A program made the position numbers and the translations under genes. Below the pieces are notes generated by a model. It did not search any database. It was not told the DNA's origin and saw nothing but the letters and a program-made list of their open reading frames with translations. Positions 1 through 64,000 of a stretch of DNA of 64,000 bases are shown one piece after another. The stretch is from an uncultured Ruminococcus sp. (GTDB taxonomy: Bacteria; Bacillota; Clostridia; Oscillospirales; Ruminococcaceae), in NCBI GenBank assembly GCA_947624295.1, contig CANQJV010000005.1:1-64000 (forward strand). The letters are read 5' to 3'. Positions within the stretch are counted from its first letter, which is position 1; every line of letters begins with the position of its first letter.

Positions 1-77
1 ATGATTCTAATTCTAACATAAACCATATAAAATTAAAATAGTTAAATAATTTTATTAGCAAAATTGATTTCCGTGAA
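1..77. repeat. 77-bp direct repeat, copy 1 (may extend left of the window)
   Basis: Identical, base for base, to 11357..11433 (atgattctaattctaacataaacc...gatttccgtgaa). Confidence 0.95.
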
Positions 78-93
78 AAATCCCGGAAAGATA

Positions 94-122
94 TTGACAT
101 TTTCAAAAAAATCTGATATACT
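94..122 (+). promoter_or_regulatory. sigmaA-type promoter
   Basis: TTGACA (94-99), 17-nt spacer, TATACT (117-122). Confidence 0.6.
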
Positions 123-290
123 GTTGATATATTGTTCCTCCAATTAAATCTTGCCAAATAAGTTACGGCAATGCGAATAAAGCACCGTAAAATTGTGATT
201 TGGAATTTGCAAGCGCATCATAAGTGACAAGGTTTAGTTGGATTATCAATAGTAAGATATTACAAATCGGAATTTTTAGAGATTGATTTT

Positions 291-596
291 ATGGCAAAAT
301 ATTCTTTTAAGTATTGGTTTGAATGGGGTTGTTTTGAAAATCATTGTCCATGTCTTTGGGATAGTAATGGATTAGTTTCACTTGATGTTCTTCCAATATC
401 TCTTGAGTTAAAGCGTTTTTTGTGTGAATTGGGAATAGAACATGATAACGCATTAGATTGGGATTGTCCTTCGAATCCGTTGTTATGGTCAAAAGAAGAA
501 AAAGAAGCATTCTATAAAAAGGCTAAAGAGGGGTATCACCGTTTACAAGAGGAATTAGGAGAAGAATATGAAATCATATATTGTGAAGATGAGTAA
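291..596 (+). CDS. hypothetical protein, 101 aa
   Basis: Open frame with ATG; acidic/aromatic protein; no family recognised. Confidence 0.6.
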   Translation: MAKYSFKYWFEWGCFENHCPCLWDSNGLVSLDVLPISLELKRFLCELGIEHDNALDWDCPSNPLLWSKEEKEAFYKKAKEGYHRLQEELGEEYEIIYCEDE

Positions 597-602
597 ACTA
601 TA

Positions 603-774
603 GGCAACACCGCACAAGGATTGTGCGTCAGATGCGCCGTCAGATTTTTCGTCAGATTGTATATAAACGATGCAGGCATACTGACGTATGATAAGGAGTT
701 TCTGTGCAAGATAGCGGAAAATATGCAAGCAGATGATGTGCAAAGCCGTAAGGCGTTCTTTGTGCAGTGTTGCC
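603..774. repeat. MITE-like palindromic element, GGCAACACCGCACAA family, copy 1
   Basis: Terminal inverted repeat ggcaacaccgcacaa ... ttgtgcagtgttgcc; related copies at 1957, 7165, 29722 and 46939. Confidence 0.7.
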
Positions 775-873
775 CTTGATTGACAAAAATTCTATTCAAC
801 ACTATTATTGACATTTGCAATAGAGGGGAGTATATTTACTGGAGTAATAATTATACAAAAAGAGGTGTGTTTA

Positions 874-1956
874 ATGGAAATAAAGAATATCAGCGGAGAT
901 ATATTCAGTATACAAGGAGATATACTGATATTTCCTGCGAATCCGAAACCGGTGATAGGCGGAAGTCTTGACGGACAGGTTTTCAAAAAAGCAGGGCAGA
1001 AAGAACTTCTTGATGCAAGAGAAAAAATTGGTGAAATAAGCTACGGAGAATCGTGCATTACAGAAAGCTATCATTTGAAAAGCTACAAGTGGCTGATACA
1101 CGCCGTTACTCCTCGATATCAAGAAAATCATGCAGCAAGTTCAATCAACACTCTTAAAAAATGCTACATATATTCATTGAAATTGGCAGAATCTAAACAC
1201 GCCAAAACTGTCGTATCTGCTTTATTAGGCGCAGGTGCTTCACGCTTTCCGTATGAAAAAGCCGTTGCTGCCGCTAATCAGGCTTTTCAGGAATATCAGA
1301 CAATTGTGCCTGAAAGCTGTATCGAATCAGTAACTCTTGTTCAATATGACAGAGTAAATCAATATCAGCTAATAATTAAATGTAATGACTTGCTTAAAGA
1401 GGCAAGCAGACTTCTTGCTCAGATAGAGGGATTTGAAGAATACATACATAAAGATTCCGAAATAGGAAAACTAATAAATAATCTTACCGATATTCTTTGT
1501 CAGAACCGCCTGCAGAAAGTTTCTGCCCTTTTTGAACGCTATCAAGCTGAATTAGCGGATTATTGCGAAAAAACATACTGTTCTCCCGATGATTACAATT
1601 ATGAAATATTCAAAGAACTTGTTGTATTCCCCGAAGGCATGACGAACGAAAAATTAGCCATGAAAATTTTTGAGCCTGACCCTACCAAAATATCAAAAAT
1701 AAGGAATCTTAAAAAGAGTAACGCTGATACGAAAGCTCTCGGTTTTTTGAAAAAGCGAATGAATGTTTTAAGACTTGGATTGGGATTGGAACTTTCTCTT
1801 TATGACATTTGCCGCCTGATGTGGTGCAGAGGTCACGCTTTTCCTGTCGATGAGTTTGACAACGACCTGATTTCAATGTATATTCCCGATAAAAACTATG
1901 AAGAGGCTCTTGCTGCATGGCATGAAAGAGTTTATGGTGTAAAGCCTGACAGATAA
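874..1956 (+). CDS. macro-domain (ADP-ribose-binding) protein with C-terminal helical/XRE-like extension
   Basis: N-term GDIFSIQGDILIFPANPKPVIGGSLDGQVFKKAG and GAGASRFPYEKAVAAANQAFQEY are macro-domain-like; C-term ISKIRNLKKSN...LRLGLGLELSLYDICRLMW resembles XRE-like C-termini of clostridial macro proteins. ATG at 874 preferred over 808. Confidence 0.8.
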   Translation: MEIKNISGDIFSIQGDILIFPANPKPVIGGSLDGQVFKKAGQKELLDAREKIGEISYGESCITESYHLKSYKWLIHAVTPRYQENHAASSINTLKKCYIYSLKLAESKHAKTVVSALLGAGASRFPYEKAVAAANQAFQEYQTIVPESCIESVTLVQYDRVNQYQLIIKCNDLLKEASRLLAQIEGFEEYIHKDSEIGKLINNLTDILCQNRLQKVSALFERYQAELADYCEKTYCSPDDYNYEIFKELVVFPEGMTNEKLAMKIFEPDPTKISKIRNLKKSNADTKALGFLKKRMNVLRLGLGLELSLYDICRLMWCRGHAFPVDEFDNDLISMYIPDKNYEEALAAWHERVYGVKPDR

Positions 1957-2118
1957 GGCAATACCGCATAAAACTGAAAATGCAGATACATAAACAAATT
2001 TTTAGTCAGATTGTATAGAAGCAGTACATATTAGTTGACATTCAGCAAGGAATTTTAATGTAAAATAATGAAAAGCGCAAGCAGATATGCTGTCAGGCGG
2101 ACTTTGTGTGGTGTTGCC
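1957..2118. repeat. MITE-like palindromic element, copy 2
   Basis: ggcaataccgcataaa ... tttgtgtggtgttgcc inverted termini; begins directly at the stop codon of the macro-domain CDS. Confidence 0.65.
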
Positions 2119-2259
2119 ATAATTCTGCAATTAAACTTGGCATTTTTTGACAAACTCACTACTGATTTTGCCTGTTTATGCCATTCACAAAGAACTTCAT
2201 TTTTGATAGAATATAGAATGTAAACAATATTTACTATCAAAAAATGGAGGTTTTTAACA

Positions 2260-2601
2260 ATGGACAACAAAGGAAGTATAAGCGTTAAAATGAGAATATC
2301 CGTGGTATGCGCCTGCATATCGGCAGCATTGATGGTGCCGTTTTTCATTATGGGCTTGAAAAATGGTGATGGTTTTCTGCTATCGCTAATCGAAGCTCCG
2401 TTCTGCGGATTGCTGGTAGGCGGTTTGATTCCCGGAATTTTACACGCTCCTGCCGTTTACAGAAAAATTTGTACTATTCTTTTTATTCCTTTCGGCTGGC
2501 TCTTTGCATTTTTTATTGTTGCTATTGCAATAATTTTTGGCGGCGGAATATTTATGATTGTTGATACTGTCAAGTTTATTCTTGCCAAAAAGCAAAAATA
2601 A
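2260..2601 (+). CDS. small integral membrane protein, hypothetical
   Basis: RBS (ggagg) 5' of ATG; three hydrophobic segments. Confidence 0.65.
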   Translation: MDNKGSISVKMRISVVCACISAALMVPFFIMGLKNGDGFLLSLIEAPFCGLLVGGLIPGILHAPAVYRKICTILFIPFGWLFAFFIVAIAIIFGGGIFMIVDTVKFILAKKQK

Positions 2602-3227
2602 TTTTCCATTTCTTTTTTGGCAATATTACATAAAGATTATGTGTTAAGTTTTTATCAAATCGTGTAAAATACTGTTGCATATATAACTTTTTGTACAAAC
2701 TTATAAGTATTCAGTTCAGAGCATAAAAATAGCGGACAGTGCTTCTTAATAATGAAACACCGTCCGCTATAAATTTATTCAGTTTGTCAACATACTTCTG
2801 CCATTTGGTTATCTACCAATTTTCTATCAAATTTATACCGAATTTCTTCAGATTTGTGATTTTTGAGGACAACGGAAATTCTCTGATTTCCTCATTTCTA
2901 CCAACTTAAACGGTGATTTTACACCAAATTGGCAATGTTTAATGTTACTTAGTGATAAATGGTGATAAAGTGGTTTAGCTTTACAATATAATGAAATACA
3001 TTGTAAGAAAAATATAACAGAAAAAGAGTGATTCTGGTAGAAAATTTGTTAGAATAATATATTCATTTACCGCAAATGCTGATAATTCTCTTAGTTATGA
3101 TATTTATTGAAAAATAAAAAAGAAGTTTTCATATAATGTTATACTCTACGCTGTTGCAAAGTATCCAAAGAATGCTGAACAGAAAATTCGTATGTCAAGG
3201 AAGAGAACGAAAGCATACTTTCGTATG

Positions 3228-3300
3228 GTGAGGTGACTCCCTTCAGTGAAGGGAGATGTCACGAAGTGACAGAGGGTGTCGGACCCGATTAGGGGGATGA
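3228..3300. repeat. hairpin-forming intergenic repeat
   Basis: ctcccttcagtgaagggag hairpin followed by tgtcacgaagtgaca hairpin; resembles dispersed Firmicutes intergenic repeats. Confidence 0.45.
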
Positions 3301-3388
3301 CGCAGACAGACGGATTTTATGTCAGTATTACTGGATAGTTTGTAGTAGCGGAGAGTATATTTACTTTGCCAGCATTTTATATTATAAA

Positions 3389-4021
3389 TTACCGTTTCAA
3401 ATCCTCTCTTATAAAATGCGTGTACTTACGCTGTTCTTTTGCCGGAATACCATATTTTTCTTTACCGAGGGCGATTGATTTCATCAGGAAACTCATATTT
3501 CTTGCGAGAGTGCGCATTGTCTGCAAACCCTCCTCATCAAATGCCGATTCACCGATATTTCTGCCGTGTACGCTGTTCCAGTATATACTTGATGCTACAG
3601 GCATTCCGCATATTGTAAAATATTTGTTCAATTCGTCGAATGTTGCCGAACAACCTCCACGTCTTGCGATAACAACGCTTGCACCGACTTTCATAGTTTT
3701 GTCGAAATTCGTACTGTAAAACAGTCTGTCAAGGCAGGCAATCAATGTTGCGTTAGCTGAAGCGTAGTAAACAGGTGACGCAATTACAAGTCCGTCAGCC
3801 TCCTCGAATTTCGGAGCGAGTTCATTAACCACGTCATTGAACACACAACGCCCAATTTCTGCACATTTCCCGCAAGCGATACAGCCACGGATATTTTCCG
3901 CACCTATCTGGTAAATTTCAGTTTCAATCTTTTCAGAGTCAAAAACTTTAACCATTTCATTCAAAGCGATTGATGTGTTGCCGTTGGCACGTGGACTTCC
4001 GTTAATAATAAGTACTTTCAT
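3389..4021 (-). CDS. flavodoxin family / NADPH-dependent FMN reductase
   Basis: MKVLIINGSPRANGNTSIALNEM FMN-binding start; GCIACGKC cysteine motif; ASPVYYASANATLIACLDRLFY. Confidence 0.85.
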   Translation of the reverse strand: MKVLIINGSPRANGNTSIALNEMVKVFDSEKIETEIYQIGAENIRGCIACGKCAEIGRCVFNDVVNELAPKFEEADGLVIASPVYYASANATLIACLDRLFYSTNFDKTMKVGASVVIARRGGCSATFDELNKYFTICGMPVASSIYWNSVHGRNIGESAFDEEGLQTMRTLARNMSFLMKSIALGKEKYGIPAKEQRKYTHFIREDLKR

Positions 4022-4036
4022 GATATATATTCTCCT

Positions 4037-4744
4037 TTATACAAAAAATTTCTTTGTTATCTGTTCTTTGAGTTTCTTGTTTCTGTTGATGAGGAGCAGA
4101 ACAACGCCTACTGCAATAAACGTAATCAGCGGATAATACGACCACACAAAGTTTATTTTGTTAAAAAATACTTTGTTAATCAGATATTCTATCAGCACGC
4201 AATCCACTCCTGTCAATATAAATACAATCGCAAAAACAAACAGATACGATTTATTGACAAATCTTTTTATCAGAATCGCTGAAAAAGTAATCAATACAGC
4301 TGAAATTATAAGAGGCATTGCGAACGGTAAAAACCAATTTCCGCCTGTTGTGTACGACAAATACCATTGAAATCCCAGCAGAGCAGTGAAATCAATCCCG
4401 AGATAAAGCAGAGTATCTTTTTTCGGGAAAATCAATGGAATAAATATCAGGCAATACAGAAAACATACTGCACTGAATACAATATCCGCCCATAATATCT
4501 GCCCTGAATTTATTTTATAGTCGCATATGAACGTCAGAAAAGCAGGGATAAATATACATATTGTTGCAATAATTATCTTATATTTTTTGTTCATTTCCCT
4601 CAACAGAATTATATGTTCTTCAGGGTAAGGCTGTACAGCATCATCAGGGATTTTTATATCAGGGTGATATACAACTGTATTGCAAAGAGGGCATTTTTTC
4701 TCACTGTCCTCAAGTTTTACTCCGCATTTTACGCAGTATGCCAT
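4037..4744 (-). CDS. zinc-ribbon membrane protein (DUF6320-like)
   Basis: N-term CVKCGVKLEDSEKKCPLCNTVVYHP zinc ribbon followed by multiple TM segments; upstream neighbour is an acyltransferase. Confidence 0.7.
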   Translation of the reverse strand: MAYCVKCGVKLEDSEKKCPLCNTVVYHPDIKIPDDAVQPYPEEHIILLREMNKKYKIIIATICIFIPAFLTFICDYKINSGQILWADIVFSAVCFLYCLIFIPLIFPKKDTLLYLGIDFTALLGFQWYLSYTTGGNWFLPFAMPLIISAVLITFSAILIKRFVNKSYLFVFAIVFILTGVDCVLIEYLINKVFFNKINFVWSYYPLITFIAVGVVLLLINRNKKLKEQITKKFFV

Positions 4745-4750
4745 TTTATA

Positions 4751-6025
4751 CTATCCTTTCTTGTTGCTTTCAACTGAAACAGCTATCCCTAATTTCACGA
4801 GATTCGAGAAAAACAGCCGTTCAAGTTCAGTTTCCTTGATATTCCTTATCATATTGATATACAGCTTGTCTTTATACGAGATTATACCGCAATTATTTGA
4901 ACCGGTGTACTGTACTCCCAAAGTAAAGTCAAATCTTTTTACACAGTCAGCCATTTCGTCAGGTAATTTAACTGCGCCTAAATTTGACATTGTTATACTT
5001 GATTTTTTTTCGCCTGTCATCGAAAATACTATTTTTATACCGATATTTTTGATAAATAACGGCAATATTTTAAGGAATTTATTTTTTTCAGTACGGACAT
5101 TTGTTGTTATTTTCGCCCTCATTTGTTTTTCAGTAAGCTGTAGTTTCATTTGATGATGAACTATGTCAATAATTTCACTCAAATCGAAATCGCCCATATT
5201 TGCATCTATTCCCGTAGTAATACAAAGTACAAAATTCCTGAGAGTATCACTTTTGAAATAATTCCTGAGATTCACCGGAATAAGTACTTTTACAGGCTTT
5301 TGTTTTCTTTTGTTGTGAACTTTGCTGTCCTGTATCTGCTGTATTGAGTAAATCATTACCGAAACAAGAAACGTTGTAAGGCTTACCCCGTAAGATTTAG
5401 CTTTTTTAAGCGCATCGTCAAGATTCACAATACCTGTAATCACATTGTGGAAATCATTTGTTTCTTTTGTACCGTGTATCTGATACGCTGTAGCCTCTTT
5501 CCGTGAACTCGCCGTTATACCGTCATATTTCAGGAAACTGTCCTCTAATTCGTAATTCAGCGGTTTTTCTCTGCGGTCAAATACACCGTTTTCATAAGGA
5601 ATTTCAATATGATTTTTCTGCGCAATATATTCAGCCGCAAGTGTTTTCAGGAATATCAATCCGCCGTTGCCGTCTGTAAGCGAATGGAAAAATTCAACAG
5701 CTATGCGGTTTTCGTAATAAAGCACACGGAATGCGCATTTCCTCAAATCACGGGGAGTCATTTTACTGCACGGATACGGTTTTTCGGGGATTATGTGAGG
5801 AGCTTTTGTTGATTCGAGATAATACCAGAAAAAACCTTTGCATAATTTCATAGATATTGATGGGAATCTTTTAACAGTCGTATCAAGTGCGGACTGTAAT
5901 ATTTCCGCATCTATTTTTTCCCGCAAAGTTATTGAAAGCCTGAACACATTGCTCCAGTTTTTTGTTTTTACAGCAGGATATAATTTTGCGGCATTATCGA
6001 GTTTCAGCCACATATTACCTGCCAT
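4751..6025 (-). CDS. condensation-domain/alcohol acetyltransferase-like protein
   Basis: FFHSLTDGNGGLIFLKTLAAEY is an HHxxxDG-like motif; MSNLGAVKLP and overall acyltransferase fold signature. Confidence 0.7.
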   Translation of the reverse strand: MAGNMWLKLDNAAKLYPAVKTKNWSNVFRLSITLREKIDAEILQSALDTTVKRFPSISMKLCKGFFWYYLESTKAPHIIPEKPYPCSKMTPRDLRKCAFRVLYYENRIAVEFFHSLTDGNGGLIFLKTLAAEYIAQKNHIEIPYENGVFDRREKPLNYELEDSFLKYDGITASSRKEATAYQIHGTKETNDFHNVITGIVNLDDALKKAKSYGVSLTTFLVSVMIYSIQQIQDSKVHNKRKQKPVKVLIPVNLRNYFKSDTLRNFVLCITTGIDANMGDFDLSEIIDIVHHQMKLQLTEKQMRAKITTNVRTEKNKFLKILPLFIKNIGIKIVFSMTGEKKSSITMSNLGAVKLPDEMADCVKRFDFTLGVQYTGSNNCGIISYKDKLYINMIRNIKETELERLFFSNLVKLGIAVSVESNKKG

Positions 6026-6917
6026 TGAAAATTTCTCCGATAAATTGAGGTATCATTTTTATATCTTCTTTCGCCTGTTTCGTGCCGTAAAGCAAATATA
6101 TATGCCACATATCAGGTGCTATATGGAGTTTAGAAGAACACCCTGCATCGCATAATTTCTTATGCAAATCAACTGAATCACTCAACATTACTTCATCACC
6201 GCCAACAAATATAAGTGACGGCGGAAATCCCGTGAAATCAGCTTTTGCAGGCGATACAAGCGGTGAATTTACATCATTGGTGTAGCATTTTGCATAACAT
6301 TCAAGGCGTTTTTTTGTCATTGACGGGTCAATATTTTTGTTAGTCTCGTATGAAGTCCCTGACATTGTCAAGTCGCTCCACGGTGAAATGGCAATAATTC
6401 CGCTTGGTAACTCAATATTCAACTCTTTTAATTTAAGTACAAGCGCAAATACAAGTCCTCCGCCTGACGATTCACCGCATAGTACTATTTCAGACGGCTT
6501 GAATCCGTCCTCTATCAGTTTCCCATACGCCCGGACAGCGTCATCAAGAGCTGACGGGAATGGATTTTCGGGTGCTAATCTGTACGCAAGGCAACATACT
6601 TTCATACTGTTCTGTACCGCAAGTATCGTCCCGAATCCTTTAGCGTACTGCAAATCGCCTGAAACATAACCTCCGCCGTGAAGATACAGTATAACGCCAT
6701 TATTTGTGATATTTTCAGGGACTACGTATTCAGCCTGAATTTTATCGCATTCCACGGGTTTATATTGAACTTCGTCTATATATTCGTGTGCCATAAATTC
6801 GCCTATTTTATCTTGCATTGCACGCTGTACAGTATGTGATTTTTCAGACGAACACACGTCAGCAATCTTATTTATAGCTGAAATCTGTTTCCTGAGCATT
6901 TTTGTAAATAATTCCAT
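6015..6917 (-). CDS. alpha/beta hydrolase (HSL-type esterase)
   Basis: YLHGGGYVSGDLQYAKGF (HGGG) and CGESSGGGLVFAL (GxSxG); C-terminal DMWHIYLLY His. Confidence 0.9.
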   Translation of the reverse strand: MELFTKMLRKQISAINKIADVCSSEKSHTVQRAMQDKIGEFMAHEYIDEVQYKPVECDKIQAEYVVPENITNNGVILYLHGGGYVSGDLQYAKGFGTILAVQNSMKVCCLAYRLAPENPFPSALDDAVRAYGKLIEDGFKPSEIVLCGESSGGGLVFALVLKLKELNIELPSGIIAISPWSDLTMSGTSYETNKNIDPSMTKKRLECYAKCYTNDVNSPLVSPAKADFTGFPPSLIFVGGDEVMLSDSVDLHKKLCDAGCSSKLHIAPDMWHIYLLYGTKQAKEDIKMIPQFIGEIFNGR

Positions 6918-7164
6918 AATTTCTCCGTATTATTTTAATTATTTTCCTGAAAAACAGGATAACTTAAATATATTATACCACAAGCTGCTGATAAAGTCAA
7001 TGAAAAAATTGTAATAAGTCTTGACAAGTTAATGAATTTGTGGTATATTTATGATAGCATTTATCGGAGTATCTTCGGCGAATTATGTTCGTTGACTGTT
7101 GGACTGAAAATCCTGTCAACTCTGATAGATGCTGTTTTGTTGATAAATCATAAAAATATGTTAA

Positions 7165-7267
7165 GGCAATACTGCACAAAATTCGCTCGTATTTTTAGTC
7201 GTTTTGCACTAATTTTTTGACGAAAATTTGTTTATATATCTGCATTTTGGTTCTATGCGGTATTGTC
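7165..7267. repeat. MITE-like palindromic element, copy 3
   Basis: ggcaatactgcacaaaat ... tatgcggtattgtc inverted termini; lies directly 5' of hen1. Confidence 0.6.
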
Positions 7268-7288
7268 TGATAAAAAGGAGATATTATT

Positions 7289-8695
7289 TTGCTGTTGACA
7301 ATTACTTATGAGGGCGAAAATACACAAAATCTCGGCTTTTTACTGCATAAGAATCCCGACAGAGCGCAACAATTTGACTTGAGTTATGGTAAAGCGTACG
7401 TTTTTTACACTGAAGTCAGCAACGAACGGACTACAGCCGCACTTCTTCTTGACATAGACCCCATTGACCTCGCCCGTGGGAAAATCGGCAGTAAAGACGG
7501 CGGACTGTTTGATTACGTCAATGACAGACCTTATACTGCGACTTCTTTTATGAGTACCGCTATAAACAGAATATTCGGTACAGCTATGAACGGTAAATGC
7601 AATAAAATGCAAGCTCTTGCGGATACACCGTTGAAACTCACGGCTTGTATTTCTGCGATTAAAGACGGCGGTGAAACGGAACTTGCAAAACAACTTTTCG
7701 AACCGTTGGGCTATACCGTGGAAACTAACCGCACTGTACTTGACGAAAAATTCCCGGAATGGGGAATTTCGCCGTATATTGAGCTTACAATAAGCGGTAC
7801 TGTCAGGCTTGCCGATATGCTTAATCATATCTATGTGCTTATACCTGTTTTCGATAAACAGAAACATTACTATATTGCGGACGACGAAATACAGAAACTT
7901 CTCAACCACGGTGAAGGCTGGCTTGCCACGCACCCGTACAAAGAGAAAATTGCAAGACGGTATTTTCCTGTAAAAAGAAGTTTTGCACGGAAAGCTATTG
8001 ATATACTTCTTGCGGATGATGCTGAACCAACTGAACCTGAATCAGAAACGGCTGAAATTAAAGAAGAATCGTCTGAACTTGAAAAACATACTCCGCTGAA
8101 CACTATCAGGCTTAACGCTGTAAAAGATGCGGTTCTTGCAAGCGGTGCATCAACTGTAATTGATTTAGGCTGCGGTGAATGCCGTCTTACATCGTTGCTC
8201 CTGAACGAATCACAAATCAAAAAAGTAACAGCTTGTGACGTTTCAGTCAGTGAACTCGAAAAAGCGTCAGGCAGACTTCATCTTGACAGAATGCAGCCGT
8301 ACAGGAAAAATAAACTCACTCTTATGCAAGCCTCTCTCACGTATAAGGACAAGCGGTTTGAGGGCTATGACTGCGCTTGTATCATAGAAGTAATAGAGCA
8401 TATAGAGCCTATGAGAATATCTGCCGTAGAACGCAATATATTTGAATTTGCTTCTCCTGTAACTGTTATTGTTACAACGCCGAACAAAGATTACAATGAA
8501 AATTACCAATTCCTGAACAGTGACGAATTACGCCATAATGACCACCGTTTCGAGTGGACAAGAGCCGAATTTAAGGCGTGGACTGAACATATATGCAGGG
8601 ATTTCGGATATAGCTGTATTATCAGAGGAATAGGCGATATTGACGAAAATTACGGAACGCCTACACAAATGGGAGTGTTTACAAAAAATGGATAA
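7289..8695 (+). CDS. hen1: 3'-terminal RNA ribose 2'-O-methyltransferase Hen1 (bacterial)
   Basis: LLTITYEGENTQNLGFLLHKNPDRAQQFDLSYGKAYVFYTEVSNERTTAALLLDIDPIDL N-domain; SAM motif VIDLGCGECRLTSLLL; EVIEHIE and H-rich HNDHRFEWTRAEF metal-binding motif; next to pnkp. Confidence 0.93.
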   Translation: MLLTITYEGENTQNLGFLLHKNPDRAQQFDLSYGKAYVFYTEVSNERTTAALLLDIDPIDLARGKIGSKDGGLFDYVNDRPYTATSFMSTAINRIFGTAMNGKCNKMQALADTPLKLTACISAIKDGGETELAKQLFEPLGYTVETNRTVLDEKFPEWGISPYIELTISGTVRLADMLNHIYVLIPVFDKQKHYYIADDEIQKLLNHGEGWLATHPYKEKIARRYFPVKRSFARKAIDILLADDAEPTEPESETAEIKEESSELEKHTPLNTIRLNAVKDAVLASGASTVIDLGCGECRLTSLLLNESQIKKVTACDVSVSELEKASGRLHLDRMQPYRKNKLTLMQASLTYKDKRFEGYDCACIIEVIEHIEPMRISAVERNIFEFASPVTVIVTTPNKDYNENYQFLNSDELRHNDHRFEWTRAEFKAWTEHICRDFGYSCIIRGIGDIDENYGTPTQMGVFTKNG

Positions 8696-11261
8696 ATTCA
8701 CAATAACGATACCTGAAACTTGTATTGTCGCACTTATCGGCGGAACATCGTCAGGTAAAACGAGTTTCGCAAAAAAATACTTTTTCCCTACAGAAGTACT
8801 TTCATCGGACTTTTTCAGGGGTATGATATGCGATGACGAAAATAATCAGAATATTTCACCTGATGCGTTTGATTTACTGTATTATACCGCAAATAAACGT
8901 CTTAATCTTATGAAACTCACTGTAATTGATGCGACAAATATTCAGAAAAGCGCAAGAAAACAAATCATTGACCTTGCAAGAGAACAAAACGTCCACGCAG
9001 CTGCTATTGTTCTCAATATGCCCGAAGATGTTATGCAGGAACGCAATAAAAAACGCTCCGACAGGAATTTATCCGAAAAAACAGTCCATTTTCATTGCCG
9101 TGACGTTAAAAGATGTATCAAAGACCTGAAACGTGAGGGATTCCGTTTTATTTACGTGATAAATTCCCCTGAACAGCTTGAAAATGTTGAAATTATCCGC
9201 ACTAAACTATGGAATGATAAACGTGATTTGCACGGTCCTTTTGATATTATAGGCGATATTCACGGTTGCTGTACGGAACTCGAAATGCTCCTTGAAAAAC
9301 TCGGCTATATAAGGGAATCTTGCGGATATAGTCACCCTGACGGCAGAAAAGCTGTATTTTTAGGCGATTTTTGTGACCGTGGCGACAGAAATGCCGATGT
9401 TTTGCGGATTGCTATGGATATGGTGAAAGCAGGAAACGCTATGGCAGTCCCCGGAAATCACGATGTGAAATTGTTAAAATATTTGCGTGGCAAGAAAATT
9501 GCCATGACACACGGTATTGACAAAACAATTAACGAACTCGAAACGCAAGGAGAAAAATTCAAGGCGGAAACTGCTGAATTTATAGACAGTTTAATAAGTC
9601 ACTATGTTCTTGACGACGGTAAACTTGTTGTTGCTCACGCAGGGCTTAAACAGGAGTACATTGGCAGAGCCTCCGCAAGAGTACGTGAGTTTTGTCTTTA
9701 TGGCGAAACTACAGGCGAAACTGATGAATACGGTTTACCTGTACGTCTTGACTGGGCATCTGATTACAGAGGACGTGCAAATATTATATTCGGTCACGTT
9801 GCGGGGAAAGAAGTTAAATCAGTCAACAAAACTATCTGTATTGATACAGGTTGTGTTTTCGGCGGAAAATTAACTGCTTACCGTTACCCCGAAAACGAAA
9901 TTGTCAGCGTTGATGCTCTCAGGCAATATTATGAGCCTGTAAAACCGCTTGATGAAATTGCCGATAATTCGATTGATGATATGCTTACAATTGGCGATTT
10001 CAATCACAAACTCCACATAACAACTGAGCTTATTCCGGCGATTGATATTCACGAAAATAACGCATCTGCCGCACTTGAAATAATGTCACGTTTTTCTGCT
10101 GACCCTCATTGGCTTATATATTTACCGCCTACAATGTCGCCTTGCGAAACAAGTGAACTTGACGGGTATCTTGAATATCCGTCGCAGGCATTTGACTACT
10201 ACAGGACAAGAGGCGTGCGGAACGTCGTATGCGAAAAGAAACATATGGGTTCACGTGCTGTAATCGTACTTTGCAGTAATCCTGAAACCGCCTTGAAACG
10301 GTTTGGGATTACGGACGGCACAAGAGGTATCATTTACACAAGAACAGGCAGACGTTTTTTTGATGATGCGGATACAGAAACCGAACTTCTCAACAGGCTT
10401 GACAATATATTGACGAAAACAGGATTCTGGGCGGATTTTGCTACTGACTGGGTGTGCCTTGATACTGAACTTATGCCGTGGAGCGAAAAAGCTCAGGGGC
10501 TTATCCGTACACAATACGCTCCTACAGGGAACGCAGGTATAGGCGGACTTTCGTCAGCTGTACGTGCGCTGGAAAAGGCTTGCGGACGGAAAAATATTTC
10601 TCCTGAAGTTGACAAAATCACATCGGGTCAAAATGTAAATCCTGCCGAAATATTGGAACGTTACAAGTCGAAACTCGATGATATGGGGAAATATATACAG
10701 GCTTACAGGGAATACTGCTGGACTGTAAAATCAATTGACGATTACAGAATAGCACCTTTTCATATTCTTGCTTGTGAGGGGAAAGTGTTCAATCACGAAA
10801 AACATATATGGCATATGGAAACAATCAGAAAATATATTACGGGAATTGACAATATTTTTATGGAAACTCCCTATATATGCGTTGATACGGAAAATGAGGA
10901 AAGTGTCCGCAATGGTATAGACTGGTGGCTTGAACTCACTTCAAACGGCGGTGAGGGTATGGTTGTAAAGCCCGAAACTTACATTGCAATAAACGGCATA
11001 AAACTTTTACAGCCTGCCGTGAAATGCCGTGGAAGTGAGTATTTGCGTATAATATACGGTGCGGAATACCTTGAGCCTGAACATCTTGTAAGGCTGAAAA
11101 AGCGTTCCCTTAGCCGAAAACGCACTCTCGCCCTGAAAGAGTTTTCGCTTGGTATGGAATCCCTCACAAGATTTGTCAAAGGCGAACCGCTTTACAGGGT
11201 ACACGAATGTTCGTTCGGAGTGCTTGCTTTCGAAAGCGAACCTGTTGACCCAAGATTATAA
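8688..11261 (+). CDS. pnkp: polynucleotide kinase-phosphatase (RNA repair, kinase-phosphatase-ligase)
   Basis: P-loop GGTSSGKTSFAKKYF; metallophosphatase FDIIGDIHGCCTEL / GDFCDRGDRN / PGNHDVK; ligase-like CEKKHMGSRAVIVLC. ATG at 8688 overlaps the hen1 stop. Confidence 0.93.
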   Translation: MDKFTITIPETCIVALIGGTSSGKTSFAKKYFFPTEVLSSDFFRGMICDDENNQNISPDAFDLLYYTANKRLNLMKLTVIDATNIQKSARKQIIDLAREQNVHAAAIVLNMPEDVMQERNKKRSDRNLSEKTVHFHCRDVKRCIKDLKREGFRFIYVINSPEQLENVEIIRTKLWNDKRDLHGPFDIIGDIHGCCTELEMLLEKLGYIRESCGYSHPDGRKAVFLGDFCDRGDRNADVLRIAMDMVKAGNAMAVPGNHDVKLLKYLRGKKIAMTHGIDKTINELETQGEKFKAETAEFIDSLISHYVLDDGKLVVAHAGLKQEYIGRASARVREFCLYGETTGETDEYGLPVRLDWASDYRGRANIIFGHVAGKEVKSVNKTICIDTGCVFGGKLTAYRYPENEIVSVDALRQYYEPVKPLDEIADNSIDDMLTIGDFNHKLHITTELIPAIDIHENNASAALEIMSRFSADPHWLIYLPPTMSPCETSELDGYLEYPSQAFDYYRTRGVRNVVCEKKHMGSRAVIVLCSNPETALKRFGITDGTRGIIYTRTGRRFFDDADTETELLNRLDNILTKTGFWADFATDWVCLDTELMPWSEKAQGLIRTQYAPTGNAGIGGLSSAVRALEKACGRKNISPEVDKITSGQNVNPAEILERYKSKLDDMGKYIQAYREYCWTVKSIDDYRIAPFHILACEGKVFNHEKHIWHMETIRKYITGIDNIFMETPYICVDTENEESVRNGIDWWLELTSNGGEGMVVKPETYIAINGIKLLQPAVKCRGSEYLRIIYGAEYLEPEHLVRLKKRSLSRKRTLALKEFSLGMESLTRFVKGEPLYRVHECSFGVLAFESEPVDPRL

Positions 11262-11356
11262 TTTAACACACGGAAATCAATTTTCAAAAAACATCTGTTT
11301 TGTAACAGTGTTTTTATAGCATTTTGACGAGTAATTTCATTCAAAATCATCTGAAA

Positions 11357-11433
11357 ATGATTCTAATTCTAACATAAACCATATAAAATTAAAATAGTTA
11401 AATAATTTTATTAGCAAAATTGATTTCCGTGAA
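11357..11433. repeat. 77-bp direct repeat, copy 2
   Basis: Identical to 1..77; preceded by short palindrome aatcat-ctgaaa-atgatt. Confidence 0.95.
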
Positions 11434-11449
11434 TTTAACAAAAAATATC

Positions 11450-11478
11450 TTGACATTTCTGCTTTTTTGTGATATAAT
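11450..11478 (+). promoter_or_regulatory. pheST promoter
   Basis: TTGACA (11450-11455), 17-nt spacer, TATAAT (11473-11478), just 5' of pheS. Confidence 0.7.
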
Positions 11479-11514
11479 TTTATAATACATTTTTACAGAA
11501 AGGATTTTTTTACT

Positions 11515-12567
11515 ATGTTGGAAAAAGTAAAAGAACTGAAACAAAGTTTCGATAATGCTATTCAGTCTGCCGTTGATACTCAGATTGTGGAAAACCTTCG
11601 TATAGAGTACCTCGGAAAAAAGGGAATTGTAACAGGTCTGCTTAAAGATATGAAAAATCTTTCAGGCGATGAGAAGAAATCATTCGGTCAGCAGGTGAAT
11701 CAGCTGAAAAGCGAAATAACAGATGCTATTTCCGCTAAACTCGCACAATTACAGGCGAAAGCTGTTGAACGTGAGATAAATTCAATGCCTGATTTTGACG
11801 TATCTGCACCGCCTGTTCTCGAGCGTGGCTCATTCCATCCGATTACACTTGTTCAGCGTGACTGCGAAAGAGTATTCAGGTCAATGGGATTCACTGTTGA
11901 GGACTACAGCGAAATTGTAACGGACTACGAATGTTTCGAGGCTCTCAATATACCGAAATTCCACCCTGCAAGAGATATGCAGGATACGTATTACCTCGAA
12001 AACGGGCAGTTGCTCAAGTCGCAGACTTCAGCTGCGCAGAACGCTATATATAAAAAATACCGTAAAGCTCTCATTGAGGAGAGTAAACCGATAAAAGCCG
12101 TATTTCCGGGAAGATGTTTCAGGAACGAAGCAACAGACGCTTGTCATGAGAATACTTTTTTCCAGATGGAAGGAGTTATGGTTGACAAAAATATATCTAT
12201 CTCCAATCTGATTTTCTTTATGAAAACAATGCTTTCGGAAGTGTTCAAAAAAGATATAAAAGTCCGCCTTCGTCCGGGATTTTTCCCTTTTGTTGAACCC
12301 GGCTTTGAACTTGATATAAACTGCCTTATATGCGGAGGTGACGGCTGTCCGTCGTGTAAACAGAGTGGCTGGCTGGAACTTTGTCCTTGCGGAATGATTC
12401 ACCCTGAAGTACTCAAGGCAGGCGGTATTGACCCTGAAGAATATACAGGATTTGCTTTCGGACTTGGTCTTACACGTCTTGCAATGATGAAGTACGGCAT
12501 AAAAGATATACGTGACCTCAACAGCGGTAATCTTAAAAGTCTTTCGCAATTCACACAAGATAAGTAA
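11515..12567 (+). CDS. pheS: phenylalanyl-tRNA synthetase alpha subunit
   Basis: FHPARDMQDTYYL, GRCFRNEATDACHENTFFQMEG and GFAFGLGLTRLAMMKYGI class-II aaRS motifs. Confidence 0.98.
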   Translation: MLEKVKELKQSFDNAIQSAVDTQIVENLRIEYLGKKGIVTGLLKDMKNLSGDEKKSFGQQVNQLKSEITDAISAKLAQLQAKAVEREINSMPDFDVSAPPVLERGSFHPITLVQRDCERVFRSMGFTVEDYSEIVTDYECFEALNIPKFHPARDMQDTYYLENGQLLKSQTSAAQNAIYKKYRKALIEESKPIKAVFPGRCFRNEATDACHENTFFQMEGVMVDKNISISNLIFFMKTMLSEVFKKDIKVRLRPGFFPFVEPGFELDINCLICGGDGCPSCKQSGWLELCPCGMIHPEVLKAGGIDPEEYTGFAFGLGLTRLAMMKYGIKDIRDLNSGNLKSLSQFTQDK

Positions 12568-12588
12568 TAAGTAAGGAGGTAAACTACT

Positions 12589-14937
12589 ATGTTTTTATCA
12601 ATGAACTGGATATGCGATTTTGTTGACCTCAGCGGGCTTGACAAACTCGAACTTATTCACCGCTTTTCGCTCTCTACGGCTGAAGTGGAAAACGATATTT
12701 TTATGCGTGGCGAACAAATCAGCGGTATTATTGTTGCTGAAATCGTTTCTGTTGAACCTCACCCCGAATCAAAAAAACTGCATCTGCTTAAAGTTGACAA
12801 CGGTCACGAAATTGTTGACGTTGTGTGCGGTGCGCCTAACGTAAAAATCGGCATGAAAACTGCATTTGCGCCTGTAGGAGCAAAAATAGGCGATATTACT
12901 ATTGCACCACGTAAACTTGCGGGATTTGTTTCGAACGGAATGTGCTGTTCTGAAGAAGAAATCGGCATAAGCGATGATAACAGCGGTATCATGGAAATTA
13001 CAGATGATATTGCAAACGGTACTGATATTAAATCAGTTTACGAAATAGATGACATTATATTTGAAGTCGATAACAAATCGCTCACAAACCGCCCTGATTT
13101 ATGGGGACATTACGGTATAGCAAGGGAATTTGCGGTTCTCGCAGGCAGACCTCTGAAAAATATAGATACTCTTGATACGTCTGTATACAGCAATCTCCCG
13201 AAAGTCGATATGAAAATAGAAGACCCTCTTTGTTACAGATACACCTGCATTAAAGTTGAAAATATAACAAGGAACATCAGCCCTGTAAATATGCGTATAC
13301 GCTTGTATTACTGCGGAATGAGAGCTATAAATTTCCTTGCTGACATAACTAACTACATTATGCTTGAAATGGGTCAGCCTATGCACGCATTTGATTCAAG
13401 GAAAGTGGAACAGATACGTATTAAACGTTTTGACAAACCTTTTGAATTTCAGACGCTTGACAAGGAAATCCGCCATATAGACGAAAATACGCTTATGATT
13501 TGCAACGGCGATACACCTGTTGCTATTGCAGGCATTATGGGCGGACTTGATTCTGAAATTGTTGAGGATACAACGTCCCTCACGCTTGAATCAGCTACAT
13601 TTGACCCTGTATGCATAAGGAAATCTACTGTAAGGCTTTCTCATAGAACAGACGCATCTATGCGTTACGAGAAAAGCCTTGACCCTGAAATGACTGATAC
13701 AGCTATTGGAAGATTCCTCTATTTGTTGTGCGAAAACTGCAAAGATGTGAAGATAATTTCAGCGTTGACAGATGAGTATATTTACCGCTACCCTGAAATT
13801 GCCTTTGATTTCGATAAGAAATTTGTTGACAGATACACGGGTATTAAGATTGACAACGAAACTATTCTGAATACTCTCAATTCACTCGGTTTTGATACGT
13901 CACTCGAAAATACAACTTTCTCCGTAAAAGTACCGTCATGGAGAGCTACAAAGGACGTTACAATAAAAGCTGATATTATCGAGGAAATCACAAGAATATA
14001 CGGCTACGATAATTTTGACGTGCATACAGCTGAATCACCGCTTTATCCCGTGCAGATTTCCGTTGAGAAAAATGTTGAGGAGCAAATCAAGGATATACTT
14101 GTAAAAAGTTACGCACTCCACGAAGTACACTCATATATCTGGAATTACTACGACGAACTCAAAACTCTCGGCATTGAACCGGAAGACAACGTTAAACTCA
14201 TCAACTCGACTATCGCTATCAGACGAAACATAGCACCTACACAATTATGTCAGGTGAAATCAAATGTATCTTTTGCGCCTGATTTCGGTATTTTTGAGGT
14301 AGGCAGAGTCGTTGACGGAATCAACCCCGAAACAAATCTCTGCAACGAAAAGAAAATACTTTGTATAACGCTTTTCAGCAAAACTAAGTCAAATGAACAG
14401 CTTTACCTGCAATTGAGGGATATGATAGCAGTTCTTGTTGACGACATCAAGCATAAGAACATAAGTTTCGAGAAAGCTGAACAGGCACATATGTGGCAGC
14501 ACCCGAAAAATCTCAACAGTATCATCTGCGACGGCAGGAAAATCGGTGAAATCGGCTTACCTTACCCGACAGTCATGACGAAAATCGATAAGAAATCCGC
14601 TATTGTTTACGCTGAAATAGATGTTGCTGAACTTGCTGAAATAAAATCCGACGGCATAGTATACGATGAACCGTCAAAATACCCTGAAATTGAAGTTGAC
14701 CTTACTTTCAGGAGCGACTTTTTTGCGCCGATTGACAACGCTCTCCGCAAAATAAATTCCCCTATTATAAAGAAAACAGGCGTTGTTGATACGTACGTTG
14801 ACAGTATCGGCAAATCAATCACAATACGGATTCTTTTCGCTGATAAATCGAAAACTCTCACACGTGAGGAAGTTTCAGCCGTTACCGATATGCTCATAGA
14901 TATGCTGAAACAGCAAAACATTGTTATGAAAGAGTAA
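12589..14937 (+). CDS. pheT: phenylalanyl-tRNA synthetase beta subunit
   Basis: N-terminal tRNA-binding domain, B3/B4, C-terminal FDX-ACB domain; directly follows pheS. Confidence 0.98.
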   Translation: MFLSMNWICDFVDLSGLDKLELIHRFSLSTAEVENDIFMRGEQISGIIVAEIVSVEPHPESKKLHLLKVDNGHEIVDVVCGAPNVKIGMKTAFAPVGAKIGDITIAPRKLAGFVSNGMCCSEEEIGISDDNSGIMEITDDIANGTDIKSVYEIDDIIFEVDNKSLTNRPDLWGHYGIAREFAVLAGRPLKNIDTLDTSVYSNLPKVDMKIEDPLCYRYTCIKVENITRNISPVNMRIRLYYCGMRAINFLADITNYIMLEMGQPMHAFDSRKVEQIRIKRFDKPFEFQTLDKEIRHIDENTLMICNGDTPVAIAGIMGGLDSEIVEDTTSLTLESATFDPVCIRKSTVRLSHRTDASMRYEKSLDPEMTDTAIGRFLYLLCENCKDVKIISALTDEYIYRYPEIAFDFDKKFVDRYTGIKIDNETILNTLNSLGFDTSLENTTFSVKVPSWRATKDVTIKADIIEEITRIYGYDNFDVHTAESPLYPVQISVEKNVEEQIKDILVKSYALHEVHSYIWNYYDELKTLGIEPEDNVKLINSTIAIRRNIAPTQLCQVKSNVSFAPDFGIFEVGRVVDGINPETNLCNEKKILCITLFSKTKSNEQLYLQLRDMIAVLVDDIKHKNISFEKAEQAHMWQHPKNLNSIICDGRKIGEIGLPYPTVMTKIDKKSAIVYAEIDVAELAEIKSDGIVYDEPSKYPEIEVDLTFRSDFFAPIDNALRKINSPIIKKTGVVDTYVDSIGKSITIRILFADKSKTLTREEVSAVTDMLIDMLKQQNIVMKE

Positions 14938-14949
14938 TATAATTTACAA

Positions 14950-14979
14950 ATCCCACTTCGGTAATCACCGGAGCGGGAT
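14950..14979 (+). terminator. rho-independent terminator after pheT
   Basis: atcccacttcggtaatcaccggagcgggat then T-run. Confidence 0.75.
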
Positions 14980-15060
14980 TTTTATTCCTGAACACATTCT
15001 ATTGACAAATAATGCAAAATATGTTACAATATAAACATCATTAACAAAGGAGAACAAGCT

Positions 15061-16863
15061 ATGAATATAAAATATATTAAATGTATTTTCACTGTAATGT
15101 TGAGTGTTTTTATGGTATGTGGCTGTAATTCCGGAAATGTTGAGGAATCCGGAACGGAAAAGGCTGATAATAAAGGTCATGAACCGCTTAAAATACTTAG
15201 TACAACAGATATAGATGAACTTAAAGAACTTGTTCATAAAAAATATCCCGAAATAAATCTTGAACTTTACCCATATGCAGGTAAAAATTTCTCACGGTTT
15301 ACGTGTGACCAGATGATAACGGGAGATATGCCTGATATATATAATACTACGCTTGCATGGACAAATTACCCCGATGAAATGCAGGAAAATCTGATTGATT
15401 TGTCAAGCTACAGTTTCACGGATAACTACGACCCCACATTACTCGGTCAACAGGAAATAAATGGCGGAATATATTTGCTGCCGTCAAAATATTCGGTCTA
15501 TTCATGCGCATACAACAAAACTTTATTCGAAAAATACGGCTGGGAAGTACCTGAAAGTTTCGAGGAACTCAAAGAACTTGCCCCTGAAATTGAAAAAGAA
15601 GGCGTACGTCTTTCTGTAACAAATACTTCAGCAGCAGGTCTTGGATTCCAGTATATATGCAACCTTGCTGATACAATAGACTTGTCCTCTGTCAAGGGCG
15701 TGCAATGGCAAAGGGATTTCCTTACGGGGAAAGCAACGGCTGAACAGGGATTCGGTGAAGCTCTCGAATATATGCAGGAATGGATTGACCTCGGCTATCT
15801 TCAGGGGAAAGATGCACTTGACGGTAAATCTTCATTTGAGATTTTCACCGAAGGCAATACCGCTTTTGCTATAGGAGGAGTTGACCGCTGGACACAAAAT
15901 GAGGACGGAACAGGTGACGTTTATGCGCCTATGCCGTATCTTTCAAAAGACGGTTCAAATAATATGTACATTACGATGCAGTCAAAGAATTTCGGATTAA
16001 GCAAGAAACTCACCGAAAAAGGAAATGAACAGAAACTGGAAGATGCGCTTCATGTTATGGAAGTCATCTCAACTACTGAAGGTCAAAACACATTTTTCAA
16101 TGAAATGACTACATATATTTCATCTCTCCGTGAATGGGAAATTGACCCCGAAAGCCCCTATGTTTCGTGTATGGACGAGATGAGAAACGGTCATTCCGCA
16201 CCATTGCTCTATACGGGCTGGGAAAGTATCCTCCCCCGAATAGGCGAAGAGGGACTTGCTTACATAAACGGCGAATGTACAAAAGAAGATTTACTTGATG
16301 AAATTAACAATCTCTGCAATGACTGGCTTACAAACGGACTGTATGTGTATTCAGAAGTTGACAGGGAATATAATCAGAATGAAACCGCACGGCTTACAGG
16401 GAAAATATTCGGCGATGCTGTCGGAGCTGATTGCGCATTGATTTCAATGAATCCGCTTGAAAATGATACGAATATACAGAATCCTTACGGTGTAAACGGC
16501 TATATAATGCCGTTACCGCTTACAGATGAGAGAATAGTATCTGTAATCCCTACCGGCTGGAGCGATACAATACAAACTGTAACTTTGACCGGCAGTCAAA
16601 TAAAAGAATACGCTGAAAAAGGCTATAAACTCGAAACCGACAGCGGAGCAGCTGTTTTCCCGTATGAACTTGTTGTTAAAGGCGGAAAAGAACTCGATGA
16701 CAATACTGAATACAAAGTAGCTGTATGCGGTGCCGATGATGAAATGTGTACTTCAGGCAATATACAGGACAGTGGTGTTGAGGGATTAAAAGCATTCAGG
16801 GACTTTTTTGATAATAACGGAAAACCGCCTATGTCGGAAGAATTACTGAACTGGGATGAGTAA
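15061..16863 (+). CDS. lipoprotein: extracellular solute-binding domain fused to 5'-nucleotidase C-terminal-like domain
   Basis: Lipobox VCGCNSG; SBP family 1-like body (NKTLFEKYGWEVPESFEEL, AFAIGG); C-term PTGWSDTIQTVTLTGSQIKEYAEKGY resembles 5'-nucleotidase C-terminal domain. Confidence 0.75.
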   Translation: MNIKYIKCIFTVMLSVFMVCGCNSGNVEESGTEKADNKGHEPLKILSTTDIDELKELVHKKYPEINLELYPYAGKNFSRFTCDQMITGDMPDIYNTTLAWTNYPDEMQENLIDLSSYSFTDNYDPTLLGQQEINGGIYLLPSKYSVYSCAYNKTLFEKYGWEVPESFEELKELAPEIEKEGVRLSVTNTSAAGLGFQYICNLADTIDLSSVKGVQWQRDFLTGKATAEQGFGEALEYMQEWIDLGYLQGKDALDGKSSFEIFTEGNTAFAIGGVDRWTQNEDGTGDVYAPMPYLSKDGSNNMYITMQSKNFGLSKKLTEKGNEQKLEDALHVMEVISTTEGQNTFFNEMTTYISSLREWEIDPESPYVSCMDEMRNGHSAPLLYTGWESILPRIGEEGLAYINGECTKEDLLDEINNLCNDWLTNGLYVYSEVDREYNQNETARLTGKIFGDAVGADCALISMNPLENDTNIQNPYGVNGYIMPLPLTDERIVSVIPTGWSDTIQTVTLTGSQIKEYAEKGYKLETDSGAAVFPYELVVKGGKELDDNTEYKVAVCGADDEMCTSGNIQDSGVEGLKAFRDFFDNNGKPPMSEELLNWDE

Positions 16864-19510
16864 TATGAAGATAAAAGATAAAATCGGTCAGCAATACAGC
16901 AGAATATTCAAAATCGCCGCTGTTGCCATTGTAATCATAACAATTTCAGGATTTTTCCTGATAAGCGGGCTTTATTCCTCTCTCAATGAAACTGTTTATG
17001 TTGAAAGAAAAAACCAACTTTCCGAAATAACTTCGCAGGTATTCAGCAATACTGAGTGGAAAATTTCGCAGTACTGGAATGAGGCTCTGGAAGTCAAAAG
17101 ACGGCTTATTGCTGATTCTCCGTATAATACAGATGAATTGCTTGAATTTCTTGACAAGGAAGATGAGCAGGGTCATTACAGAGAAGATGAGGCGATACCG
17201 TTTATAATAGACGTTGACGGCCGTATGTATACTCCCGACGGCGAAAAGGGTATTATCAGCGATATTGACCCTCTTGTCAACTGCGGAGAACGTACAGGCT
17301 TTGTAAAATACAATACGATGAGTGTCGAAAATGATATTGTGTTCATATACAGGCTTGAGGAACCTCTCAAAATGGCTGATACCGGCAAGGAAATATATTT
17401 CGCAGGAATCAGCATAAATATGCGAACAATCGGTTCAATTTTCAGAAGTCCCACTTACAACGGCAACAACAGTACATATATTTTAAGCAGTGACGGCTCA
17501 AAACTGTACGTTGACGAAACAAAATACAAGAATCTTGTGCAGGGTTACAACGTTTTCAACGTCATGAGGAAGGCTTGCGAAAATGAGGGCGTTGACTTTG
17601 ATACTCAGCTTGAGAAACTCGAAACAGAAGGGCAGATACTCTCCCATGTGAAAATAGACGGCGTTGACTGTTTCTATGCGATGCGTAAAATGGAAGATAA
17701 TGACTGGATAGTAATGTACATAAATCCCGCTAAAGAAGTCGCACAAGGTACATTTGAAGTCGTCAATTCAGCATTGCGTACAGCAGTAGTTACAGCGATT
17801 TTCCTGATTATTTCGTCGATAATTGTAATGCTTTGTATGTCAAAAGCCCTCCATACAAGAGGTTTGCTTAAAGCTGAATATGAATCAGGGAAAAAATTAC
17901 AGGAACTGAACAAACAGCTTGAACAGGCTAAACAAGAGGCTGAAGAAGCATATGCTGTTTCGCAGAGAGCTAACCACGCTAAAACTACTTTCCTGAATAA
18001 TATGTCCCACGATATACGAACGCCTATGAATGCAATCATAGGTTTCACCTCTCTCGCAGTAACTCACCTTGATGACAAGGAAACTGTCAAAAATTACCTC
18101 TCGAAAATCATGACTTCAAGCGAACATCTGCTGTCACTGATAAACGATGTCCTTGATATGAGCCGTATCGAAAGCGGTAAGGTCAAAATTGAGGCGAAAG
18201 ACTGTTCACTTTCAACAATACTGCACGATTTGAGGAATATACTGCAATCAGATATAAAGGCAAAACGGTTGAATTTCTATATTGATACCGTTGATGTTGA
18301 ACACGAGAATATTGTTTGCGATAAACTCCGTCTTAATCAGGTATTGATAAATATTATGTCAAATGCTATGAAATTCACACGTCCCGGCGGTACAGTAGCA
18401 TTGCGTGTAGTCGAAAAACCAAATGCACCCGAGGGCTATGCCGACTATCAATTCATTGTGCGTGATACGGGTATCGGTATGAGTGAGGATTTTATCGGTA
18501 AAATCTTTGAACCTTTTACAAGAGAGGAAAATTCAACAGTAAGCGGTATTCAGGGTACAGGTCTCGGAATGGCGATAACTAAGAATATTGTTGATATGAT
18601 GAACGGTACAATATCAGTAAAAAGCAAACTCGGCGAAGGCTCTGAATTTACTGTATCAGTAAGATTTGCGATAAGCGGTCAGGAACAGAAAATTACAGTA
18701 ATCAAAAATCTTGAGGGATTCCGTGCATTGATAGCGGACGACAGCATGGAAAGCTGTACAAGCGTTGAGAAAATGCTCCGTATTATAGGCTTGCGCCCTG
18801 AATGGACAACGTCAGGCAAAGAGGCAGTTTACCGTGCAAAATATGCCCTGCAACAAAATGAACCGTTTCAGGTTTATATAATTGACTGGCTTATGCCCGA
18901 TATGAACGGGATTGAAGTTGTCCGCCGAATACGTCAGGAAATAGGCGAAACTGCAACAATTATAATTTTAACGGCTTACGACTGGATGGACATCGAAACA
19001 GAAGCAAGAGAAGCAGGTGTTACAGCATTTTGTGCGAAACCGCTTTTCTTGTCTGAACTCTACAATATATTGCAAACTGCAAACAGTACTGATTCAGACG
19101 AAGATAAACAGGAGAATATTATCCCTGAACAATTTGCAGGCAAAAAAGTACTTCTTGTTGACGACGTGGAACTTAACCGTGAAATTGCAGTTGCTATTCT
19201 TGAGGAGGCAGGTTTTATAGTCGAAACGGCTGTAAATGGGCAGGAAGCTGTAGATACCGTAAAAAACAGCGCAGGTGATATTGACCTTGTGCTTATGGAT
19301 ATTATGATGCCGATTATGGACGGTTATCAGGCTACACGTGAAATAAGAAAATTAAGCAATCCTGCTCTTGCGAATGTCCCTATTGTAGCTATGACCGCAA
19401 ATGCGTTTGAGGAGGACAAAATTTCCGCTATTGATGCGGGTATGAATGACCACCTTGCGAAACCTTTCCGAATAGAAAAGCTGTATCAGGTAATGAAACA
19501 ATTCCTGTAA
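16856..19510 (+). CDS. hybrid sensor histidine kinase with two receiver domains
   Basis: TM, extracellular sensor, TM; HisKA NMSHDIRTPMNAIIGF; HATPase GIGMSEDFIGKIFEPF / GTGLGMAI; receivers with IIDWLMPDMNG and VLMDIMMPIMDG. Confidence 0.93.
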   Translation: MSNMKIKDKIGQQYSRIFKIAAVAIVIITISGFFLISGLYSSLNETVYVERKNQLSEITSQVFSNTEWKISQYWNEALEVKRRLIADSPYNTDELLEFLDKEDEQGHYREDEAIPFIIDVDGRMYTPDGEKGIISDIDPLVNCGERTGFVKYNTMSVENDIVFIYRLEEPLKMADTGKEIYFAGISINMRTIGSIFRSPTYNGNNSTYILSSDGSKLYVDETKYKNLVQGYNVFNVMRKACENEGVDFDTQLEKLETEGQILSHVKIDGVDCFYAMRKMEDNDWIVMYINPAKEVAQGTFEVVNSALRTAVVTAIFLIISSIIVMLCMSKALHTRGLLKAEYESGKKLQELNKQLEQAKQEAEEAYAVSQRANHAKTTFLNNMSHDIRTPMNAIIGFTSLAVTHLDDKETVKNYLSKIMTSSEHLLSLINDVLDMSRIESGKVKIEAKDCSLSTILHDLRNILQSDIKAKRLNFYIDTVDVEHENIVCDKLRLNQVLINIMSNAMKFTRPGGTVALRVVEKPNAPEGYADYQFIVRDTGIGMSEDFIGKIFEPFTREENSTVSGIQGTGLGMAITKNIVDMMNGTISVKSKLGEGSEFTVSVRFAISGQEQKITVIKNLEGFRALIADDSMESCTSVEKMLRIIGLRPEWTTSGKEAVYRAKYALQQNEPFQVYIIDWLMPDMNGIEVVRRIRQEIGETATIIILTAYDWMDIETEAREAGVTAFCAKPLFLSELYNILQTANSTDSDEDKQENIIPEQFAGKKVLLVDDVELNREIAVAILEEAGFIVETAVNGQEAVDTVKNSAGDIDLVLMDIMMPIMDGYQATREIRKLSNPALANVPIVAMTANAFEEDKISAIDAGMNDHLAKPFRIEKLYQVMKQFL

Positions 19511-19519
19511 TTAACAGAT

Positions 19520-19548
19520 TTCCCCGAAACTATGTGTGTTTCGGGGAA
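19520..19548 (+). terminator. rho-independent terminator
   Basis: ttccccgaaac...gtttcggggaa then tttttatt. Confidence 0.75.
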
Positions 19549-19566
19549 TTTTTATTTATATGTAAA

Positions 19567-20940
19567 TCAATTTTTTTGTAAAAGCAATTTATCAGTAATC
19601 TGACGCATTATAACAACGTCAAACACATCAACTCTGTTATCGTTGTTGAGGTCGCAGGAATATTCTGCCTCTTCCACGCCAAGTACATGGTAGGAACAAT
19701 ATACGAGGTCAGCAATCGAAATTTTACCGTCGTGATTGAGGTCACCATATTCAAATTCTTTTTCCGGAGAAGTGGTTGTAGTTGCTTTTGTTGAAATTGT
19801 TGTAGTTTTAGTTGCAGTTGTGGTAGATTTTGTTGAAGTTGTTGTAGTTGTAGCAGTCGCAGGATTTTCCCCGTAATTCCATTCAGCAAGTTCAGGGTAT
19901 TTGAGTTTTACAGTAGAATAGCTTTCGCAGGGAGTGTGATTCGTATTGAAATCGTCCGAACCTTTCATAAAATACGTGTCAGCGACTTCAATACCGTCTC
20001 TGCCATCCTTGTCGTCCCATGTAACGTCAACGGCATACCAGCAATTGTCCTCCATAAGCACGTAATTCCACATATGAGCCGCTTGTTCATCTGCATTGTA
20101 GTTACCGAAAACGCATACGCAAGGGATATTTTCACGGTCGCAAATCAGCTTGAAACCTTTGGCATAACTTTCGCACACGGAGCCTGAAGTAACAAGTGAA
20201 CCGAGGGCTGAACCTGAAAAATCAGCAGTCATATCGTAATAAGTAAAATTTGCAATCTTATCGTGAATATCTTTTAACTTTTCAACAGTAGTATCGCCTT
20301 CAACTTCAAAATCAGCTACAGCTTTCTCAAGAAGTCCCTTGTATTCGATAATTTCGTCCAAATCGGCGAAAGTACTGTAGCAGGACGGTGTAATTGTCAG
20401 GGAACTAAGCGTATAGGTGTATTTTCTTTTCATGAAATTGTAAGAATATCTGACTTCATCGGGAGATACAGAGATTTTATTGTGGTCAACCCAGAAAATT
20501 TCAGGCATATCGAAAAGAACCGCATTAAAAGCACTTGAACACGAACCGAAAACGGCGTTGTATAATTCGGGGCTGTTTGACGTAATCATGGAAGAAGCCG
20601 TAAATTCAACAGGTTCAGGCAGTTGTACAGTTATGCTGTCGAGTGTCGGCGTAACAAGTTTTGCCATTTCCGCATATACTGCTTTATTGTTAGCGTCGAG
20701 ATAATCCCCTAAAAGCCAGCCTTTCCCCGAAACAGAATCGTCAGCGGAAACAGCAGTCACATCAGGGAGATTCAGCGAAATACCGTTGTTTTCGCCCAAA
20801 ATAAGCTGTTCATCTGAAAAATCAATGACACCTGTTTCGATACTCTGCGTATCATCAGCGAAAACAGTAAATGGTGTTATTCCGATAGCAAGTGAAAGCG
20901 AAATCATAGCTGACAATGCAGGACGTAAAAAAAATTTCAT
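19567..20940 (-). CDS. secreted transglutaminase-like protein with C-terminal dockerin
   Basis: Signal peptide; SVCESYAKGFKLICDRENIPCVCV...HMWNYVLMEDNCWYAVDVTWDD transglutaminase core; Thr-rich linker; dockerin YGDLNHDGKISIADLV...CDLNNDNRVDVFDVVIM. Confidence 0.9.
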   Translation of the reverse strand: MKFFLRPALSAMISLSLAIGITPFTVFADDTQSIETGVIDFSDEQLILGENNGISLNLPDVTAVSADDSVSGKGWLLGDYLDANNKAVYAEMAKLVTPTLDSITVQLPEPVEFTASSMITSNSPELYNAVFGSCSSAFNAVLFDMPEIFWVDHNKISVSPDEVRYSYNFMKRKYTYTLSSLTITPSCYSTFADLDEIIEYKGLLEKAVADFEVEGDTTVEKLKDIHDKIANFTYYDMTADFSGSALGSLVTSGSVCESYAKGFKLICDRENIPCVCVFGNYNADEQAAHMWNYVLMEDNCWYAVDVTWDDKDGRDGIEVADTYFMKGSDDFNTNHTPCESYSTVKLKYPELAEWNYGENPATATTTTTSTKSTTTATKTTTISTKATTTTSPEKEFEYGDLNHDGKISIADLVYCSYHVLGVEEAEYSCDLNNDNRVDVFDVVIMRQITDKLLLQKN

Positions 20941-21235
20941 AAAAAAACCTCCATTCTTTTACTCAATTCCCCGAATTTTTTCTATATATATAAATTATAT
21001 AATAAATTTCACAATTTGTCAATATATTTTTTAGAAATTTTTAATTTGTCCGTCTGTCGTATACACTTTGCCGTGACTGAAATACAGTTTTTGAATGAAA
21101 ATACTAAAAAAATACGAAATTCAGCTATATTATTTGTTATATTGTCACTTGAAAAATTTTTTTTTGTGTGCTATACTTAAATTATAACAATGTGCAATAA
21201 TCAGCACGAAAATTCTGAAAGGTGATGTTCTGAAA

Positions 21236-22516
21236 ATGAAATTATCTGAAATGAACAGGGAACAGCTTCTTGCTTTCAAAAAAGATACTGAATCCCTCTA
21301 TAACAACTTCAAATCACAAGGGCTCTGTCTCAATATGTCAAGGGGTAATCCTTGCAAAGAACAGCTTGAACTCAGTCTTGATATGCTTAACGTCTTTGAC
21401 GACAACAATTTTGTCAGCGAAAACGGTATCGATGTAAGAAATTACGGTATGCTTGACGGTATCCCCGAAGCTAAAAAACTGTTTTCCGATATGATAGGCG
21501 TTGGCGAGGAAGAAGTCATTATATTCGGCAATTCAAGCCTTAATGCGATGTATTGGGCAATACAGATTGCTTATAATAAAGGTGTCGGCGGATGTACTCC
21601 GTGGGGCAAACTCGATAAAGTTAAATTTCTCTGCCCTGTTCCGGGATACGACAGGCACTTCAAAGTAACTGAATTTTTCGGTATCGAAATGATAAATATT
21701 CCCATGACACCAACAGGTCCCGATATGGATATGATTGAGGAACTCGTCAAAGATGATGATGAAATAAAGGGCATATGGTGCGTACCGCAGTACTCAAATC
21801 CGGACGGTATTTCGTACAGCGACGAAACAGTAAAAAGATTTGCCAATCTCAAGCCAAAAGCAAAAGATTTCCGTATTTTCTGGGATAACGCTTACTGTAT
21901 ACATCATCTCACGGATAACCCGAAATATATCCTTAACATACTTGACGAGGCTAAAAAAACAGGCAATGAAGATATGGTATATATTTTCGGCTCAACTTCA
22001 AAAATAACATTCCCCGGTGCAGGCGTGGCAGTAATGGGCGCAAGCAAAAATAATGTTGAAAAACTGAAGAAATACCTCGGTATCAGCATTATAAGCTACG
22101 ATAAAATGAATCAGCTCCGTCACGTTAAATTTTTTGGCAATTTCGAGAATATGAAAGAGCATATGAAAAAACATACTGCTATTATCGCTCCGAAATTCAA
22201 ACTTGTGTGCGATATGCTGAAAGCTGAAATAGAACCTCTCGGAATCGGCGAATGGACTGAACCTGAAGGCGGATATTTTGTGTCATTCAACGCTATGAAC
22301 GGTTGTGCTAAACGTATCGTGAAATTGTGCAGTGAAGCAGGCGTAACGCTTACAGGCGCAGGTGCTACATTCCCGTACGGCGTCGACAAGGACGACAGAA
22401 ATATAAGAATTGCACCTACATACCCGTCGATAGAAGATTTAACAAAAGCTATGGAATTGTTCATCATAAGCGTAAAACTTGCAAGTGCGGAAAAACTTCT
22501 CCGTGCAATGAGATAA
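21236..22516 (+). CDS. PLP-dependent aminotransferase class I (aspartate aminotransferase-like)
   Basis: MSRGNPCKEQLELSLDML; PQYSNPDGISYSDETVKR; IFGSTSKITFPGAGVAVMGAS PLP-Lys region. Confidence 0.85.
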   Translation: MKLSEMNREQLLAFKKDTESLYNNFKSQGLCLNMSRGNPCKEQLELSLDMLNVFDDNNFVSENGIDVRNYGMLDGIPEAKKLFSDMIGVGEEEVIIFGNSSLNAMYWAIQIAYNKGVGGCTPWGKLDKVKFLCPVPGYDRHFKVTEFFGIEMINIPMTPTGPDMDMIEELVKDDDEIKGIWCVPQYSNPDGISYSDETVKRFANLKPKAKDFRIFWDNAYCIHHLTDNPKYILNILDEAKKTGNEDMVYIFGSTSKITFPGAGVAVMGASKNNVEKLKKYLGISIISYDKMNQLRHVKFFGNFENMKEHMKKHTAIIAPKFKLVCDMLKAEIEPLGIGEWTEPEGGYFVSFNAMNGCAKRIVKLCSEAGVTLTGAGATFPYGVDKDDRNIRIAPTYPSIEDLTKAMELFIISVKLASAEKLLRAMR

Positions 22517-22538
22517 GTTAAGTTAAAACAATAAAAAT

Positions 22539-22566
22539 ATCCGGAAAGTCAATCGGCTTTCCGGAT
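22539..22566. terminator. bidirectional terminator
   Basis: atccggaaag...ctttccggat between convergent genes. Confidence 0.75.
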
Positions 22567-22570
22567 TTTG

Positions 22571-23908
22571 TTATTCAGTGAACACATTTTCTTTAATTAT
22601 GTTGTAATTTGCATCGAAATCAACTATAAGCGCATCACCGCTTGATGTAGATTCTCCATAATACGTGTTTTCAGCAGGTATCTGTAATTGTGCTGTATCG
22701 TAGCCAATCAGAAACGGTACTCTCAGAGAAAGCATATACAATTCTTCTGAAGTCATATTTGTTGTAACGTTCGGCATTACACTTTCAGATATATTGTTTA
22801 TTGCTGACGGCGCAAAAGATTTCAGCTTGTCTATGACGAGTTCCATAACACGCCTTTGCCTTTCAGTGCGTTCGAAATCAGCATTGCCGACGTAACGTAT
22901 ACGTGCATATGATAATGCCTGTTTGCCGTTCAAGTGAATTTTTCCGCCTCCTGTAAGCAAGTCCGACAGCGTATCATCTCCCATAATTGAATTTACTTCA
23001 GCCTGTAGAATTGTATTTATTTCCTGCGCCTCCGCATCAGATATATCAAGGTCAATTCCGCCGACTGAATCAATGATATTGGCGAAAGATACAAAATTCA
23101 CTGAAACATAACTGTCTATTTTCACACCGAAATTATGTTCTATCGTATCCATAAGCAAGTCAGCACCGCCGTAAGAATAAGCAGAATTCAGCTTATCCCA
23201 ACCATAGTTAGGGATTTCAACGTAGCAGTCACGCATAAACGATGTGAGTGTGACTGTATTTGTACTTCTGTTCATTGACAGGAGCATCATTGTATCTGAA
23301 CGTCCCCTTTCGGTATCAGTTCTGCCGTCCGTGCCTATAAGCAATACGCTTGTGACATAACTCCTCGATAAAGCTCCGTTTGTTCTGATGCGGTCTCCTG
23401 TTTCGGAGTATTCCATTTTATCAATAAGTTTGCAGACGGTACATGAGTATATCCCGAAAAGCAATACAAGTATAATCAGCAGGACAATCAGCAGTCTTAT
23501 GACGAATCTCGCAAGAAAAGATTTATGTTTTTTCTTTTTCTTTTTTTTCTTTGGAGGAGGAGCAGATGAAGTCTTTTTGCGTTGAGGTTTTCTTTCGGGA
23601 GGTTTTTGCGGTGGATAGGGATTTTGCTGATACGGTTGAGGATATTGCTCCTGATATGGCTGATTGTACTGCTGAGGTTGCTGATATTGCTGATTGTACT
23701 GCTGAGGTTGCTGATATTGCTGATTGTATTGTTGCGGTTGCTGATATTGCTGACCGTACTGTTGAGGTTGCTGACGTGACTTGTTAGTACGCCGTAACGG
23801 TTTCATATTACGGGATTCCTGCCTGTACTGCTCTCTGATTTCAGGCGGAATATATATAGTATCCGTATTCTGATTATCCATATTATCCGAATTTTTTCTG
23901 TCTGACAT
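22571..23908 (-). CDS. LytR-CpsA-Psr (LCP) family protein with Gln/Tyr/Pro-rich N-terminal repeat
   Basis: LLIGTDGRTDTERGRSDTMMLLSMN, SFMRDCYVEIP, GGIDLDI, QALSYARIRYVGNADFERTERQRRVM LCP motifs; one TM. Confidence 0.93.
   Translation of the reverse strand: MSDRKNSDNMDNQNTDTIYIPPEIREQYRQESRNMKPLRRTNKSRQQPQQYGQQYQQPQQYNQQYQQPQQYNQQYQQPQQYNQPYQEQYPQPYQQNPYPPQKPPERKPQRKKTSSAPPPKKKKKKKKHKSFLARFVIRLLIVLLIILVLLFGIYSCTVCKLIDKMEYSETGDRIRTNGALSRSYVTSVLLIGTDGRTDTERGRSDTMMLLSMNRSTNTVTLTSFMRDCYVEIPNYGWDKLNSAYSYGGADLLMDTIEHNFGVKIDSYVSVNFVSFANIIDSVGGIDLDISDAEAQEINTILQAEVNSIMGDDTLSDLLTGGGKIHLNGKQALSYARIRYVGNADFERTERQRRVMELVIDKLKSFAPSAINNISESVMPNVTTNMTSEELYMLSLRVPFLIGYDTAQLQIPAENTYYGESTSSGDALIVDFDANYNIIKENVFTE
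23630..23775. repeat. in-frame 30-bp tandem repeat encoding QQYQQPQQYN units
   Basis: Repeated tgctgattgtactgctgaggttgctgatat unit inside the LCP CDS. Confidence 0.85.
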
Positions 23909-23925
23909 ATTTTGCTCCTTTTACT

Positions 23926-26403
23926 CTATTTCAATCTCCTGATGTTGACCGCAATACAGGTGACAGCAGTGCAGATGAGGTTATACAGCACCATAGCTGT
24001 CGAGGACATATATATATAGTCAAATTCAAACGCTTTCGAAAGAATAAGCATTATGGACAAGCCGATTCCGAGGAGAATTGATACTGTCTGTATGATAAGA
24101 CCTGTTATTGCCGATGAATGTATGATTTTTATTCCGAGGATAAGCTGAATAAACGATGTAAAACGTCCCGTGCAAGCCATAGAGGCGCTCATACGGACTG
24201 CTTTGCGGGTTTCCTCGTTGAAATCCCTGTGAAGACGTTTCGGGATAATCCTGATTAAATCCTGCGGAATATTGAAAACCTGCGAAATTTTTTCTCTTGT
24301 AATAAAAGGGTCAATACTTTTTACAATAAGGCAGATTTTCTTCTTAACTAATCTTTCCGCCCATTTTTTTATGTACCTGTCTGTAGTGAGGTCAATCACA
24401 AACATAGCTGACAAATTCCCCGAAATCGAAAGATATATGGGAGCATTCCCCTCTGCGTATTCAGTTTCCTGCGCTTTTGTGGGGATTCCTTCTATATTAT
24501 GCGATTCCATCAGTTCACGTGTGCCGAGAAGTATACGCCTGTTGTTAATCCATCCGCAAAGCCCCATATCTTCTTCATAGGAGAAGTTTTCCACGGGATA
24601 GAGCAGTTTTTCACGCCCTATGATGATGTCATCAAAAAGTTTCTGCATAACACTGCCCGAATTATACGTAAGGCTTGCAGCGTCAAGGAGTGCTTCGGGT
24701 AGTTTTGTGTTCGAAAAGACCTTTATTCCGCCGAGTTTGACAGTACCTTCAGGGAAAAGCGTTTCAGCCTCCAACAGCATAGAATTAGCGTCATACAGGT
24801 CATCAACACTCTGATAGCCTAAGAGAATACCTTTGCCCGTGAGAGTTTGCTTTGATATTTTTTCAAGCGGGATATTGGCTGTAAACGGCAACGCCATACA
24901 GGAAGTCGCACATATCAGCATACTGAATATAGAAAATCCAAATGCAAGCGACTGCATTGACAAAAGTGTGCCGATTCTCACGAAAGTAAGGGCAACTGAT
25001 ATAATCAGAGATACTATAAAGCATATGGGGACGGCTTTCCGGCAATAGCTGTCCGTTATATCCGATGAATAGCTGTATTTCAGGAAATCCGTAAGAAAAT
25101 CAGTTTTCCGCATAGCCGCAAGAATAGGGAAATCGCCTAAAGTCCCTCTTGTTAAGCGTTCAGCACGTTCCTCGTTACGCACGTAGACAACAGCGTGACG
25201 GTCAAAATTACGTGACACAAAGTTGAAATTACGCCCTGCACGCTTAAGAATCATAAGTTTCCCCATAGAATTGAACAGCATTGCAAGTATTCCTACAGGC
25301 ATATATATATGAGTGACTTCGTTCATCGCCATATCGGGTTGGAAAAAGGCTATAACAACAGATATAATGCAGGTTATAGCGGTTACAGCCGTCATAGAAT
25401 CGCTGTCTGCCTTGAATTTGAAAAGATTCGATATGCCTTTTGAAATCACGGGAGCTGAATAGAACAGTGCGAGTAATCCAAGCAAAAGATGTGCTGTAAG
25501 ATACGAATAAATTTGGTTTATGCTGAGGAAATCAGCTATCGGCAAATTAAAACGGCTGCAAATCATTATGTACAGGCTTAAGAAAGCTGTCAGCCCGAGA
25601 ACAGTCGCCCTTGTGGAAATAATTTCCTTAAGTTCGTAAATATCACGCCCTACGTCCTGAACGTCACCGTAATAATTGAAGTCAACAATCCGCTTAGTGC
25701 GTTCCTGAGTATACGGGTCTTTGCTGTAATCCTCAACGCTTATATCGAGGTCACTCGCCTTGACATTCCTCTTGCTGCTGAGATTTATGCTTGTTCTTTT
25801 GGCACGGGGTGCAGGCGTGGGAGGTTTAGTTTTCCTGACTGTTTCAGGTGACGGAACAATATCAGTGATACGTTTTTTCCCCTCATTTTCGGCGTTATTG
25901 TTATTTGAAGTACGGCGTTTTTTCTTTTTGGACTGCGTGGGAGTGTACATATATTCGCCGTCAGGTGTTTCCCGTGAATAAGTCTGCCTGCTTAAGGGAG
26001 AATGCTTTTTCTTTTTGGAACGCCTTTCAGCCTCTCTTGCCCTCGTGGAATCGGACATTCGCCGTATTTTAGTAGAATCGTCAGGGATTACAACTTCTTT
26101 TTTCTTAGGTCGGCGAGGTTTCACCTCGTTCAGACCGTCCGAACCTGCCGTTACGACTTTTTTGCGGGAGAGTTCACTCGGCGAAGGCTTTATATTGGGG
26201 TTTTCCACTTCCCCGTCAAAAAGTTCGTTTTTCTCGTGGGATACGGTCGGGCGAGGAGGCTCGTCTTTTTTGGGAGCAGTTTTCTTGATGAGAGTGGAGT
26301 TTATAATTTTCTGCGCATCTCTCCTGCCAACGTGTATAGTGCTGTCATCATCGGAGGAATATTCCTCAAGGATATTTTCAAGCGATAATTTGTTATCGTC
26401 CAT
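23926..26403 (-). CDS. degenerate P-type ATPase-like membrane protein (catalytically dead?)
   Basis: C-terminal half aligns by eye to P-type ATPases (GILLGYQSVDDLYDANSMLLEAETLFPEGTVKLGG at the DKTGT position; GLCGWINNRRILLGTRELMESHNI; LYLSISGNLSAMFVIDL-type actuator/N-domain text); charged basic N-terminal region. Confidence 0.65.
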   Translation of the reverse strand: MDDNKLSLENILEEYSSDDDSTIHVGRRDAQKIINSTLIKKTAPKKDEPPRPTVSHEKNELFDGEVENPNIKPSPSELSRKKVVTAGSDGLNEVKPRRPKKKEVVIPDDSTKIRRMSDSTRAREAERRSKKKKHSPLSRQTYSRETPDGEYMYTPTQSKKKKRRTSNNNNAENEGKKRITDIVPSPETVRKTKPPTPAPRAKRTSINLSSKRNVKASDLDISVEDYSKDPYTQERTKRIVDFNYYGDVQDVGRDIYELKEIISTRATVLGLTAFLSLYIMICSRFNLPIADFLSINQIYSYLTAHLLLGLLALFYSAPVISKGISNLFKFKADSDSMTAVTAITCIISVVIAFFQPDMAMNEVTHIYMPVGILAMLFNSMGKLMILKRAGRNFNFVSRNFDRHAVVYVRNEERAERLTRGTLGDFPILAAMRKTDFLTDFLKYSYSSDITDSYCRKAVPICFIVSLIISVALTFVRIGTLLSMQSLAFGFSIFSMLICATSCMALPFTANIPLEKISKQTLTGKGILLGYQSVDDLYDANSMLLEAETLFPEGTVKLGGIKVFSNTKLPEALLDAASLTYNSGSVMQKLFDDIIIGREKLLYPVENFSYEEDMGLCGWINNRRILLGTRELMESHNIEGIPTKAQETEYAEGNAPIYLSISGNLSAMFVIDLTTDRYIKKWAERLVKKKICLIVKSIDPFITREKISQVFNIPQDLIRIIPKRLHRDFNEETRKAVRMSASMACTGRFTSFIQLILGIKIIHSSAITGLIIQTVSILLGIGLSIMLILSKAFEFDYIYMSSTAMVLYNLICTAVTCIAVNIRRLK

Positions 26404-26417
26404 AACTTAATCCCTCC

Positions 26418-27188
26418 TCAATTGCCTGACGAAGTGCGTTGGCGGAGGACTTCGTACATAAATATACCGCCTGCAACAGAGGCATTCAGTGAATTTATCT
26501 TCCCCAGCATAGGCAATTTCACCATAAAATCACATTTTTTTTGTATAAGATGACTGATTCCGAAACCCTCCGAGCCTATGACAATCGCACAACTTCCCGT
26601 GAAATCGGTCTTTGTGTAGTCGTTTCCTGTAGCGTCAGTCCCGTAAATCCACACGCCATTATCTTTGAGTTTATCAATAGCTGCCGAGAGATTCGAGACT
26701 CTTGCGACGGGAACATAACTTGCCGCACCTGCCGACGTTTTGAAAACAGTCGCATTAAGCCCTGCACTACGTCTTTTCGGGATAATCACGCCGTCCGCCC
26801 CTGAAGTTTCAGCTGTACGGATAATAGCTCCCAGATTATGCGGGTCCTCAATTTCGTCACATATGATTATAAAAGGCTTTGTGCCTTTTTTTGCGGATAT
26901 ATCGAGGATTTCCTCTATGCTGACGTATTGACCGCACGCACCCACGGCAACAACTCCCTGATGTGAAACATTCCCCGATAATTTGGACAGTTTACCGTCC
27001 TGAACGTCTTTCACAGGGATACCGTTTTCCCTTGCGAGTTTTCTGATGAGGTTAAGGCTACCGCCCTCACCGCTGATGTAAATTGTATCAAGATTTGCAT
27101 TTGACTTCAGAGCCTCGATAACCGGATTTCTGCCGAATATGACGTTGTTATCAGAATCGTTTTTTGTAAAATCATTTTCATTTTTCAT
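26418..27188 (-). CDS. rlmB: 23S rRNA 2'-O-ribose methyltransferase, TrmH/RlmB family
   Basis: IFGRNPVIEALKS; DEIEDPHNLGAIIRTAETSGADGVIIPKRRS; IVIGSEGFGISHLIQKKCDFMVKLPMLGKINSLNASVA. Confidence 0.93.
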   Translation of the reverse strand: MKNENDFTKNDSDNNVIFGRNPVIEALKSNANLDTIYISGEGGSLNLIRKLARENGIPVKDVQDGKLSKLSGNVSHQGVVAVGACGQYVSIEEILDISAKKGTKPFIIICDEIEDPHNLGAIIRTAETSGADGVIIPKRRSAGLNATVFKTSAGAASYVPVARVSNLSAAIDKLKDNGVWIYGTDATGNDYTKTDFTGSCAIVIGSEGFGISHLIQKKCDFMVKLPMLGKINSLNASVAGGIFMYEVLRQRTSSGN

Positions 27189-27294
27189 TTTGTCACTGAA
27201 TCTCCTTATGTATATACTTATATTGATAGTATAACACGTTTTTCAGGGATTGTCAATATAAATACGCTCTATGAAACAGAAACAGCAAAAAAAT

Positions 27295-27318
27295 TGCGCA
27301 GCTTTTTACGGCTGCGCA
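27295..27318 (-). terminator. terminator for 27344..28048
   Basis: tgcgcagc...gctgcgca with T-run on the minus strand. Confidence 0.7.
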
Positions 27319-27343
27319 TAGATTTATTGTTAGAATAAAAAAC

Positions 27344-28048
27344 TTACTCAGAAACTGCTATTTCAGAATATGCTGAAAGAATTTCAGATGCATCAGATGA
27401 GTTTATTTCTCCGTCACCGTTCACATCTCCGAGAGTTGACATAGCCTGTTCAGAACAGAAATCGCCGCTTTGTCCTGTTGATTTTTGTGCATAGTATGCA
27501 AGAACATATGAAGCGTCAACAGCGTCTAAGTGATTATCAGCGTTGACATCGCCGACAGCAAATTCCTGAAAATATACGTGGAGGAGGCACGCCGCATCAT
27601 CTGAAAGTATACGTCCGTCACCGTTTATATCGCCGTAATTCTGAACATTTTCAAGCATTTCGCTGCTGAGGGGAATAACACGGAAAGATGTATCACCGTA
27701 AGTCAATATTTCAGCGGAATCATCTACAAAAGGTGCATAGTAGGCATTATCAGCAAGGACATTGAATGAACTGTTATCCCAGTTAATATCATCAACTGTC
27801 GGGTATGTGCTTAAATCCGCATAATATTCGCACACAAGGGCTGCATCAATGGGATTGAAAGTGCCGTTCCCGTCAAAATCAACAAAATATCTGCCGTCTT
27901 TTATGCCGTCTGAAAGTTCGTTACAAAATTCATCCTCTGTTGCGAAATCAGACATACTGATTTTTTCGTACTCTTCAGCCGATGATGTGAATGACACAGC
28001 CGACAAAGCAACGCTTACAAAAGTTAATAAAGATAACATTTTTTTCAT
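27344..28048 (-). CDS. secreted protein with multiple dockerin-type EF-hand repeats
   Basis: Signal peptide; DFDGNGTFNPIDAALVCEYY, GDINGDGRILSDDAACLLHVY, GDVNADNHLDAVDASYVLAYY, GDVNGDGEINSSDASEILSAY. Confidence 0.88.
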   Translation of the reverse strand: MKKMLSLLTFVSVALSAVSFTSSAEEYEKISMSDFATEDEFCNELSDGIKDGRYFVDFDGNGTFNPIDAALVCEYYADLSTYPTVDDINWDNSSFNVLADNAYYAPFVDDSAEILTYGDTSFRVIPLSSEMLENVQNYGDINGDGRILSDDAACLLHVYFQEFAVGDVNADNHLDAVDASYVLAYYAQKSTGQSGDFCSEQAMSTLGDVNGDGEINSSDASEILSAYSEIAVSE

Positions 28049-28349
28049 AAAAAAAGACCCCTTTCATTATAAATACAAGCATAAAATCATCTTCTGCTTT
28101 TTAATAATTATATCACAATTTTTTCAATATGTCAAGTCTTTTTTTGAAATATATTACTAAAATTTGCTGATATATCAAGTAATTTTTGTATATAATTTAT
28201 AATGCCCTTTATTTTTGAAATATCAGTTATAAAATTAAAAAAATATTTTTGAAAATAATACTTTACATTTCCGGAAAGATATGTTATAATAACCTTACAG
28301 ACATATCAAAAATCATTTTTGCCTGAAAATTTATGGAGATGATTAAAAA

Positions 28350-29636
28350 ATGAACAGAAAAACAACAAAACTCTTAGCATTTATTACTGCCATTATGTGC
28401 ATAACAGGTCTCGTGTCCTGCGGAAAAGATGTCCCCCAATCTGAAAATTCAGGCTCTCCTAACGAACTGAATATCAGCGAGGGTACTACTGACGGCGGTG
28501 AAGATGTCGCTGACGAATCGCAGACAACTGACGAAACAAACGATTCCGCCGAGACTACTACCGCTGTTTCAACGGGTACAGGCGAAACAGGTACTGATAC
28601 GGGAACAACCACTGCCAACAACGGTTTTTCAGCTGTCACAAGAGACCCGTCTGAAATTCCTGCAACAAAAGCACCGTCCGCAACAAAAGTTCCGGCAGGT
28701 ACTAAAGCTCCTGTAGTTATACCGGCAACTCCCTCACCAAACGGTCAGGCTACTAAAATCACGGGTAATGCTCCGACTGTCACGACTTCTCCGCAAGGTG
28801 TACCTACTACTCCCGTAACTCCGTCAGGCACTGTCAGCGGTATCACTCTCAGCTACTATTCTGCTGAAGTACTTGTCGGTCAGACGAAACAATACCCCGT
28901 TGTTCAGGAAGTTATCCCCGAAATCTGGACGAGTTCCAACGAAAATGTCGCTACTGTTGACATCTACGGCAATATTACAGGCGTTGGTGAGGGCGAATGC
29001 GTTATCAGAGTAGTTTCAGCTAACGACAGCAGTCTCGGTGCGGAAGTCAAAGTCACTGTCAAGAAACCGTCCTCCAACGGCATAGAGCAGATTGACGGCA
29101 TAACATATGTAGACGGTATACTTATCGCTAACAAAACTTACGGTTTACCGCAGTCATATAACCCCGGCGGACTTACTAACGACACATATTCGGCTTTCCA
29201 GCAGCTTGCTACTGACGCATCATATGAGGGGCTTAATATATATCTCTCATCGGGATTCCGTTCCTACGAAACTCAAAACCAGATTTACAACGATTATGTA
29301 TGGACTTACGGTCAGGAAACTGCTGACTCATTTTCAGCACGTCCGGGATTTTCCGAACACCAGACGGGTCTTGCAATCGATGTAAATACTATAGATGACA
29401 CATTTGCAGGTACTCCCGAGGCTGAATGGCTCGCTGAACACTGCTATGAATACGGCTTTATTATCCGTTACCCGCAAGGCAAGGAAAGTATCACAGGCTA
29501 CAAATACGAACCGTGGCATATAAGATACGTCGGCAAAGATGTCGCCCAAACTCTGCATGACGCTGCTGTTGCGTGCGGTGATTCTACTCTCACGCTTGAG
29601 GAATATCTCGACATAACTTCCTACTATCAGGAATAA
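28350..29636 (+). CDS. D-alanyl-D-alanine carboxypeptidase, VanY family lipoprotein with Ig-like domain
   Basis: Lipobox GLVSCGK; Ser/Thr-rich linker; Ig-like 2 repeat (VLVGQTKQYPV...ITGVGEGECVIRV); SSGFRSYETQNQIYND / RPGFSEHQTGLAIDVN / EPWHIRYVG. Confidence 0.93.
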   Translation: MNRKTTKLLAFITAIMCITGLVSCGKDVPQSENSGSPNELNISEGTTDGGEDVADESQTTDETNDSAETTTAVSTGTGETGTDTGTTTANNGFSAVTRDPSEIPATKAPSATKVPAGTKAPVVIPATPSPNGQATKITGNAPTVTTSPQGVPTTPVTPSGTVSGITLSYYSAEVLVGQTKQYPVVQEVIPEIWTSSNENVATVDIYGNITGVGEGECVIRVVSANDSSLGAEVKVTVKKPSSNGIEQIDGITYVDGILIANKTYGLPQSYNPGGLTNDTYSAFQQLATDASYEGLNIYLSSGFRSYETQNQIYNDYVWTYGQETADSFSARPGFSEHQTGLAIDVNTIDDTFAGTPEAEWLAEHCYEYGFIIRYPQGKESITGYKYEPWHIRYVGKDVAQTLHDAAVACGDSTLTLEEYLDITSYYQE

Positions 29637-29679
29637 GCAGGGCGAATATTTCAGGGTCAGCCTGAATCCGCAAATATAA

Positions 29680-29707
29680 AAGCGAGGATTTTTAATTTTC
29701 CTCGCTT
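29680..29707 (+). terminator. terminator after VanY gene
   Basis: aagcgagga...tcctcgctt T-run. Confidence 0.8.
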
Positions 29708-29721
29708 TTTTTGACTTATTT

Positions 29722-29836
29722 AAGCAATGCAAATTCCACGTTGAGTTGTGTAAACAGTACATTTCAGCTGACGTTCAGCAAGAAATTTTAGTGCAAAACA
29801 ACGGAAATTTCAAGCAAATTTTGTGCAGTATTGCTT
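29722..29836. repeat. MITE-like palindromic element, degenerate copy 4
   Basis: Ends in ttttgtgcagtattgctt, the inverse of the family's aaGGCAATACTGCACAAA terminus; left end eroded; internal ctgacgttcagcaagaaattttagtgcaaaa resembles copy 2. Confidence 0.5.
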
Positions 29837-31734
29837 TAGTTATTCGAACCTGCACGGGAATTTTTCTTTTTCTTCTTGACTTCGTACATGAGTTCATCGG
29901 CTTGCTTGATTATCCTGTACAGCGTGTCTTCAGTGGTCGCTTTCGTAATGTAACTGCCTATACTTGCGGAAACTTTATAGGGCTTGTTTATAATCTGGTT
30001 TATACTGTCCAGTTTAGCGTTGAATCGCCTTGCAAATGAATCAGCCGAATTATCTGAAGCGTAACTGTCGAAAATTACAAACTCATCTCCGCCGAATCTT
30101 GCACAAATTTCACCCGGACGGCAACAATCTTTTATTACTCCAGCCAGTCTCTGTATAGCAAAGTCGCCCTCATCGTGACCGTAGTTATCATTAATGAATT
30201 TCAAGCCGTCCATATCGATGAAAGTAATCATAATTTTGCGGTTACTGCGCACACAATCCCTGAACATTTCGTCAGCAAATTTAATAAATCCGTTTCTGTT
30301 GTAAATATCGCACAACGGGTCAATGACATAAATCTTGTTGAGTTCGTCCATAGCCTTGTTGATATGTGCAAGTTTCCTGATATTCTCGATAGAATGGCTC
30401 ACGTTCATCGAAAAAGTATGGCAGAGCAGGCTCTCTATCGGGAAATCGCTGTTAGTGATGATGTAGTAGCCGAGTACCTTGTTCCTGAAATGCAACGGCA
30501 GATAGTAGTTGATATTACCGCCGTTTTCAGTGGGAACGGGTTCCATTTCCAGCCCTTTGAAATATTCCACGGATTGGGTTTTGGTTCTCGTCCACACGAG
30601 CGGAGCTGTCATACTCTCGAATGCGTCCACGTCAAGCAGACCATTCTCGTAATTATAGCTGTCCTGCCAGTTACTCGTCAGGCAGAGCGCAAATCTCTCG
30701 CAGTCAAGTTCAGAAATAAACTCTTTTATAACACGCAGATTCTCGTCAGCCGTTTCAGTTTCGGCAAGACGTGCGGCGAGTATGTTGAGTTTATGTATAT
30801 TGCTGTTGGTTTTCTCGATTTTATTGTATGTGACTTTCCTGTATTCGCTGTAATTATCGGGAGTCTGCAGTTCACAGCCGCAGCTTTCCGTGAATACGCA
30901 GGAGGCTTCGAGTTCCTCTATAACAGGCTTTTTGCCGTCAATCAGGTCAAGGAGAACACTGCACGCATAGTTACCCATTTGTTTCAGAGGGCGTTTTACG
31001 GTAGTGAGGGACGGGCAGAAATTCCTTGCGCTGTAGGTGTAGTCGAATCCCGTCACTATAACGTCAAGCGGTACGCAGAATCCGTATTTTTCGAGAGTGC
31101 TGACCGCTGTCAGTGCCATAGCGTCGTTAGCGCAGATGAAAGCGTCAGGCATAGATTGACCTGATTCGATATATTCCTCGATAGCCTCTTTGCCGTCGAA
31201 TGAGCGAAATTCCCCGTAATATATGCGGTTTTCGTTCACGGGCAAGTTATTTTCAGCCATAACGTCACGGAAAGCCTGAAGTCTTGCGACAGCTTCGGGG
31301 TTATTCATAGGACCTGAGATATAGTTGAGCGTTTTTGCGCCGTGTTTCTGAATCACGTGGCGGACAATTTCCTTCATAGCGTTGGTGTTGTTAATGCTGA
31401 TATTATAAAACTCCTCGAAGTCATTGCAGTCGAAAACAACAGAGGGAATGCCTGATTGCTTGATTCTGCTGATAATTCGGGATTTCATATCGTTATCATT
31501 GATAGTATTCGTCATAAGGATTGCGCCGTCGAACTTATCAAGGTTAGCGAGGTTATAAATGCTGTATTCGCCTATATCGTAGAGTTTACTGTCAATCATA
31601 CCTCCGAAAGCGGCAAAATATGATATATTTATATTATTTTTTCTTGCAAAATCATTTATACCGGATATAATATTATTCTGATATTCCTCGTCAAGACCGG
31701 CAACAAATACAGCGATATTAACTATTTCATTCAT
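29836..31734 (-). CDS. LacI-type periplasmic-binding-like domain fused to GGDEF diguanylate cyclase
   Basis: NIAVFVAGLDEEYQNNIISGINDFARKNNINI, DAFICANDAMALTAVSTLEKYG; GGDEF motif CARFGGDEFVIF. aggag RBS supports ATG at 31734. Confidence 0.9.
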   Translation of the reverse strand: MNEIVNIAVFVAGLDEEYQNNIISGINDFARKNNINISYFAAFGGMIDSKLYDIGEYSIYNLANLDKFDGAILMTNTINDNDMKSRIISRIKQSGIPSVVFDCNDFEEFYNISINNTNAMKEIVRHVIQKHGAKTLNYISGPMNNPEAVARLQAFRDVMAENNLPVNENRIYYGEFRSFDGKEAIEEYIESGQSMPDAFICANDAMALTAVSTLEKYGFCVPLDVIVTGFDYTYSARNFCPSLTTVKRPLKQMGNYACSVLLDLIDGKKPVIEELEASCVFTESCGCELQTPDNYSEYRKVTYNKIEKTNSNIHKLNILAARLAETETADENLRVIKEFISELDCERFALCLTSNWQDSYNYENGLLDVDAFESMTAPLVWTRTKTQSVEYFKGLEMEPVPTENGGNINYYLPLHFRNKVLGYYIITNSDFPIESLLCHTFSMNVSHSIENIRKLAHINKAMDELNKIYVIDPLCDIYNRNGFIKFADEMFRDCVRSNRKIMITFIDMDGLKFINDNYGHDEGDFAIQRLAGVIKDCCRPGEICARFGGDEFVIFDSYASDNSADSFARRFNAKLDSINQIINKPYKVSASIGSYITKATTEDTLYRIIKQADELMYEVKKKKKNSRAGSNN

Positions 31735-31788
31735 TATTGATTCTCCTAACAAAATAAGTATAGGCATATATGATTTTTATATACCCGA

Positions 31789-31813
31789 TATATATATATA
31801 TATATATATATAT
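31789..31813. repeat. (AT)n microsatellite upstream of the GGDEF gene
   Basis: Uninterrupted tatatata run of about 25 nt. Confidence 0.9.
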
Positions 31814-31954
31814 CACTACTGTTAATTATATCATGATTTCAGGGAAATTTCAAGAGATTATATATTAAAAGTGCGTGTTCTGCTGAAAAATCGTCATATT
31901 ATACAGAATTTTTGCATAGTTTTTGTGAAGATTTACCAAAGTGAGGGAATAATT

Positions 31955-32145
31955 ATATATCAACTTGCTTTTTAGGCGTATCGGCGTATATTTGCCTGTA
32001 TTACGTGAGTTAGGGTGTACGGGGTATACGTCTGATACGCCATAGGATACGCCATACGCCATAGGATACGCCTTGTGATACGCCTTATTTAACGAAATAT
32101 AGGGAAGTATACGCCGATACGCCATTTTTTGAAGTTGTGTTATAA
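31955..32145. repeat. GGCGTATC-rich palindromic intergenic element, copy A1
   Basis: About 50-bp inverted ends: tatatcaactt..aggcgtatcggcgtatatttgcctgtattacgt versus the reverse complement of aacgaaatatagggaagtatacgccgatacgccattttttgaagttgtgttata. Confidence 0.8.
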
Positions 32146-32359
32146 ACACGCTCTCCGCCGTTTTCTAAATTTTTAGAAAACGAAATTGCAGGGCAGGAAA
32201 AAATAAAAATATAGTTACTAAATTTACATAATCCGCATGATTATCTACTTATCTGAAAAAAATTACAGTGCGAAACTGAAAACTATTGCAAAAATTAGAA
32301 TTTTATGGTAAAATATATATATTGAAAAATATCGAAAATTATTGAAAGGACTTTGCAAA

Positions 32360-33994
32360 ATGCCCATTACTGAATTACTTGAAAGAAACGCTATGCTCTA
32401 CGGAAATGACATCGCTCTTGTTGAGGTCAACCCCGAAATCACTGAAACAAGACGTGTTACGTGGCGTGAATACGAACTCATTGAACCTAACCCCGAATGC
32501 TGTTACAGGCGTGAAATTACGTGGAAAGTTTTCGACGAAAAAGCTAACAGATTCGCTAATATGCTCATCGGCAGAGGTGTCAAGAAAGGCGATAAAGTCG
32601 GTATTCTCCTGATGAACTGCCTTGAATGGTTACCGATTTATTTCGGCATACTCAAAACTGGTGCTTTGGCTGTACCGCTGAATTTCCGGTATACTGCTGA
32701 CGAAATAAAGTACTGCCTTGAACTCGCTGAAGTCGATGTGCTTATGTTCGGTCCTGAATTTATCGGGCGTATCGAGGAAATCGCTGACGAAATCAGCAAA
32801 AACAGACTTTTATTCTATGTCGGGGAAGGCTGTCCTACTTTTGCGGAACACTACGACAGCCATACTTCTAACTGTTCGGGCGGTAAACCTGACGTGACAA
32901 TAACTGATGATGACGACGCAGCTATATATTTCTCATCAGGTACTACCGGTTTCCCGAAAGCTATTCTCCACAAGCACCGCAGTCTTGTTCACTCCGCTAA
33001 AGTCGAGCAGAATCACCACCAGCAAACAAGAGATGATGTATTTTTATGTATACCTCCGCTGTACCATACCGGCGCAAAAATGCACTGGTTCGGCAGTCTG
33101 CAATCAGGCAGCAAAGCTGTTCTCCTGAAGGGTGTCAAGCCGAAATCTATCATCGAAACTGTATCAAGCGAAAAATGTACTATAGTATGGTTGCTTGTGC
33201 CGTGGGCGCAGGATATACTTGACGCTATTGACAACGGTTCTATAAACCTTGCTGACTATGAACTCTCACAATGGAGGCTTATGCACATAGGCGCACAACC
33301 TGTACCGCCGTCACTTATTTCCCGTTGGAAAGAGCATTTCCCTCACCATAAATATGATACTAATTACGGCTTGAGTGAATCTATAGGACCCGGCTGTGTG
33401 CATTTGGGCATGGAGAATATCCGCAAAGTCGGTGCTATCGGTAAAGCAGGCTACGGTTGGGAAGTCAAGATTGCTGACGAGAACGGCGAAACGGTCAAGC
33501 GTGGGGAAGTCGGGGAACTCTGCGTGAAAGGTCCGGGTGTGATGACTTGCTATTACCGTGACGAAAAAGCTACTGCCGAAACGCTCAAGGACGGCTGGCT
33601 GCTCACGGGAGATATGGCGCAGGAAGATGAGGACGGCTTTATTTACCTCGTTGACCGCAAAAAAGATGTCATTATAAGCGGCGGTGAGAACTTATATCCC
33701 GTACAGATTGAGGATTTCCTGCGTTCGCACCCTGCCGTGAAAGATGTAGCTGTTATAGGCTTACCCGACAAGCGACTCGGCGAAATTGCGGCGGCTATCA
33801 TAGCAATTAAAGACGGTATGAACTGCACTGAGGACGAAATCAACGCATTCTGCCAGAAAATGCCCCGTTACAAGCGTCCGCACAAGATTATATTTGCTGA
33901 CGTTCCCCGAAACCCTACAGGCAAAATAGAAAAGCCTAAACTCCGTGAGATTTACTGCGGTGAAAGCCTTGTTGCAAGGCAGATAAAGAATTGA
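32360..33994 (+). CDS. AMP-binding acyl-CoA synthetase
   Basis: AIYFSSGTTGFPKAILHKHRSL P-loop; YGLSESIG; LLTGDMAQEDEDGFIYLVDRKKDVIISGGENLYP; NPTGKIEKPKLRE. Confidence 0.93.
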   Translation: MPITELLERNAMLYGNDIALVEVNPEITETRRVTWREYELIEPNPECCYRREITWKVFDEKANRFANMLIGRGVKKGDKVGILLMNCLEWLPIYFGILKTGALAVPLNFRYTADEIKYCLELAEVDVLMFGPEFIGRIEEIADEISKNRLLFYVGEGCPTFAEHYDSHTSNCSGGKPDVTITDDDDAAIYFSSGTTGFPKAILHKHRSLVHSAKVEQNHHQQTRDDVFLCIPPLYHTGAKMHWFGSLQSGSKAVLLKGVKPKSIIETVSSEKCTIVWLLVPWAQDILDAIDNGSINLADYELSQWRLMHIGAQPVPPSLISRWKEHFPHHKYDTNYGLSESIGPGCVHLGMENIRKVGAIGKAGYGWEVKIADENGETVKRGEVGELCVKGPGVMTCYYRDEKATAETLKDGWLLTGDMAQEDEDGFIYLVDRKKDVIISGGENLYPVQIEDFLRSHPAVKDVAVIGLPDKRLGEIAAAIIAIKDGMNCTEDEINAFCQKMPRYKRPHKIIFADVPRNPTGKIEKPKLREIYCGESLVARQIKN

Positions 33995-34012
33995 GTGGCA
34001 GGAGGTGATATA

Positions 34013-34432
34013 ATGGAAAATTACGAGGAAACTCTCGCTAAAGTGCGTGAGATGTTCAAAAATGATAAATTCGCCACGGAAAACGGCATAGTAATCGATG
34101 AAATCGGTGAAGATTACGCTGTATGCAGTGTGAAACTCACTGACAAGCACCGTAACGCTATGGGCGGAGTTATGGGCGGAGTGCATTGCACATTGGCGGA
34201 CTTTGCCTTTGCGGTTGCGTCTAACTGGCAACATATGGACACGGTAGCCCTCAGCACTGATATTGCTTTTATGAGTGCGGTGAAAGGCGATACCCTGATA
34301 GCTGTTGCTAAACTCGCAAAAGACGGATATACAGTGAACTGCTATCATATCACAATAACAGATAATCTCGGCACTGCTGTTGCCTTTGCCAAAACAGTAG
34401 GCTATCATAATAAAAGAAAATCAGGTAAATAG
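34013..34432 (+). CDS. hotdog-fold thioesterase (PaaI-like)
   Basis: HRNAMGGVMGGVHCTLADFAFAVASN; downstream of the acyl-CoA synthetase; aggaggtg RBS. Confidence 0.85.
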   Translation: MENYEETLAKVREMFKNDKFATENGIVIDEIGEDYAVCSVKLTDKHRNAMGGVMGGVHCTLADFAFAVASNWQHMDTVALSTDIAFMSAVKGDTLIAVAKLAKDGYTVNCYHITITDNLGTAVAFAKTVGYHNKRKSGK

Positions 34433-34447
34433 TCCTGTAAATACAAG

Positions 34448-34471
34448 AAATCCCCTGATATAAGGGGATTT
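34448..34471 (+). terminator. terminator
   Basis: aaatcccctgatataaggggattt T-run. Confidence 0.75.
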
Positions 34472-34504
34472 TCTTTTTCAGTAAAGTTTTATTTTTTTCC
34501 TGCT
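34470..34504 (+). repeat. T-rich post-terminator repeat (TTCTTTTTCAGTAAAGTTTTATTTTTTTCCTGC), copy B2
   Basis: Near-identical strings at 52458-52492 (-), 55027-55064 (+), 55199-55238 (+) and 58188-58224 (-). Confidence 0.8.
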
Positions 34505-34510
34505 CCGCAT

Positions 34511-34892
34511 ATTATATATCAACTTAAAATTCAGGCGTGTACCCGTGTAAACCTCTATAATACGTCAATTAGGGTGTGTGCAGTGGTGTGTACTGAACGT
34601 GTGGCGTGTATTTATATATCAAGTGCAAAAAATGGCGTATCGGCGTATCCTCGGCTATAATACGTCAAAAACGGCGTATCCTATGGCGTAGCGGAGAGCC
34701 TCCGCTGGCAATTTCGCACTATAGTCTGATTAGTGAAATAGATACTCATGCGGATTGTGAAATTTCAGAACGTAAATAAATAGCAACTCAAGAAAATGGC
34801 GTATCGGCGTATCTTTCCCTATATTTCGTCAAATAAGGCGTATCCTATGGCGTATCCCCTGCAAAATGGCGTATCAAGTGGCGTATGGCGTA
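34511..34892. repeat. GGCGTATC-rich intergenic element cluster, A2
   Basis: Several half-elements aatggcgtatcggcgtat..ccctatatttcgtcaa; abuts the stop codon of 34894..36252; contains a C-family copy at 34690..34760. Confidence 0.75.
34690..34760. repeat. TTTCGCACTATAGTCTG intergenic repeat, copy C1
   Basis: gcggagagcctccgctggcaatttcgcactatagtctgattagtgaaatagatact; related to 52029, 52537, 54956, 55585 and 56008. Confidence 0.7.
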
Positions 34893-34893
34893 T

Positions 34894-36252
34894 TTATTCT
34901 AAATTTTCGCCCTGATTTGCAAGCAACATTTGTATAGCTAAAGCGTCATTGCCCGTGATACCCTCCTGACTGTCGCAGTCAGCATTAGCAAGACCCTGCT
35001 CCGTGAGCGCATATGTGTCATGATTGCCGATATGCTGTATTATAGCAGCAACATCAGCCATATTGACAGCACCGTCACAATTTGCGTCGCCCGTTTTCAC
35101 ATCGCCTGCAACAGTAGTTTCAGTTGTGCCTGTAGTTGTGACTGCGGTAGTCTCAGTTGCTCCTGACGTTGTGACAGCAGTGGTAGTTTCAGGAGCAGTA
35201 CCCTTTTCCCATACAGCCGTAAGCATTATACCTGCGCCGGGTTTTGCGCCTAAAATAGTATATTCCTCGCCTGCCTGATAGATTTCACCGCTTTCAGTTT
35301 TCCAGCCGGCGAAATATTTTCCGTCAACAGTAATATCAGGTTCGGGGCAGATTATCTGCGTATCAGTTTTACCCTCTACCTTTATATTAGTACCGCCGTT
35401 GCCCTGTTTGAAAACGACATTATAAGTTTTAGGTTCCCATACAGCCGTGAAAGTAACATCAACATCGGGGCAAGTTACTATCTCAAGAGGCTTGTATATT
35501 TTACCGTCGTAATCCGACAGCCAGCCCACAAGATTAAAGCCGTCACGGGAAAATCTGTCGCTGTTAGCAAGGTCAGTGAAAGAGCCTTCATTTTTCGGGA
35601 AAGTCTGCACTGTACTGCCGTTCAGGCGGTCAACGTCACCTGCGAGGTAGGTGAAAGTTATTCTTTTGAACCATATCGGCGTAACGACGACATCTTCAGC
35701 AGGCATAATGAAATGCCCTCCATAGACGAGGTTATAGCCGTCCATGATAGTAAGCCCGTGAGTATATGCGCCATCAATTTGTATTTCCGTGAAATCGGGC
35801 GTTACCATCTGACCTGCAACAGCTGATATATCTTTGAGCCATTCGGGGTAGTCGATAATTTCGCCGTGGAAATCGAGGTTGTAAGTTACATCATGGAAAT
35901 TTTTATCTTTCGGGTCATACCATACGGGTTCAAAGACGACTTCCTCAACGCCCTCGGGAGCAAGATAAGTTTCACCGCCGACGAATCCCTCTATACCATC
36001 AACAGTCCAGCCACTGAACTCATAGCCGTCCTTTTCGAATGTACCCTTTGGTATACTGCATATTCCCGTAGTGGTGACAGTATCCTCAAAAAGTGTAACG
36101 TCCGTCTTAAGCGCAGGCGACATATCGTCAGTTATGTTGAAAGATACTTTTACTTCAGCGGGAGCGTCCTCCTCAGCCGAAACGAACAGACCTGAAGAGC
36201 AGGTCAATGCTATAGCTGAAATCAGAGCTGTAAATTTGTTTAATTTTTTCAT
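34894..36252 (-). CDS. secreted InlB B-repeat (Listeria-Bacteroides repeat) protein with dockerin
   Basis: Repeats such as YEFSGWTVDGIEGF, FNLVGWLSDYDGKIYKP, KYFAGWKTESGEIYQAGEEYTI; dockerin GDANCDGAVNMADVAAIIQHIGNHDTYALTEQGLANAD. Confidence 0.88.
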   Translation of the reverse strand: MKKLNKFTALISAIALTCSSGLFVSAEEDAPAEVKVSFNITDDMSPALKTDVTLFEDTVTTTGICSIPKGTFEKDGYEFSGWTVDGIEGFVGGETYLAPEGVEEVVFEPVWYDPKDKNFHDVTYNLDFHGEIIDYPEWLKDISAVAGQMVTPDFTEIQIDGAYTHGLTIMDGYNLVYGGHFIMPAEDVVVTPIWFKRITFTYLAGDVDRLNGSTVQTFPKNEGSFTDLANSDRFSRDGFNLVGWLSDYDGKIYKPLEIVTCPDVDVTFTAVWEPKTYNVVFKQGNGGTNIKVEGKTDTQIICPEPDITVDGKYFAGWKTESGEIYQAGEEYTILGAKPGAGIMLTAVWEKGTAPETTTAVTTSGATETTAVTTTGTTETTVAGDVKTGDANCDGAVNMADVAAIIQHIGNHDTYALTEQGLANADCDSQEGITGNDALAIQMLLANQGENLE

Positions 36253-36279
36253 ATTTCCCTCACAATCCGATGCATTGCA

Positions 36280-36456
36280 TCACATAAAACTATTTTTATT
36301 TTCGTCATACACATAACCTATAAGAGCAAGTTTTTTCTCAATATCCTCCCTCCGGACGCACAAACTTTTGCACAATTCATCGAGAGTCGGGAACTCATCA
36401 CGCAGTTTTGTATTTATGTAACTCAGAAGTATAGCGGGGTCATTCGGAATATTCAT
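36280..36456 (-). CDS. DUF4250-like small protein (absent from supplied ORF track)
   Basis: MNIPNDPAILLSYINTKLRDEFPTLDELCKSLCVRREDIEKKLALIGYVYDENKNSFM; ggagaatc RBS 5'. Confidence 0.8.
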   Translation of the reverse strand: MNIPNDPAILLSYINTKLRDEFPTLDELCKSLCVRREDIEKKLALIGYVYDENKNSFM

Positions 36457-36856
36457 AGCGGATTCTCCTTTTCAAAAATTTCAAAAAAAATCAGTCCTGA
36501 AGTGATATGTAATTAACTTGATTATAATATACAATAAATTACACTATTTGTCAATAATTTTTAAGAAATCTATTATGTGAATTTTAAGTAAATTTGCAAT
36601 TATATTTAACACTGTAAGTAAAAATTTTTATAATAATATAATGTTAGGAAATACTAACTAATTGTTAACATTTATTTTTGTGCAATATCAACAATAATAT
36701 CAGTAATAATTAGTCTAAAAAAACGATAGAAATTTTTTTGATTATATGGTATAATATCTAAGAGGTATGTGGGTAATAATATATTTGTCATCGCATTATT
36801 TGTTATAACAGATTGTTATTTATTTCACATAAATTTATAAAGGAGGTTCATCTTCA

Positions 36857-37354
36857 ATGAATACAGCTAAATCCACAGTTCCTTTCAAAGGTACAAAGGA
36901 ACAGGAAGCTCAGCTCCTCGCAATAATTGAGGAGAAAAAGAACACGCAGGGCGCACTTATGCCCATTCTCCAGAAAGCTCAGGAAATCTACGGCTACCTT
37001 CCTATTGAAGTTCAGACCATTATTTCCGATAACACCGGTATCCCACTCGAAAAAATCTACGGTGTTGTGACTTTCTACGCACAATTTTCTCTTTTCCCGA
37101 AGGGCGAATACACTATCTCAGTTTGTCTCGGTACTGCCTGCTACGTTAAAGGCTCAGGCGATATTTACGATAAACTTCAGGAAAAACTCGGCATTGCAGG
37201 CGGTGAATGTACTGCCGACGGTAAATTCTCCCTCGAAGCCTGCCGTTGTATCGGTGCCTGCGGACTTGCTCCCGTTCTTACTGTCAACGAGGACGTTTAC
37301 GGCCGTCTCACTGTTGATGACGTTGACAAAATCATCGAAAAGTATACAGCATAA
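36857..37354 (+). CDS. hydC: NuoE-like [2Fe-2S] subunit of NAD(P)-dependent [FeFe] hydrogenase
   Basis: PILQKAQEIYGYLP, GVVTFYAQF, VCLGTACYVKGSG, CRCIGACGLAPVLTVNEDVYG. Confidence 0.9.
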   Translation: MNTAKSTVPFKGTKEQEAQLLAIIEEKKNTQGALMPILQKAQEIYGYLPIEVQTIISDNTGIPLEKIYGVVTFYAQFSLFPKGEYTISVCLGTACYVKGSGDIYDKLQEKLGIAGGECTADGKFSLEACRCIGACGLAPVLTVNEDVYGRLTVDDVDKIIEKYTA

Positions 37355-37383
37355 TATACAATATCTGTTAGGAGGTTAATTCT

Positions 37384-39282
37384 ATGAAGACTCTTGAAGA
37401 ACTTAAAGCTGTCAGAGAGGCAAATGAGGGCGAAGTTGCTCTCAGAACTCATGGCAACGCTTCTTCAAAATACGAAAGACACGTGCTTGTCTGCGGCGGT
37501 ACGGGCTGTACTTCTTCCGGCTCTCCCAAAATTATCGAAAAACTTGAGGAGGAATTTGCAGCAAAAGGTCTGACTGATAAAGTCCAGATTGTAAAAACAG
37601 GTTGTTTCGGTCTCTGCGAAAGAGGTCCTATCATGATTGTTTACCCCGAAGGCTCTTTCTATTCCCGTGTGAATGTAGACGAAATACACCGCATTGTTGA
37701 CGAACATCTCATCGGCGGTAACCCTGTAAAAGAATTTCTCTATGAAGAAACTGTTGAGGGCGATACAATAAAAGCTCTCGATGATACTGCTTTCTATAAA
37801 AAACAGCACCGTGTTGCTTTAAGAAACTGCGGTGTCATTAACCCTGAAAATATCAACGAATACATAGGCAGAGACGGCTACAAGGCTCTCGGCAAAGTCC
37901 TCACCGAAATGTCACCAGAAGATGTTATTCAGACTATCCTCGATTCAGGACTCCGTGGACGTGGAGGCGGTGGTTTCCCGACAGGTATGAAATGGAAACT
38001 CGCAAGAAATATTGTTCCGGACGCTGATATGAAATACGTCTGCTGTAACGCTGACGAAGGCGACCCCGGTGCATTTATGGACCGTTCAGTGCTTGAGGGC
38101 GACCCTCATGTAGTTCTCGAGGCTATGACTATCGCCGGCTACGCTATCGGCGCAAAACAAGGTTATATTTACGTCCGTGCAGAATATCCTATCGCCGTTG
38201 AACGCCTTAATATCGCTATAAAACAGGCTCGTGAGGCAGGTATGCTCGGCAAGGATATTTTCGGTACAGGTTTTGATTTCGATATTGACCTGAGACTTGG
38301 TGCAGGCGCATTCGTCTGCGGTGAAGAAACTGCTCTTATGACTTCTATCGAGGGCAACCGTGGCGAACCTCGTCCCCGTCCTCCGTTCCCTGCTGAAAAA
38401 GGTCTTTTCCAGAAGCCCACAATCCTCAACAACGTTGAAACTTACGCAAATATCCCGCAGATTATCCTCAACGGTGCTGAATGGTTCGCATCAATGGGTA
38501 CTGAAAAATCAAAGGGTACAAAAGTTTTCGCACTCGGCGGTAAAATCAAGAATACAGGTCTTGTTGAAATTCCTATGGGTACAACTCTCCGTGAAGTCAT
38601 CGAGGAAATCGGCGGAGGTATCCCTAACGGCAAGAAATTCAAGGCTGCTCAGACAGGCGGACCGTCAGGCGGATGTATTCCTACTGAACATTTCGATATT
38701 CCGATTGACTACGATAACCTCATCGGTATCGGCTCAATGATGGGTTCGGGCGGACTTATCGTCATGGACGAAGATAACTGTATGGTTGATATTGCTAAAT
38801 TCTTCCTCGAATTTACTGTTGACGAATCATGCGGTAAATGTACTCCGTGCCGTATCGGTACAAAGAGAATGCACGAAATCCTTGACAAAATCACTAAGGG
38901 CAAGGGAACACTTGAGGATATTGACAAGCTCGAAGAACTCTGCTATCACATCAAATCAAATTCACTCTGCGGACTCGGACAGACTGCTCCTAACCCTGTT
39001 CTCTCAACACTTCGCTATTTCCGTGATGAGTATATCGCTCACGTCGTAGATAAAAAGTGCCCTGCCGGCGTATGTAAAGACCTTCTCAGCTTTGAAATCG
39101 ATAAGGATAAATGTTTCGGCTGCGGAATGTGCGCTAAACAGTGTCCCGCTGAAGCAATCAAAGTTACAGACTACACTGCTCCCGGCAAGAAAAAGCCTGC
39201 ATTTGAAATCGACAAGGATAAGTGCGTAAAATGCGGTGCTTGTATCGCTACATGTAAATTCAAGGCAATCAGCAAGAAATAA
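37384..39282 (+). CDS. hydB: NuoF-like flavoprotein subunit of electron-bifurcating [FeFe] hydrogenase
   Basis: N-term thioredoxin-like CGGTGCTSSG; GLRGRGGGGFPTGMKW; CCNADEGDPGAFMDR; ESCGKCTPCRIGT; two 4Fe-4S clusters at the C-term. Confidence 0.93.
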   Translation: MKTLEELKAVREANEGEVALRTHGNASSKYERHVLVCGGTGCTSSGSPKIIEKLEEEFAAKGLTDKVQIVKTGCFGLCERGPIMIVYPEGSFYSRVNVDEIHRIVDEHLIGGNPVKEFLYEETVEGDTIKALDDTAFYKKQHRVALRNCGVINPENINEYIGRDGYKALGKVLTEMSPEDVIQTILDSGLRGRGGGGFPTGMKWKLARNIVPDADMKYVCCNADEGDPGAFMDRSVLEGDPHVVLEAMTIAGYAIGAKQGYIYVRAEYPIAVERLNIAIKQAREAGMLGKDIFGTGFDFDIDLRLGAGAFVCGEETALMTSIEGNRGEPRPRPPFPAEKGLFQKPTILNNVETYANIPQIILNGAEWFASMGTEKSKGTKVFALGGKIKNTGLVEIPMGTTLREVIEEIGGGIPNGKKFKAAQTGGPSGGCIPTEHFDIPIDYDNLIGIGSMMGSGGLIVMDEDNCMVDIAKFFLEFTVDESCGKCTPCRIGTKRMHEILDKITKGKGTLEDIDKLEELCYHIKSNSLCGLGQTAPNPVLSTLRYFRDEYIAHVVDKKCPAGVCKDLLSFEIDKDKCFGCGMCAKQCPAEAIKVTDYTAPGKKKPAFEIDKDKCVKCGACIATCKFKAISKK

Positions 39283-39297
39283 GCGGAGGAATTATCA

Positions 39298-41040
39298 ATG
39301 GAAAATATTACAGTTAAAGTTAATGGTGTTGAAATCTCCGTACCAAAGGGAACAACAGTTCTTGAGGCTGCTCATCAGGCAGGTTTTGAGATTCCTACAC
39401 TTTGCTATATGAAAGAAATCAATGAGATTGGTGCTTGCCGTATCTGCATTACAGAAGTAAATGAAGGCAGAGGTTTCCGCCTCGTTGCAGGCTGTGTTTA
39501 CCCGTGTTCGGATAAAATGGAAATCCTTACAGCATCACCGAAAGTTATAGAGTCACGTAAAAAGACTCTTGAACTCATTCTCTCAACTCATGACAGAAAA
39601 TGCTTGTCATGCGTAAGAAGCGGCAACTGCGAACTCCAGAAACTCTGTAAAGATTACGGTGTTGAGGACGCATCAACTTATGACGGCTACAGAAATGAAT
39701 ACGAAATCGACAATTCAGCTGCTCATATGTACCGTGACAATAACAAATGTATTCTTTGCCGCCGTTGTGTTGCAGTATGCTCCAAAACACAAGGTATCGG
39801 TGTAATCGGCGCAAATGAACGTGGATTCAAGACATTCATCGGCTCTGCTTTTGAAATGGGTCTCGGCGAAACAAGCTGCGTATCATGCGGTCAGTGTATC
39901 GCTGTCTGCCCTGTCGGCGCAATCTCAGAAAAAGACTATGTCAAGGACGTTCTTGCTGCAATTGCTGACCCTGAAAAGACTGTTCTTGTACAGACAGCTC
40001 CTGCTGTACGTGCAGGTCTCGGCGAATGTTTCGGTCTCCCAATCGGCACAAACGTAGAGGGCAAAATGGTATCTGCTCTCAAGAAACTCGGTTTCGACAA
40101 AGTATTTGATACAGACTTCTCCGCTGACCTCACAATCATGGAAGAGGCTGCTGAATTTGTTGACAGACTGAAGAACGGCGGAAAACTCCCGCTTATCACA
40201 TCATGTTCACCGGGCTGGGTTAAATTCTGCGAACACTATTTCCCCGATATGATTGAAAATCTGTCTTCATGCAAGTCACCTCAGCAGATGTTCGGTGCAG
40301 CTGCAAAGACTTACTACGCTGAAAAAATGGGTCTTGACCCGAAAAATATCGTTATGGTTTCAGTTATGCCCTGTACCGCAAAGAAATTCGAAATCGGACG
40401 TGATGACCAGAGTGCAGCAGGTGTTCCTGATGTTGATTACGTTCTCACAACTCGTGAACTCGGCAGAATGATTGAACGTGCAGGTATCAATTTCCTCGGT
40501 CTTGCTGATGAACAATTCGATGAACCGCTTGGAATTTCAACAGGTGCAGGTACAATCTTCGGCGCAACAGGCGGTGTTATGGAGGCAGCACTCCGTACAG
40601 CTGTACACACTCTCACGGGCGAAAATCCGATTGATTTCCCTGAAGTACGTGGCACTGAGGGTATCAAAGAGGCTGAATATGACGTTGCAGGCACAAAAGT
40701 TAAAGTTGCTGTTGCAAGCGGACTTGCTAACGCAAGAGAATTGCTTGAAAGAGTACAGAAAGGTGAAGCTGATTACCAGTTCATCGAAATTATGGCTTGT
40801 CCGGGCGGTTGTGTAAACGGCGGTGGTCAGCCACAAGTTCCGATGGGTATCAGAAACTTCGTTGACATCAGAGAAAAGAGAGCAAAAGTTCTCTATGATA
40901 TTGACGCTGCAATGCCGTTAAGACAGTCACACGAGAACCCTGCTATCAAGGCTATATACGATGAATATTTCGGTCAGCCGGGTAGTCACAAGGCTCATGA
41001 AGTTCTCCATACTTCCTATGTCAAGAGAAGTGTAAACTGA
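39298..41040 (+). CDS. hydA: [FeFe] hydrogenase catalytic subunit, NADH-dependent
   Basis: NuoG-like N-term; H-cluster motifs ITSCSPGWVKFCEHYFP, VMPCTAKKFEIGR, IEIMACPGGCVNGGGQP. Confidence 0.95.
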   Translation: MENITVKVNGVEISVPKGTTVLEAAHQAGFEIPTLCYMKEINEIGACRICITEVNEGRGFRLVAGCVYPCSDKMEILTASPKVIESRKKTLELILSTHDRKCLSCVRSGNCELQKLCKDYGVEDASTYDGYRNEYEIDNSAAHMYRDNNKCILCRRCVAVCSKTQGIGVIGANERGFKTFIGSAFEMGLGETSCVSCGQCIAVCPVGAISEKDYVKDVLAAIADPEKTVLVQTAPAVRAGLGECFGLPIGTNVEGKMVSALKKLGFDKVFDTDFSADLTIMEEAAEFVDRLKNGGKLPLITSCSPGWVKFCEHYFPDMIENLSSCKSPQQMFGAAAKTYYAEKMGLDPKNIVMVSVMPCTAKKFEIGRDDQSAAGVPDVDYVLTTRELGRMIERAGINFLGLADEQFDEPLGISTGAGTIFGATGGVMEAALRTAVHTLTGENPIDFPEVRGTEGIKEAEYDVAGTKVKVAVASGLANARELLERVQKGEADYQFIEIMACPGGCVNGGGQPQVPMGIRNFVDIREKRAKVLYDIDAAMPLRQSHENPAIKAIYDEYFGQPGSHKAHEVLHTSYVKRSVN

Positions 41041-41147
41041 TTTTACTTTGCTCATACGATAAAAAAACTAAAAAAATCGGCTGCTGTTGAAAAACGGCAG
41101 TCGTTTTTATTATCTTATTTTACTATCTTATTTTACTTCAAAAAAAT

Positions 41148-41171
41148 CCCCGATTGAAAAATCAACCGGGG
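41148..41171 (-). terminator. terminator for the xylanase gene
   Basis: ccccgattgaaaaatcaaccgggg; T-run on the minus strand. Confidence 0.65.
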
Positions 41172-41185
41172 TTATTTATTTTAAT

Positions 41186-43558
41186 TTAATTAACTTTTGT
41201 GTAAACTTGTCCGCCGTCAAGCGTTTTATTTTTTACAGCAAACATCTCTGATATTGAAACTATCTGCCAGCCCTGCTCTTTGAGGTAAGGAGCAAGATAT
41301 TCCATAGCTTCAGCAGTTGTGTTGTAAGTTTCGTGCGCAAGAATAATTGCACCGTCAAGCGAACCGTTATTTTTTGCCGAAATTATAGTGTTGATAATGT
41401 CATCTTTTGAGGCATTATTCCAGTCAGCAACATCAATACTGCAAGTAATCATAGGTACGTCGCTGAGAGTCTGCTTTACTGTATCATTTACAGCAAGGTA
41501 GGGTAATCTGAGGAGTTTAGATGGTTCAGTGCCGATAATTCCCTTGAGTTTTGCATCTGTTGTATCAAATTCACTGCGGATTTCAGCAGGTGATTTTTGT
41601 GTGAGATACGGGTGTGAAGTCGTATGATTAGCGATTTCCATGCCCTTTGAGAAAGCGTATCTTACTTCTTCTTCCCTGCCTGAATTGTTAATCCAGTCGC
41701 CTACGTAAAAGAAAGTAGAATGGAATCCCGAATCAGAAAGAGCGTTTATAATTCTCATTGAAGTATCTTGCGGGGAATTTCCTACAGCACCGTCATCAAA
41801 TGAAATTGCAACCATTGGTTTAGAGGGGTCAATCCACGAAATATCTACACCGCCTGTTGGTGCAGGGAGAGTTGTAACTTCAGGGATTGTTGTTACTTCT
41901 GTAACTGTTGTTGTTTCGGGAGTTTCGGGAGTATCAACTGAACCCATAGGAAGTCTGCTGATTTGTTTTGCTAAAAACTGCTGTATTGCAAAAGCGTCCA
42001 TTCCCGTGAGAGTTGCCTCGCCGTCACAAAATTCAGCGTTAGCAAAGCCTTTTTCTGAAAGCGTATATAAATCGTGATTACCTATGTGCTGGATAATTGC
42101 AGCAACGTCAGCCATATTGACTTCGCCGTCACAATTTGCGTCACCGTAAACAATACCGTTTTCTGAAGTCGTGGGAACTTGCTGAGTTGTAGGGACTTCT
42201 TCTGTTGTGACTGTTTCAGTTGTTGTCTGTACAGGTTTTTCAGCAGTTGTTGCGGTTGTAGTGGTTTCAGCTACAGCACCCTCAACTGTACCGTTTCCTG
42301 TAACTACAGTTGATTTTGTGCCCTCTTTTGCGCCTATTGCCTCGTCAATATAGAAATCTGTCAGGCTTTCGGGAGCCTCAACGTAAAGGAGCATATTTGT
42401 AGCACCGTTCGGGATTGTAAACGATGTATTTTCGAGTTTAGTCCACTCACCGCTCTTAACGTCAGCAGCTGCAACTTCATCATAATTATCTTCGCCGTTG
42501 AGAGTGTACTGAAGTGTGAGTTTCATTTGAGTTGTTTCGCCTGATTTCTGGAGGACTGCCGTGCTGAAACTGTACGCATTACCGGGAATAAACGTTTTGG
42601 AGTCGAGTGAAATAGCTGTACCGTTCCAATTATCAGTACGTCCGCTTACGAAAAGGGAATTTTTACCCTCATAGTAATTATTCGAATCAAGTTTAACTGT
42701 AGCGTCACCACGTCCGCCCCAATCATCTTCGCCTGTTTCGAATGTACTCCTGAAATAATAGCCGTTTTCATCAGGTTCAACAGGTGTGGGAGGTGTTACA
42801 ACTGTACCGCCGTCACCGTCACCTTCGCCGATTACAAGACCGTTTTTATTTACAGCTGCACTTCCGTTTGACTGGTAGCCCTCGATATTAAGGGCAACTT
42901 CGTACATTTTACCGCTCATATCAAGACCTGCTTTTTCCCACGCATCGAAGTGTTTTGAAACGCTTATTCTGCCTTCAATATGTTTCTTGACATTATTTTG
43001 TGCGGGATTATCCTGACGGACACTCCAGTACTGGTAGAAAGTTTCCGTGCCGTGAATTGACGGCTGATTTTCTCTTACAGTCCTGTAAATGTCATATTTG
43101 TTACCGTTCGCCTCAACAGTACCGAGTGAATCATTACTTCCGGGTGGTCTCCAACTTCCCCATGCTTCGACGATGTAGTACTCAACAGTAGGGTCCTCCG
43201 TCCAACCGTAAACGCACATATAGGAGTTACCTTTTGGTTCGTAGTCAACATCATAGTCGATATACATACCGTTGTAATCCTCATAATTTTTTGTACTGCC
43301 GAGTTTCTTACCGGTACGGAACAAACAGTTCTCAATGCCTGTCCAACTACACGTAAAAGCACCGTTACTGCCAACGTCCATAGTCGCAGTACCTTGACCC
43401 CATTGATTCCAGAGTTCATAGTCGTAGCCGTCTTTAGTACCAAGCTGTTGCTGGTCTGCCGCATTTGTTGTGAAAGTAGGTATACTTGCGAAACAGAGCA
43501 TTGAGCCGATAAAACCGCTGACTAATCTGCTGAAAAAGCCTTTTTTCATTTGATTCAT
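41186..43558 (-). CDS. bifunctional xylanase/acetyl-xylan esterase: GH11 - CBM22 - dockerin - CE4
   Basis: GH11 NSYMCVYGWTEDPTVEYYIVEAWGSWRPPG; CBM22-like FRSTFETGEDDWGGRGDATV; dockerin GDANCDGEVNMADVAAIIQHIGNH; CE4 VAISFDDGAVGNSP...EIANHTTSHPYLT. Start may be the second Met (43549). Confidence 0.93.
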   Translation of the reverse strand: MNQMKKGFFSRLVSGFIGSMLCFASIPTFTTNAADQQQLGTKDGYDYELWNQWGQGTATMDVGSNGAFTCSWTGIENCLFRTGKKLGSTKNYEDYNGMYIDYDVDYEPKGNSYMCVYGWTEDPTVEYYIVEAWGSWRPPGSNDSLGTVEANGNKYDIYRTVRENQPSIHGTETFYQYWSVRQDNPAQNNVKKHIEGRISVSKHFDAWEKAGLDMSGKMYEVALNIEGYQSNGSAAVNKNGLVIGEGDGDGGTVVTPPTPVEPDENGYYFRSTFETGEDDWGGRGDATVKLDSNNYYEGKNSLFVSGRTDNWNGTAISLDSKTFIPGNAYSFSTAVLQKSGETTQMKLTLQYTLNGEDNYDEVAAADVKSGEWTKLENTSFTIPNGATNMLLYVEAPESLTDFYIDEAIGAKEGTKSTVVTGNGTVEGAVAETTTTATTAEKPVQTTTETVTTEEVPTTQQVPTTSENGIVYGDANCDGEVNMADVAAIIQHIGNHDLYTLSEKGFANAEFCDGEATLTGMDAFAIQQFLAKQISRLPMGSVDTPETPETTTVTEVTTIPEVTTLPAPTGGVDISWIDPSKPMVAISFDDGAVGNSPQDTSMRIINALSDSGFHSTFFYVGDWINNSGREEEVRYAFSKGMEIANHTTSHPYLTQKSPAEIRSEFDTTDAKLKGIIGTEPSKLLRLPYLAVNDTVKQTLSDVPMITCSIDVADWNNASKDDIINTIISAKNNGSLDGAIILAHETYNTTAEAMEYLAPYLKEQGWQIVSISEMFAVKNKTLDGGQVYTKVN

Positions 43559-43788
43559 TCCTTTCAGATAAAATATAATGATATAATTACGGCGAAATTG
43601 TGAACAAACTTCGCTTTTCTTAAATATATTTTATTACATTTTTGTGAATAATGCAAGTCATTTATTGCTGAAATAAAATATTCTTACCATTTTTTGCGAT
43701 GTGATACTAATTTAATTCTAAAAAACGTGCAGGATATTCGCAAAGATTGTCGGGTTTTTAGAATGAAATTAGTATGAGTTATAAAAAA

Positions 43789-43824
43789 ACGGCAGTTCCC
43801 CGTATTAAACAAGGAAACCGCCGT
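43789..43824 (-). terminator. terminator for 43839..44327
   Basis: acggcagttcccc...aaggaaaccgccgt hairpin, T-run on minus. Confidence 0.6.
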
Positions 43825-43838
43825 AAAAAGGAGTGTTG

Positions 43839-44327
43839 TCAAGCAACAGGATTACCGCATTTTCCGCAGAATTTAGCACCGTCAGGCAATGTAGCACCGC
43901 ATTTTACGCAGACATTGACGCTTTCCGCCTGAATAACTTCAGGTGCAGGAGATTCAGGTGCTACGATAGTCGCACCGCATTGATTGCATATACGTGAATC
44001 TTTCGGGACAACTGCACCGCAGGCAGGGCAGATAATATTACCGTCAAGTAAAGAGAGTTGCTGTTTATCTGAAGCAATTTTATCTTCTTTCGCCCTGACA
44101 TCAGAGAAAACAGCACTGAATTGCGCATTATTGGGGTCAGTGTTGTAAATTTGTCTGCCGACATTCAGCAATATATCGTTGACTTCCGCAGTAAGTGTTT
44201 TTATTTCTTTATTAAGGCGATTTTTTTCAGACATTTTCTGATAACTTTCCTTGCCTGTTTCGATGCCTTTGTCAACAGTATCACTGACTTTTCCGGCAAA
44301 TCCCATCATAGTTTCCTTAAAACCCAT
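43839..44327 (-). CDS. zinc-ribbon domain protein
   Basis: CPACGAVVPKDSRICNQCG and CVKCGATLPDGAKFCGKCG; coiled-coil N-term. Confidence 0.8.
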   Translation of the reverse strand: MGFKETMMGFAGKVSDTVDKGIETGKESYQKMSEKNRLNKEIKTLTAEVNDILLNVGRQIYNTDPNNAQFSAVFSDVRAKEDKIASDKQQLSLLDGNIICPACGAVVPKDSRICNQCGATIVAPESPAPEVIQAESVNVCVKCGATLPDGAKFCGKCGNPVA

Positions 44328-44355
44328 TGTTATAATCCTCCTGTAAGTAATATAT

Positions 44356-45654
44356 TTATGTAAGCGTAGAAACATCGGAAGTAAGCGTTCTGAATTTCAA
44401 GGCATTATAAGCCCTCATAGCTACTTCTGAAAAATCACTGCAAACATTTGAATATAGAGTCATAAGCGGAGCATCGACTGAAATTTTGTCGCCGACTGAA
44501 AATTCGAGTACAATGCCTGCTGTAGTGTCAATTTCATCATCTTTTGCAATTCTTCCCGCACCTAAAAGAAGTGATGCCATACCGAGTTCTTCCGTATTTA
44601 CAGAAATTATCTGCACATCTTTCGGGGCATATATGACATGACTGTATTTAGCTTTCGGCAATAATTCAACGTCATTGCAAATATCGCCGTCACCGCCGTG
44701 AAGTATTACAGTTTTCCTGAATGCTCTCAGAGCATCGCCCGAAGATACAGCATTTTTCGCCATTGCAACGCATTCCTCGTGAGTACCTCTGCCGGCGAGT
44801 TCCAGAATATCTGCTGAAAGTTCAATACAAGTATCGTAAAGTCTGCCTTTTATTTTCCCCTGAAGAAGTTCAACAGCCTCACGTACTTCCAGAGCATTGC
44901 CGATACAGTGCCCGAGAGGTTCGTTCATATCAGTGACAACAGCACGGCATTTTTTACCTGCCGATTTACCGACTTTCTCCATAAGTTCGGCGAGTTTGTG
45001 AGCATCTTCCTTTGTTTTCATAAATGCACCCGTTCCCCATTTCACGTCAAGCAACAGGCAATCTGCATTTACAGCGAGTTTTTTACTCATAACGCTTGCG
45101 CAAATCAGAGGTATACTGTCAACTGTTCCGGTAGCGTTGCGGAGAGCGTATATTTTCTTATCGGCAGGAGCTATTTTTTCACTTTGCGAGATAACAGAAA
45201 AGCCTGTTGTTTTCACAATATCGATAAATTCAGCCGACGGGATTTCGGTACGATAACCGCTTATACTTTCGAGTTTATCAATAGTACCGCCTGTATGACC
45301 AAGACCACGCCCTGACATTTTAGGCATTGCCACACCGCACGATGCAACAACAGGCGCAATAATAAGAGTAGTCTTGTCCCCTACTCCGCCTGTACTATGC
45401 TTGTCTGCTGTAACACGCCCTATATCCGCATTCAGGTCGAGAGTGATACCCGTATCACGCATAGCAAAAGTGAGTGCAATTGTTTCAGATTCAGTAAGAC
45501 TGTTAATGCATACAGCCATAAGCCACGCTGACATCTGATAATCGGGGATTTCTCCGGAAGTAAAACCATTTACAAGATACTGTATTTCTTCATTTGTAAG
45601 AGGGACTGCTTTTTTTGTTTTGTTAATTATATCAATTGGATTCACAAATTCCAC
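44356..45654 (-). CDS. pyrimidine-nucleoside / thymidine phosphorylase
   Basis: DKHSTGGVGDKTTLIIAPVVASCGVAMPKMSGRGLGHTGGTIDKLESI signature. Confidence 0.95.
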   Translation of the reverse strand: MEFVNPIDIINKTKKAVPLTNEEIQYLVNGFTSGEIPDYQMSAWLMAVCINSLTESETIALTFAMRDTGITLDLNADIGRVTADKHSTGGVGDKTTLIIAPVVASCGVAMPKMSGRGLGHTGGTIDKLESISGYRTEIPSAEFIDIVKTTGFSVISQSEKIAPADKKIYALRNATGTVDSIPLICASVMSKKLAVNADCLLLDVKWGTGAFMKTKEDAHKLAELMEKVGKSAGKKCRAVVTDMNEPLGHCIGNALEVREAVELLQGKIKGRLYDTCIELSADILELAGRGTHEECVAMAKNAVSSGDALRAFRKTVILHGGDGDICNDVELLPKAKYSHVIYAPKDVQIISVNTEELGMASLLLGAGRIAKDDEIDTTAGIVLEFSVGDKISVDAPLMTLYSNVCSDFSEVAMRAYNALKFRTLTSDVSTLT

Positions 45655-45723
45655 CTCCTTAATTTATATCATAACATATTTTTCATAAAAAGTCAATAGA
45701 TTTTCGAAAAAAATATGTAAAAT

Positions 45724-45978
45724 TCATATATATTTTATAATCACAAGACAAGCAACAAACGGCACGCCCAGAACCGCACTTCCGCATATATTGAAAACGT
45801 TCAAAGGCAAATCCGCATTTATAATTCCGCCGTATCTGTTCACAAGAATAAGCGCAGTAAGACCTGTAAGCATACCGAATATTGCTGTTGAAAACCGTTT
45901 CTGCCGTTTGCTGTAATATGTAATCATAATCAGCACAACCACGGCACACGCTATTAAAAATATAGTTTCCGTATTCAT
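45724..45978 (-). CDS. BofA-like small membrane protein (pro-sigmaK inhibitor family)
   Basis: Two TM helices with GGIINADLPLNVFNICGSAVLGVPFVACLVI. Confidence 0.6.
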   Translation of the reverse strand: MNTETIFLIACAVVVLIMITYYSKRQKRFSTAIFGMLTGLTALILVNRYGGIINADLPLNVFNICGSAVLGVPFVACLVIIKYI

Positions 45979-45990
45979 TTTATACCTCTT

Positions 45991-46158
45991 TTATAGTAGT
46001 ATATATCCCAATGCAAGAATAAGTTTCATATCTCCGCCGTCTTTTATCAGCAGAAAAAGCAGTGCAATAATAAGAAGTGTATCCCTGTCAATTCCGGACG
46101 GCAGATTTTTTTCAGGTTCAGGCATTTTATTTTCAGGCATATTGCAGTAAACCGACAT
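45991..46158 (-). CDS. small membrane protein, 55 aa (absent from supplied ORF track)
   Basis: MSVYCNMPENKMPEPEKNLPSGIDRDTLLIIALLFLLIKDGGDMKLILALGYILL; ggagga RBS 5'; lies between syntenic minus-strand genes. Confidence 0.6.
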   Translation of the reverse strand: MSVYCNMPENKMPEPEKNLPSGIDRDTLLIIALLFLLIKDGGDMKLILALGYILL

Positions 46159-46169
46159 TTTTGTTCCTC

Positions 46170-46529
46170 CTACAGAATATTGTTAAGTAATCCGCTTTCC
46201 TTTGCCATATTGTAGACAGTTATCAGTTTCAGCATTTTCACTGCTTTATCAAGTTTAAGCTGTTTCTGCTCACTCAGATGCGGACGGAGTGCAAGCAGAA
46301 GTTGTGTATTCTTATCCTGCTGATTGAAAGTATTTGCAAGACTGACAAGACCCATAATCTGCTCCATATCAGGCATATCGCCGTTACCGGAACAGTTTTC
46401 CTGAACATTGCTTTCCGGAGAGTCATTACTGATTTCTCCGGATTTCAACATTTCAGCAAGTTCAGCAATCTGTCTCATACTCTCTTTATCTGACAGGATT
46501 CCTGAAATTTTATTCATTATATCGTCCAA
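46170..46529 (-). CDS. hypothetical protein, 119 aa
   Basis: ORF with conserved-looking helical C-term (LLLALRPHLSEQKQLKLDKAVKMLKLI). Confidence 0.65.
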   Translation of the reverse strand: MDDIMNKISGILSDKESMRQIAELAEMLKSGEISNDSPESNVQENCSGNGDMPDMEQIMGLVSLANTFNQQDKNTQLLLALRPHLSEQKQLKLDKAVKMLKLITVYNMAKESGLLNNIL

Positions 46530-46538
46530 AACAGCACC

Positions 46539-46790
46539 TTATTTCTTCCCTGATATTTTTTCGTAAAGTGCTTTTGCTTGTGGGGTACTCATCAATTTTT
46601 CGATGATTTTGGGATTATTTACAGCCATTTTGAATTTATCCGCTTCACTTTTATTCATTCCAGCCAGTGCGCTGTCGAATTTACCTTCCTCCAGTTCTTT
46701 CCGTAACTGTTCAGGCGGTACACCTATTTTCCTGCTTACCTCGTTAAGCAAGCCGTTGAGTTGATTTTTGTCAATACTGTTTTTGTCCAT
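46539..46790 (-). CDS. hypothetical protein, 83 aa
   Basis: MDKNSIDKNQLNGLLNEVSRKIGVPPEQLRKELEEGKFD; ggaga RBS. Confidence 0.65.
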   Translation of the reverse strand: MDKNSIDKNQLNGLLNEVSRKIGVPPEQLRKELEEGKFDSALAGMNKSEADKFKMAVNNPKIIEKLMSTPQAKALYEKISGKK

Positions 46791-46938
46791 AAAAATAATC
46801 TCCTTACTATGAAAATTTGATTGCAATTCTGATTGCAATTTTAATTATAAAACTGCAATTTTAGTTTGTAAATTTAATTTTATTAAAACTATTGTAAAAA
46901 TTACGTTTATATGGTATAATTATTATAACGTTCCTTAA

Positions 46939-46974
46939 GGCAACACCGCACAAAGAACGCCTGACGGATTTGCC
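46939..46974. repeat. truncated MITE-like copy 5
   Basis: ggcaacaccgcacaaagaacgcctgacggatttgcc matches the reverse complement of the right end of copy 1 (ggcaacactgcacaaagaacgccttacggctttgc). Confidence 0.7.
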
Positions 46975-47000
46975 TTAATTTTTTGCTATGGAGGTTTTTT

Positions 47001-47489
47001 ATGCGTATTATTGTTATCTCAGACACTCACGGAAATGTTCATGCCATCGAAACAGTTTTTCTCCGCAATCACGATGCTGACCTTTTTATTCACCTCGGCG
47101 ACGGTGAAAGAGACCTCGACAGTTTCCTCAATGAACACGCAGACTATACTGATAAAACTATTCACGTCTGCGGAAACTGCGATATGGGCAGTTTAAGTCC
47201 CGGATTTGTTGTTCTGCCTGTTTTCGGTCATAAGATTTTCGCTACTCACGGTCATCTTTTCGCCGCAAAAAACGGTCTTGAAATCCTGAAACGTACCGCA
47301 AAAGAAAATGATTGTGATATTGTCCTTTACGGTCACACTCACACTCGCTACAACAAAAAAGAGGACGGTTTATATATCCTCAATCCCGGAAGTGCAAGCT
47401 GTCCATACGACGGTACTGCGCCATCATTCGGTCATGTTGATATATTCTACTCCGGAGTTGTCACAAATATCGCCGATATAGATATATAA
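47001..47489 (+). CDS. metallophosphoesterase, YfcE family
   Basis: IIVISDTHGNVHAIE, HLGDGERD, VCGNCD, ATHGHLF, GHTHTRYN; ggagg RBS. Confidence 0.92.
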   Translation: MRIIVISDTHGNVHAIETVFLRNHDADLFIHLGDGERDLDSFLNEHADYTDKTIHVCGNCDMGSLSPGFVVLPVFGHKIFATHGHLFAAKNGLEILKRTAKENDCDIVLYGHTHTRYNKKEDGLYILNPGSASCPYDGTAPSFGHVDIFYSGVVTNIADIDI

Positions 47490-47519
47490 TATGCTGTATC
47501 TGCTAAAAATGCTACAGGA

Positions 47520-48113
47520 GTGAATAAAGTGAAATCAATTGACGAAATGGCACGTAATGCTAAACTTATGAAGCAATGCAACAGGATTTACAATACTGTT
47601 GTTACAGTATATGCCGTAATATGTGCTTTTTATGCAGGAGTAACTCTTTTTATGCTTTTTCTCGGTCAGGCTCTTAACCCTTTACCGCCGTTTATTGACG
47701 GGATTATCCTCAAAGGCGCATTATTTTTCTGCGGTCTTATGGCTTGCTATAAACACGATACAAAATATACTCTTTTTGCAATTGTAATTATGGTGATTTC
47801 AGTTTTCATCAGTGACGCTATAAACGGTATCATAGCTGTTGTGACAGTGATTCTGTCAGTTGTCACGGCATACACAAACAGGCAATACCATTATCTCGAA
47901 AATCAATTCGGTTTCCCGTATTTCAATGAACGGTTCGAAGAACAAAATCTTGATATTCGCCAAAGCAATATAAAAGATAGTTACCGTCAGAATTACGAAC
48001 GTATGATGAAAACTTCATCTGCTGATATGGACGATGTTTCCACGGAAAATAACACGCCTGATTCCGACGGAAAACAAAATAACAGCGATTCTGATTTAAT
48101 GGACAGTATATGA
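47520..48113 (+). CDS. membrane protein, hypothetical
   Basis: GTG start with ggag RBS; hydrophobic segments; charged C-term tail. Confidence 0.65.
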   Translation: MNKVKSIDEMARNAKLMKQCNRIYNTVVTVYAVICAFYAGVTLFMLFLGQALNPLPPFIDGIILKGALFFCGLMACYKHDTKYTLFAIVIMVISVFISDAINGIIAVVTVILSVVTAYTNRQYHYLENQFGFPYFNERFEEQNLDIRQSNIKDSYRQNYERMMKTSSADMDDVSTENNTPDSDGKQNNSDSDLMDSI

Positions 48114-48117
48114 AAAA

Positions 48118-48139
48118 CTCCGCATTTTTACGTGCGGAG
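48118..48139 (+). terminator. terminator
   Basis: ctccgcatttttacgtgcggag then ctttttg. Confidence 0.75.
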
Positions 48140-48146
48140 CTTTTTG

Positions 48147-48326
48147 TTAATAAGCAGTTATAATATTTTCAACATATTTTTTCATTTCGTCTTTTGATTC
48201 AACAGCGTGAGTACCGCTGACAACCTGCCATTTTTTCTGTTCGGGTAAACTCTCAAATTTCTGCATTGCTTCGGGATTCATAGAGAGAGCCGTCCCGAAA
48301 TTTACAGGCATACTTGATTTATCCAT
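48147..48326 (-). CDS. small hypothetical protein
   Basis: MDKSSMPVNFGTALSMNPEAMQKFESLPEQKKWQVVSGTHAVESKDEMKKYVENIITAY; aaaggag RBS. Confidence 0.7.
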   Translation of the reverse strand: MDKSSMPVNFGTALSMNPEAMQKFESLPEQKKWQVVSGTHAVESKDEMKKYVENIITAY

Positions 48327-48375
48327 AGCGTACAACTCCTTTCAAGAGAATTATATGCTACGGATTCTGTTTTAT

Positions 48376-48873
48376 TCAGCGGTTATCAATTGTTTCGGGG
48401 TGTAAATCATGGTGTGAAAGCCTGTCCCACGCAACCTGCTCCCATTTTGTATTCGGTGCGCCGTAATTGCAGTACGGGTCTATCGATATACCGCCTCTTG
48501 GGAGGAATTTCCCCCATACTTCTATATATTTCGGGCTCATCAGTTTAATTAAATCATTCATAATAATATTTATGCAGTCCTCGTGGAAATCGCCGTGATT
48601 CCTGAAACTGAACAGGTATAATTTCAGAGACTTGCTTTCAACCATTTTTTCAGACGGCACGTATGATATATATATACTCGCAAAATCAGGCTGTCCTGTA
48701 ATCGGGCAAAGGCTTGTAAATTCAGGGCAATTGAACTTGACGAAATAATCTCTTTCAGGGTGTTTGTTGGGGAATGTTTCCAGTAAATCAGGGTTATAAT
48801 CCTGCGGATATTTCGTGTTCTGATTCCCTAAAAGCGTAATATCGCCTTTTTCTGAGTCACTTCTTCCTGCCAT
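48376..48873 (-). CDS. queF: NADPH-dependent 7-cyano-7-deazaguanine reductase
   Basis: [29 protein letters not shown]-type core ([15 protein letters not shown]), [22 protein letters not shown]. Confidence 0.96.
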
Positions 48874-48877
48874 TATA

Positions 48878-49570
48878 TTACACTCCTTCCGTAAGCATAA
48901 GCGGGTCTTTTACGCCGTTCGCCTCAAATGCCTTTATTCTGTCACGGCAAGTCCCGCACACTCCGCACGGTTTACCGTTACCCTCGTAACAACTCCACGT
49001 CATTTCATACGGTACTTTCAATTCAAGACCTGTTTTTACAACGTCTTTTTTAGTTGAATTAACAAACGGTGCGACAATTTCAAGTTGTTTTCCACTGCCG
49101 ATATATACCGCCTCATTCATAGCCCTGTTGAACTCGTCACTGCAATCGGGGTAAGCGTTACCGGCTGAATCATCGCTATGCGCTCCGTAGTAAATCACAC
49201 TGCAACCATTTGACAGCGCAATACTTGACGCTGACGCAAGAAAAAGACCGTTCCTGAACGGCACATATGTAGATACAGGTTTACCGTTCGTCTTAGTGAG
49301 CTGTTCCGCATAACTTTCCTGAGGTATTTCCTCGTCGGACTGCTCCAGAAGTGAACAGTTGCTATCAGCGAAAATCTTAGTCAAATCAAGCGTTTTCAGC
49401 TGTACATTGTAAAACTCCGCTATTTTCTCCGCCGACTGTATTTCCCTGACGTGCTTTTGCCCGTAATATACGGACAATGCTATAACATTTTCTGCTCCGT
49501 ACTTTTCCACGGCAAGCGCAAGGCAAGTTGTGCTGTCAACTCCGCCACTGAATAAAACAAGTGCTTTCAT
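48878..49570 (-). CDS. queC: 7-cyano-7-deazaguanine synthase
   Basis: [59 protein letters not shown]. Confidence 0.96.
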
Positions 49571-49585
49571 AGTAATAATACTCCT

Positions 49586-50146
49586 TTAACCCAGAAGATT
49601 CTGCAAATCCCTGTTATTTTTGAATGCTCCGGTATATGTGCGTGTTTCAGTCCGTGCGGACGGATTACGTATTCCCCGTGCCGTCATGCAACTATGTGAA
49701 CCGATAATTTTCACGCCGACATCTTCAGAACCTGATGCTTCCGCAATAATTTCAGCAATATCCCTGCCGAGACGTTCCTGTAACTGTAACCGTTTCGCTG
49801 CCATATCGCATATTCTTGCTATTTTACTCAGCCCTAACACTTTACCGTGCGGAATGTATGCAACATTCACGGTCATATCGTACATAAGCGCAAGATGATG
49901 TTCGCAATAGCTGAACACGGTTATATCTTTCATCACCACAACTTCATGCTCGCCTTTATTTTCAGACGGGAATGTTTTCCCGAACATCTGCGCTATTTCG
50001 TGATTCGTGTACTCTGTCCCCTCAAGTACCTCCTCAAGCATACCTGCAACACGTTCAGGAGTGTCAAGCAAGCCTTCTCTGTCAGGATTTTCGCCGATTG
50101 CCTCAAGAAGTCCACGTATATGGAATTTTATTGCCTCCCTGTCCAT
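49586..50146 (-). CDS. folE: GTP cyclohydrolase I
   Basis: EGLLDTPERVAGMLEEV; YCEHHLALMYDMTVNVAYIPHGKVLGLSKIARI; GSHSCMTARGIRNP. Confidence 0.96.
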   Translation of the reverse strand: MDREAIKFHIRGLLEAIGENPDREGLLDTPERVAGMLEEVLEGTEYTNHEIAQMFGKTFPSENKGEHEVVVMKDITVFSYCEHHLALMYDMTVNVAYIPHGKVLGLSKIARICDMAAKRLQLQERLGRDIAEIIAEASGSEDVGVKIIGSHSCMTARGIRNPSARTETRTYTGAFKNNRDLQNLLG

Positions 50147-50147
50147 T

Positions 50148-50807
50148 TCAAACACCTCTTTCATCAGGATTCCATATGAATTTATGCAACTGTAATTGCA
50201 GTCTTACGTTATTTAACTTATTTTCTGCCATAAAATCAACAATTTCAGCAGGATTTATTTTATTAAAAACAGGGCTTATATATACAAGGCATTTTTTAGT
50301 TAAATCAAATTTATTTATAATATACAGCGTTTTTTCGAGGTCAGACCTGCTCCCCGCAACGAATTTCACAACATCACCGTCAGCAAGATACTTGTAATTA
50401 TCAGTAAGCATTGCTTTCTCCATACCACTCACGGGTAATTTATAGTCAAGCGTGAAATGCGGTCTGTATTCCTGCCGACTTAGTTCAGCAATCGATATAC
50501 TGCCGTTAGTTTCAATTTCGACGCTGTTCCCCTGTTTTATGAGCAATTCCACAAGTCCGCCTATGTCACTTTGGAGCAGAGGTTCTCCGCCTGTAAGAGT
50601 AACATTTTTAACGCCTGTATCGCCTATATATTCAGCTATTTCATCAGCCGTCATAATTTCAGCGTGTGCATTTTCATCATTTGCCCATTTCGTATCGCAA
50701 TAAGAACAGTTCAGATTACATCGCCTGAACCTGATAAATACAGCCAGTTCCCCTGCCCTGCAACCCTCGCCGTTTATGCTTATGAATTTTTCAACTACCG
50801 GAAACAT
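50148..50807 (-). CDS. queE: 7-carboxy-7-deazaguanine synthase (radical SAM)
   Basis: CNLNCSYCDTKWAN; TLTGGEPLLQSD; position in que operon. Confidence 0.94.
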   Translation of the reverse strand: MFPVVEKFISINGEGCRAGELAVFIRFRRCNLNCSYCDTKWANDENAHAEIMTADEIAEYIGDTGVKNVTLTGGEPLLQSDIGGLVELLIKQGNSVEIETNGSISIAELSRQEYRPHFTLDYKLPVSGMEKAMLTDNYKYLADGDVVKFVAGSRSDLEKTLYIINKFDLTKKCLVYISPVFNKINPAEIVDFMAENKLNNVRLQLQLHKFIWNPDERGV

Positions 50808-50808
50808 A

Positions 50809-51228
50809 CTACACCTCATAGACTGCGCAATTATCGGGAGTTTCATACACCGTGACCGATTTCAGCACAAGCCCCTGCGCCAACAATTTCTCGTAGAAAC
50901 AGCGTGCGAAATTCTCCGCTGTCGGTCTGAACGGTACTTCAATCAGCCTGAAATTTTCGCTCTCCAATGCCTGTATTGTGGTCGGTTTAAGTGAATTTCT
51001 CTCGTAAATAAGGGCGTGGTCATAGTTATCAGCGAGTTCTCTGACGATTCTCTTCAAATCGCCGAAATCAGTCAGCATACCACGTTTTTCGCCTGATTCC
51101 TGTAATTCGTCGCCCATAGTGAGCACTTCAATGACCCAGTGATGACCGTGTATATTTGCACATTTACCGTTATAGCCGTGCAGAAAATGAGCACTGTCGA
51201 AATTTGCAGATATTTTGAGGTAATACAT
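50809..51228 (-). CDS. queD: 6-carboxytetrahydropterin synthase
   Basis: FDSAHFLHGYNGKCANIHGHHWVIEV; MLTDFGDLK; YDHALI; VYETPDNCAVYE. Confidence 0.95.
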   Translation of the reverse strand: MYYLKISANFDSAHFLHGYNGKCANIHGHHWVIEVLTMGDELQESGEKRGMLTDFGDLKRIVRELADNYDHALIYERNSLKPTTIQALESENFRLIEVPFRPTAENFARCFYEKLLAQGLVLKSVTVYETPDNCAVYEV

Positions 51229-51264
51229 ATAAATCAGACTCCTTTACAGAAATTCACTTAAATC

Positions 51265-51293
51265 ATTATACCACATTTATACTTGTATTTCAA
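51265..51293 (-). promoter_or_regulatory. que operon promoter
   Basis: On minus strand TTGAAA - 17 nt - TATAAT, followed by a short leader with ggag RBS. Confidence 0.7.
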
Positions 51294-51447
51294 GAGTTTT
51301 GTAAAATTTAATATGCAAATCAACTTATTGCAGACGAATTATTTCCGGTAAGATAATCTGTATATTTATTTTTAACAAAACTATTGCAAATTTGCGAAAA
51401 TTGTGGTATAATGTTATAAAATATATAATAAAGGAGGTTGATTGCCA

Positions 51448-52029
51448 GTGACGTACTATCTCATAGATTACGAAAATACCAACAGCAAAGGTCTTAAAGG
51501 CAGCGGTAAACTCAAGAAAAATGACCGCATATTTATTTTCTACTCCGAGAATGCCTCGAAAATCAATCTTGATTTTCTTGCTTCGCACGGTAAAGCTAAA
51601 ATAAATGCCATAAAAGTACCCGTCCGCAAACAGTCGCTTGATATGCATATAGCATCGTACATAGGTTTTCTCATAGGCAAAAGCAGGGAAAAAGCTGTCA
51701 GCTGCAAATATGTTATAATAAGCCGTGACAATGATTACGATAATATCATTGCTTTCTGGAAAAAACGTAAAATAGACATTTCAAGGCGTGAACATATTTC
51801 CGAAAAAAATATTGCTACCCAATATGACAAGCCGGAATATAATATCCTTGAAGTCGAATTGTTCAAATTTTTTGACAATCAGGAAGATACTGAAACTGTT
51901 ATAAATATTATCGAAAAATGCACAAGCAAAGTTGCGGTAAATAATTGTCTTATGCAGAAATTCAAGAATGGCAATCTCGTAAGGGAAATATATGAAATTA
52001 TAAGACCGTATCTTGATGACAAGTCATGA
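51448..52029 (+). CDS. PIN/NYN-like RNase-fold protein
   Basis: YYLIDYENTNSKGLKGSGKL, acidic SRDNDYDNIIAFWKKRKI; aaggagg RBS spaced for GTG at 51448 (TTG at 51442 possible). Confidence 0.7.
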   Translation: MTYYLIDYENTNSKGLKGSGKLKKNDRIFIFYSENASKINLDFLASHGKAKINAIKVPVRKQSLDMHIASYIGFLIGKSREKAVSCKYVIISRDNDYDNIIAFWKKRKIDISRREHISEKNIATQYDKPEYNILEVELFKFFDNQEDTETVINIIEKCTSKVAVNNCLMQKFKNGNLVREIYEIIRPYLDDKS

Positions 52030-52098
52030 GCGGTGAGCCACCGCTGGCAGTTTCGCACTGAAGTCTGTTCAGGGAAATAGATACCTCTGCGGATTATG
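52029..52098. repeat. TTTCGCACTATAGTCTG repeat, copy C2
   Basis: gcggtgagccaccgctggcagtttcgcactgaagtctgttcagggaaatagatacct; starts at the stop codon of the PIN-like CDS. Confidence 0.7.
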
Positions 52099-52104
52099 CA
52101 AGTG

Positions 52105-52395
52105 TATATTTTACATAGCAACTTAAAATTTAGGCGTCCCGGCGTACATTTCCCGATATTACGTTATTCAGGGCGTACAATTGGTACGCCTGTACAGCAC
52201 GGGATACGCCTTGCAATACGCCACTTGATACGCCAATTTTCCCGAAATATAGAGGAGAATACGCCGATACGCCATTTTTTGCAGTTGCTATATAAATATA
52301 CTGCACGCACTCCGCACGTCCTCTGCACACACTTCATAGCACGTACTATAGGGAAATGCACGCCTGCACGCCATTTTCTGAAGTTGCTATATATA
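52105..52395. repeat. GGCGTATC-rich intergenic element cluster, A3
   Basis: acatagcaacttaaaatttaggcgtcccggcgtac...gaatacgccgatacgccattttttgcagttgctatataa; second half-element ends gaagttgctatatata. Confidence 0.75.
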
Positions 52396-52457
52396 CGTTC
52401 CCAACGGTGAACATTTTTGTACGGGGGTCAACTCAAACAATTTTGTACAAGTTGGCT

Positions 52458-52492
52458 GGGCAGGAAAAAAATAAAACTTTACTGAAAAAGAA
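52458..52492 (-). repeat. T-rich post-terminator repeat, copy B3
   Basis: gggcaggaaaaaaataaaactttactgaaaaagaa; reverse complement of B2. Confidence 0.8.
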
Positions 52493-52493
52493 A

Positions 52494-52514
52494 ATCCCCT
52501 TGCATTGAGGGGAT
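52494..52514 (-). terminator. terminator for 52742..54799
   Basis: aatcccct tgcattg aggggatt with T-runs. Confidence 0.65.
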
Positions 52515-52536
52515 TTTTTATATTTATAAGTTCTGA

Positions 52537-52737
52537 AATTGTGCAATCTGCGGAGGTATCTATTTTCCTAAACATACTACAGCGTAAAATTGCGGGCGCA
52601 GGCTCTGCGCAATGCGCAGAAGTATCTACATCACTGTACAGACTTCGGTGCGAAACCGCCCGCAGGGGTGCGGGTGTCCGGGGGACACCTCTGCGCAGCA
52701 GAAGCACCGACCGAGGCGACAGCCGAGAACTCTGCGC
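52537..52737. repeat. left arm of inverted repeat flanking the dockerin/beta-helix gene
   Basis: 52673..52737 is the exact reverse complement of 54878..54942 (65 bp); the outer part (52537-52605) matches the reverse complement of ~54950..55012; about 65 bp extra in the left arm. Confidence 0.9.
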
Positions 52738-52741
52738 CCGC

Positions 52742-54799
52742 TCACCATGGTCTGTTATTTCCTCCACTGAATCCGCCGCCTGCTGATACAGCTGTACCGC
52801 CTGCAATTGCGCCGTCTGTATATACTGCCATAGCCTCGTCCGAAGTGATAAGATTTGTACCGCCTGTAATTGTACCGCCTGTATAGCATTTAAGGCTTGT
52901 GTTGTTGAGTACAGGCGAACCCATGTTCTGCATTGTGGTGAATGATACGATAACATTGCCGTCAGCGTCCGCTACTGTAAACTGTTCGCCTGCTTGAATT
53001 GCGCCTGTTCCCTGCGATGAGCATTCTACCACTGTACCGCCTGTAATATTCTCGCTGTAACCGTCACCGCAGTCAATAGTTTCCTGACCGTTAGCGATAA
53101 CAATACCGCCCGTAATATTTACGTTACCGTTGGAGTCAAATCCGTCGTGGTCACCGCTTGCGGACTGCACGATAGCGACACCGCCTGTAATTTCAAGCAG
53201 ATTTCCGCCTGAACCGCCCATATTTCCGCCGAATCCGCCTTGACCCCAGCCCATATTGTTACCTGAGCCCGAATTATCAGCACCGCCTGCAGCATTATAG
53301 CCGTCATCGCCCGATTTAACAACAACTGTTCCTCTGTACTGGTGAATATTATTGCCCTCGATACCCTCATAGCACTTTGTTACATATATCTCGAAATCAT
53401 TATCAGCGCCGTTTTCCTCACCGAGGATAACATCACCATCTGCGTGAAGTGCATCATCTGCCGTTGCGAGCTTGAGTATACCGCCCTCTGTTTCGATTTC
53501 GCCCGAACAGTGTATGCAGTCGTCTGAAGAATCGATTGTAATTTTACCGCCGTTTATAGTGATTTCACCGCCCGTGAGCAATGTTGTGCCGTCTGTATCG
53601 TACAAGCCTACTGCTTTTATGCCTTTAGCGGAAATATCGGTCTTATTGGAATTACCTTCCTGCATACCTCCGCCGAATCCTCCGCCGAAACCTCCCGGCT
53701 GACTGCTGTTTCCGTCGGAAGTACCTCCGAAACCTGAACCCTCATATGTGTATATTGTGAGTTCTCCGCCGTTTATTTCAACAGCCTGTTCAGCTTGTAT
53801 ACCGTCAGCATATGACGTTATATTGACATTTCCGCCGTTTATCTCAACAGTACCGTCGCACTCAGTTGTTGAAGTGGACTTGATACCGTCGCCCTGCTGA
53901 GTATTCACCGTGAGATTAAGTCCGCTGAAATCAGTATCCTTAGCATTGCCGACAGTAACGCTGTCTTTGCCTCTGATACCGTCATCAACCGCATTTACAG
54001 TGATATTGCCGTTGTAAATTTTAATATCATTTTTGCAGACAATACCGTCGCTTGTGTTACCGTTGACAACAAGATTGCCTGAACCTTTGATTTTTATGTC
54101 GTCTTCAGCATAAATTGCACCGTCATTTGTATTTGCAGTACCGTCAGAAATAGTATTATCAGTACCTGATTTAGCTATAATCTGCACTTCATCGCCGATA
54201 GATTCTACATAAATCGGGGCAGCTGTACTGTTAGTAAGTTCCACGCCCTTGAGGTTGAGTTCAACAACAGCGTCGGGATAAGCAGTCTTGTCAACGTCAA
54301 CGATGATTTGGACTTCCTCGCCTGTACCCGTGATATTGTAACTGCCCTCTCTGGTGATTGTGATAACACTGTCTGCAACTGTTGCTGTATCAGCAGGAGC
54401 GTCAGTATCTATTTCACTGCCGTTGAATTTTATCTTATATTCGCTTGTTTCACCTGTATCACCTGTATCACCTGAATCGCCTTTATCGCCTGAATCACCT
54501 GTAACCGATTCGGGCAGGGACTTAAGTTCACCTGCAATAAATTTCTGCACTGCATAAGCGTCAGCACCTGTAACACCGTCACCCCTGTTGCTTACGTCAG
54601 CATTGTCAAGCCCTTGTTCAGTGAGGCTGTAAGCATCTTTGTTGCCTATGTACTGCACTATCGTTGCAACGTCAGCCATATTGACATCGCCGTCACAATT
54701 TGCATCGCCGTATTTTACGTCAGCACCGTGAGTGGCTACGGCTGTGAGTGTGAGTGCCTGAATCATTGCCATTGAAAGACCTGCTATAAATTTTCTCAT
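52742..54799 (-). CDS. secreted carbohydrate-binding domain (Cthe_2159/DUF4353-like beta-helix) protein with N-terminal dockerin
   Basis: Dockerin GDANCDGDVNMADVATIVQYIGNKDAYSLTEQGLDNADVSN...; repeats ITREGSYNITGTGEEVQIIVDVDK, DGAIYAEDDIKIKGSGNLVVNGN, KNDIKIYNGNITVNAVDDGIRGKDSV, Gly-rich loops. Confidence 0.88.
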   Translation of the reverse strand: MRKFIAGLSMAMIQALTLTAVATHGADVKYGDANCDGDVNMADVATIVQYIGNKDAYSLTEQGLDNADVSNRGDGVTGADAYAVQKFIAGELKSLPESVTGDSGDKGDSGDTGDTGETSEYKIKFNGSEIDTDAPADTATVADSVITITREGSYNITGTGEEVQIIVDVDKTAYPDAVVELNLKGVELTNSTAAPIYVESIGDEVQIIAKSGTDNTISDGTANTNDGAIYAEDDIKIKGSGNLVVNGNTSDGIVCKNDIKIYNGNITVNAVDDGIRGKDSVTVGNAKDTDFSGLNLTVNTQQGDGIKSTSTTECDGTVEINGGNVNITSYADGIQAEQAVEINGGELTIYTYEGSGFGGTSDGNSSQPGGFGGGFGGGMQEGNSNKTDISAKGIKAVGLYDTDGTTLLTGGEITINGGKITIDSSDDCIHCSGEIETEGGILKLATADDALHADGDVILGEENGADNDFEIYVTKCYEGIEGNNIHQYRGTVVVKSGDDGYNAAGGADNSGSGNNMGWGQGGFGGNMGGSGGNLLEITGGVAIVQSASGDHDGFDSNGNVNITGGIVIANGQETIDCGDGYSENITGGTVVECSSQGTGAIQAGEQFTVADADGNVIVSFTTMQNMGSPVLNNTSLKCYTGGTITGGTNLITSDEAMAVYTDGAIAGGTAVSAGGGFSGGNNRPW

Positions 54800-54877
54800 A
54801 ATAATAATCTCCTTTAAGATTGAATTTGTTTTACTATGGTTATGATTATATACCGTCTTCCTTAAAATAATCTTAAA

Positions 54878-55012
54878 GCGCAGAGTTCTCGGCTGTCGCC
54901 TCGGTCGGTGCTTCTGCTGCGCAGAGGTGTCCCCCGGACACCTGCACCTGCGCCCGCAATTTTACGCTGTAGTATGATTAGTGAAGTAGCTACTTCCGCA
55001 GATTGCACAAAT
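54878..55012. repeat. right arm of inverted repeat flanking the dockerin/beta-helix gene (includes C4)
   Basis: gcgcagagttctcggctgtcgcctcggtcggtgcttctgctgcgcagaggtgtcccccggacacc is the reverse complement of 52673..52737. Confidence 0.9.
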
Positions 55013-55026
55013 TTAGGAACTATATT

Positions 55027-55064
55027 TTTCTTTTTCAGTAAAGTTTTATTTTTTTCCCTGCCCT
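55027..55064 (+). repeat. T-rich repeat, copy B4
   Basis: ttctttttcagtaaagttttatttttttccctgccctg. Confidence 0.8.
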
Positions 55065-55082
55065 GCCGATTTCACAAGTACA

Positions 55083-55558
55083 TTTTATATAGCAACTCAA
55101 GAAAATGGCGTATCGGCGTATACTTGCCTATAATACGTGAATCAAGGCGTATCACAAGGCGTATCCTATGGCGTATTGTTCCAAAACAGGCGTATTATTT
55201 TTCTTTTCAGTAAAGTTTATTTTTTTTCCTGCCCAGCCAACTTTTCCAAAAATGTCCGAGTTGAAAACGTATATATAGCAAGTGCAGAAAAACCCGTGCA
55301 GGCGTGCAAAGTGCTATACTCAGGCAAATTCCCAGTGTGCAGACAGCGTGCAGGGTGCGTGCCGTGCGTGTTTATAATACAACTTGCGAAAATGGCGTAT
55401 CGGCGTCCCTTTGCCTATAATACGTCAATCAAGGCGTACACAAGGGCGTACCCTATGCTGTACAGCCGTGTACCCCGTGCAACCCGCACGCCCTGAATAA
55501 CGTAATATCGGGAAATGCACGCCTGTACGCCAAAAATTCAAGTTGCTATGTAAAATAC
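55083..55558. repeat. GGCGTATC-rich intergenic element cluster, A4 (includes B5 at 55199..55238)
   Basis: tatatagcaactcaagaaaatggcgtatcggcgtatacttgcctataatacgtgaatcaaggcgtatc...; right end is the inverse of the left end of A3. Confidence 0.75.
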
Positions 55559-55584
55559 ACTGCACGGCAGGAAAAAAATAAAAT

Positions 55585-55626
55585 TTTCAGTTTCGCACTA
55601 TAGTCTGTTCAGTGAGGTAGATACTG
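55585..55626. repeat. TTTCGCACTATAGTCTG repeat, copy C5
   Basis: cagtttcgcactatagtctgttcagtgaggtagatact. Confidence 0.65.
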
Positions 55627-55728
55627 TTAAAAACAGCGATTTTCCGTATATTGTATATTACAAAAAATTTTTTATGAATAATATTGCAATGAAGATTTAT
55701 AATATATTTATAAAGGAGTTGATGTTAA

Positions 55729-55908
55729 ATGAAAAAAGATAAGAAAAAAATCCCTGTACCTGAACCGGACAAGTCAAAAATAGAATACATTTGCCCGTCA
55801 GCATCGTGGGGAGATATGACAGGGCTTATTCCCGCTAACCCCACAGACAAGGATACAAGAGACTCATATCGGGAAATTTACCCCTATTTACCTGAAGATA
55901 ATTTATAA
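55729..55908 (+). CDS. small 59-aa protein, unknown (absent from supplied ORF track)
   Basis: MKKDKKKIPVPEPDKSKIEYICPSASWGDMTGLIPANPTDKDTRDSYREIYPYLPEDNL; aaaggag RBS 5'; terminator 3'. Confidence 0.75.
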   Translation: MKKDKKKIPVPEPDKSKIEYICPSASWGDMTGLIPANPTDKDTRDSYREIYPYLPEDNL

Positions 55909-55925
55909 TTTTTACAAAACAAAAG

Positions 55926-55949
55926 CCTGTCGGGAGAATTTCCGGCAGG
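55926..55949 (+). terminator. terminator after small ORF
   Basis: cctgtcgg gagaattt ccggcagg, AT-rich tail. Confidence 0.6.
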
Positions 55950-56007
55950 TGATTTATTTATAAAAAATTTTTTGCAATGTACAATGTGCGTAAAATTGCC
56001 ATTTTTA

Positions 56008-56055
56008 ATAATATCTATAGCGTAAAATTGCCTGCGGAGGCTTTCCGCATTTATT
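56008..56055. repeat. partial C-family repeat, copy C6
   Basis: aataatatctatagcgtaaaattgcctgcggaggctttccgca matches the reverse complement of C1. Confidence 0.5.
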
Positions 56056-56131
56056 TTATAAAAACACTTGCAATATAATTAAAAGTGTGTTATAATGTAT
56101 ACAGCATATTTTTTTCAAGGAGTAAGCCCCT

Positions 56132-56680
56132 ATGATTAAAAATTTTTTAGGTCATCTCCGTACAATAACGGCTCACAGACATCTTGTCATGGTTCACTGC
56201 TTCAAAGCCGGTATTGTAAAGCGTGGTCTTTTACACGATTTGTCAAAATATTCACCTGCGGAATTTATCCCCGGTGTCATATATTTTCAAGGCAACAGAA
56301 GCCCTAATGAAAAAGAACGTGAAGTGAACGGCTTTTCGCTTGCGTGGATTCACCACAAAGGCAGAAATAAACATCACTTCGAATACTGGACTGACTACAG
56401 CACCAAAACAGGCAGGCTTGAACCCGTCCGAATGCCTGACGAGTTTATTTTTGAAATGTTCTGCGACCGTGTTTCAGCGTCCAAAATATATATGAAAGAT
56501 AAATATACTGACCGCTGTCCGCTTGATTACTTCCTCAGAGCTAAGAAAAAACGTGCTATAGAGAAAGTCACTTCCCGTAAGCTCGAGTTTCTCCTGCGTA
56601 TGCTTGCTGATAAAGGCGAGGATTATACTTTCAGGTACATAAGACATCAGGTCACGAAAATTAAGGAGTCGGAAAAGTGA
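56132..56680 (+). CDS. DUF5662-like protein
   Basis: HRHLVMVHCFKAGIVKRGLLHDLSKYSPAEFIPGVIYFQG; WIHHKGRNKHHFEYW. Confidence 0.8.
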   Translation: MIKNFLGHLRTITAHRHLVMVHCFKAGIVKRGLLHDLSKYSPAEFIPGVIYFQGNRSPNEKEREVNGFSLAWIHHKGRNKHHFEYWTDYSTKTGRLEPVRMPDEFIFEMFCDRVSASKIYMKDKYTDRCPLDYFLRAKKKRAIEKVTSRKLEFLLRMLADKGEDYTFRYIRHQVTKIKESEK

Positions 56681-58155
56681 AAAAAATTATCGCTATATCT
56701 TTTGCACTTTTATTCCTCTCATCTTGCGGAATTGTCGAAAATGTGCAGAATCCTACCGAAAAATCAACTGAAAAATCATCAGAATCTTCTGATGTATCTA
56801 CTTCTATTGTAAATGCAAATTCAACAACTGAATCTCAGGCGGATAGAGTACAGAACACTTCTCCGGCAGAATCAGGTGAAGTGCCGTCAACAACGCTACA
56901 GACAAATACAGCTGTATCTTCAGCAGTCAGAGGTGACTCCGCAATTCAGACAAGTATCTGGTCTGTTGTAACAGCAGTAACCGCCGTACAGAATACCGTT
57001 GCAAATGGCAATGGAAATGTCAGCAACAGTAATACTTCGCCTGTACAGGTCAACTCCGTGCAGACTTCTGCTAAAACTACCACTGTAACTTCAACGCCCG
57101 TTGTTGTGAATCCTGCTTCTGAAGTGGAAAATCACCTTGCAAATATGACTTTACACCAGAAAATCTGCCAGATGTTCATTGTCACTCCTGAATCAATTGA
57201 CGGTTACGACAATACAACTTATATAGACTGCAATTTCCATACTGGCTATGAACAGTACCCTGTCGGCGGAATAATCCTGTTTTCAGATAATATACAGGAT
57301 TCAGGGCAAACTGCTGTTATGATTACCGATATGCAGAACGATGCGCTTTTTGCAGGTACAGGAACATTCATAGCTGTTGACGAGGAAGGCGGAAATATTA
57401 CAAGAGTACAGGAAAAACTCGGTACTCCGGCAGTCTATAATATGGAATACTACGGCTCTGTCAACGATTGGCAGACAGCTTATTCAGTCGGGGAAACTAT
57501 TGGCAGTTACCTTGCGGAATACGGCTTTAACCTCGATTTCGCACCCGTTGCCGATGTCAATATAAACCCTTACAATGAACTCGGCTCACGTATTTTCAGT
57601 ACAGACCCGCAAATCGTCTCTGATATGTCGAGTGCTGTCGTTGACGGCTTACAGTCGCAAGGTATATGCAGTACTCTGAAACATTTCCCCGGACTGGGAG
57701 CAGGCAACAACAATACTCATTACGGTTCAGTGTGGATTGACCGCACTTATGAACAGCTTGCTGAATGCGAATTTACAGCGTTCCGTGGAGGAATACAGGC
57801 AGGCAGTGAATTTGTTATGGTAGGTCATCAGATAACATCAGCATCGGGAGATAATATGCCCGGAGATTTGTCGCACGTTGTCGTGACGGACTGGCTGAGA
57901 AACGAACTCGGCTTTGAGGGGATTGCAGTTACTGACAGCCATTCTATGGGAGCTATCGCTGATAATTACACAAGTGCCGATTCAGCAGTACTCGCAGTAG
58001 AGGCAGGTATAGATATGATACTTATGCCATATAATCTTTCCGAAGCAGTGGCAGGTCTTGAAAATGCCGTTGAAACAGGACGTATCTCTGAAAGCCGTAT
58101 AGATGAAAGCGTTATGCGTATTCTACAGAAAAAGTCTGAACTGGGCTTGATATAG
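56677..58155 (+). CDS. glycoside hydrolase family 3 (NagZ-like beta-N-acetylhexosaminidase) lipoprotein
   Basis: Lipobox LSSCG; VDEEGGNITRV; FAPVADVN; TLKHFPGLG; KHFPG-type; VTDSHSMGAI. Confidence 0.93.
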   Translation: MKKIIAISFALLFLSSCGIVENVQNPTEKSTEKSSESSDVSTSIVNANSTTESQADRVQNTSPAESGEVPSTTLQTNTAVSSAVRGDSAIQTSIWSVVTAVTAVQNTVANGNGNVSNSNTSPVQVNSVQTSAKTTTVTSTPVVVNPASEVENHLANMTLHQKICQMFIVTPESIDGYDNTTYIDCNFHTGYEQYPVGGIILFSDNIQDSGQTAVMITDMQNDALFAGTGTFIAVDEEGGNITRVQEKLGTPAVYNMEYYGSVNDWQTAYSVGETIGSYLAEYGFNLDFAPVADVNINPYNELGSRIFSTDPQIVSDMSSAVVDGLQSQGICSTLKHFPGLGAGNNNTHYGSVWIDRTYEQLAECEFTAFRGGIQAGSEFVMVGHQITSASGDNMPGDLSHVVVTDWLRNELGFEGIAVTDSHSMGAIADNYTSADSAVLAVEAGIDMILMPYNLSEAVAGLENAVETGRISESRIDESVMRILQKKSELGLI

Positions 58156-58187
58156 GCGATTCCAAAAATGAAAACGCTTTTTATGCG

Positions 58188-58224
58188 GGGCAGGAAAAAA
58201 ATAAATATATTTTTTCAGTAAAAT
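58188..58224 (-). repeat. T-rich repeat, copy B7
   Basis: gggcaggaaaaaaataaatatattttttcagtaaaat, partly degenerate. Confidence 0.5.
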
Positions 58225-58303
58225 TGCTCCGCAAATATAATTTTCTTTTCAGTAAAGTAATTTACTTATCTGAAAAAAATATAAATCAAAGGAGTTAATT
58301 ATT

Positions 58304-58915
58304 ATGTCTGAAATGTTTATCACTTGCCTTGATTTGGAAGGCGTACTTGTTCCTGAAATATGGATTGCTTTCTCTGAAGCTGTCGGCGTTCCCGAACTGA
58401 AAAAAACTACCCGTGATGAACCTGATTACGATAAACTGATGAATTACAGAATAGCTATACTGAAAGAACACGGTTTAGGGCTGAAAGAAATACAGCAGAC
58501 TATCGCCGGAATTGAACCGCTTGAGGGTGCAAAGGCTTTCCTTGACGAACTCCGTTCATTCTGCCAGACTATCATTATAAGCGATACTTTTACTCAATTC
58601 GCCTCGCCTTTAATGGTGAAACTCGGTCTGCCTACAATTTTCTGCAATACGCTGGAAGTCTCTGATAACGGCGAAATCACGGGTTACAGAATGAGGTGCG
58701 AAAAGTCCAAGCTGACTACTGTAAAAGCGTTGCAGTCTATGGGATTCGAAACAATAGCAAGCGGTGACAGTTTCAATGACCTCGGTATGATACAGGCAAG
58801 CCGTGCAGGATTCCTTTTCAGGACGACTGACCAGATAAAAGCCGATTATCCGCAGTATCCTGCATTTGAGGAGTACTCACAGCTGCTTGATGCAATAAAG
58901 CAGATTGTTAAGTAA
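58304..58915 (+). CDS. thrH: bifunctional phosphoserine phosphatase / homoserine phosphotransferase, ThrH-like HAD
   Basis: TCLDLEGVLVPEIWIAFSEAVGVPELKKTTRDEPDYDKLMNYRI; IISDTF; ASGDSFNDLGMI. Confidence 0.92.
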   Translation: MSEMFITCLDLEGVLVPEIWIAFSEAVGVPELKKTTRDEPDYDKLMNYRIAILKEHGLGLKEIQQTIAGIEPLEGAKAFLDELRSFCQTIIISDTFTQFASPLMVKLGLPTIFCNTLEVSDNGEITGYRMRCEKSKLTTVKALQSMGFETIASGDSFNDLGMIQASRAGFLFRTTDQIKADYPQYPAFEEYSQLLDAIKQIVK

Positions 58916-59045
58916 TATACATATGGGTGTATGCAGGTGTATGCACCCGGTTTATGCTTTATTTGTAATAGATGAAAGTATATAGTTGATTTATTTATTT
59001 TTTATGCAAATCTCTTGAAATTATTGCAGTTATATGTTATAATAA

Positions 59046-60386
<1,341 letters not shown>

Positions 60387-60410
60387 ATATAAAAATAAGG
60401 AGGAACTCAC

Positions 60411-61796
60411 TTGAAAAAGATACTTTCAGCGGTACTCACTGCCTCACTTGCATTAAGCTCCGTATGTCTGCCAATGCAGTTATGTGCATATGATACGGCG
60501 ATACAGGCGTTCAGTGCCGATGTAACACAAGAAAGCCTTGCTGATGAAATAAGAACGCATTTTGTCAACAGAGATACTTCTTTCCAGATAAGTATGCCGT
60601 ATGATATGTTCAGCTCGTGGGACGATTTGGAGGCAATCCTTGCAATTGCAGTTGAAGATACTCCTGAAAGCCGTCCTTATGAGGGTGATTATCTTGTGTG
60701 GCACATAGGTCGCTCACAATACAGATTGAGTTACGAAAACGGCAGTTGTGTTATAACATTTACAATGGAATACGATACCACAGCTGAACAGGAAGATGAA
60801 CTTGCAGCCGCAATAAAAGATGCTCTTGACGAACTTGACGTATACAACGCAAGCGATTACGAAAAAGTAAAAGCTGTACACGACTATATTATCGACAACG
60901 TAAGCTATAAACTCGATTCGACTGATATTGTCCATACAGCGTATGGTGCGCTCATCAACGGTAAAGCTGTATGTGAAGGTTATTCGCTCCTGATGTACAG
61001 AATGCTCTCCGAACTGGGGATTGACGTGCGCTGTATCCCCGGAGTGACAGGCGGTGACCATATGTGGAATCTCGTCAACCTGTACGGTAAATACTACTAT
61101 ATTGATGTGACTTATGATGACGGTGTTGCCAATATGGACAGATATGCGTATTTCCTCAAAGGTTCAAAGGATTTCGATGAATTCAGCGACGAAGAAAAAC
61201 ACGTGTTTGAAGCTCCTACAGCGAATAACTGGCTGTACGGGTACTATGGCGACGGTGATTTTCTCGGTCAATACAACATTTCCCCAACAGCTTTTGACCC
61301 GTCTGCACCGATTGTAACAACTACCACAAAAGCAACTACTACCACGACTACAATAAAAGTGACTACTACGACAACAAAAGCTACAACAACTACTACAAAA
61401 GCAACGACTTCAACCACGAAAACAACTACAAAGGCTACTACCACAAAAGCAACAGCTTCACCTACGAAAACAACTACAAAGACAACTGCTCCGCCTGTAA
61501 TAACAACTAAACCTGTTACAACTAAGCCTGTAGTAACTGATTACAATCTCGGCGATGTGAACGGCGATGATAAAGTTGATGCTATGGACGCTTCAATCGT
61601 TCTCCTTACTTACACTATGCTCTCAACTAATCAAAAAAGCGGTCTTACTCCCGAACAGGAAAAGGCTTGCGATGTCAATACAGACGGCAGAATTGATTCG
61701 TCTGATGCATCTCTGATTCTCAGCTACTATGCGGCTCTGTCAACAGGTATGATTATCGATACACCGATTGATGAGTACATACAGTATATTTATTGA
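60411..61796 (+). CDS. secreted transglutaminase-like protein with Thr-rich linker and dockerin
   Basis: TTG start with aaggagg RBS; AVCEGYSLLMYRMLSELGIDVRCIPG...HMWNLVNLYGKYYYIDVTYDD; GDVNGDDKVDAMDASIVLLTY...CDVNTDGRIDSSDASLILSYYAAL. Confidence 0.9.
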   Translation: MKKILSAVLTASLALSSVCLPMQLCAYDTAIQAFSADVTQESLADEIRTHFVNRDTSFQISMPYDMFSSWDDLEAILAIAVEDTPESRPYEGDYLVWHIGRSQYRLSYENGSCVITFTMEYDTTAEQEDELAAAIKDALDELDVYNASDYEKVKAVHDYIIDNVSYKLDSTDIVHTAYGALINGKAVCEGYSLLMYRMLSELGIDVRCIPGVTGGDHMWNLVNLYGKYYYIDVTYDDGVANMDRYAYFLKGSKDFDEFSDEEKHVFEAPTANNWLYGYYGDGDFLGQYNISPTAFDPSAPIVTTTTKATTTTTTIKVTTTTTKATTTTTKATTSTTKTTTKATTTKATASPTKTTTKTTAPPVITTKPVTTKPVVTDYNLGDVNGDDKVDAMDASIVLLTYTMLSTNQKSGLTPEQEKACDVNTDGRIDSSDASLILSYYAALSTGMIIDTPIDEYIQYIY

Positions 61797-61817
61797 TACA
61801 CGAAAGAGGGTGAAAAA

Positions 61818-63011
61818 ATGGACGGAAACAATTCTCTTGACGAACTCGAATATACCGGTACTACTGAAAAAAAAGGTGCGCCTACAGACGTATCTGCACC
61901 GATTCTTGACGATTTCGGCTATGATGCACCCGTAACTGCCAAAAAAGGTATGCCCACGGAAGTAACTGCGCCCGTGCTTGATGATATGGATTACTATTCA
62001 CCGCCTCCGGCAGCCAAAAAGGGTATGCCTACAGGTGTATCAGCTCCCGTGCTTGACGATATGGACGACTATGCGCCCTCTCAGGCTAAAAAGGGTATGC
62101 CGACGGAAGTAACTGCGCCTGTACTCGATGACAGCGATGAACCGTATCAGGCAGATGAACCTGATGTTCTCATAATGACGGACGAGGAAATAATTGAAAC
62201 TTTTTCGCCTGAACAGCTTGAAACTTACAACAGATTACCCGACGCAAACAAACGTAAAGTTATTGAACTTATGCGGAAACAGTTAGGTGCGGAAGAACCG
62301 CCTGTTGAAGTTACAGCACCTGTTCTTGATGAGGATAATTACTCACCGCCTGAAAAACCTGCACCTGCAATTGAGGAGGAAAAACCGCCTGAACCGCAGA
62401 AACCGCTGACAGCTCCCGTACTTGACGACGAACCTGAACCGCCGAAATATCAGCCGAAATTTGTTGATGAGGATTTGGAACGGGCTAAGCGTGAGGGCGC
62501 AAAACAAGCTGTATCTTCACAACTCATATCAGAACAGAAAGATTCAAAAGAAAGTCTGCGCATGATGTTGGAACTCAAAGAGGAACGCAGGCGTGAGGAG
62601 GCTCAGAAAGGCTTCAAATGGGTGATAGTGCTTGCAATTGTCGGTCTTATCGGAGCTGTAGCGTTCTACCTGCTGTACACGGGTTCACTCGGACTTACCT
62701 ACAAAGACGGCATTGACGGATTTGCGGGAATAATCAAGGATTCCGCACTGTACATAACAATAGCTATGGGTGCTACTTCTCTCGCAATGGTGTCGGGTAT
62801 CGGCTTTTTCAAATCGCTTGCATCACTGGTGTACCTGTTAGCAGGCATAATACAGGTTTTCCCGGGATTCGTGATGATTGCCCAGCATGAGGGAAGTCAG
62901 GGGCTTGCAATAGCACTGTATGCCATTGCAATTATCTGCACAATAGGCGTATTTTTCGGCTTATCCGCTGTGGAATCAGTCAGCTTGTATTTCAAGCGAA
63001 AAGAATTATGA
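61818..63011 (+). CDS. membrane protein with repeated KKGMPTEVTAPVLDD motifs
   Basis: APILDD/APVLDD/APVLDE motif recurs 6 times in the N-terminal half; TM helices at the C-term. Confidence 0.8.
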   Translation: MDGNNSLDELEYTGTTEKKGAPTDVSAPILDDFGYDAPVTAKKGMPTEVTAPVLDDMDYYSPPPAAKKGMPTGVSAPVLDDMDDYAPSQAKKGMPTEVTAPVLDDSDEPYQADEPDVLIMTDEEIIETFSPEQLETYNRLPDANKRKVIELMRKQLGAEEPPVEVTAPVLDEDNYSPPEKPAPAIEEEKPPEPQKPLTAPVLDDEPEPPKYQPKFVDEDLERAKREGAKQAVSSQLISEQKDSKESLRMMLELKEERRREEAQKGFKWVIVLAIVGLIGAVAFYLLYTGSLGLTYKDGIDGFAGIIKDSALYITIAMGATSLAMVSGIGFFKSLASLVYLLAGIIQVFPGFVMIAQHEGSQGLAIALYAIAIICTIGVFFGLSAVESVSLYFKRKEL

Positions 63012-63091
63012 ATTTTTTTGAAAAAATCCTTGACATTTCAGGGAATATGTTTTATAATATAATTATACAATCATGAAGGAGGATTATTATT

Positions 63092-63784
63092 ATGGGAATA
63101 TTCCAGAGAATAGGCGACATTGCCAAATCAAACATAAACGATTTGCTTGATAAGGCAGAAGACCCTGAAAAAATGGTCAAACAAATTATCATCGATATGC
63201 AGAAAGAGCTGAACGTTGCTACACAAAATTACGGTAAAGCTAAATCAAGCGAAATGCTTGCAAAAAGACAGCTCGATAACGCTAAGAAAGTTTCCCTTGA
63301 CTGGGAAAATAAGGCTAAAGCTGCACTTTCGCAGGGTAATCAGGACTTAGCTCGTGAGGCTCTCTCCCGTAAAGTGAAAGCTGATGAGGACGTTGCTAAC
63401 TATCAGCAGATGTATGATTCGATTTCAGCACAGACACAACAGGTCGGTGACCAAGTAGAACAGCTTAAAGCTAAACTGAATGAGGCTAAATCACGTCAGG
63501 CTATGCTTATTGCACGTTCGCAGATGGCTGATACAAAGAAAAATATCGCTAAATCGCAGGGTAACTTTGACGGCTCAAGCGCATTGGAGAAATTCAACCG
63601 CATGGAAGAAAAGGTCATGAGGAAAGAAGCTGAAGCTGATGCTTTCAACGAGATTGCTACAGGCGGAAGTATTGAAACAGACCTTAATGATTCTTTTGCT
63701 GAAGTTGAAAAAAATGCCAAAGTTGACGAGGAACTTGCAAGACTTATGGCGAGTATGAACAACAATAACGAGGTAAACGAATGA
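63092..63784 (+). CDS. PspA/IM30 (phage shock protein A) family
   Basis: MGIFQRIGDIAKSNINDLLDKAEDPEKMVKQIIIDMQKEL; long coiled coil. Confidence 0.95.
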   Translation: MGIFQRIGDIAKSNINDLLDKAEDPEKMVKQIIIDMQKELNVATQNYGKAKSSEMLAKRQLDNAKKVSLDWENKAKAALSQGNQDLAREALSRKVKADEDVANYQQMYDSISAQTQQVGDQVEQLKAKLNEAKSRQAMLIARSQMADTKKNIAKSQGNFDGSSALEKFNRMEEKVMRKEAEADAFNEIATGGSIETDLNDSFAEVEKNAKVDEELARLMASMNNNNEVNE

Positions 63785-63942
63785 AAAGCGAAATGAATCC
63801 AAAAAATATTTTCAGTATGCTTATCCCGATTGTAGGTGCAATTTTTATTGCGTGTGCATCTATACTGTACATTCTGTATAAAAGCTGGAGTAATAAGGCG
63901 TATTTTGAACGCTGGAAAGATTATGAGGATTGTGGAGTATAA
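63781..63942 (+). CDS. small single-TM protein, 53 aa (absent from supplied ORF track)
   Basis: ATGA overlap with pspA stop; MKSEMNPKNIFSMLIPIVGAIFIACASILYILYKSWSNKAYFERWKDYEDCGV. Confidence 0.75.
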   Translation: MKSEMNPKNIFSMLIPIVGAIFIACASILYILYKSWSNKAYFERWKDYEDCGV

Positions 63943-63961
63943 AATAGAATGTACAAAAAAG

Positions 63962-63982
63962 CCGGAGCAGATTTTGCTCCGG
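63962..63982 (+). terminator. terminator
   Basis: ccggagca gattt tgctccgg then ttttg. Confidence 0.8.
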
Positions 63983-64000
63983 TTTTGTTATATTATTTGA

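Follow-up and report, generated by a model that had tools for sequence, protein, structure and literature searches.

A conserved single-copy pseudo-P1B-ATPase family in the order of Ruminococcus, probably reused as a membrane scaffold or receptor

We describe a gene from an uncultured Ruminococcus sp. whose product descends from a CopA-like copper pump, as homology, fold and collinearity show. The protein no longer has its metal site, phosphorylated Asp, phosphatase loop or Mg2+-binding hinge, and it has lost most of its ATP contacts. The gene is kept by strong purifying selection. Having lost both its catalytic and its metal motifs, the protein very probably cannot run a phosphorylation cycle and does not pump. 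Taking all the evidence together, we think it probable that it belongs to a conserved, single-copy family of non-pumping pseudo-P1B-ATPases that has been reused as a membrane scaffold or receptor.

Results

A descendant of copper pumps

The source genome (2.06 Mb in 69 contigs) encodes five ordinary P-type ATPases besides the protein described here, and the stretch that we analyzed, 64,000 nt long and called the window below, lies on its contig C5. The gene and its two neighbors are as follows.

23926..26403, minus strand: pseudo-P1B-ATPase gene, 825 amino acids (intact open reading frame, homology, fold and order-wide family)
26418..27188, minus strand: rlmB, 23S rRNA 2'-O-methyltransferase, 14 nt upstream (SpoU_methylase, E=1.8e-44)
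22571..23908, minus strand: LCP (LytR-CpsA-Psr) gene, 17 nt downstream (LytR_cpsA_psr, E=3.6e-42)

A search of Pfam gave no meaningful match to the protein. Used as a single sequence, it is matched by the NCBIfam CopA model over residues 542–721 (E=1.1e-7), and phmmer found Legionella CopA (PDB LpCopA) at E=2.4e-6. The family profile matches LpCopA far more strongly (E=8.2e-33 for the whole sequence) in three collinear blocks, one covering the membrane helices that precede the A domain, one running from M3 into the P and N domains and one covering M5–M6; of these, only the middle block is significant by itself. Homology over the membrane, P and N domains thus makes the protein a P1B-type ATPase by descent.

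Its predicted structure agrees. AlphaFold, run with the family alignment, modeled residues 228–825 with a pLDDT of 89.8 and a pTM of 0.86, and a Foldseek search of the PDB with this core returned LpCopA first (E=1.6e-18), followed by ATP7B, ZntA and other P1B pumps. A first-pass annotation, made by a model from the letters and open reading frames, had suggested such a structural comparison, and all of the top matches are P1B pumps. They span nearly the whole length at TM-scores of about 0.43–0.55, values to be expected for altered, rearranged domains. The modeled fold and membrane plan are those of a P1B pump, with the following layout.

25216..25671, minus strand: first membrane block, residues 245–396 (MA, MB, M1 and M2), from model helices and the first LpCopA block
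25060..25215, minus strand: A-domain remnant, about residues 397–448, without TGE, from length comparison and motif counts (TGE[SP] in 0/114)
24838..25059, minus strand: M3–M4, residues 449–522, with ATSCM at 499–503 instead of CPC, from motif counts
24745..24771, minus strand: former active site EAETLFPEG, residues 545–553, with derived, conserved F550-P551, from the alignment
24169..24831, minus strand: P and N domains, residues 525–745, with G614 and G627 kept and HP lost, from Foldseek and column statistics
24310..24312, minus strand: D698, the Asp of the TGD motif, kept in 98% of 113 members
23944..24162, minus strand: M5–M6, residues 748–820, with the preceding GDGxND segment missing, from model helices and the third LpCopA block

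The A domain is much reduced throughout the family: the stretch from M2 to M3 has a median length of 53 residues (range 40–70), against about 130 in canonical CopA.

Loss and remodeling of the active site

In P-type ATPases, the phosphorylated Asp sits at the end of the first P-domain strand. Alignment sets the VVDKTGTLTEG of LpCopA against LLEAETLFPEG, which makes E545 the phospho-Asp position. This register is supported independently by the strand position, as E545 ends the first P-domain strand predicted in the model (541–545), and by the spacing to the Asp of the TGD motif, which is 153 residues here and 146–159, mostly 151–152, in 18 canonical pumps. The first-pass annotation had called the protein a pseudo-P-type ATPase without the phosphorylated Asp, which stands, given the P1B match in sequence and fold and the lack of DKTGT anywhere in the 825 residues. 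It had taken FPEGT for the replacement of DKTGT, a register that is five residues off; EAETL, with E545, is what aligns there. It had also found no apparent TGD motif. This is right for the Thr and Gly, which are gone from this protein, and wrong for the Asp: D698 is the one residue of the motif that is kept, in 98% of relatives.

We compared these sites across 113–114 distinct family members and the 18 canonical pumps. Neither DKTGT nor DK occurs at the aligned site in any member (0/114 for each). Residue 545 is D in 39 members, T in 15, N in 14, S in 13, R in 8, E in 7 and other residues in the remainder, and K never follows it. That 39 of 114 members keep an Asp at the phospho-Asp site, if never as DK, counts against the pseudo-pump reading. 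The first-pass annotation had proposed asking whether the loss is conserved in orthologues; it is, with the residue varying even within the genus (D 12, N 9, E 5, S 3 and G 1 among 30 members). Two members carry an unrelated DKTGS within the N-terminal tail.

The other functional motifs have gone the same way. The TGE[SP] phosphatase loop of the A domain is found in 0/114 members. Both the GDGxND Mg2+ hinge, whose absence had been noticed at first pass, and the CPC metal motif in M4 are found in 0/114 members versus 18/18 canonical pumps. The HP motif of the N domain is lost as well, with SGSV where pumps have SEHP; across the family, His is not a major residue at this site and Pro accounts for 31%. 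Two N-domain glycines are kept (G614 in 99% and G627 in 100%). At the old active site, the family has acquired a derived motif, FPxG[TS], with F in 85% and P in 91% of members, at positions where canonical pumps mostly have I/L-T. A new conserved motif at a dead active site points to a new function rather than drift. The site does not have the DxD nucleophile of HAD-type phosphatases, there being no conserved acid.

A disordered N-terminal arm

The first-pass annotation had noted a basic N-terminal extension of about 230 residues, and our analysis bears this out: the first ~232 residues form a basic tail with a net charge of +15 that is predicted to be disordered.

25684..26403, minus strand: N-terminal arm, residues 1–240, basic, of low complexity and predicted disordered, from pLDDT, composition and selection
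26359..26385, minus strand: SLENILEEY, residues 7–15, predicted short helix and candidate docking site, from enrichment and the modeled helix at 8–14

In the full-length model, pLDDT over residues 1–240 is mostly 31–56, short helices such as 8–14 excepted. A SLENILEEY-type motif occurs within the first 120 residues of 13/24 order-wide members, against 1.7 in shuffles, and its strict form in 8/24, against 0 in shuffles. Within ~866 kb of DNA, most of it from the surroundings of these loci, the motif lies near an N terminus in family members only. This enrichment suggests a candidate docking site for a putative partner, but the motif is conserved only partly across families, which counts against reading the arm as a docking device. 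We also considered other carriers of the motif as candidate partners and rejected them, as those we looked at turned out to be antisense frames, NifH, DprA and a lipoprotein. The full-length model, judged by pLDDT and secondary structure alone, gave no confident docking of the arm motif onto the protein's own body. Arms may be far longer elsewhere: in the relatives G250:C11 and G503:C113, with open frames of 1459 and 1488 amino acids, they may reach at least 800 residues.

An order-wide family under purifying selection

A family member was found in 56/60 near relatives and in 42/42 of those with good-quality genomes. A search profile (A1) built from 31 family members matched 192/197 sampled genomes of the order, which GTDB calls Oscillospirales, covering 113/115 genera with one copy each. 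A sample of the class gave a match in 14/15 genomes of the order, including the source genome (E=1.9e-222; the others at 1e-95 or better, over model positions ~4–580). No family member was found in the 279 class genomes outside the order, which gave only ordinary P1B-like matches (model positions ~217–504, E of 1e-38 or weaker). Only two genomes matched in a phylum sample of 150, both from the order, and a scan of named genomes with the single protein found relatives in Ruminococcus only, R. flavefaciens included. Identity between families is ~20%.

Five sampled genomes of the order gave no match. In one of them (G349), the contig breaks off after rlmB, within the first part of the pseudo-ATPase gene, and in the other four rlmB is likewise without a match. 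Because rlmB was present in 45/45 sampled class genomes, these four probably reflect an assembly hole or the loss of both genes together. None of the five shows rlmB followed by a region devoid of the pseudo-ATPase gene, and true absence or replacement is disfavored by the contig end in G349 and the missing rlmB. Two genomes of one genus (G374 and G427 of g220, 97% and 95% complete) have neither rlmB nor the pseudo-ATPase matched, by joint loss or through assembly holes.

Compared with four relatives, the core of the gene has a pN of 0.075–0.162 and a pS of 0.67–0.81, with synonymous sites near saturation, and a pN/pS of roughly 0.11–0.20. Constraint on the P and N domains is about the same as on the remaining core, and the arm is about two to three times looser. 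Loss of catalytic residues across orthologues in a gene under purifying selection is what a pseudoenzyme is expected to show, and this gene shows both. One copy, L057:4164-6560 in genome G057, is split by a single in-frame TGA, which could reflect a sequencing error, a broken copy or recoding.

Gene neighborhood and origin

Both neighbors had been pointed out at first pass, correctly; the gaps are 17 nt to the LCP gene and 14 nt to rlmB. The suggested link to LCP is weakened, because LCP adjacency is limited to the genus: among the examined loci, a downstream LCP gene occurs in this genus only, other families having EF-G-like or other genes there. The conserved neighbor is rlmB. In 58/60 loci, a set that contains some loci twice, it immediately precedes the pseudo-ATPase gene on that gene's strand, mostly within 40 nt, and these loci include 22/23 other families. 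The two exceptions are a locus cut by its contig (L066) and one with a YchF-like gene in that place (L037). The pseudo-ATPase is probably transcribed with rlmB in an arrangement that is old; a shared function need not follow from this. In the LCP protein itself (22571-23908), the N-terminal part is repetitive, of the QQYNQQYQQP type, and a run of lysines immediately precedes the membrane helix.

Outside the order, many different genes lie downstream of rlmB. In one outside family (f39), however, an intact CopA gene stands directly behind rlmB in 3/4 genomes (L227:6351-8567(+), also L228 and L229), with a gap of a few nucleotides or a short apparent overlap. These CopAs share their position behind rlmB and their superfamily with the pseudo-ATPase and differ by having intact catalytic and metal motifs (HMA, TGES, CPC, DKTGT, HP and GDGIND). 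The arrangement, which we looked for in only part of the class, is plausibly the ancestral state; by a rough estimate, coincidence would produce one such family among some thirty sampled with a probability of a few percent. In a tree, the members of the pseudo-ATPase family group in a single clade (100/100), whose stem has a length of 1.85 changes per site. A join of this clade to the f39 CopAs is neither favored nor rejected (p-AU 0.25, with 0.39 for a join to other CopAs), as expected given the long stem.

Further genes elsewhere in the window were assigned by reading their sequence. Dockerin-like proteins with D-x-N-x-D repeats, resembling those of cellulosome-type Ruminococcus, appear at 19567-20940, 27344-28048, 34894-36252, 41186-43558, 52742-54799 and 60411-61796. 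Positions 36857-41040 hold an apparent electron-bifurcating [FeFe]-hydrogenase operon, and 48376-51228 an apparent queuosine precursor operon (queF, queC, folE, queE and queD).

Discussion

Exaptation to a non-pumping role had been proposed at first pass, and the family-wide motif losses together with strong purifying selection make non-pumping the best reading. We envision that the body of a copper pump was reused for a job other than pumping and kept by selection for it. The eight-helix body would hold a cytosolic head made of the P and N domains. With its remodeled former active site (the FPxG[TS] loop, D698 and the two N-domain glycines), this head may bind a ligand or partner. A second, cytosolic partner would be reached by the long disordered arm and the short helical motif near its N terminus. 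For such a membrane-anchored scaffold or receptor, with one putative partner or ligand at the head and another at the arm, sequence and model features leave the chances about even. A fuller history is more tentative: a copper pump behind rlmB may have been converted once into an order-wide, core-genome receptor or scaffold that binds a new ligand at the remodeled site and whose arm recruits a cytosolic machine, for example of envelope growth, division or ribosome maturation.

The retained and derived residues could also be read as those of a ligand or metal sensor rather than a passive scaffold, with a nucleotide, metal or metabolite bound at the head or within the membrane and its binding signaled through the arm. 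A binding site is indeed suggested by the glycines kept in the N domain and by the new motif where the active site used to be, and a disordered arm is suited to signaling, but the protein has no fused effector domain and no regulator gene as a conserved neighbor, and it lacks both the adenine-binding HP motif and the metal-binding CPC; we consider a sensor unlikely. A slim chance attaches to the idea that rearranged catalysis keeps the protein working as an enzyme or pump, for example as a HAD-type phosphatase or as an ATPase that uses a neighboring acid (D or E around 545–548 with D698). D698 is present in 98% of members, acids are frequent at 545–548 and the two glycines of the N domain vary hardly or not at all. 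However, no single acid is conserved around 545–548, the nucleophile position varies even within the genus, and GDGxND, TGE and CPC are absent from all members.

The fixed gene order would be explained if the protein were a membrane partner of RlmB in ribosome maturation, as might be read from its position behind rlmB in 22/23 other families and from the four genomes in which neither gene was matched. Yet RlmB is present in all 45 sampled class genomes, nearly all of them outside the order and without the pseudo-ATPase, and shared gaps can be single assembly holes, as in G349, because the genes are adjacent; we give this role a small probability. A role in sporulation is very improbable: SpoIVA occurs in 185/197 of the same order genomes, but 11 of the 12 that lack it keep the pseudo-ATPase, among them four genomes of one genus, so the cross-table lends the idea no support. 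Finally, the high divergence between families (~20% identity) might be taken as a sign of a decaying pseudogene or of chance resemblance to P-type ATPases. Intact open reading frames across the order and the low pN/pS of the core rule out decay, and the profile match to LpCopA together with the confident P1B fold rules out chance, leaving a negligible probability for either.

Among known systems, the best sequence and fold match is CopA, the P1B-1 copper exporter (LpCopA, PDB 3rfu/4bbj; PRK10671, TIGR01511), which shares with the pseudo-ATPase MA, MB, M1–M6, the order of the A, P and N domains and the collinear blocks. Unlike CopA, the pseudo-ATPase has no HMA, CPC, TGE, DKTGT, HP or GDGxND, its A domain has ~53 rather than ~130 residues and a disordered arm replaces the metal-binding domains. 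Because the nearest family models are copper pumps, proteins of this kind are at hazard of being annotated as such. The nearest precedent that we found is the guanylate cyclase beta of Plasmodium, which contains a degenerate P4-ATPase domain whose signature residues are mostly unidentifiable (PMC6592433). That domain likewise combines a P-type ATPase fold with degenerate signatures; it belongs to a eukaryotic lipid-flippase subfamily and is fused to a cyclase, whereas the present protein is a stand-alone bacterial P1B derivative. With pseudoenzymes in general, such as pseudokinases, the family has in common a conserved fold, lost catalytic residues and retention by selection, and it differs from them in that the fold is that of a membrane transport ATPase. 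Our searches of open-access papers turned up no account of a bacterial family of pseudo-P-type ATPases, and a keyword search of a 2023 review of open questions on P-type ATPases (PMC10654040) yielded nothing on them. We likewise found no model dedicated to the family in Pfam or NCBIfam.

The phosphorylated Asp is the defining feature of the P-type pumps, a textbook enzyme superfamily. The family described here makes it testable whether the fold of a transport ATPase can take on the work of a receptor or scaffold. A nameless protein that occurs in single copy in almost all sampled members of an order prominent in gut and rumen, it is a good target for such work. If the conversion to a receptor or scaffold is true, bacteria would have a family of pseudo-P-type ATPases that is probably of essential importance to the organisms that carry it.
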